Shown: in pieces, positions 1 through 25,277 of the stretch
Layout of the letters: each line of letters begins with the position of its first letter
How positions within the stretch are numbered: the first letter of the stretch is position 1
DNA from: a virus
IMG/VR virus record: IMGVR_UViG_3300043569_000219
Span: 1-25,277 of that record
DNA: 25,277 nt
Direction: 5' to 3' (one strand)
Notes under the pieces: generated by a model
What the model saw: the letters and a program-made list of their open reading frames with translations, nothing else
The model's database searches: none
What the model was told of the DNA's origin: nothing
Program-made: the position numbers and the translations under genes

Positions 1-198
1 TTAGGTTGGGGTTGTGGGGATGGTTGTGAGGCGTGACCAGTCTAGGGGTGTTTTGGCTTCGGATGTTAGTTTTTTGTATTCTGTGCATTCTTTGTAGGCG
101 TCTTTGGCGATGTTTGAGCATACGTTGGTGTATTGGTCGTAGTTAACCTTGCTCTTACATATACTCAGGAAAGGACACAACATACACATAACCACCAT
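1..198 (-). CDS. Small Cys-rich protein, unknown function
   Basis: A 65-residue ORF ends exactly at the left edge with a TAA stop, so it is complete. The N-terminus reads MVVMCMLCPFLSIC and further Cys occur at about 27 and 38, giving a C-x5-C...C...C spacing. This looks like a small metal-binding or disulphide-bonded domain rather than a signal peptide. An in-frame second ATG at 189 is preceded by GGTGGT, but the spacing is too short for a firm choice. It diverges from the PadR gene at 334 and shares a 135-bp promoter region with it. The C-terminus is Thr/Pro-rich. I do not recognise a family. The ORF could be spurious, but its Cys pattern resembles the small protein at the right end of the window (25062-25277), which argues that it is real. 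Confidence 0.4.
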   Translation of the reverse strand: MVVMCMLCPFLSICKSKVNYDQYTNVCSNIAKDAYKECTEYKKLTSEAKTPLDWSRLTTIPTTPT

Positions 199-280
199 AA
201 CATAAGAAAGAAAAGAATAAAAAACTTACCCCAAACCAACACATGCAGAGGAAAGTTCATAAGCTTAAGTCTTGCGATTT

Positions 281-298
281 GCGAAAGGTTTATTAATA
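281..298 (+). promoter_or_regulatory. BRE/TATA promoter of the PadR gene
   Basis: GCGAAAGG followed by TTTATTAATA is a good archaeal BRE plus TATA box. Transcription would start about 25 nt downstream, near 318. That leaves a short leader holding the ribosome binding site GGTGGTGA (325-332) just before the ATG at 334. TTGCGA occurs twice in tandem just upstream (272-284) and could be part of an operator. Confidence 0.5.
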
Positions 299-333
299 TC
301 GTGTTTATTACTATATAAGGTAGCGGTGGTGAC

Positions 334-651
334 ATGAAAAAGTTCAGAGAATCTGTGGTTAAGGCTTTATTGCCTCACATAGTGCTTCAAGAGGCAAGTA
401 AACAGCCTATACATGGGTATGGATTGATAAGTCTGCTCCGTAGAAGGTACGGTGTTTATTTTGGCGCCAGCACAGTTTATCCAGTTTTATGTGAGTTGGA
501 GAGGCAAGGGTTGATTCAGAGCAGATGGGAGTTTAACGGTGAGAAGCCACGTAAAGTCTATATGCTTACAATGCGGGGATTGCAAAGTTTGCAACAGACA
601 TCATATGTGTTAGCCCATGTCAACAGGCTTATAGAAGTTAAAGTTAACTGA
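334..651 (+). CDS. PadR-family winged-helix transcriptional regulator
   Basis: The 105-residue protein has the PadR signature: HGYGLISLL at about 27-35, then the recognition region with STVYPVLCELERQGLI, a wing (SRWEFNGEKPRKVYMLT) and the closing RGLQSL. These are winged-helix DNA-binding proteins that usually repress their own and neighbouring genes. The usual long C-terminal dimerisation helix is short here, as in PadR-s1 type proteins. The ATG is preceded by GGTGGTGA at good spacing. It heads a two-gene plus-strand unit with the 45-residue ORF four bases downstream, pointing towards the end of the minus-strand structural operon. In an archaeal virus it would probably control gene timing. 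The target is unknown. I did not see a dyad of the ATGT-N8-ACAT type that some PadR proteins bind. Confidence 0.85.
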   Translation: MKKFRESVVKALLPHIVLQEASKQPIHGYGLISLLRRRYGVYFGASTVYPVLCELERQGLIQSRWEFNGEKPRKVYMLTMRGLQSLQQTSYVLAHVNRLIEVKVN

Positions 652-655
652 CACC

Positions 656-793
656 GTGAAAGTGAAGGGGGAATGGTGTTCGGCTTTGTTGAAGTGTTTG
701 GCGTGCGGATGTGTCGTTGAGTTGGCAGGGGGAAACGTCTATTTTGTTGAGGTTAACTCTGCCTGCAAAAGGCATAGGCTGAACCGTACTTAA
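656..793 (+). CDS. 45-residue Cys-rich small protein
   Basis: A GTG codon four bases after the PadR stop opens a 45-codon frame ending in TAA at 791-793. The protein reads MKVKGEWCSALLKCLACGCV, then LAGGNVYFVEVNSACKRHRL. Four Cys cluster at 8, 14, 17 and 19 (including CLAC) with a fifth at about 38, so a zinc-ribbon-like or similar metal knuckle is plausible. Close spacing to the regulator suggests co-transcription. No clear Shine-Dalgarno site precedes the GTG, so expression would depend on coupling. A T-rich stretch follows directly. The function is unknown. The main doubt is the short length. Confidence 0.45.
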   Translation: MKVKGEWCSALLKCLACGCVVELAGGNVYFVEVNSACKRHRLNRT

Positions 794-797
794 AACC

Positions 798-806
798 TTG
801 TTTTTT
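798..806 (+). terminator. T-run terminator after the PadR unit
   Basis: TTGTTTTTTAA begins five bases after the stop of the 45-residue gene, where plus-strand transcription must end before the convergent structural operon. Archaeal intrinsic terminators are typically such U-runs without a strong hairpin. Confidence 0.4.
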
Positions 807-847
807 AATGGTTTGGCGAGGTATGGTGGATTTTTCCTGTTAAGATT

Positions 848-1006
848 TCAGAGTTTCGCTATGAACCATGTTATTATATAGTGGAATGTTGTTTTAGAGA
901 TGTCTATCAGTTCTTTGATGGCGTCTAGTTTGTTGTTTTGGTCTTCTGGAAGCACGGTTTCTCTTGGCTTTGCGGTTCTTAAGGGTACTGTGAAGATTTC
1001 ACTCAT
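848..1006 (-). CDS. 52-residue protein at the end of the structural operon
   Basis: The ATG (1006-1004) shares a base with the TAA stop of the upstream gene (TAATG), a strong sign of translational coupling. The frame runs 52 codons to TGA at 848. The N-terminus is MSEIFTVPLRTAKPRET. The middle (KLDAIKELIDISKTT) is helical, and the C-terminus (FHYIITWFIAKL) is hydrophobic and amphipathic, perhaps a membrane- or partner-anchoring helix. It is the last gene of the long minus-strand run and converges on the PadR unit. It matches no family I know. It could be a small virion or membrane-associated component. Confidence 0.65.
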   Translation of the reverse strand: MSEIFTVPLRTAKPRETVLPEDQNNKLDAIKELIDISKTTFHYIITWFIAKL

Positions 1007-1725
1007 TAGATTACTGACCTTTGCGAGGTTTGATATCCTACTGCGTAGTCTTTTCTGAAGAATATGTTGTATGGCGCCATTATTCCAGCCAGAACTATGG
1101 TTACTTCGAGTAGGCTTTTAGGCGGCATTGTTACTGGCGGTGTTATCACGTCTCTTGCTATTAGAAATCGTGTCCAAGTGTAGTATTCTCGTGCTATCAG
1201 CCCCACTTCTTTTACGTATTGCGGTTGGTCTGCCTCGTTTATGATGAGGCGTTGTATGGTGAATTTAACATATGTGCCGTCAAATGTTGGCTCTGTTACT
1301 TTTGTGCCTAGGTAGTTCATGTAGCCTATTGCTCTTCCATGTGGGTATGGGTTTTCAAGCTTCCAAAAGTTTATTGTTGTAGGTGAGTCTCCGTAGCCTA
1401 CCATTATGCCCCAGTCTGTAGGCTCGTTTCGGAGTTGAAGGATGTCTCCTGCCTCTGCATCCACCCTCCAGCCTAAAGGTATGCCGTATCGCCCTTCTGG
1501 AAGCGGAAAAGTTAGGGATTTATATGTTCCTGACGTGTCTTGGATTTGGCTTGGGGATGGTGGCGGAAACTTTGTGTCCATTCCTTTGAAAAGTGTTTCA
1601 AGCATTACAATGAAGTTTCTTAGAAGCGAGTCGAAGGGTTTAGCTCCTCTCAGCAGTTCTTTTCCGTCTTGAGTTTTCAAGGCGTATGCTATGTAGCCTG
1701 TTATTATGCTTTTATGAGTCAACAT
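1006..1725 (-). CDS. Fibre/adhesin-like structural protein, paralogue 1
   Basis: This 239-residue protein has an N-terminal helix (FDSLLRNFIVMLETLFKG, about 31-48), a Pro-rich link (PPPSPSQ), a segment WGIMVGYGDSPTTI, and a beta-rich C-terminal part with KEVGLIAREYY...RFLIARDVI.PPVTMPPKSLLEVTIVL. The last pattern (vkEiGl ... LiaRDvi..p..v..g..l.vt..i) is common in distal tail-fibre or baseplate-type proteins of viruses. The same order of elements appears in the next gene upstream (1742-2437), so the two are tandem paralogues. GGTGA sits at good distance before the ATG. It is probably a virion-terminal fibre or receptor-binding component. The exact role is inference. Confidence 0.6.
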   Translation of the reverse strand: MLTHKSIITGYIAYALKTQDGKELLRGAKPFDSLLRNFIVMLETLFKGMDTKFPPPSPSQIQDTSGTYKSLTFPLPEGRYGIPLGWRVDAEAGDILQLRNEPTDWGIMVGYGDSPTTINFWKLENPYPHGRAIGYMNYLGTKVTEPTFDGTYVKFTIQRLIINEADQPQYVKEVGLIAREYYTWTRFLIARDVITPPVTMPPKSLLEVTIVLAGIMAPYNIFFRKDYAVGYQTSQRSVI

Positions 1726-1741
1726 TTCAGGTTCACCTCTT

Positions 1742-2437
1742 TTATAAGGCTACTTCAATGGTGTATTGTGTGTCTAGGGTGTAGTCGTTTGGAACTTCTA
1801 GTGGTGGGATTAGGTCTCTTATTATCAGCTTGTTTGAGCTTGGGCTTACGTTCCAGACTGCGACTCCTATTTCTTTAACGGTTATGCTTTCTCCGCTGTG
1901 GTTTATGAAGCTTCTTTTGAGGTAAATGTGGGCTTCATTGCCTACTGTTTCTGTTTCTGTTACTTCGCTGAAGAGGTATATCATCTGTCCAGTTTCCATG
2001 CCGTTTTGGATTTGGGCTTCAAGCCATGTGTCGTATGCTGTTACTTCTTTCGTCCCTGTCCCTATGATTATGCCGTGTGTAGCGTCTTCTTTAGGCGACC
2101 ATGCTTGAATTCCTGCTAGCTCACGGTAATAGCTGGTGACTTTATATTCGACTGTGTACTGTACTTCCTGCCTTATTCTGGCGCATCTAAAGCCTTCGTA
2201 TGATTTGGCTTGAAGTACTGCGTACAGCATTTTCATGAAGTTAAGTACGAAACTGTTTGCTGGCGTTTCAACTTCTTTTACGACTTTTTCTTGTTGGTTT
2301 TTGAGTTTAAGGTTTATTTTTAGTGTTAAGCCTTTGAGTTCAGTTTGGCATTTTTGTATTGGCTGTCCAAGGGTTGCAGATGCTCCTGCTCCTATGCCTG
2401 ATTCTGAATGCATCTGTATTGGCTGGTCTTCAGGCAT
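1742..2437 (-). CDS. Fibre/adhesin-like structural protein, paralogue 2
   Basis: About 231 residues. I place the start at the ATG at 2437, preceded by GGCGAG; a GTG immediately upstream (2440) is in frame. Elements in order: a Lys/Gln-rich linker (LKLKNQQEK), a helix NSFVLNFMKMLYAVLQ, a segment HGIIIGTGTKEVTAYDTWLE, and the beta-rich end SITVKEIGVAVWNV...LIIRDLIPPLEVPNDYTL. Each has a counterpart in the same order in the 239-residue neighbour, showing duplication and divergence. The VKEIG...LIIRD signature is typical of virus fibre or baseplate-tip domains. It sits in the structural operon 10 bases after the preceding gene. It is likely a virion surface protein. Confidence 0.6.
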   Translation of the reverse strand: MPEDQPIQMHSESGIGAGASATLGQPIQKCQTELKGLTLKINLKLKNQQEKVVKEVETPANSFVLNFMKMLYAVLQAKSYEGFRCARIRQEVQYTVEYKVTSYYRELAGIQAWSPKEDATHGIIIGTGTKEVTAYDTWLEAQIQNGMETGQMIYLFSEVTETETVGNEAHIYLKRSFINHSGESITVKEIGVAVWNVSPSSNKLIIRDLIPPLEVPNDYTLDTQYTIEVAL

Positions 2438-2449
2438 CACTTGCTCGCC

Positions 2450-2998
2450 TTAGCCTATTATCAGTTCTACAGTCAAAATCCATGTTGAGCCTTCGCTTTT
2501 TGTGCCTAGGGATTCTACTTTGCGGTTAAGGTTTATGGCGGCGTCGCTGTTTCCGTTGGCAACTGTCCATTCATTCCAAGCAAAGTTTGCTTCTGTTCCG
2601 CCGAATGTTGCTCTAAATGTTGCTTTGCGGTCTGAGCCGTATGTTGGGTAGCCTGTGTCCATGCCCTTGTAGTACTTGTTTGTTCCTTGAAGCCCAGTTT
2701 GGGTGTAGGATTCTGGGGTTGTTCCGTCTCCAACTCCCAAGTATGCGTTAGCGCTGTTGAATGGTGTGAAGCTTCCGCCGCACATTGCTGTCCAAATGTA
2801 GTTTATGCCTTCAGCGAGGAAGAGGTTGCCTTTAACCTCTTTTATTTCAAGTAGGCGGTCTTTGAATTTCCTTAAAATTTCCTCGATGGATTTTCCAAGC
2901 CTGCTTGCCCAGTATATTTCGCCTGTTGGGTCTAGGAATTTGTACACTTTTGTTATAGCGGTTCCTTTTCCATGTTCAAGTTTCATGTTTTGTTGCAT
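2450..2998 (-). CDS. Fibre-like structural protein with LGVGDGTT motif
   Basis: This 182-residue protein has a helical N-terminus (KSIEEILRKFKDRLLEI, about 36-52), then NLFLAEGINYIWTAMCGG, then NAYLGVGDGTTPESYTQTGLQG, and a beta-rich C-terminus with FRATFGGTEANFAWNEWTV and a final WILTVELIIG. The motif 'NaylGvGdgttp...T.LqG' followed by 'a.f....aNf.WnEw.v' recurs in virion fibre proteins of phages and archaeal viruses. The layout parallels the two genes downstream (helix, G-x-G segment, ExG/NEW strand, final strand), so all three may be related. A Shine-Dalgarno site (GGTGAG) precedes the ATG. It lies directly after the giant DUF2341 gene, as expected for a fibre tip or accessory protein. Confidence 0.6.
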   Translation of the reverse strand: MQQNMKLEHGKGTAITKVYKFLDPTGEIYWASRLGKSIEEILRKFKDRLLEIKEVKGNLFLAEGINYIWTAMCGGSFTPFNSANAYLGVGDGTTPESYTQTGLQGTNKYYKGMDTGYPTYGSDRKATFRATFGGTEANFAWNEWTVANGNSDAAINLNRKVESLGTKSEGSTWILTVELIIG

Positions 2999-3040
2999 GT
3001 TTTATCTCTCACCTTCCTAATGTTGTATTGTGCTGTTTGT

Positions 3041-3053
3041 AAATAAAAATTTT
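3041..3053 (-). terminator. AT-rich junction, possible terminator or weak promoter
   Basis: On the minus strand ATTTTTATTT follows the DUF2341 gene stop by about 8 bases. It could end part of that transcript, or serve as a TATA-like element for the 182-residue gene that starts at 2998. Confidence 0.25.
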
Positions 3054-3060
3054 GGCGTGG

Positions 3061-6000
3061 CTAAGGGTTTAAGCCTATTTTATGGCGTACAAGCTTTATG
3101 AATTCTCTTATTTTGTTGATGCATTCTACGGTTAGGTTGTGGTCTCTGGCGGTTACTATGTCGAATATTAGTACTTTGCGGAGTTTTGAGGTTGCTGTCC
3201 GCATTTCCTCTATTTTGCTGGTTAGGTCAACGTCTCCTTTGAACAGGTCGTTTACAAGGGTTTCTGCGAATTTGAGGAATATTTGACATGCTTCCACTAT
3301 GGTGTTGTGGTCTGTGTGCAGTATGTAGTCGCCTATGTTTACGTATCTGAATTTTAAGGCTAGGTCTTGCAGTTGTTTTAGGTATTTGTAGGCTGTTGTT
3401 ATGTATGCTGGAAGCGAGAATATTCCGCATAATATTTCGTAGATTACTTCGTAAATGAAGGTTCTGTACTCTTTCATCCAGCCTAAGCCATGCAGTATTG
3501 GCAGGGTTAGCAGGGTGCTTTGGAAGGCTGGTCTAGGCGGCTTGTACGCTAAAGCCAATATTAAGTTTGGAGTGAGAGTTACTGGCGTTATTAGGGCTTG
3601 TTTGGTTCTGTGTTCTCCGCCTGAAAGCAGGATTTGTGTTATTGTTTGGCGTATGATGTTGGTTATGGGGCTTGATGAGGCTGTGTAGCTGTAGTATATG
3701 GGTTGCGTGATTGTTTTCCTCAAGTATTGTTCTGGGACGTGTGAGGCAAGCATCGGCAAAAGAATGGTGACCTTATCCATTGCCTCTATGGTTTTGAAGG
3801 TTTGCTCTGGACTTAGTTTTACCTCTGTAACTGTGTATAGTTTTCCAGCTTGACTTAGGATTAGTGGAGCGGTGTAGGTTTGGCGTTTGGCATGGTCGAA
3901 TGCGTAGGTTACGATTTCCGTTAGGCTTGCATATTTGCCTGTGTCAGGTCTGGTTTGCTGGGTGTGGAATGCTTGTAGCAGGTTTTGGGTTAATGTTTGT
4001 TTGTAGAGGCTTGCCTTTGCTGTGAGAAGCTTCTCTAGGTTAATGTTCTGTGTGAGTGTTTCGGCGAAGGCTGTTCCGCTTCTTGTTAATGTTTGAATGT
4101 TGGCTGACGGCATGTTTGAGAAGGTTTTCTTGATGAAGAGGGATTGCTGGATGTTGGCTGACCGTGTGGCTTCTAAGGTTAGCTGGATTAGTCTGGCGAA
4201 GGCTGTTATGCCTCTTGTCTGCATTGTCTTGGTTATTTGTATTTGTTGGGGTAGGGTGCGGGTTGGCTGGATACTGCTGAAGTCTCTTAATGCTGTTGCA
4301 AGTTGAGCGGCTGGTTTCTGGGTTAGAAGTTTAGCTTCTGCTCCGAGATGTGTAGATGATGTGATTGTTGCGTTTATTATTTGAGGTAGTGGCGGAAGGT
4401 AAAGCTGTACTTTTGAGGTTTCCGTGCCTATGGATTGGTCTAACGTTTCCAATGTTCTGTGGATGACTTTTTCAAGGGCTAGTGCAAGGTCTGTCGTTTT
4501 TATAGGTATCGGTGAAAGCCTGTTTTCCATGCCTACGGATTGGTCTAACGTTGTTAATGCTCTGTGGATGATTTTTTCAAGGGCTAGTGCTTGGTCTGCT
4601 CTCTTCAACCCTATAAATGCTTGTTCTATGGTTGATGCTGTGTCAAGCTGTTTCATCAGCTTTTTAACCATTTTTTCTGTGCCTACGGCTTGGTCTATGC
4701 GTTTGCCTTCCCACCAGTAGAACCATGCCCGTTCAAGCCCAGAGGCAACGTCAGACCTGAACAGGGGTGATGGTGAGATGCGTTGTTCTGCTCCAAAGGC
4801 TTGGTCTCTGAATGTTCGGTTTACATATGTAATCATTTCTGTTGCCGTGGCTGTGTCTTTCAGGAGTCTGCCGAACTTGGTTACTTCTGAGCCTACGGCT
4901 TGGTCTATTATGGGCTTCATGTTTTTAACTGCTGTTTGGTCTGTGCCTATGGCTTGGTCTGTTCTTAATCCTTCCCACCAGTAGAACCATGAGCGTTCAG
5001 TTGCGTATGCTATGTCTGATGCGGATAGTGGGATTGGGGATAGGCGCACTTCTGAGCCTACAGCCAAGTCTTTAAGGATTTTTTCTAGTGTTAGTATTTC
5101 TTGGGCTAGGGCTGTGTCAAATCTGTTTAGCCCTATTACGGCTTGTTCAAGGGTTGAGGCTAAGTCTTTCAGGTATCTCATGTCTTTTCGGCTTGTTTGG
5201 TCTATGCCTACAGCAGAGTCTAATTTGAAGCGGAACTGTGGCGAGAGCCTAACTTCTGAGCCTACAGCTTGGTCTGATTGCATGTTTTCAGCATAGGGTT
5301 TGTAGGCTTGTTCTGCTCCGTAGCCGTAGTCTCTTTTCAGGATTCCAGCGGCTATGTATACTACTTGTTCAATGGTTGTGGCTTGGTCTAATAGAGATAA
5401 CAGTATTCTTGGGGCTAGCTCACTTCCAACAGCAGAATCTAGGGCTGAGAAAAACTTTCCAATTACAAGTTCAACTGTTAAGCCTATATCAGAGGCTGAA
5501 AGAAATAGTGGCGACAATCTAGCTTCCAAGCCAGTTCCAAAGTCAGAGGCAACAACAAATGAGTCGCCACGCCATGCAAGGTCTAACCCTGAACCAGCAT
5601 CAGAAACATACACGTAATAAGCGAATGATTCTTCAGCCCCCCAACTTCCATGTGATGGTTCAGGTGATACGTATTTACGGTATAAACCGTAATCTTCATA
5701 TGTTCCAGTTACTTCCATAACAACGCTTTTGTCAAAATCAAAAGTCAAAAGAACATTACCGTTTGCATCTAGTATTTTAATCCAGTCGACGTCAACCACA
5801 ACAGTTTGACTAGTCCAGCTGTCACGAAGCCTTATCATTAACGTAACGTAGTCTTCAGTGAATGTTGAAAGGTCTAAAACTCCTGATGTATCTGTCCTCC
5901 ATCCAAGCCATCCTGCTGGGGCGCCTAGTGGCCCCGGATAGTGTGTTGCCTCAATGTAAGTGAACAGGTTTTCAATGTCGCCTATGGCAAGCGTTTGCTT

Positions 6001-7659
6001 CCTGTTAAGTTCAGTGTCTAAAACGATGACCCTTCCAAGAACTAGGTCTCGGCTGTCAGCATAAGAGTAGTAAACGTTCCAGCGAACTTGAACCTTCTTG
6101 CCGTTAAGGTAGCTTTTAGGCATTATTATGAAAACGTAGCCTCGACCAAATGAACTTGCTCCACCCGAATAGCTGTCTATGCGTATAACGGATGCTGTCG
6201 GTTTGGAAAACCGTATGTCTGGATGATAAGTTGTGTCAGCTTGATGTTCACGCAACTGCCATAAGTCAATATTTTGAGGGTCATCAGCCCTAGTTGCATT
6301 TGGATTTCCATAGTAAATGTAAATCGTAACCGGGTTTGTGCTTAAATCGTCTGTAATTTGAACCCATATTGTTGCATGGTCGCCGTCCACTTTCTCCTCA
6401 ATCCAGTAGCTGAGAAGCGTAACACCATCCGAACCACAGTTACTCGACCAACAAGCTTTTCCATTTCTCCTTATGTACAGTAAATGATATGGTGGCAACG
6501 TAATGTCATATACAAAGCCCTCATAGTCTATCCATTCTCTATTGTCTTTGAAGCTGTTAACTGCAGGAGTAACATTGTTTTTGCTTATTGAAAGAACGTA
6601 AAGTCCTTTTCGTCTGTATTTTCCAAAAGCAATGGTTCCTCCTCGTCTTTTTTTAATGGTTGTTACATAACCTAATTTTAAAGCTATTTCATGAACATCG
6701 TCAGCTAACTGTTTTGAAGCAGTTCCATAAACCCACGAACTTTTCCGTTTAAAACCATCGCCAAACATAAGAGCCTCAAAAAGAATCTTCAACTGTCGCT
6801 TGCTAAGTTGTTTAAACTCTTTTGGAATAAACTTGTTTTCTGCATGACCGAATTGTTTCAAATATTCATAAAGTTGTTTGCTCCAAATTAGAATTCCATC
6901 AGGCTTTTCTTTTGCATTAAAACCACATCGCCGTGCCCACTCGAGAATAGTTTTTCTTTTTACCTTATTTCGTTGAGCGATGTGAACTTTATACCGACCC
7001 CTATCTATAAATGTTGGACCTTCAGCTATCCAAATGCCAAAGAATCTTAGCCAGTCATCCATCGGAATAGCAGTAATGTTCCTTAAAATAACTGGATTTC
7101 CAAACTTTGATTTTCTAGTTACACTAGGCAAGTAAAAGTTTTTAACTTCCTTCCCGTCCCAATCAGCATCTCGTTTATATTCAACATGTCTTGGTAATTT
7201 GCAAGCTTCTATGAATTCGAAAGGCTTCCCTTTTCTTCCATTCCAAGCTTTCCTAACAAACATACGATGTTCAGGGGTTACTAAAAGGTCAATACATGTT
7301 CCTTTTTGATGAAACATTTTTCCTTTGTAATAAAGTTTCACATAATCTGTTGGATAATGGTAACTTAACTTTCCATTTTCAGGGTTCATTGAAGCTATTT
7401 TAACCTTAAGTTTCTTTTCCACAATATCCTTAAGAAGCAAAAATCCGTTTTCAGTGAGTACTTCTGTGTCAGGAGAGTAACAGAATCGTATGTCGCCGAA
7501 ATCCGTCCTACACCTGCCGTTAAGGTAAACGTCGGGTCCGCTGTCGGTTCCGCTTCCATAGTGAGCTACAATTCTAACTTGATAGTTTGTTCCAGCGCCA
7601 GAGGCTGGGTTAATCACGTGGCTTTTGCGGTAGCCCCAGCCTTCCAGCCATGATGGCAT
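3061..7659 (-). CDS. Giant DUF2341 fibre-like virion protein with intein
   Basis: 1532 residues before splicing, about 1184 after removal of a 348-residue intein (residues 60-407). The host protein begins with a DUF2341 domain (GYRKSHVI...; TDFGDIRF interrupted by the intein; then GSDGVTLLSYWIEEKVDGD and IYIYYGNPNAT), a beta-sandwich fold found on large surface proteins. A second beta-rich, possibly lectin-like region (about 470-660) has DTSGVLDLSTFTEDY and VDVDWIKILDANG. From about 680 to 1085 come tandem short repeats around D-x-A-x-G-x-E. A Gln/Thr-rich helical stalk and a long helical C-terminus (KLRKVLIFDIV...) follow. The architecture suggests a long fibre or spike on the virion terminus. 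It lies between microgene 7663-7767 and the three small fibre-like genes. The start is preceded by TAGAAT. The fibre role is inferred from domain and context. Confidence 0.75.
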   Translation of the reverse strand: MPSWLEGWGYRKSHVINPASGAGTNYQVRIVAHYGSGTDSGPDVYLNGRCRTDFGDIRFCYSPDTEVLTENGFLLLKDIVEKKLKVKIASMNPENGKLSYHYPTDYVKLYYKGKMFHQKGTCIDLLVTPEHRMFVRKAWNGRKGKPFEFIEACKLPRHVEYKRDADWDGKEVKNFYLPSVTRKSKFGNPVILRNITAIPMDDWLRFFGIWIAEGPTFIDRGRYKVHIAQRNKVKRKTILEWARRCGFNAKEKPDGILIWSKQLYEYLKQFGHAENKFIPKEFKQLSKRQLKILFEALMFGDGFKRKSSWVYGTASKQLADDVHEIALKLGYVTTIKKRRGGTIAFGKYRRKGLYVLSISKNNVTPAVNSFKDNREWIDYEGFVYDITLPPYHLLYIRRNGKACWSSNCGSDGVTLLSYWIEEKVDGDHATIWVQITDDLSTNPVTIYIYYGNPNATRADDPQNIDLWQLREHQADTTYHPDIRFSKPTASVIRIDSYSGGASSFGRGYVFIIMPKSYLNGKKVQVRWNVYYSYADSRDLVLGRVIVLDTELNRKQTLAIGDIENLFTYIEATHYPGPLGAPAGWLGWRTDTSGVLDLSTFTEDYVTLMIRLRDSWTSQTVVVDVDWIKILDANGNVLLTFDFDKSVVMEVTGTYEDYGLYRKYVSPEPSHGSWGAEESFAYYVYVSDAGSGLDLAWRGDSFVVASDFGTGLEARLSPLFLSASDIGLTVELVIGKFFSALDSAVGSELAPRILLSLLDQATTIEQVVYIAAGILKRDYGYGAEQAYKPYAENMQSDQAVGSEVRLSPQFRFKLDSAVGIDQTSRKDMRYLKDLASTLEQAVIGLNRFDTALAQEILTLEKILKDLAVGSEVRLSPIPLSASDIAYATERSWFYWWEGLRTDQAIGTDQTAVKNMKPIIDQAVGSEVTKFGRLLKDTATATEMITYVNRTFRDQAFGAEQRISPSPLFRSDVASGLERAWFYWWEGKRIDQAVGTEKMVKKLMKQLDTASTIEQAFIGLKRADQALALEKIIHRALTTLDQSVGMENRLSPIPIKTTDLALALEKVIHRTLETLDQSIGTETSKVQLYLPPLPQIINATITSSTHLGAEAKLLTQKPAAQLATALRDFSSIQPTRTLPQQIQITKTMQTRGITAFARLIQLTLEATRSANIQQSLFIKKTFSNMPSANIQTLTRSGTAFAETLTQNINLEKLLTAKASLYKQTLTQNLLQAFHTQQTRPDTGKYASLTEIVTYAFDHAKRQTYTAPLILSQAGKLYTVTEVKLSPEQTFKTIEAMDKVTILLPMLASHVPEQYLRKTITQPIYYSYTASSSPITNIIRQTITQILLSGGEHRTKQALITPVTLTPNLILALAYKPPRPAFQSTLLTLPILHGLGWMKEYRTFIYEVIYEILCGIFSLPAYITTAYKYLKQLQDLALKFRYVNIGDYILHTDHNTIVEACQIFLKFAETLVNDLFKGDVDLTSKIEEMRTATSKLRKVLIFDIVTARDHNLTVECINKIREFIKLVRHKIGLNP
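4405..5620 (-). repeat. Tandem DxAxGxE repeats in the fibre-like gene
   Basis: More than 20 degenerate units of about 14-18 residues around D-(Q/S/T)-A-x-G-x-E (DQAVGSEV, DSAVGIDQ, DLAVGSEV, DQAIGTDQ, DQAFGAEQ, DQSVGMEN, DQSIGTET). Some copies are nearly identical in DNA, for example the stretch around CCCACCAGTAGAACCATG at about 4710 and again about 264 bp on, and a ~70-bp unit at about 4434 and again about 99 bp on. Recent local duplication is therefore visible. Confidence 0.8.
4821..4832. repeat. Dispersed palindrome TTACATATGTAA
   Basis: Perfect copy inside the DUF2341 gene (codons for T-Y-V), far from any promoter. Confidence 0.7.
6439..7482 (-). other. Intein with LAGLIDADG (DOD) homing endonuclease in DUF2341 protein
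   Basis: 348 codons in frame. Block A starts at Cys 60 (CYSPDTEVLTENG). Block B is CIDLLVTPEHRMFV with the Thr..His pair. The two LAGLIDADG-type helices are WLRFFGIWIAEG and LFEALMFGDGF, supplying the acidic Glu and Asp. Block F is YEGFVYDITLPPYHLLYI, and block G ends CWSSN followed by Cys as the +1 extein residue. Removing it joins DIRF to CGSDGVTLLSYW, restoring the DUF2341 motif. The penultimate residue is Ser rather than the usual His, known in some active inteins but worth noting. The endonuclease acids are present, so it may still be mobile. Confidence 0.9.
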
Positions 7660-7662
7660 ATT

Positions 7663-7767
7663 CTAACCCTTCTCAACAACCAGCTTTCTTCCAGTTGCAT
7701 AGTCTATTTCATTGTCAATGTCTAGACATTCTTCCACAGTAGTTATTGGAAGGTTCCTATCTTTCAT
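7663..7767 (-). CDS. 34-residue microgene between structural genes
   Basis: The ATG at 7767 opens a 34-codon frame ending TAG at 7663-7665, three bases before the ATG of the giant DUF2341 gene. The protein starts MKDRNLPITTVEECLDID and ends DYATGRKLVVEKG. It fills almost exactly the 133-bp gap between two structural genes on the same strand, which supports it. No strong Shine-Dalgarno site is seen. The function is unknown. It could be a small virion or assembly factor, or act only to couple translation. Confidence 0.45.
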   Translation of the reverse strand: MKDRNLPITTVEECLDIDNEIDYATGRKLVVEKG

Positions 7768-7792
7768 CTAGTGAATTCTTAAAGTTGATGTG

Positions 7793-8131
7793 TTAGAATT
7801 TTAGTGCTATGTATTTTAGGATTATGTTTTCTGTTCCTGTTGGCGGAGCAGTTTTGAAGTGTACTGTTATGTTTGTTTCGTCTGTCTCTATCCATTTGTC
7901 TCCTGAAGCGTCTTGGCTGTATTCCTGTATGAAGGCGAATGTTGGCTCTTCAGTCATTCCATGTGGTATCTGAAAGGTTGTGGTTTCTCCGTCTCCGTTG
8001 AATTTGGCTGTTCCACCTTTAATTTGAAGGGGACACCTCTTGTCAAGCTCTTCTAAAGCGTCTATTAGGCTGTTCCAATCGTCAGGAGTTAAGACTTCGA
8101 CGCCCTTGTATGTTAAGCCCCATCGGCTCAT
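7793..8131 (-). CDS. Small virion protein with phage fibre-type beta domain
   Basis: About 112 residues. The start is best placed at ATG 8131, four bases after GGTGA, although an in-frame TTG lies directly upstream. The N-terminal third is helical (TPDDWNSLIDALEELDKRC). The rest shows the pattern FNGDGETTTFQIPHGMTEEP, ITVHFKTAPPTG and a final strand ILKYIALKF. The 'GdGsTttF.IpHGl...P.....s..a......d.t.itv.f..aPptGt' pattern is widespread in tail-fibre and virion surface proteins. It is coupled to the upstream 439-residue gene, whose TGA overlaps the Shine-Dalgarno site. It is likely part of the same terminal structure as its giant neighbours. Confidence 0.6.
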   Translation of the reverse strand: MSRWGLTYKGVEVLTPDDWNSLIDALEELDKRCPLQIKGGTAKFNGDGETTTFQIPHGMTEEPTFAFIQEYSQDASGDKWIETDETNITVHFKTAPPTGTENIILKYIALKF

Positions 8132-8135
8132 CAAA

Positions 8136-9455
8136 TCACCTGTACAATGCTAGTTTGATTCTGGTTTGTTTTACTTTTTCGCCTATGGCTGTTTTGTTTT
8201 CTCTTAGTCTTGAAAGCCATGTTTGAGCTTCATCGTATAGTTTGTTTAGGGTTTCTGGGTTTAAGCCTTGCCGTTGCCAGTTGTTCAGCCACCATTCCTT
8301 GAACTTTGGTTCTTCCATCAACTCGAATGTTTTGAAGCCCCATTTGTGGCGTTTAGCTTTCCAGCTTATGGCTTGAAGCATTGCGTTTTTGTATTGTCTT
8401 GTTTTTACGGGGTTTGCTTCTTGCGGGGGTAGTTTTGCTTCAACCCATGCTTCCACTTGTCTTCTTATGGTTTGAAGGTTGTCGTATTGGCTTGTTCTTT
8501 CGCTTTTATGCACGTCTGCCATTTCCTCTGGCTTGTTGTAGTTGGCGTAGGCTGTTGCTGTTAGGGGTAGCCTGTTAATTATGTCTGTTATTCTTTTCCG
8601 CACTATGTCTATTATAGGCGGGTTCTTTTTGCCTTCTGGAAGCTTGTATATGGTTGTTTTAGGCAGTAGCAGACCGTAGCCTAATGGGGTTAGTCCAAGT
8701 ATGAATCCTATCTGCATTTGGTCTAGTGTTCTTATTTTGACGTTGTACATGTTGCCTTTTGAGTCGGCGAAGGGTATTACTGCGTAGTCTCCATCCATTG
8801 TTGACAGTCGGCTTTTGCCTAGAACTCCTAAGCCTAATATGAAGGCGTTGGCTTGCGCTGAATAGTGTAGCATCACCCTGTTGTAAACATTGTCGTCTGT
8901 GGCTCCTACGATTTCAAGCACTTGGCTTACGGATTCCATTGTTGACATCCAGCTTGAATCTGGCGTTCTCTGTAGCCTAAGCCTAATTGTTCCGCTTTTC
9001 ATGTATTCTCTTGCAACGAATGGGTCGTAGTAGCTTGCTGAGTATTGGGTTACTCCGTAGATTCCCTTCATCACAAGCGTTTCTATCATGTCTTCTTGAA
9101 ATTCCTCTTGAAAGTTTTGCCGAATGTAGTCTTCCATGTTTGCCAGTTCTGGATATATGTCTTCAAGCTTTATCTGTTCAAATTTAGCCCATATGCCTTG
9201 TAGAAGTTCATCCATGCTGGGCATTACAAATTTGAAGTCGAAGAGGAAAGGTTGAATGTCTATTGGCAGAAGATAGTATAGTAGTCCAAGTCCAAGCTGG
9301 GATAAGTCGAAAACTGAGAAGTCCATCCAGAATATTCTTGCGAAGAGAGGTTGGATGTCAAGCATCCGTATCCAGTTCATGTATAAAGCGTCTGCCGTAA
9401 GCGTCTTTTCATAGTACTTCTTTTTGATTAGGTATGCTTCGTATGCGCTTTGCAA
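8136..9455 (-). CDS. 439-residue structural-operon protein, unknown fold
   Basis: The start is a TTG (9455-9453). A stop lies two codons upstream in frame, and GGAAGAT precedes the TTG at good spacing, so the TTG start is better than the first downstream ATG (codon 26). The N-terminal third has hydrophobic and aromatic-rich segments (LSQLGLGLLYYLLPIDIQPFLFDF, shown as its two ends LSQLGLGLLYYL and PFLFDF). The centre (about 200-290) looks alpha/beta with IPFADSKGNMYNVKI and IGFILGLTPLGYGLLL. The C-terminal third is charged and helical. It lies between the 2042-residue protein and the fibre-type genes, so a virion connector or terminal-structure role is likely. I recognise no family. Confidence 0.6.
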   Translation of the reverse strand: MQSAYEAYLIKKKYYEKTLTADALYMNWIRMLDIQPLFARIFWMDFSVFDLSQLGLGLLYYLLPIDIQPFLFDFKFVMPSMDELLQGIWAKFEQIKLEDIYPELANMEDYIRQNFQEEFQEDMIETLVMKGIYGVTQYSASYYDPFVAREYMKSGTIRLRLQRTPDSSWMSTMESVSQVLEIVGATDDNVYNRVMLHYSAQANAFILGLGVLGKSRLSTMDGDYAVIPFADSKGNMYNVKIRTLDQMQIGFILGLTPLGYGLLLPKTTIYKLPEGKKNPPIIDIVRKRITDIINRLPLTATAYANYNKPEEMADVHKSERTSQYDNLQTIRRQVEAWVEAKLPPQEANPVKTRQYKNAMLQAISWKAKRHKWGFKTFELMEEPKFKEWWLNNWQRQGLNPETLNKLYDEAQTWLSRLRENKTAIGEKVKQTRIKLALYR

Positions 9456-9458
9456 CGT

Positions 9459-9566
9459 TTATCTTCCACGCTTTTCAACTGGTTTAGGCTTCACTTCCTT
9501 CGCTATGCTCTGTTCTAAGGCTTTAGCTGTCTTTAAAAGCTTTTCAATATTAGTTTCTTTAGACAT
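9459..9566 (-). CDS. 35-residue charged microgene
   Basis: The ATG at 9566 opens a 35-codon frame ending TAA at 9459-9461. The protein reads MSKETNIEKLLKTAKALEQS and ends KPKPVEKRGR: one amphipathic helix and a basic tail. GAGGCG precedes it (an earlier ATG in another frame gives only five codons). It fills the gap between the giant gene and the 439-residue gene, and GGAAGAT at its end serves as the Shine-Dalgarno site of the next gene. The function is unknown. It may be a peptide assembly factor bound to one of its neighbours. Confidence 0.5.
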   Translation of the reverse strand: MSKETNIEKLLKTAKALEQSIAKEVKPKPVEKRGR

Positions 9567-9584
9567 GTTTCATGCGCCTCTATG

Positions 9585-12500
9585 CTATTCTGGATATACT
9601 AGGGCTATCTTAAGCTTTCTCGCCCTTCTAAGTGTGGCGATTGACTTGTAAAACTGTATTTCGTAGTCGTCTAAGCCCCATTCCCTTAAGGCGTCAAGCT
9701 CTTTGGCGTAGGCTGTTGCATCTATTGTTCCAGCTACGTAGGCGTTTATAAGGTCGGTCACGTATCTTCCAACTTCATCTTTTACTGGTTTGATGCGTAT
9801 GTATTGTGTCCACATTTCCTTAAGAACTTCTTTGGTTGGCTGGTCTATTGGAAGTGCATCTATCATTTTGTACATTGTGCCGAGGGCGAATTCTCTGGCT
9901 TTGGGGCTGTATTCAGCCAGCATTGTCATTCTGTCAACGTCGCCTATAAGCTCTGTCCATGCTACTCTGTGTTTTTCAAGTCTTGTCGTTTGAAGCATGA
10001 ACTCTATTTCTTTCTGGGTGTAGCCGAGTGTTTCTCTCACTTCATCCAACACTTTTTTGAAGTTTTCCTCTGTAATCATGAATCTTACGTATAGCTGTTC
10101 AGCCCTTGAAACGTATTTTTTAACTTCGTCTATGACTGGTTTGAGGTCTATGTATTTCGCCCAGACCTTCTGCCATTCTGTGGGAATGTTTCTTGCTTTA
10201 ACCACGTCGTCGAAGAATTCTCTGGCTTCAGGTATGATTTCGCATATTGTAGCCAGCATTGAAGGTGTAGGTATGTACTCTTGCCTTGACGCTTTGAAGT
10301 CTAAAATTTGCTCTTCAAGTTGAACCGACTGGATTATGAATTCTACCTCTCTCTGTGTGAAGCCGTACTGTGGAAGTGTTTTAATGTAGTTGTCTAGGGT
10401 TTCTTTGGTTATGGCGCCATATCTAAAAGCTCTTACGTAGGTGGATAGCAGAGCTTTTGCGTCTGCTTTTATTGGTTTAACAGCTACGTATTGCATCCAC
10501 AGGTCTGCCCATTCGGCAGGCACAGCCCTCTCTTTTAATGTTTCTTTAACCAGTTCCATTGGGATGGCAACGTATTCGCTTAGGGTTGCTAGGGTTGACG
10601 GTGTTGGCAGATATTCTGCTTTGGTTGATTTTGCCTCAAGAATTTGCTCTTCTATGTTTATGCTTTCAATTATGAAGTTGATTTCCTTCTCTGTGAAGCC
10701 GTATTGTGGTAGAGTTTTGATGAAGTTTTCAAGTTTATCTTTTGTGACTACACCGTAACGGAAGCCTCTTACATATGTAGATAGTAGGGCTTTAGCGTCT
10801 GATTTGATTGGTCTGACCGCTATGTAAGTTAGCCATATTTTCTGCCATGCTTCGTCAAGTCCTCTTTCAACAAGGACTTGCTTAACAAGCTCTGTGTCTA
10901 ATGTCATGTATTCGCTTAGTGTTGCTAGAGTTGATGGTGTTGGCAGGTATTCGGCTACTGTGCTTCTTCTTGCTATGCCGTACATTAGCTCCATTACTTG
11001 TTTGATGAACTCTTCCTCGCCGTCTGTGAGTTTCCCTTTCTCCTTTACATATGTAACAAGTTTGCTGATGTCGTCTTTTTCAACGACTCCGTATGCGACA
11101 CGGTACATTACCCAGCCTAGCCATCTTTGAGTCCACATGCGTATTCTGCGTATGGTGAATACGTCTCGCCATATTTTGAGGGCTTCAACGTAGGGCTTAT
11201 AGTAGTCTTCGACAAATTTTAGTTTAAGCTGGTCTGGAAGCTTTACACCTGTAATGGCTTCATAATCTGTGGCGTAGAAATCGTTTATGCTTTCGATTAC
11301 TTGTGTAAGTTTTGACTTGTATTCGTTGTAGTCCCAGATTATGAATTCTTGATAGGCTGTGCTTATGTCCTTCTGGATTTCTCTTAGGATGTCTAGGCTT
11401 CTGTCCATTAAGGCTCTAAGCTCTAAAAGTTTCCTTTCAGGCGGTAGGTACATTACTGGAATGTTTACCCAGCCTGTTGTCCATTTCATCTGTGCTATGT
11501 CGAAGTAGGCTACTTGGAAGCTTGTTTTGATGAAGCCTGCAAGCATTGTTTCTAGTGCTTTTATGTCGTAGAATCCTTCTTTGAATAATCCCATGAAGCC
11601 TGTTCTTAGGGCTGTGCGTTCTTCTGTTAAAGCGTTCATGGCTTCGGCTACGGCTGTTATTGGAACCCAGTCTGGATGTAAGCCTGTTGCAAGTATCGTT
11701 CTTGAGAAGTTGGTTAAGTCCATTTTGACTTCTGATGCTGGAGTGTTTTCTAGGATTTTCGTTGCGAACTCTTTAACTGTTGATTGGTAGGTTACCTGTT
11801 TGGCGCTTAGAAGTTCATATATGCCCCATTTACAAATCCATCTTTGCTCTATTTTGGTCGGGACTTCTGCCAAAGTGTCTATGTATATTAGGTTGTCTGA
11901 TGGGAAGTCTTTAATCCAACTATTATGAACCACCACATTTGAAACTAGGAAGTGGTCGTTTTCTACCTGAAGGTCGTACACGGAGCCTTCATAGTCTTCA
12001 AACTCAACTTCAGATACTGGAACTAGTAGATAGTCCTCTACTCGTTTGAGGGGTAGATTGCTTTCTGAGAAGTCTATAAATTCACTTAGCCTTCTAACCA
12101 GTTTATTCCTATGGTCATGAACCATATACCGTATCATATATCCATTTGCTTTTTCTCTATAGCTGACTCCAGCAATGTAGCCTAACCTTAAAAGCAGAAG
12201 TTGTAGCTGTAATGCTAAAGTTTTAGATACAGTATATAGGTATGCTTCATTAGAGTTATTACTGATGCATCCATCTCCAACAATATACCCTTTAATGAAC
12301 GCTTTTACTATGTTTCTATCTTTGTGATGTAGTATGAAGTCAGGTATTTTCTTATTTCTCGCACCTTTCTCAAACCAATCGATAAATGCTCTTGCAAGTA
12401 TTGGAGACTTAATGTATATTTCAGCTATTCCTCTATGCCTTGAAACGACTGACTTATAGCCAAGTTTGTTGATTATTGCACACACTTTGTTTATTATTTC

Positions 12501-15500
12501 TTCGTTTTCTTCACTTTGGCTAACACTAATGTACTTATCTTGTGAGTGCCCTTCGGCTACATAGAAGCCCATAAACCATGCTACATCCTCATCTAGAGGT
12601 AGAGTAAGTCTTCTAACATCTGTGTATTTCTTCAGATATTTAGCTAGGTCAAGCTCTCTAGTGTAAACATCCCCCCTTAAAATCGGTACAAGCAGGTAAT
12701 CTCCTTCATGGTAGTGAGGGGGATGAGTTTTAGGTGCGGGCTCTATTTCATCAGCATGTTTATAGACTATTTTAACAGGAACTAGTTTGAAGTTATCTTT
12801 ACCATTTTCTATAATCCACTTCCTAGCCAACCTCATAACAGGTATGACATGTTCAGGAGTAACTTTCAGCTCTAAAATATCATGCGCCTTTATTTTTACT
12901 GCTTTTCCTCTATAGTACTTCCTGTAAGTGGCTTCAACCGTACCACCTAATAACGTGTGGTCGCCTACCTCATATGTTTCTATCGGCTTGTTATCACCAA
13001 GTATTAACTCACCTTCAGGGACACATCCTCGGAAGTAGTCATGCCATTTCATGTATGTTTTGAATGCGTTTAGCAGTTTGTCGGCTTGGAAGTTCATGTT
13101 TATGGGTGCAACTGGCATTAGTGCGCCTATTGATTTTACTTCCTTTTCCACGTCTGCCCTTTCTGCGTCTGAAAGCGTTGTCCATAGTAGTCCGCTTATG
13201 CCTCTGACTGTGAATTGCCATAGGCGTTCTGGTGGTGGATAGCGGAATCTTAGGAAGTAGTATAGTGCACCTACGTCTTTTTCCATTCCTGTGGCTAGGT
13301 ATAGCTTTTGGAAGTCTTCTATTGAGGCGAATATGTCTCTAACCATCATTGTTGCAACGTCTGAGCTTGAAGGTAGCTGGTACATTAGGGACAGGGGTAT
13401 TGCCCGTTCGGTTCCGAACCTGTCGGTTACTTTTATGTTGAATTCTTTAGCTGTTTTGAAGTATAGGTCTATTACGTAGTCTGAGTAGCCGTATAAACTC
13501 ATGAAGTATCTTGCTTTTCCAATCATCTCTTTAAACTTTTCATGGGGCAAGGTTCTCCTTGTTGCTTCCACTAGGACTTCTACTGTTGGCAGTTCAATGG
13601 GCATGGTGTTTCTGAACAGGCTGTTTATGCATCGGACTATTGGCTGTGTTATCCATATGGCTATTCCGTAGAAGAATCCTCTCATGAGTTCGTCTGGGTA
13701 CTGTCTGAACTCGCTTGCCAGATGCTTTATTACGTTGCCGAATTTTAAAGGTATCTCTACGGTTGTTTCTCCGCCAGCCCCTAGAATCTTTATGGCTACG
13801 TTGGGCAGAAGCTTCCAGTCGCTAGTCATTTCGCCAATCCAGAATAATGCTTGGCTAATCATTCTGAAGGTGAACTGTGTTGAAACAATTACGCCGAACA
13901 GCCCTAGGGCTTCAGCCATTTCACCTTGGCTTTTTCCAGCCGCTATCCTTTGAACCATGCCTGTTACATAGTCTTTAAGTCCTGTGAATACTGCTTTGAA
14001 AAGGTCTAGTATTGGCGCAATTAGGATGTCACGTATTCCGCCTATCAGTTTTCCACCGATGTCTATTAATCCTTTAAAGCTTGCTGACAGTAGCGAAACC
14101 AGACCTTGACCTAGTGCAAGTATTCCGTTCCAAAGCCATTCTCCAAACTTTGTTATTGCTGAGGTTATCCAGTTCCAGACTCCTTGAAGAGCGTTCCAAA
14201 GCCAGTTTAATCCGCCCATTATGGGCTGAACTATGTTTTTACTGAACCAGCCTACTGGGTCTGCTATTAAAGCTTTAACTCCGTCTACAATTGCGCTGAA
14301 AAAGTTGCCTATTGCTGTTAGTCCACCTTTCAGCCAGTCTGGAAGGGCTTGCCATATTACTGCACCTAGGTTTTGTATTGCGTTTACAATCCATTGTCCC
14401 GCTTGGATTATGCCGTTGATGAAGCCCATTAATGCGTTGCCTATTACTTGGAAGCCTGCGCCGACTTTGGCGGCTACGTCTTGGAATGCGCCTACTAGGA
14501 AGTTCCAGAGGTCTGTTATGCCTTTTCCTATGCCTGCTAAACCGTCCATGATTGTTTTAGCTACTGTTCCAAGCGTGTCTGATACGGCTTTTATGAAGCT
14601 TGATATAGCGTCAAGTATTGTTTTGCCTATTGCTCCAAATGCGTCTATGATTGTTTTAGCTATTCCGCTTAGTGTTGCGGAAATTGTATTAATCATGCCT
14701 GTTAAGGCGTTCATTATTGAGGATGCTATTCCGCTGAATATGTTTGAGAGAGTGGAGATTGCGTTTGTTATTGTGTTCATTATGGTGGTTGCAAATCCTG
14801 CTATTGCGTTGGAAATTGTTGATATGACTCCTGAAATAGCGTTCATTATTGATGTGGCGACTGAAGTTAATGCGTTGGAAATTGTCGCTATAGCTCCTGA
14901 AATAGCAGTTGATATTGCAGACAAAATGCCACTTATGACGTTTGATATTGTGGATATGGCTCCGCTTATAATATTGGTTAACGTTGACACGATTCCTGAA
15001 ATTGCATCTGTAATTTTCTTTGCAACTGTTCCAATAATGTCTGTTAGTGTTTTGATGGAGCCAGCTATGAAGTCGGTTATCGTCTTGCCTATGATGCTGA
15101 GGATGTCTGAAACTGTCTTTATTATTCCACTTATCGAGTCAAGAATCGACTTTCCAACGGAGCTTAAAGCGTCTGTGATGGCTTTTATCGCTCCAGTTAT
15201 GGCGTTTGAAAGCGTAGATAGAACGCTTGTTATCCCCTTTGAAATTGTGGATACTGCGTCTGAAATGAATTTTGAGATTGTTGAGGTTATGCTTTTTATC
15301 GCATCGGTGATGGCGCTTCCTATGGATGTTACAACTCCCTTTATGGCAGGAAGTACTGTCCCACTCAGGAAGTCGCTTACAGCTTTTATTGCAGGCACAA
15401 TAATGTCTTGTATGAACGTCTGTATTCCAGAGACAATCCATGAGGAGACAGAGTTAAACACGCTTATGAACCAGTCTCTTAGTTGACCAAGAGGGTCTAG

Positions 15501-15713
15501 AACGCCTGCGCTTGCTGAGGCAATTATGTCTAGGCTTATCACTTGGGTTATTTGGTCTTCTCTAACGATTTGGCATCCGCTTACACATGTAACAACGAAA
15601 AGTTCAGGGGATGGTTGGCGTAGTGTGTTGGCTAGTGCGTCTGTCAACAGTTTGCTTGCTTGTTTTAGTTCTTCTGGGCTGAAGTCTAGCAGGAGTTGTT
15701 CTTCTTCGTTCAT
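9585..15713 (-). CDS. 2042-residue giant virion protein with intein, hendecad helices and C-terminal repeats
   Basis: 2042 residues, 1674 after loss of a 368-residue intein (897-1264). In order: an acidic N-terminus (MNEEEQLLLDFSPEEL); about 85-390, some 300 residues of Ile/Ser/Ala-rich amphipathic helix with 11/22-residue periodicity (units like ISGILSAISTAISGAIATIS); a Trp/Gly-rich hydrophobic region (about 420-600, e.g. GGLNWLWNALQGVWNWITSA); a helical region around 680-880; the intein; a helical region; and at least four ~112-residue repeats ending in the C-terminus (PTPSTLATLSEY ... LPQYGF ... EEQIL). In a tailed virus this would be called a tape measure. Given the filamentous-type MCPs here, a terminal or fibre protein, or a membrane-active protein, fits better. 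GAGGCTGAT precedes the ATG, which overlaps the upstream stop by four bases. Confidence 0.75.
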   Translation of the reverse strand: MNEEEQLLLDFSPEELKQASKLLTDALANTLRQPSPELFVVTCVSGCQIVREDQITQVISLDIIASASAGVLDPLGQLRDWFISVFNSVSSWIVSGIQTFIQDIIVPAIKAVSDFLSGTVLPAIKGVVTSIGSAITDAIKSITSTISKFISDAVSTISKGITSVLSTLSNAITGAIKAITDALSSVGKSILDSISGIIKTVSDILSIIGKTITDFIAGSIKTLTDIIGTVAKKITDAISGIVSTLTNIISGAISTISNVISGILSAISTAISGAIATISNALTSVATSIMNAISGVISTISNAIAGFATTIMNTITNAISTLSNIFSGIASSIMNALTGMINTISATLSGIAKTIIDAFGAIGKTILDAISSFIKAVSDTLGTVAKTIMDGLAGIGKGITDLWNFLVGAFQDVAAKVGAGFQVIGNALMGFINGIIQAGQWIVNAIQNLGAVIWQALPDWLKGGLTAIGNFFSAIVDGVKALIADPVGWFSKNIVQPIMGGLNWLWNALQGVWNWITSAITKFGEWLWNGILALGQGLVSLLSASFKGLIDIGGKLIGGIRDILIAPILDLFKAVFTGLKDYVTGMVQRIAAGKSQGEMAEALGLFGVIVSTQFTFRMISQALFWIGEMTSDWKLLPNVAIKILGAGGETTVEIPLKFGNVIKHLASEFRQYPDELMRGFFYGIAIWITQPIVRCINSLFRNTMPIELPTVEVLVEATRRTLPHEKFKEMIGKARYFMSLYGYSDYVIDLYFKTAKEFNIKVTDRFGTERAIPLSLMYQLPSSSDVATMMVRDIFASIEDFQKLYLATGMEKDVGALYYFLRFRYPPPERLWQFTVRGISGLLWTTLSDAERADVEKEVKSIGALMPVAPINMNFQADKLLNAFKTYMKWHDYFRGCVPEGELILGDNKPIETYEVGDHTLLGGTVEATYRKYYRGKAVKIKAHDILELKVTPEHVIPVMRLARKWIIENGKDNFKLVPVKIVYKHADEIEPAPKTHPPHYHEGDYLLVPILRGDVYTRELDLAKYLKKYTDVRRLTLPLDEDVAWFMGFYVAEGHSQDKYISVSQSEENEEIINKVCAIINKLGYKSVVSRHRGIAEIYIKSPILARAFIDWFEKGARNKKIPDFILHHKDRNIVKAFIKGYIVGDGCISNNSNEAYLYTVSKTLALQLQLLLLRLGYIAGVSYREKANGYMIRYMVHDHRNKLVRRLSEFIDFSESNLPLKRVEDYLLVPVSEVEFEDYEGSVYDLQVENDHFLVSNVVVHNSWIKDFPSDNLIYIDTLAEVPTKIEQRWICKWGIYELLSAKQVTYQSTVKEFATKILENTPASEVKMDLTNFSRTILATGLHPDWVPITAVAEAMNALTEERTALRTGFMGLFKEGFYDIKALETMLAGFIKTSFQVAYFDIAQMKWTTGWVNIPVMYLPPERKLLELRALMDRSLDILREIQKDISTAYQEFIIWDYNEYKSKLTQVIESINDFYATDYEAITGVKLPDQLKLKFVEDYYKPYVEALKIWRDVFTIRRIRMWTQRWLGWVMYRVAYGVVEKDDISKLVTYVKEKGKLTDGEEEFIKQVMELMYGIARRSTVAEYLPTPSTLATLSEYMTLDTELVKQVLVERGLDEAWQKIWLTYIAVRPIKSDAKALLSTYVRGFRYGVVTKDKLENFIKTLPQYGFTEKEINFIIESINIEEQILEAKSTKAEYLPTPSTLATLSEYVAIPMELVKETLKERAVPAEWADLWMQYVAVKPIKADAKALLSTYVRAFRYGAITKETLDNYIKTLPQYGFTQREVEFIIQSVQLEEQILDFKASRQEYIPTPSMLATICEIIPEAREFFDDVVKARNIPTEWQKVWAKYIDLKPVIDEVKKYVSRAEQLYVRFMITEENFKKVLDEVRETLGYTQKEIEFMLQTTRLEKHRVAWTELIGDVDRMTMLAEYSPKAREFALGTMYKMIDALPIDQPTKEVLKEMWTQYIRIKPVKDEVGRYVTDLINAYVAGTIDATAYAKELDALREWGLDDYEIQFYKSIATLRRARKLKIALVYPE
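9600..10960 (-). repeat. Four ~112-residue repeats in the giant protein C-terminus
   Basis: The units share the order EYLPTPSTLATLSEY, a Trp and Y(I/V)AV(R/K)PIK, DAKALLSTYVRxFRYG, a T-K-E-x-L-x-x-x-I segment, LPQYGFT..E(I/V).FII and EEQIL. The first two are near identical at about 10960-10620 and 10614-10277. The third and fourth have diverged strongly (IPTPSMLATICE..., then TMLAEYSP...). The motif 'yvr.yr.G.it.e.le..l...Gyt..ei.f.i' also occurs in helical structural proteins of other viruses. Confidence 0.8.
10769..10780. repeat. Dispersed palindrome TTACATATGTAG
   Basis: Inside repeat 1 of the giant gene. The matching codons of repeat 2 read CTTACGTAGG, so the palindrome arose or was kept in only one copy. 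Confidence 0.65.
11045..11056. repeat. Dispersed palindrome TTACATATGTAA
   Basis: Perfect copy in the giant gene, 276 bp from the previous one. Confidence 0.7.
11922..13025 (-). other. Intein with LAGLIDADG (DOD) homing endonuclease in giant protein
   Basis: 368 codons in frame. Block A is CVPEGELILGDNKPIETYEV starting at Cys 897. Block B is ILELKVTPEHVIPV. The LAGLIDADG-type helices are VAWFMGFYVAEGHS and VKAFIKGYIVGDGCIS with acidic Glu and Asp. Block F is YEGSVYDLQVENDHFLVS, and block G is NVVVHN with Ser as +1 residue. All splice residues (Cys1, TxxH, His-Asn, Ser+1) are canonical, so splicing should be active. Splicing joins KWHDYFRG to SWIKDFPSD. Confidence 0.93.
14520..15460 (-). repeat. 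Hendecad (11/22-residue) helical repeat coding region
   Basis: About 300 codons encode imperfect 22-residue units (66 bp), for example ISGIVSTLTNIISGAISTIS, ISGILSAISTAISGAIATIS and LTSVATSIMNAISGVISTIS. Ser/Thr/Ala/Gly fill one face and Ile/Leu the other. This predicts very long, weakly polar amphipathic helices. Confidence 0.75.
15581..15592. repeat. Dispersed palindrome TTACACATGTAA
   Basis: Near the start of the giant gene (codons for V-T-C-V), with CA at the centre. Confidence 0.7.
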
Positions 15714-15985
15714 GTTATCAGCCTCTTAAGTTCGGTTGTTCCATATGCGTAGTCTATGAATCTGATTTTTGTAAGTTCTACTTTGAGTTTGTTGATTAGG
15801 TCTTGTTCATTTTTAACGTCTAGGGTGTAGCGTCTGCTTTTTATTCCTTTATAGTTTACTTGAACAACTACGTGGTACCATTTGTCGCCTGAAACTAGCT
15901 GGGTTTTAACTACTTCTAGGATGTCTACTTGGTAGCCGTCTATTTCAACTGAAAAAGGGGGAATCTGGATTGGGGGTGTTTCCAT
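15710..15985 (-). CDS. 91-residue protein before the giant gene
   Basis: The sequence starts METPPIQIPPFSVEIDGYQV, continues with alternating beta strands (KWYHVVVQVNYKGIKSRRYTL) and ends in an amphipathic helix (NEQDLINKLKVELTKI). This is a compact alpha/beta protein. GGATGAGG precedes the ATG. Its stop overlaps the start of the 2042-residue gene by four bases, so the two are translated together, and a chaperone, capping or baseplate role for the giant protein is plausible. I recognise no family. Confidence 0.55.
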   Translation of the reverse strand: METPPIQIPPFSVEIDGYQVDILEVVKTQLVSGDKWYHVVVQVNYKGIKSRRYTLDVKNEQDLINKLKVELTKIRFIDYAYGTTELKRLIT

Positions 15986-16001
15986 TTTATCCTCATCCTT
16001 C

Positions 16002-16286
16002 CTACTTTACATATGTAGGTTTAGTTGTTGGCGGCGCCACTTGTCTAACAAGCTTGTTGAGGTCTTTAACTACTTTGAAGAGTTCTCTGCTTTTCTGAGC
16101 TAGTGGACATTTCTGTATGTCTGGACAGTCCATTGTTGAGTATTCAAAGCTGAGTTCGTGGGTTTTAAGCAGAAGCTCCTGCATGATGGCTGTTAGTTCA
16201 TCTCTAACTTCTTCGGATATTGGCGGCGTGGTTACGGTTGGCGGTTGCATTGGTTTATAGGTGTTTTCTATTTGTTTTTCACCCAT
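16002..16286 (-). CDS. 94-residue protein with CPDIQKC motif
   Basis: The N-terminus is Pro/Thr-rich (MQPPTVTTPPISEE) and a central helix follows (DELTAIMQELLLKTHELSF). The segment DCPDIQKCPLAQKSRELFK carries two Cys five residues apart. The C-terminus is again Pro/Thr-rich, ending PTYVK. It may be a small helical protein with a redox or metal pair. GAGGCTGA precedes the ATG. It lies 16 bases before the 91-residue gene, in the virion operon. The last codons overlap one of the dispersed palindromes (16007-16018). The function is unknown. Confidence 0.55.
   Translation of the reverse strand: MGEKQIENTYKPMQPPTVTTPPISEEVRDELTAIMQELLLKTHELSFEYSTMDCPDIQKCPLAQKSRELFKVVKDLNKLVRQVAPPTTKPTYVK
16007..16018. 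repeat. Dispersed palindrome TTACATATGTAG
   Basis: Overlaps the last codons of the 94-residue gene, close to the start of the 91-residue gene at 15985. Confidence 0.65.
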
Positions 16287-16371
16287 GTTTTCAGCCTCTA
16301 GTCTAAGTTTTGTTAAGCCGCTTCATTTAAGCCTTACCCCTTACATCAACCCTTAAATCATAGCTTGCCGT

Positions 16372-17463
16372 TTAGAGGTAGTTTTTAACCACGTCTCTTA
16401 GCCGTTTCCCTATTTTGCTCCATGTGAACTGTTCTTTTACAACTGTGTTGACGTGCTCTGCTGTTTTAGCTCTGTATTCGTCTAGGTTGTTTATTATTTG
16501 CAATGTTTTGTCTACTGCCTTGTCTATTAACAGTTCAACTCCGCATCCGTCGTGTATCGGGTTGCCTAAAAGTATTTGGTCGCTTTTTTGGGATGGGATT
16601 AAAGCCCATTCAGGCAGGAAGTCTTGCCATGCTCCGCCCTGTGCGCCTAAAGTTATTTCGCCTCTCGCCATTGCTTCTAAGGCTGGATGCTCAAAGGCTC
16701 CGCCTCTGCTACTTAGAAAGTAGATGTCGCATAGGTCGTTTAGTTCTAGCTTTTGCGTTTCGGTTAGCCATCCGACTGGGATACAGCCGTCCATTTGCCG
16801 TTCAAGAGGTTCCTCTGGATTTTTAATCGGCTTAGTGAACCACATTACGCCTTTTGATGTTCTGATTATCAGCAGTATGTTTTCGGTTTCTTTCAGGAGT
16901 TCTTCATGGTATTTTGCCAGCAGGTCTAAGCCTTTCCTGTAGGGTGAATGTAGAATCCAGCATTGTATCAGGGTTAGGTTGTTTTTCTGTTTCAGTTCTG
17001 CTAAAGGCTTGAAAGTGTTTGGTTTTTGTTTTGGAGTGTCAAAGTAGGAGTCGTCTATTCCATGTGGAACTACGTGTACAGGCTTCTTTACGCCTGAGTT
17101 CAGGAATGAGTTTCTGCTGAAGTTTGACGGCACTATTAGGGCTGTAGCGTATTCGGCTAGTTTAACGCCGTATTCGGTTATGTGGTCGCTGTCTGCCACG
17201 TCTACGCCTATTATGCCCCTTATGTTTTCAACTGAGGTTGTCAAGTGTTTTTCGTATCTTTGAAGGTTATAGAAGTATGGCTGTACAAGAATTGGCGATT
17301 CATAGACTAGGCTGGCTACTGGCACGGCTGTTGGGAAAGCGTTTTCATCTATAGGTTCAACTCTGAAGTATTGTTTTAATAGTCTAACATGTTTTTCAGC
17401 TATAACTCTGAAGCTTACGGTTTTTGTTAGCGGGTAAACGTAGAAGACGGGTTTAGTCATCAT
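16372..17463 (-). CDS. GT-B fold glycosyltransferase (family GT1/GT4-like)
   Basis: 363 residues. The N-terminal half is a Rossmann-like acceptor domain ending in VVPHGID (about 131-137), the usual hinge of this fold. The C-terminal donor-binding half has IQCWILHSPYRKGLDLL, a beta strand ILLIIRTSKG, VGWLTETQKLELNDLCDIYF, and the signature SRGGAFEHPALEAMARG (about 252-268) with the E-x(n)-E residues that hold the nucleotide sugar. The final helix (SKIGKRLRDVVKNYL) packs back as in GT4 enzymes. It would transfer a sugar to a virion or host acceptor. Filamentous archaeal viruses commonly carry such genes near the MCP. It follows MCP1 after a probable terminator and has its own weak Shine-Dalgarno site (GAGGGG). 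Confidence 0.88.
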   Translation of the reverse strand: MMTKPVFYVYPLTKTVSFRVIAEKHVRLLKQYFRVEPIDENAFPTAVPVASLVYESPILVQPYFYNLQRYEKHLTTSVENIRGIIGVDVADSDHITEYGVKLAEYATALIVPSNFSRNSFLNSGVKKPVHVVPHGIDDSYFDTPKQKPNTFKPLAELKQKNNLTLIQCWILHSPYRKGLDLLAKYHEELLKETENILLIIRTSKGVMWFTKPIKNPEEPLERQMDGCIPVGWLTETQKLELNDLCDIYFLSSRGGAFEHPALEAMARGEITLGAQGGAWQDFLPEWALIPSQKSDQILLGNPIHDGCGVELLIDKAVDKTLQIINNLDEYRAKTAEHVNTVVKEQFTWSKIGKRLRDVVKNYL

Positions 17464-17494
17464 CTGTTTAGAGAGTCCCCTCTAGCCTGAATTT

Positions 17495-17520
17495 TGGGCT
17501 GTATAAAAAATAAGGGGGGG
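17495..17520 (-). terminator. Terminator after MCP1
   Basis: Read on the minus strand, a C-run is followed by TTATTTTTTATA about 20 bases after the MCP1 stop. A U-rich terminator is expected after a highly expressed capsid gene. The same AT-rich block could also act as TATA box for the glycosyltransferase. Confidence 0.5.
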
Positions 17521-17541
17521 ATTTAGGTTTTAACTCTTATG

Positions 17542-17919
17542 CTATGGTGTTGGAATTACAGCAACTATGATGGCGTCTCCAATTGCGGAGAGAATGGTTT
17601 CGTTTAATCCATAGGCAGTCTTGAAGTAAGCCACTAGACCGTCTTTGATTTTCTCCTTGTTGGCTCCGCCTTGCCTTGAAACGTGTCTCCACAGTTTCAG
17701 GGCGAAAGCGAGGTAGGTTGCTCGGTCACCGCCTGCAATACCCGAAGTGTCAAGCACGTCCCGTATCATTTCTCTGATGACTGAGACAGAGTGTAGCCCT
17801 GCCTGTGCTCTCGCAAACGCTACTTCCTGTACGTCTGTGAATCTGGTGCTGACTACTGTTGGATTGTATTTCTTCTGGTATTTGCTGAACATGTCAAGTC
17901 CAGTTCTATACAATGGCAT
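17542..17919 (-). CDS. Major capsid protein 1, Tokiviricetes (filamentous archaeal virus) type
   Basis: 125 residues, the usual size of rudivirus and lipothrixvirus MCPs (about 130-140). It has a positively charged N-terminal arm (SKYQKKYNPTVVSTRFTDV), which in this class wraps A-form DNA, then a helical core: SVSVIREMIRDVLDTSG; GIAGGDRATYLAFALKLWRH (60-79); and GLVAYFKTAYGLNETILSAI (94-113). The G-I-x-G..R..Y turn and the x-Y-F-x-x-A-Y-G-L-x-x-x-I-L helix match my memory of the Sulfolobus rudivirus MCP (GITG..RAIY; KAYY...YGANPEILDAV). GGTGG lies 9 bases before the ATG. A paralogue is encoded divergently at 18170. The family call is from memory, not from a search. Confidence 0.8.
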   Translation of the reverse strand: MPLYRTGLDMFSKYQKKYNPTVVSTRFTDVQEVAFARAQAGLHSVSVIREMIRDVLDTSGIAGGDRATYLAFALKLWRHVSRQGGANKEKIKDGLVAYFKTAYGLNETILSAIGDAIIVAVIPTP

Positions 17920-17967
17920 TTCTTAATTCCACCTTTTTGTTTTTCGTTGTTTTTATAATTTGTTTAA

Positions 17968-17984
17968 GGTATTTAAGCTTTTTT
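17968..17984 (-). promoter_or_regulatory. MCP1 promoter (BRE/TATA)
   Basis: AAAAAAGCTTAAATACC on the minus strand is a strong archaeal TATA context. A start about 25 nt downstream (near 17945) leaves a leader of about 25 nt with GGTGG before the MCP1 ATG. A second AT-rich candidate (ATTATAAAA near 17950) would give a nearly leaderless transcript. Confidence 0.55.
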
Positions 17985-18100
17985 CTTGCCGCTTTCGGTG
18001 ATTCGGCAATGCTTCGGTCTTATATTTCCGAGATAGCCTCTAAAATTGCTTCTTGTTCTGGTTGTGTTAGTGTTTGACGGGTATCTTGTCTTCTTGTTTG

Positions 18101-18114
18101 TTTACATGTGTAAA
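18101..18114. promoter_or_regulatory. Dispersed palindrome TTTACATGTGTAAA in the MCP intergenic region
   Basis: The longest copy (14 bp, with only the central TG breaking the symmetry). It sits between the two divergent capsid promoters and upstream of the MCP2 TATA box. Confidence 0.7.
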
Positions 18115-18121
18115 TTACTGC

Positions 18122-18141
18122 GAACGATACTGTTATATTTC
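18122..18141 (+). promoter_or_regulatory. MCP2 promoter
   Basis: CGATACTGTTATATTTCGG holds a TATA-like TTATATTT about 30 bases before the ATG at 18170. The palindrome at 18101-18114 is centred about 28 bp upstream of this TATA box, where an activator or upstream-binding repressor would sit. Confidence 0.4.
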
Positions 18142-18169
18142 GGTTGGTTTTACACTATGTTGTGAGACT

Positions 18170-18658
18170 ATGCCTTTGAAGCGTACTCCTAGAGAGATTC
18201 TTGAGAAGTGGCGGCAGAAGCATAATCCTGAAGTTGTGGGTATGAGGTATAGGGATGTGGCTAATCTTACAAAGCGGAGGCTTGGAAGGGTTGTTAAGCT
18301 GGCGACACGTATAAATGATGTTGTGGCGGCTGTCATTGACAAGCATGGCATAGGTGGGGCGGGAAGGATGGATTACTACAGTTTTGGCAGGAAGCTTTGG
18401 TGGCGGCTTTATGAGGTTGACAAGAGCTTGTATGACCAGTATATTAGGGCAACTAAGCTGTATTTTATTAATGCGTATGGGTTGAAGGTTGAAGTTCTTG
18501 ATGAAATAACTGAGGGTTTGGTTGAATTAGCTGACCAAATTAAGGCTGAAGAGGCTAGGGAAGTTGCTAATGAGCAGGAAGAGTTGGAAAAGCTTTTAGC
18601 TGAAGAGAAGGATGATATTGTAGCTGAGGGCGGCGGAGTTGGCGGTTCGCAAACTTGA
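18170..18658 (+). CDS. Major capsid protein 2 paralogue with acidic C-terminal extension
   Basis: 162 residues from the ATG at 18170. This start is chosen because MPLKRT aligns with MPLYRT of MCP1; an in-frame upstream ATG would add 32 Cys-rich residues with no counterpart. The first 117 residues align to MCP1 without gaps, with about 35 identities by eye, including HNPEVV, GIGG, KLWW (KLWR in MCP1) and YFINAYGL. After that comes a highly charged helical tail (ADQIKAEEAREVANEQEELE) ending in a Gly-rich GGGVGGSQT. Lipothrixviruses build filaments from a heterodimer of two paralogous MCPs, so this is probably the second subunit. It could instead be a minor capsid or assembly variant. It heads a plus-strand unit with the RHH gene and 18780-19094. 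Confidence 0.75.
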   Translation: MPLKRTPREILEKWRQKHNPEVVGMRYRDVANLTKRRLGRVVKLATRINDVVAAVIDKHGIGGAGRMDYYSFGRKLWWRLYEVDKSLYDQYIRATKLYFINAYGLKVEVLDEITEGLVELADQIKAEEAREVANEQEELEKLLAEEKDDIVAEGGGVGGSQT

Positions 18659-18779
18659 AGTTGTTGTTCCAAGCAGAGTTTATGAGTTGCTTGAGAAGTG
18701 TGAGCAGAAGAGCGGCGTTAAAAAGGAAGACCTTTTAATGCGTGCTGTCATAAAGGTTTTAGAGGAGTTCGGGGTGTAA
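18639..18779 (+). CDS. 46-residue ribbon-helix-helix (Arc/CopG-like) protein
   Basis: A TTG start at 18639, directly after a purine-rich GAGGGCGGCGGAG, gives 46 codons ending TAA at 18777-18779. An N-terminal beta strand (RKLEVVVPSRV) is followed by helix 1 (YELLEKCEQKSG) and helix 2 (KKEDLLMRAVIKVLEEFG), the typical order of RHH DNA-binding dimers. It overlaps the end of MCP2 by 20 bases in another frame, and its stop touches the ATG of the next gene (TAAATG), so it is embedded in the operon. It may regulate capsid expression or bind the dispersed palindromes. A missing ATG start is the main doubt. Confidence 0.6.
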   Translation: MAVRKLEVVVPSRVYELLEKCEQKSGVKKEDLLMRAVIKVLEEFGV

Positions 18780-19094
18780 ATGAGTCTTCAATCTAAAATT
18801 AGAGTGTTGATTGCAGGCATTGAAGACACGAATAGCCGCATTAACGTAGCGTCTACAATCAGTTACCTTTACGACTTGTACAGCAATGGCAGAATAAGTG
18901 AGGAGCAGGTTAGAGATGACCTTTACGATGTTTTGTTTGAGGTTATGCGTTTTCTTAAGCCTAACTTGGTTGAGGATGCGTTGAAGAAGGTTACAGAAGA
19001 TTTGGTTGAAGACTTTGTTAGAACCTTCAAGCTTGAAAGTGCAAGTAAAAGGGTTATGGCTAAGTACAGGGCGGGTAGCGGTTTAGCGTTTTAG
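18780..19094 (+). CDS. 104-residue helical protein, unknown
   Basis: The ATG follows the RHH stop directly (TAAATG). The protein is all-helical: QSKIRVLIAGIEDTNSRIN, ASTISYLYDLYSNGRI, SEEQVRDDLYDVLFEVMRFL, VEDALKKVTEDLVEDFVRTF, with a basic C-terminus (SKRVMAKYRAGSGLAF). It is third in the MCP2-RHH unit and ends in a 12-base convergent overlap with the membrane protein gene. The size and helix content would fit a capsid-associated or DNA-binding protein. I recognise no family. Confidence 0.6.
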   Translation: MSLQSKIRVLIAGIEDTNSRINVASTISYLYDLYSNGRISEEQVRDDLYDVLFEVMRFLKPNLVEDALKKVTEDLVEDFVRTFKLESASKRVMAKYRAGSGLAF

Positions 19095-19301
19095 GCTTCT
19101 AGCGTTTTTAATTTTCATTGTCAGCCAGTATGCCGCTGTGATGAGGGGCACTATGTAGAGGATTCCAAAGGGGTTTATGCAGAAGAAGTAGAAGAACCAT
19201 ATGTTGACAGGTGTAGGTGTTGGCAGAGTTGCAAGGATTGCTGGGATTACAAAGTTTATGGTTAAGATGAAGATTATGAAGGGTTTAGATTCTTTTTTCA
19301 T
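19083..19301 (-). CDS. Two-helix membrane protein
   Basis: 72 residues. A first transmembrane helix runs from about 8 to 25 (FIIFILTINFVIPAIL), a Pro/Thr loop follows (LPTPTPVN), then aromatic-rich WFFYFFCINPFGILYIVPLI and TAAYWLTMKI, and a basic C-terminus (KNARSLKR). The positive ends and Pro-Thr loop are typical of small viral membrane proteins, which in enveloped filamentous viruses may sit in the envelope or in the host membrane at exit. The gene is preceded by GAGGT and lies four bases after the resolvase gene. The function is unknown. Confidence 0.55.
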   Translation of the reverse strand: MKKESKPFIIFILTINFVIPAILATLPTPTPVNIWFFYFFCINPFGILYIVPLITAAYWLTMKIKNARSLKR

Positions 19302-19305
19302 GGGT

Positions 19306-19602
19306 TTAAACCTCTAGGAAGTTGTATTTTCTGTCTTTTTTCATGTAGACATATGTTTTGCATGTGTAGGTTCCAGCTAGGTTTTTGAGGTCTTTGAAGC
19401 GTTCCGCCAGTTTTGATGTGTCTTTTGGTGCTTGCTCCTTTTTGCATTGGATTAGCCAGATTTCTTTGCGGTCTGGAAAGATGGCGATTAAGTCGGCTGG
19501 TGTAAGGCTTCTTGCGGAGCGGACAACTATGGCGGCTCCTTGTTTTAGAAGTTCGTCTTTAGCTTTGAGTTCTATCAAGTAGCCACTCCTATACTTGCTC
19601 AA
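19306..19602 (-). CDS. hjc: Hjc-like Holliday junction resolvase
   Basis: 98 residues with the archaeal Hjc-type nuclease layout: YRSGYLIELKAKDELLKQGA (Glu 11 in helix 1), VVRSARS, PADLIAIF (catalytic Asp 37), and IWLIQCKKEQ with Gln 52 and Lys 54 where most PD-(D/E)xK enzymes have Glu-x-Lys. It is shorter than cellular Hjc (about 130). Such enzymes cut four-way junctions symmetrically, and rudiviruses and their kin encode them to resolve replication intermediates or genome termini. It overlaps the radical SAM gene by 14 bases and is co-transcribed with it. Glu-to-Gln at the E-x-K position also occurs in some nuclease families, so it may still be active. A non-resolvase PD-(D/E)xK nuclease is the alternative. 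Confidence 0.75.
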   Translation of the reverse strand: MSKYRSGYLIELKAKDELLKQGAAIVVRSARSLTPADLIAIFPDRKEIWLIQCKKEQAPKDTSKLAERFKDLKNLAGTYTCKTYVYMKKDRKYNFLEV

Positions 19603-20329
19603 TGTTTATCCCTCTCAGGTTTTTTCCTTTTACCTGTATTCCGCTTGCTTTTAAGAGCTTTATTAGAGTGGCTGTTTGTTCTAGGCTGGGTTCTGGGAGT
19701 TGTATTAGGTTTGGCTTAGAGTTGTAGCCTATCCACACGTATTCTGGCTCTGCGTCAGTTATCATTCTGAAGAATGGGTTTAAGTCGAAGTCTAATATTG
19801 GTTCTATGGTTATCACTTTATGTGGGAAAATTATTTCTCTAAAAACTTTGTGTCTTTGTGTCGGTAGAGGAGCGTATGATATTTTTCGGTAGCCCCAGTC
19901 CCTGTTTGTTTCCAGAGTTTCTAAGATTACGGCGTTTTTAACATTGTTCATTATTATTTCGGGAATGCTAAAAGGTCTATTGACAGTTAAGGCTTCCCAG
20001 TTTTTGCTTTGAAAGTAGTATGTTTTGTTGGGGCAACGTTTCTCATGTTCTGAGATTTGCTTAATGATTCTAAGCAGATAGGTTATAGAACAGAAGGCTA
20101 TGTCTCCGTCTCCACATACGAAGACTATTTTGGAACTTGGGATGTGCCTAAGCCTTTCTGGGTGAACGTGTGGAGTGTAGTTGTAACATTCTGTGCAGTT
20201 TTTCTTTGCCCACCTCTTAAGTTGTCTCTGAAAAGAAACCTTACAGTAGATGCACCCATGATAACAGCCGACAAATGGATTCCATGTTTTAGTGTCAGCA
20301 TACATATGAGTTCTGGCTTGCATAATCAT
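19589..20329 (-). CDS. Radical SAM protein, phage Gp37/Gp68 (DUF5131)-like
   Basis: 246 residues from the ATG at 20329, which overlaps the upstream stop (ATGA). A longer frame would add 71 Lys/Pro/Arg-rich residues antisense to sense, an artefact of overlap with the upstream gene. The canonical CX3CX2C cluster motif sits in TWNPFVGCYHGCIYCKV (Cys 22, 26, 29). Later motifs are IVFVCGDGDIAF, YYFQSKNWEAL, VITIEPILDFD and YVWIGYNSKP, matching the SAM-barrel strands of DUF5131-type proteins ('TWNP..GC', 'fqlLTKn', 'SiEPll', 'viiGgEs'). These bind a [4Fe-4S] cluster and S-adenosylmethionine; their substrate is unknown. It is paired with the HNH-like gene upstream and Hjc downstream. A nucleic-acid modification role is possible but unproven. 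Confidence 0.8.
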   Translation of the reverse strand: MIMQARTHMYADTKTWNPFVGCYHGCIYCKVSFQRQLKRWAKKNCTECYNYTPHVHPERLRHIPSSKIVFVCGDGDIAFCSITYLLRIIKQISEHEKRCPNKTYYFQSKNWEALTVNRPFSIPEIIMNNVKNAVILETLETNRDWGYRKISYAPLPTQRHKVFREIIFPHKVITIEPILDFDLNPFFRMITDAEPEYVWIGYNSKPNLIQLPEPSLEQTATLIKLLKASGIQVKGKNLRGINIEQV

Positions 20330-20856
20330 TCCCTTCTTATGCCGTTTGCGTATTTGGATTGGCTTATTCCGAGTGAGCCAAGGGTTACCATGATCATGTA
20401 GTTTGCTAGTCTTTCGTTTTTTTCTAGGTCTCTTTGGTCTATGTAGAATTTTTGGTTTTCTAGGTCGAAGTATAGGGGTATTCTTCCTTGGACGTGGTGG
20501 TTTTTGCGTTTTGCTAGGACGTGTAGGGTTTTGTTTTTCCATGTTATTTTGCGTAGGTAGAAGCCTTCGTTTGGGTATCTTTGCTTGAGTCTTTGCAGGT
20601 AGTCTGTTAGGTCTTTTACTGTTATTTTTGGCGGGTTTGGTTTTTTCTCTATTATGAAGTCGGCTTTGTATCTTCCGTATTGGCTTCCACCTTTGACTAT
20701 TGGGGTGTGTTCCTCGAATATTTCAATTAGTTTTAAGCCTAGTCCGTGTTCTTCGTTGTGGCATGACTTGCATAGGCGGATGTATTCCATTGTTTGGTAG
20801 TTTATGATGTGGTAGTATAGTGGGGGTTTGGTTGTTCCGCATTTTTGACATTGCAT
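20326..20856 (-). CDS. HNH-like zinc protein
   Basis: 176 residues. The N-terminus holds an HNH-type zinc fold: CQKC (3-6), YHIINY (15-20), LCKSCHNEEH (28-37). The usual Asp-His is Tyr-His here, so catalysis is uncertain, but the zinc Cys set is intact. After that the protein is alpha/beta (KITVKDLTDYLQRLKQRYP, LYFDLENQKFYI) and ends in a basic tail. GGTGA precedes the ATG, with a TATA box (20888-20900) about 30-40 bases upstream of the ATG. The stop overlaps the radical SAM start, so the pair is co-translated. It could be a homing or DNA-processing nuclease, or a DNA-binding partner of the radical SAM enzyme. Confidence 0.6.
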   Translation of the reverse strand: MQCQKCGTTKPPLYYHIINYQTMEYIRLCKSCHNEEHGLGLKLIEIFEEHTPIVKGGSQYGRYKADFIIEKKPNPPKITVKDLTDYLQRLKQRYPNEGFYLRKITWKNKTLHVLAKRKNHHVQGRIPLYFDLENQKFYIDQRDLEKNERLANYMIMVTLGSLGISQSKYANGIRRE

Positions 20857-20884
20857 TTTGGCTCACCTATGGTAATATAGACGT

Positions 20885-20900
20885 AAAGAAGTATATAAGT
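20885..20900 (-). promoter_or_regulatory. Promoter of the HNH / radical SAM / Hjc unit
   Basis: ACTTATATACTT on the minus strand is a good TATA box. The expected start near 20868 leaves a short leader with GGTGA before the ATG at 20856. Confidence 0.55.
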
Positions 20901-20928
20901 ATTGCGGATAGAGGAATGTTACCGCAAT
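20901..20928. promoter_or_regulatory. Inverted repeat ATTGCGG-N14-CCGCAAT between divergent promoters
   Basis: Two perfect 7-bp arms (20901-20907 and 20922-20928) lie just upstream of the minus-strand TATA box and of the plus-strand AT-rich element. They are a likely operator or activator site for this divergent pair, different in sequence from the dispersed palindrome. Confidence 0.45.
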
Positions 20929-20938
20929 GTTTAAAAAT

Positions 20939-20950
20939 TTACATATGTAA
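20939..20950. promoter_or_regulatory. Dispersed palindrome TTACATATGTAA at a promoter
   Basis: Perfect copy ten bases before the GTG start of the coiled-coil gene, just after its AT-rich promoter element. Binding here would probably repress. Confidence 0.7.
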
Positions 20951-20959
20951 GAGAAGCAT

Positions 20960-21241
20960 GTGGTTGGCATGGCGAGCAAATGGGTTGCTGATGCGATTAG
21001 GGCTTTCGCTCCTACTGTGGCGGATAAAGTTTTGGGGCTTATTGGAGAGAAAAAGCTGAGTAAGGATGATTTGAACATTTTGCTTATCACTTTGTTGGCT
21101 GAACAGAATATGGGTGTTGCTAAATGTTTAGAGGGGATTAACAATCAGTTGGCGAATGTGCAGAAGACTTTGGAGCTTTTCGGCAGAGAGTTGAAGACTT
21201 TGAATGAGGGTGTTGCTGTTCTTTTGAGGCGGACAGAATAG
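20960..21241 (+). CDS. Helical / coiled-coil protein, unknown
   Basis: About 90-93 residues. Starts are GTG 20960 or ATG 20969 (MASKWVADAIRAFAPTVADK). The upstream region has an AT-rich element (TTTAAAAATTTA at about 20930), so a start near 20960 would be almost leaderless. The protein is helical: VADKVLGLIGEKKLSKDDLN, ILLITLLAEQNMGV, then a heptad-like coiled coil INNQLANVQKTLELFGREL and LNEGVAVLLRR. The palindrome 20939-20950 lies between the AT-rich element and the start, where a bound protein would block transcription. The last 104 bases overlap the convergent RHH gene. The function is unknown; a regulator or scaffold-like protein is possible. Confidence 0.6.
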   Translation: MVGMASKWVADAIRAFAPTVADKVLGLIGEKKLSKDDLNILLITLLAEQNMGVAKCLEGINNQLANVQKTLELFGRELKTLNEGVAVLLRRTE

Positions 21242-21389
21242 GCTTAAGCTGTGAAATCACTTTTTCAGGGTTTTGAAGCAGTAGTTTGACAAGGCTTGTT
21301 AACAGTTTATAATCTGAGATGCCTAGTTCCCTTGCGATTTGACGGTATTTCTTTGCATCTTTTTTGTTTAGTCTTGTGTTTACATACAT
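21138..21389 (-). CDS. RHH-type DNA-binding protein, convergent overlap with 20960-21241
   Basis: 83 residues with an ideal Shine-Dalgarno site (GGTGAT, six bases before the ATG). The first 55 residues fit a ribbon-helix-helix: strand YVNTRLNKKD, helix AKKYRQIARELG, helix SDYKLLTSLVKLLLQNPEKV. The last 30 residues (SKEQQHPHSKSSTLC...) are low-complexity and are encoded antisense to the neighbouring plus-strand gene. The ATG itself lies inside a copy of the dispersed palindrome (21385-21394), which suggests autoregulation and makes this protein a candidate for the palindrome-binding factor. It ends the RHH-ParB operon. The C-terminal extension may simply be read-through into the overlap. Confidence 0.62.
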   Translation of the reverse strand: MYVNTRLNKKDAKKYRQIARELGISDYKLLTSLVKLLLQNPEKVISQLKPILSASKEQQHPHSKSSTLCRKAPKSSAHSPTDC

Positions 21390-21395
21390 GTGTAA
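21384..21395. promoter_or_regulatory. Dispersed palindrome ATACATGTGTAA over a start codon
   Basis: Covers the ATG of the RHH gene 21138-21389. A half-site TTACAT lies directly beside it (21380-21385). Confidence 0.65.
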
Positions 21396-21448
21396 TCACC
21401 TAGAAGAGGGTTTGCTCAGAGTAGGACATGTTGTAAGCCTTCTATTCG

Positions 21449-22285
21449 TTACTCACTTATCTTCAGCCACTCCTGTTCCTCTAGTGCACGCTCGTACACT
21501 TCCTCTATGGTGTCTAGTGCAGTCATTCCATACCACCATGTGTATGGTAGTCCATGGTACCATGGTCTGTACATGTGTATATTGGTCAGTATTTTGTTTG
21601 CTACGGCTAAGGTTATCAGCCTTCTTAACGCATGCTCTGGAACCTCTTTAAGTTTTGTCTTATGTATGTATACTGCTCTGCCTTCGTCGAATGTGATTTT
21701 ATAGTATTCTTTTAGCATGTCTCTTATCCTTGCTGATGCTTCTCTTGTTTCGGGGTAATATTGTTGTCCTAGTCCTTGGTCGTGGTGTTCTATAGCCCAT
21801 ATTGGTTTTACATGTGTAATTAGGCGTTTGGCTCCTTGGAGTGCCTGTTCTTCGTATCCTTCTATGTCGATTTTTGCGAGGTGGCATTCTTCTATTAGGG
21901 TGTCTAATGTTTTAACTTGTACTGTTACGGTTTTTCTTCCATGTCTTGGGTATAGTGTTGTGTTCGTGTCATCCATGTACAATGTTGAGGTTGATGGGGT
22001 GGCTCCTACTGCGTACGGGTGTACGGTTACATTGTTTATGTTGTTGAGTCTCAGGTTTTGCTCCAGTACTTTGATTGATTCTGGATTCGGTTCTATGGCG
22101 TGGACGTGCTTGCATGTTTTAGCCAGCCTTACCGTGTAGAATCCTACGTGCGCCCCGATGTCTGCGAATACCGTATCCTTTGTCGCCAAGGACTGCAGAG
22201 TCTTGAGCAGGTTTTTCTCCCTTGGCATTATTCCCCTGATGTTCTGGAACCATTTAAGTCCGTCCCAGCTTGTGTATACTGTCAT
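21449..22285 (-). CDS. FkbM-family SAM-dependent methyltransferase
   Basis: 278 residues. Motif I is FADIGAHVGFYTVRL (about 40-54), followed by the acidic loop VHAIEPNPESIKVLEQNL (62-79), then NNVTVHPYAVGA, TVQVKTLDTLIEE, and LAKIDIEGYEEQALQGAKRL, the KiDiEG-E motif that defines FkbM enzymes. They O-methylate sugars or similar groups. The C-terminal ~100 residues are helical with an aromatic, Tyr/Trp-rich stretch (MYRPWYHGLPYTWW). GGTGAT precedes the ATG, which overlaps the glycosyltransferase stop (ATGA). Pairing with a glycosyltransferase suggests methyl-capping of a glycan on the virion or host surface. Two dispersed palindromes (21570, 21808) lie inside the gene. Confidence 0.88.
   Translation of the reverse strand: MTVYTSWDGLKWFQNIRGIMPREKNLLKTLQSLATKDTVFADIGAHVGFYTVRLAKTCKHVHAIEPNPESIKVLEQNLRLNNINNVTVHPYAVGATPSTSTLYMDDTNTTLYPRHGRKTVTVQVKTLDTLIEECHLAKIDIEGYEEQALQGAKRLITHVKPIWAIEHHDQGLGQQYYPETREASARIRDMLKEYYKITFDEGRAVYIHKTKLKEVPEHALRRLITLAVANKILTNIHMYRPWYHGLPYTWWYGMTALDTIEEVYERALEEQEWLKISE
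21569..21580. repeat. Dispersed palindrome GTACATGTGTAT
   Basis: Core TACATGTGTA inside the FkbM gene, five bases after a separate 14-bp palindrome CCATGGTACCATGG. Confidence 0.6.
21808..21819. repeat. Dispersed palindrome TTACATGTGTAA
   Basis: Inside the FkbM gene (codons for I-T-H-V). Confidence 0.7.
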
Positions 22286-22914
22286 CTCATCACCCGCTCT
22301 CCTCTTATGTAGTGCACTATGTTTACGTTATATATGCTGTGGTGTATTGGATTCCGTAGTGTGCGGTAGTTTTCTTTTATTATCTTGTGTATGTTTATGT
22401 CGACTGGGTATGGGTTCACTATTTTTTCGGCTAGTTGGTCAACTATTTTCTCGGCTAGTCTTCTGCTTAATCCGAAGTTTGTGCTTTCAAAGAATGTTCT
22501 TATGTGTTTTCTCCAGTCTTCTGTTGGCGGAAGCTCTCTTGGTATGACTGGTATACCTATCTGGAGGTAGTCCCATTCTTTCTGTCTAATCTTGTATACT
22601 GCTATGTCGCTTAGTATTATGTCGCTGTCGACGTGTATGAAGTGTGTTAGATTGTACGCTAGAAAGTGTTTCACCAGAATTTTTATCCCTTCAAGTATGC
22701 TTACGTCGCTTTCCCATCTTGCATGTCTGCTTTCATAGTTTTGCCAAGGTGTTCTAGTATCATATTCTAGAACCTCTACGTTTACGTTTATGGTTTCGCT
22801 TCTTGAAACGTCTCTTGCTATCACTATTTTGTGGGGGTTAAGCTTTTTTATGGCTTGCATCCACTCTTTCAGGTATCTTGTTCCACCTACTGTTGTACAC
22901 GTGTAAAACATCAT
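22282..22914 (-). CDS. GT-A fold glycosyltransferase with DxD motif
   Basis: About 210 residues from the ATG at 22914. A GTG at 22947 is in frame, but AGAGGAT lies at better distance for 22914. It starts with a GT-A strand (MMFYTCTTVGGTRYL), then KIVIARDVSRSE, and the key metal and nucleotide-sugar motif HFIHVDSDIIL (Asp 96, Asp 98). Later come GIPVIPRELPPTEDW and STNFGLSRRLAEKIVD, which resemble acceptor-side motifs of GT2-like enzymes. The C-terminus includes DINIHKIIKENYRTLRN. It probably adds a sugar that the FkbM enzyme then methylates. It overlaps the upstream Myb-like gene by 77 bases and the FkbM gene by four. Confidence 0.75.
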   Translation of the reverse strand: MMFYTCTTVGGTRYLKEWMQAIKKLNPHKIVIARDVSRSETINVNVEVLEYDTRTPWQNYESRHARWESDVSILEGIKILVKHFLAYNLTHFIHVDSDIILSDIAVYKIRQKEWDYLQIGIPVIPRELPPTEDWRKHIRTFFESTNFGLSRRLAEKIVDQLAEKIVNPYPVDINIHKIIKENYRTLRNPIHHSIYNVNIVHYIRGERVMR

Positions 22915-23125
22915 AGGGGCATAATCCTCTAAACGTGAATGTTTCACCTAGAAGAGGGTTTTCTGCTGGGGGGTTCCCTCGCTGATTCAACATACGGATT
23001 TCTTTAAGTAAAGCCATTTCATATTTCGATAGCTTGTAGTTTCTTTCCCATAGTTTCTTTAAAAGAGCAAGCTCATCATTAGTCCACTTGTGTCTAACTC
23101 TTAGAGTAATGTTTTCTGTTTCCAA
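22838..23125 (-). CDS. Myb/SANT-like helix-turn-helix protein
   Basis: 95 residues. The core RHKWTNDELALLKKLWERNY and KYEMALLKEIRMLNQRG matches the Trp-anchored first helices of a Myb/SANT or related HTH domain. The second half (NPLLGETFTFRGLCPYDVL ...) is less clear and is encoded over the start of the glycosyltransferase in another frame, so part of it may be a passenger of the overlap. It overlaps the upstream 110-residue gene by 25 bases. It may be a small DNA-binding regulator of the early operon. The HTH assignment is by eye. Confidence 0.55.
   Translation of the reverse strand: METENITLRVRHKWTNDELALLKKLWERNYKLSKYEMALLKEIRMLNQRGNPPAENPLLGETFTFRGLCPYDVLHVYNSRWNKIPERVDASHKKA
22895..22906. 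repeat. Dispersed palindrome GTACACGTGTAA
   Basis: Core TACACGTGTA, the only fully symmetric CG-centred copy, near the start of the DxD glycosyltransferase and inside the Myb-like gene. Confidence 0.65.
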
Positions 23126-23433
23126 TCTTTTGCCACCTCTCTATACATATCTTGTAGTCTTCTCCTCTTTCTTAAAACATCTTCACTTGGTAAATACTCA
23201 TGTTGACTCTGAATCTTTTGTCTTGCCCTTCTAATTGTTTCTGGTGGTGTTGCTCTGTATAGGAAGGCTCGTCTGAATTCTTTTGGTATGTTGATTTTGT
23301 CGAATATTTCCCAGAATAGGAGCATTAGGAGTTTGTCGTTGTTGCGGGCTTCTGGGTAGTGGGCTAGAATATAGCGTATTCCAGTTTCAACTCTGGAAAG
23401 TTTTTCTTTAAGCTGTTCTGGCTGTTCTGTCAT
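23101..23433 (-). CDS. 110-residue helical protein, unknown
   Basis: Helical throughout: PEQLKEKLSRVETGIRYIL, NNDKLLMLLFWEIFDKINIP, then a basic region TPPETIRRARQKIQSQHEYL and SEDVLRKRRRLQDMYREVAK. The middle 'tpeTIrRaRqkiq...lP...v...R' pattern is common in small virus proteins of unknown function and could bind nucleic acid. It lies between the 210-residue protein and the Myb-like gene in the RHH-ParB operon. I do not know its function. Confidence 0.6.
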   Translation of the reverse strand: MTEQPEQLKEKLSRVETGIRYILAHYPEARNNDKLLMLLFWEIFDKINIPKEFRRAFLYRATPPETIRRARQKIQSQHEYLPSEDVLRKRRRLQDMYREVAKDWKQKTLL

Positions 23434-23454
23434 GATGTGTGTTGTGTCTCTCCG

Positions 23455-24087
23455 TTAGATTTGTCTTATTCTTAGGTCTAGGAGTTTGTCGTCTACTGTT
23501 CTTTTAACCTCTTTCATTAGGACTAAGCCGTTTGTGGCTCTGTTGAGCCATGCTATAAAGTGGGTGTCATGTATTATTTTCCAGTCTAGGCTGGCTGTTT
23601 TTCTTGGGTATACGCTGGCTGATTCTAGTGGAAGGTGTCTTCTAGGTATGTTTTTTATCCAGCCAGTTAGTCTTCGCTTTTTATAGTAGTTGAAAATGAA
23701 TTTTTCAGCATCGCTTCCTTTTGTTATGGGTCTGTTTTTGAATGTGTATAGGTTGTTGCCGTATTTTCGGTCTGTGATGTGTAGGGTTAATGTTTTAATC
23801 CAGCATTCGTTTATGTCGTATTTTCTGGCTAACTCAACAGCTAAGGGGATGCTGAAATGTTCTGTCTGGGTTTTCTTGTAGGAGTAGTTTATGAACATGA
23901 AGGGGGTTTGGTATACTTTTACGAGTGCCCATTTGTATGGCATTTCTTCTCTGGGTTTTTTGCTTTCTGTTGCTGAAACTGCTTTCAGTTCATATATGTA
24001 TGGGTCTAGTTTGTCGCCGACAAGCTCTTCAATCAGAAAAAGGCTGGTGGTTGGGATGACTGCTTGTGGAAAGATAAGTTCACTCAA
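23455..24087 (-). CDS. 210-residue protein, unknown
   Basis: The ATG overlaps the ParB-like gene end by eight bases. The N-terminus is MSELIFPQAVIPTTSLFLIE. The body is alpha/beta with YKWALVKVYQTPFMFINYSY, SIPLAVELARKYDINECWIK, LTLHITDRKYGNN and RRLTGWIKNIPRRHLPLESA, and it ends in a basic helical stretch (KEVKRTVDDKLLDLRIRQI). It is basic and aromatic-rich, suggesting nucleic-acid binding. Close coupling with ParB suggests a functional link, for instance as a partition partner, but no ParA Walker motif is present. I do not recognise a family. Confidence 0.55.
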   Translation of the reverse strand: MSELIFPQAVIPTTSLFLIEELVGDKLDPYIYELKAVSATESKKPREEMPYKWALVKVYQTPFMFINYSYKKTQTEHFSIPLAVELARKYDINECWIKTLTLHITDRKYGNNLYTFKNRPITKGSDAEKFIFNYYKKRRLTGWIKNIPRRHLPLESASVYPRKTASLDWKIIHDTHFIAWLNRATNGLVLMKEVKRTVDDKLLDLRIRQI

Positions 24088-24859
24088 GGTAATCCCTCAG
24101 AATCTGTATTATGGCTTCTTGGATGCTTACGCCCCACTCGTCTGCTTGGGCTTTAAGCTTTGGCATCAAGTCAACTGGAATAGGAACTAGAACTGTTATT
24201 CCTCTAGCTCTCTCAAGGGCTTCCCTAGCTGGTAACGTTGGCTCTTGTTCAATCAATCGGGTTGCACGTTGAATCTCCATAACGCTTGGAGGTTCGGGCA
24301 TTTTAGAGGCTTCAACTGCAAGTTCAGTCTTCTTCTCCTCTGGAATTGGAGCACGTTTAACTTCCAATAGCCCAGCTAAAGGCAATTTCTCAGGGGTGGC
24401 GATAATCGCCACCTTCTTTATCCTTTCAGATTCTTCATAGAAACCCAGCCAATCGTCGAGTGTCTTTCTTGGGATTCCCGTTTCTTCGGCTAAGGCTGAT
24501 ACTGTCCATCCTAACTCCCTCATCTTTGCGACCCATCTTCCACGTTCGTAGTAGCTTAGGTCTTCTCGTTGTAGGTTTTCTATTCCCATTTCAATTATTT
24601 CGTAGTCTTTGCTGATTTCTTTTCTTTCTATAATTGGAACTTCTGTTAGTCCCGCTCTTTTTGCGGCTAGGAGTCGGCGTTCTCCAGTTATTAGTTTGTA
24701 TGTTCCGTCTCCTAATGGTTTGACTACTAGTGGGTAGAGTATGCCTCGTTTTTTGATGCTTTCTGTTAACGTTTGGAGTTTTTCTTCGTCAAAGGTTGTT
24801 CTGACACGGAAGTTGTTGGTTTTGATTTTGTCTATTGGGACTTTTTTAATTTCGCTCAT
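24080..24859 (-). CDS. parB: ParB/Spo0J-like protein with C-terminal RHH-like domain
   Basis: 259 residues. The N-terminal ParB domain has the RGILYPLVVKP box (38-48), the CTP-binding YKLITGERRLLAAKRAGL with GERR at 59-62, and MGIENLQREDLSYYERG (91-107). The HTH domain is GWTVSALAEETGIPRKTLDD (117-136). After a linker, 221-259 (ITVLVPIPVDLMPKLKAQ, then WGVSIQEAIIQILRDYL) reads as strand-helix-helix, a ribbon-helix-helix-like end in place of the usual ParB dimerisation domain. ParB proteins bind palindromic parS sites and spread along DNA. The ATG overlaps the stop of the RHH gene (ATGA), so the two are co-translated. No ParA is visible here. It may serve partition, transcription control or genome organisation. 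Confidence 0.85.
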   Translation of the reverse strand: MSEIKKVPIDKIKTNNFRVRTTFDEEKLQTLTESIKKRGILYPLVVKPLGDGTYKLITGERRLLAAKRAGLTEVPIIERKEISKDYEIIEMGIENLQREDLSYYERGRWVAKMRELGWTVSALAEETGIPRKTLDDWLGFYEESERIKKVAIIATPEKLPLAGLLEVKRAPIPEEKKTELAVEASKMPEPPSVMEIQRATRLIEQEPTLPAREALERARGITVLVPIPVDLMPKLKAQADEWGVSIQEAIIQILRDYLE

Positions 24860-25005
24860 GTTTTTGCCCCCTCTTCAAAGTATGTTTTGGCTATTGCTTC
24901 TCTTACTAGGCTACTTATGCTTTTGCCTTTTTGTCGGCTTAGGTCGGCTAGTTTTTGGTATGTTTCAACTTCAATCATGGCTGTTACTTGCACCTTCTTT
25001 CCCAT
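24856..25005 (-). CDS. 49-residue CopG/RHH regulator heading the ParB operon
   Basis: The ATG at 25005 opens 49 codons to TGA at 24856, overlapping the ParB-like start (ATGA). The protein reads MGKKVQVTAMIEVETYQKLA, then DLSRQKGKSISSLVREAIAK and TYFEEGAKT: a clear ribbon-helix-helix with strand (VQVTAMIEV), helix 1 (ETYQKLADLSRQKG) and helix 2 (SISSLVREAIAKTY). GGTG lies six bases before the ATG. Four 8-bp repeats lie between TATA box and start, typical of RHH partition regulators that bind tandem iterons. A role as autoregulator of this operon and DNA-binding partner of the ParB-like protein is likely. Confidence 0.8.
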   Translation of the reverse strand: MGKKVQVTAMIEVETYQKLADLSRQKGKSISSLVREAIAKTYFEEGAKT

Positions 25006-25007
25006 AT

Positions 25008-25036
25008 TTAACACCTAAACAGTTAAACACTTAAAC
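25008..25036 (-). repeat. Four 8-bp iterons (TAAAC core) at the RHH-ParB promoter
   Basis: On the plus strand TTAAC, TAAAC, TAAAC and TAAAC start at 25008, 25016, 25024 and 25032, exactly 8 bp apart. On the minus strand they read as ANKGTTTA units. The array lies between the TATA box and the start codon, so a bound protein would block transcription. A fifth TAAAC at 25042 is part of the TATA region. Confidence 0.65.
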
Positions 25037-25037
25037 C

Positions 25038-25052
25038 TTTATAAACCTTTCC
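25038..25052 (-). promoter_or_regulatory. BRE/TATA promoter of the RHH-ParB operon
   Basis: Minus-strand GGAAAGG followed by TTTATAAA is a textbook archaeal BRE plus TATA box. The expected start is near 25016, inside the iteron array, with an ~11-nt leader holding GGTG before the ATG at 25005. Confidence 0.65.
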
Positions 25053-25061
25053 ACAGAACCT

Positions 25062-25277
25062 TCAAGATATGCGTTTTCCTCTGGCTTCTATCCTTAGGCT
25101 TTTGAGGTAGCATAGCGGGCTGTCTTTGTGTTTACACATGTATGATAGACTGCATTCTACTGGTTTTCCGTTTACAACGTTGCCAGTTAAAAGTTTCTGG
25201 TTTACTAGGGTTATGCGAGCTTCTAGATGGGATGCTGGACAGAAAGTTTTAACCTCATAATAATGAAGCTCACTCAT
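25062..25277 (-). CDS. Cys-rich small protein at the right edge (possibly partial)
   Basis: 71 residues start with an ATG formed by the last three bases of the window, so an upstream extension beyond the window cannot be excluded. It reads MSELHYYEVKTFCPASHLEA, then KPVECSLSYMCKHKDSPLCY with Cys at about 13, 42, 48 and 56, plus His, suggesting a small zinc- or metal-binding fold. It ends 56 bases before the RHH-ParB start, with a full promoter in between. One palindrome (25132-25143) lies inside. The function is unknown. Confidence 0.5.
   Translation of the reverse strand: MSELHYYEVKTFCPASHLEARITLVNQKLLTGNVVNGKPVECSLSYMCKHKDSPLCYLKSLRIEARGKRIS
25132..25143. repeat. Dispersed palindrome TTACACATGTAT
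   Basis: Inside the Cys-rich gene, about 80-90 bp upstream of the RHH-ParB promoter. Confidence 0.6.

What the first reader, a model, noticed from the sequence alone, without database searches (positions are those of the whole stretch)
24080..25052. RHH-ParB cassette with promoter iterons and no ParA
A 49-residue RHH protein is translationally coupled (ATGA) to a ParB-like protein, and exactly 8-bp-spaced iterons lie between TATA box and start. RHH partition proteins such as ParG and omega bind tandem short repeats of this kind. The combination of an RHH centromere-binding-type protein with a full ParB in one operon, without a ParA ATPase nearby, is unusual for a virus and may be a new segregation or transcription-silencing system.
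Basis: partly seen in the sequence, partly recalled or inferred. Interest (0 to 1): 0.7.

Follow-up and report, generated by a model that had tools for sequence, protein, structure and literature searches.

The report
Orphan ParB operon in adnavirus
A thread-like archaeal virus carries a small self-controlled operon whose second gene makes a DNA clamp of the ParB kind without its usual motor partner, and that gene seems to contain the clamp's own loading site, a pattern also found at the same place in other lone ParB genes.

Summary
A 49-aa ribbon-helix-helix (RHH) gene (25005-24856, minus strand) overlaps by ATGA a 259-aa ParB gene (24859-24080). Three GTTTA units plus a degenerate fourth, 8 bp apart, lie between TATA box and start codon. 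There is no ParA in the record, but the record is trimmed at both ends.

New here: (1) the ParB itself ends in an RHH-like domain, as some ParBs of archaeal genomes do; (2) it keeps the CTP-pocket motifs but lacks the ParA-binding motif; (3) a third gene (ORF210) follows; (4) the virus is an adnavirus, its sister L007 lacks the module, and 12 other adnavirus records have no ParB; (5) the strongest palindrome of the window (24395-24413) lies inside parB. Lone parB genes of viruses and archaea repeatedly carry a palindrome at this same spot, the loop codons after the HTH; where the canonical parS core occurs in these genes, it is exactly there.

Best reading: an F55/SvtR-like RHH autorepressor controls an orphan ParB clamp that loads at a site in its own gene. 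That it organises or silences viral DNA, rather than partitioning it, is inferred. RHH plus iterons is ordinary for archaeal viruses; the ParB with its internal site is the interesting part.

The parts
24856..25005 (-). RHH protein, 49 aa (ATG 25005; alternative GTG 25014); putative autorepressor
   Evidence: RHH_3 E=2.2e-5, above gathering score
24080..24859 (-). ParB-like protein, 259 aa: ParB_N + HTH region + RHH-like C-terminus
   Evidence: ParB_N 9e-24, HTH_23 5e-5; TIGR00180 8.6e-29; AlphaFold2 mean pLDDT 87.5; Foldseek best hits ParB-CTP/Noc, then KorB
24569..24853 (-). ParB-CTPase fold (ParB_N): GERRLLAA (residue 59 on) and ENLQREDL (residue 94 on) kept; no ParA-binding motif; Y42 at the position usually Q
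24083..24202 (-). RHH-like C-terminal domain of the ParB (residues 220-259)
   Evidence: Pfam CopG_antitoxin E=0.0017, below cut-off; two terminal helices after an extended stretch in the model; relative L125 scores RHH_1 2.4e-6, above cut-off, at the same place
24395..24413 (.). 19-bp perfect palindrome GGTGGCGAT-A-ATCGCCACC inside parB (codons 149-155), candidate parS-like loading site
   Evidence: Strongest palindrome of the window; only copy at <=3 mismatches; same position as palindromes in other orphan parB genes
25005..25036 (-). 8-bp-spaced iterons GTTTAAGT GTTTAACT GTTTAGGT GTTAAATA, putative RHH operator
25038..25045 (-). TATA box TTTATAAA, about 36 nt before the ATG (leaderless or short-leader transcript expected)
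   Evidence: Read directly
23455..24087 (-). ORF210, third gene, overlaps the parB end by 8 nt (TTG start); no recognisable family
   Evidence: No Pfam/NCBIfam hit, one weak PHROG hit E=0.03; no relative found; single-sequence model pLDDT 34, uninformative
25062..25277 (-). Flanking gene (71 aa), 82% identical in sister virus L007; upstream border of the module
23101..23433 (-). Flanking gene (110 aa), 65% identical in L007; downstream border of the module

Best explanation
This is an accessory operon, RHH-ParB-ORF210, of an adnavirus whose sister probably infects Bathyarchaeia. The 49-aa RHH dimer most likely binds the 8-bp iterons between TATA box and start site and represses its own operon (inferred). 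The second gene encodes an orphan ParB, here a dimer held by an RHH-like C-terminus, which most likely binds CTP, loads at the palindrome inside its own gene, closes into a clamp and slides over neighbouring viral DNA (inferred from conserved motifs, fold and site position). Without a ParA-binding motif or a ParA gene, its likeliest role is regulation or organisation of viral DNA, as for KorB, VirB or Noc, with partition through a host ATPase as a lesser possibility. Shown: gene layout, domains, motifs, absence from relatives, palindrome and its recurrence. Inferred: binding, CTP use, repression and purpose.
For: Gene layout, iterons and TATA. ParB_N with GERR and ENLQR boxes, fold closest to CTP-bound ParB and Noc, KorB also found. 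ParA-binding motif absent, ParA family absent. RHH tail, seen also in archaeal ParBs L125, L126, L128, L330. Palindrome: strongest of the window; dinucleotide shuffles of the parB sequence give arms of 9 or more in 18 of 3000, synonymous shuffles of this gene give one at the cluster position in 38 of 4000. Perfect palindromes centred 150-209 nt after the EN motif: 9 + 5 of 112 orphan parB genes against 0.47 expected; later sets 2 of 43 against 0.19 and 3 of 32 against 0.21; 316 control genes show no clear excess at arm 8. All canonical TTTCACGTGAAA cores found inside parB genes lie at +178 to +184. F55 precedent for tandem-repeat binding.
Against: No binding or CTP data. Iterons are only about p=0.01 in an AT-rich promoter. 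The window's own palindrome is p about 0.01 given its protein sequence, because VAIIAT codons are palindrome-prone. Only about 5-13% of orphan parB genes show the linker palindrome. Box I has tyrosine where most have glutamine. A single site suits a centromere as well as a regulator; KorB works through several operators (from memory). ORF210 has no assigned role. The record is trimmed.
Confidence: 0.5

Rival explanations
1. Partition module that borrows a host ParA/SegA-type ATPase: ParB on a single centromere (the palindrome) keeps viral copies in dividing cells during a carrier state; the RHH is operon regulator or second centromere binder.
For: One palindromic site in the window fits a centromere; AAA_31 proteins occur in all 14 control genomes, archaea included.
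Against: ParA-binding motif (L/F/I)G(K/R)G(L/F/I) absent, and that motif tracks with ParA neighbours (PMC12704722); no ParA in window or L007; the sister lacks the module.
Confidence: 0.2
2. The ParB acts on host DNA or defence (host-takeover or anti-silencing factor); the internal palindrome only autoregulates.
For: Accessory position between conserved genes, different gene in the sister; ORF210 unrelated to anything known.
Against: No host target known; the internal site suggests action on viral DNA.
Confidence: 0.1
3. The RHH is an antitoxin-like repressor and ORF210 a toxin or effector; ParB is a DNA-binding passenger in a stability cassette.
For: The ParB tail scores weakly with CopG_antitoxin and BrnA antitoxin, and the RHH with a RelB-type antitoxin.
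Against: All these scores are below curated cut-offs; ORF210 has no toxin signature.
Confidence: 0.05
4. The palindrome is a chance, coding-driven or hairpin feature and the iterons are AT-rich promoter sequence; only two ordinary DNA-binding genes are present.
For: Each feature alone is only p about 0.01; a terminator scan lists the palindrome as a possible plus-strand hairpin.
Against: The position matches independent ParBs, including those with canonical parS cores there; both later sets show the same excess.
Confidence: 0.15

Closest known systems
Orphan ParB-CTPase clamps (Noc, VirB, KorB; survey PMC12704722)
   Same: ParB_N with CTP boxes, HTH region, palindromic site, no ParA partner gene
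   Different: RHH-like C-terminus instead of the usual dimerisation domain; HTH not recognised by PF17762; coupled to an RHH gene; in an adnavirus
F55 (SSV1), SvtR (SIRV1), AvtR (AFV6) RHH regulators
   Same: Small RHH; F55 binds tandem repeats overlapping promoter elements, its own promoter included
   Different: Repeat sequence differs (GTTTA-type, not ATAGATAG); those are not described with a ParB; sequence relation not shown
pLP712 (Lactococcus lactis) parB/parS
   Same: A single parS inside the parB gene, as stated for the imaging construct (PMC6156202)
   Different: Plasmid; site position and sequence not compared here
pNOB8 AspA-ParB-ParA and SegAB (archaeal segregation)
   Same: Archaeal mobile-element ParB; SegB is RHH (from memory)
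   Different: No ParA/SegA here; pNOB8-like ParB-N is only a weak fold match
RHH-like/ParB operon in an integrated element, L361 (genome G690, class of G011, which was reached through a Methanomassiliicoccus-labelled contig)
   Same: Same gene order, 4-nt overlap, palindrome at +184 in parB
   Different: Upstream RHH only weakly supported (Pfam 0.17); ParB 464 aa without RHH tail; D5-type primase and integrase follow

Membership tests
ParABS partition system | ParA Walker ATPase gene with parB | tested here: not met
   None in the record; record trimmed, so beyond its ends untested
ParABS partition system | ParA-binding motif in ParB | tested here: not met
   No (L/F/I)G(K/R)G(L/F/I) in P0001
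ParABS partition system | Centromere site near parB | tested here: inconclusive
   Palindrome 24395-24413 present, binding untested
Orphan ParB-CTPase clamp | ParB_N fold with GxRR and EN boxes | tested here: met
Orphan ParB-CTPase clamp | Central HTH domain (PF17762) | tested here: inconclusive
   HTH_23 5e-5, just below cut-off; PF17762 not hit; helices predicted there
Orphan ParB-CTPase clamp | C-terminal dimerisation domain | tested here: inconclusive
   RHH-like tail predicted instead
Orphan ParB-CTPase clamp | CTP binding, clamp closure, sliding | not testable with these tools
   Needs biochemistry
Archaeal-virus RHH regulator (F55/SvtR/AvtR kind) | RHH fold | tested here: met
   RHH_3 above cut-off
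Archaeal-virus RHH regulator (F55/SvtR/AvtR kind) | Binds repeats in its own promoter | not testable with these tools
   Repeats present at the right place
Adnaviria | Adnavirus major capsid proteins | tested here: met
   PHROG 7510 3.8e-15 and 3.6e-8; 34-35% identity to rudivirus coat proteins

The most novel reading that the evidence does not exclude
Orphan parB genes of viruses and archaea carry their own clamp-loading site in the codons of one fixed loop, right after the HTH, so that the gene is a self-contained nucleation module that can move between genomes. The adnavirus operon is such a module with an added RHH switch and RHH dimerisation domain.
Probability: 0.45. Interest if true: 0.75.

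Novelty: new variant of a known kind. Interest (0 to 1): 0.52.

Why it matters
It puts a ParB-type clamp in the filamentous adnaviruses, where 13 other records tested show none, and adds an RHH-tailed ParB architecture shared with archaeal genomes. The fixed intragenic palindrome, if bound, gives a way to read the likely DNA target of an orphan ParB from its own gene, which would make a large group of uncharacterised ParBs testable.

Tried and rejected
Single-protein scans for relatives of P0001, the MCP and ORF210 in viral contigs found none. ORF210 had no relative in genome contigs or phages and no usable model. Canonical parS with up to 3 mismatches: 4 hits against 0.93 expected, none perfect and none in the module; not pursued. 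No RHH tail and no RHH neighbour in the 80 viral ParBs (by eye; an HMM covered these and L225-L304). Tails of L131-L133 look RHH-like by eye but were not picked up by the HMM, so not counted. Host CRISPR spacers gave no convincing match to the window. A ribosomal protein S12 written from memory served only to reach archaeal genome handles. Sigma-70 promoter scans are not relevant to archaea. Terminal repeats were not found in the record itself.

Full report
Observation. The module at 24080-25005 on the minus strand is as described: a 49-aa RHH gene (RHH_3 E=2.2e-5) overlapping a 259-aa ParB-like gene (ParB_N E=9.2e-24) by ATGA. Upstream, a TATA box TTTATAAA (25045-25038) is followed by GTTTAAGT GTTTAACT GTTTAGGT and a degenerate GTTAAATA, starts 8 bp apart. 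The array is unique in the window. Its strength is modest: about 1% of shuffles of this short AT-rich stretch match it, and 59 of 200 shuffles of the whole 25 kb match it somewhere. A third gene, ORF210 (24087-23455), overlaps the parB end, so the operon probably has three genes; it has no recognisable relative.

Which virus. The record is a whole IMG/VR entry of 25,277 bases. Two coat-protein-like genes match PHROG 7510 and the first matches rudivirus coat proteins, so this is an adnavirus. An alignment-based scan found a sister, L007 (coat protein 67% identical), with the same gene order over most of its 8.8 kb. There the 71-aa and 110-aa genes that flank the module are separated only by a 64-aa ORF: RHH, ParB and ORF210 are absent. 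The module is therefore accessory. L007 carries a six-repeat CRISPR-like array; arrays with repeats two or three mismatches away were found in two of 257 genomes of the class of G005, a Hecatellales (Bathyarchaeia) genome, which suggests the host class. No ParB_N was found in L007, L008, L009 or ten named rudi-, lipothrix- and ungulavirus records. The record begins at a stop codon and ends at a start codon, so it was probably trimmed; a homologue of its first ORF lies inverted at the far end of L007, which suggests terminal inverted repeats and a few missing kilobases.

The proteins. The ParB keeps both nucleotide-pocket motifs (GERR, ENLQR; invariant columns), with tyrosine 42 where most have glutamine. 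It lacks the ParA-binding motif. AlphaFold2 gives mean pLDDT 87.5 and Foldseek ranks CTP-bound M. xanthus ParB and Noc first, KorB lower. The last 40 residues look like an RHH: weak by Pfam in this protein (0.0017, below cut-off), but above cut-off in relative L125, with similar tails in L126, L128 and L330 (these tails were in the seed of that HMM, so their scores are circular, and the L125 Pfam score is the independent support). ParB-like proteins matched P0001 in 57 of 257 genomes of that class.

RHH-ParB pairing elsewhere. Among 279 ParB frames scanned, one other ParB has an RHH-like gene upstream with the same 4-nt overlap, L311/L361, in an integrated element with a D5-type primase and an integrase. 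That RHH was in the HMM seed and has only Pfam E=0.17, so the pair is a lead, not proof. RHH next to ParB is rare in what I could see.

The palindrome inside parB. Looking for a loading site, I found that the only perfect palindrome of the window with arms of 8 bp or more (spacer 0-3) is GGTGGCGATAATCGCCACC at 24395-24413, inside parB. Other orphan parB genes show the same thing. I first inspected 20 loci and the 80 viral genes, then counted 114 de-duplicated genes: arm>=8 in 29 against 9.45 in synonymous shuffles. The position clusters: in bins 150-179 and 180-209 nt after the EN motif 9 and 5 genes, against 0.27 and 0.20 expected. This range was chosen after seeing those data. I wrote it down before fetching new loci and tested two further sets with similar genes removed: 2 of 43 viral genes against 0.185 expected, 3 of 32 archaeal genes against 0.21. 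Pooled, 5 against 0.395 gives Poisson p about 6e-5. The rate is lower than in the first set, so the first set overstates it. 316 other genes of the same loci show no clear excess at arm 8 (27; shuffles 13-29); at arms 9 and 10 they are somewhat above their shuffles (13 against 3-9; 6 against 1-3), so some excess of long palindromes is general.

What the position is. In the 18 cluster cases inspected the palindrome falls in codons between the last HTH helix and the next helix, judged from the aligned motifs; in the window it is codons 149-155, at the start of a low-confidence loop of the model. Every canonical parS core TTTCACGTGAAA found inside these parB genes (six entries, of which L243 is L151 fetched again) lies at +178 to +184. 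That is the best argument that the spot is a parS position. For the window's own gene the evidence is weaker: given its protein sequence, 38 of 4000 synonymous shuffles produce such a palindrome there. A parS inside a parB gene has a precedent in plasmid pLP712 (PMC6156202); my few text searches found no description of a fixed position, which is weak evidence of novelty.

Mechanism. The RHH most likely represses its own operon through the iterons, as F55 does on tandem repeats (PMC5569661). The ParB most likely loads at the internal palindrome and slides. Purpose is open: regulation or organisation of viral DNA is preferred because the ParA-binding motif and a ParA gene are missing; partition through a host ATPase remains possible. 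Binding, CTP use and repression are untested.

Verdict. Real feature; RHH plus iterons is ordinary for archaeal viruses; ParB in an adnavirus with an RHH tail and an internal parS-like palindrome is a new variant of the orphan ParB kind.

Noticed in passing
L007:8350-8775: Six-copy CRISPR-like array (37-nt repeat, 36-42-nt spacers) at the contig end, where the glycosyltransferase gene is cut short; near-identical repeats in genomes G250 and G252 of the class of G005. No convincing spacer match to the window.
   Followed up: partly
3061-7659 and 9585-15713 (minus): Both giant ORFs hold intein-like insertions (CYSPDTEVLTENG..., CVPEGELILGDNK...) at local dips in GC.
   Followed up: no
1-3 and 25275-25277: The record starts at a stop codon and ends at a start codon, so it was probably trimmed at gene borders; ORF 1-198 has an inverted homologue at the other end of L007, which suggests terminal inverted repeats.
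   Followed up: partly
19076-19108: Another 8-bp-period tandem repeat (TAGCGTTT x4) at the convergent ends of two genes.
   Followed up: no
334-651 (plus): PadR-family regulator (Pfam 8e-16) at the other end of the record.
   Followed up: no
21449-22947 (minus): FkbM-like methyltransferase and glycosyltransferase-like genes (by eye) absent from the sister L007.
   Followed up: no
L239, L250, L263, L296: Other parB genes with strong palindromes: a 26-bp perfect one at +168 in L239, and GTTTCGCATGCGAAAC far from the cluster position in L250, L263 and L296.
   Followed up: partly
L361:5609-5626: Inverted repeat ACTAACG-TTTT-CGTTAGT between divergent genes just upstream of the RHH-like/ParB pair, a possible operator.
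   Followed up: no
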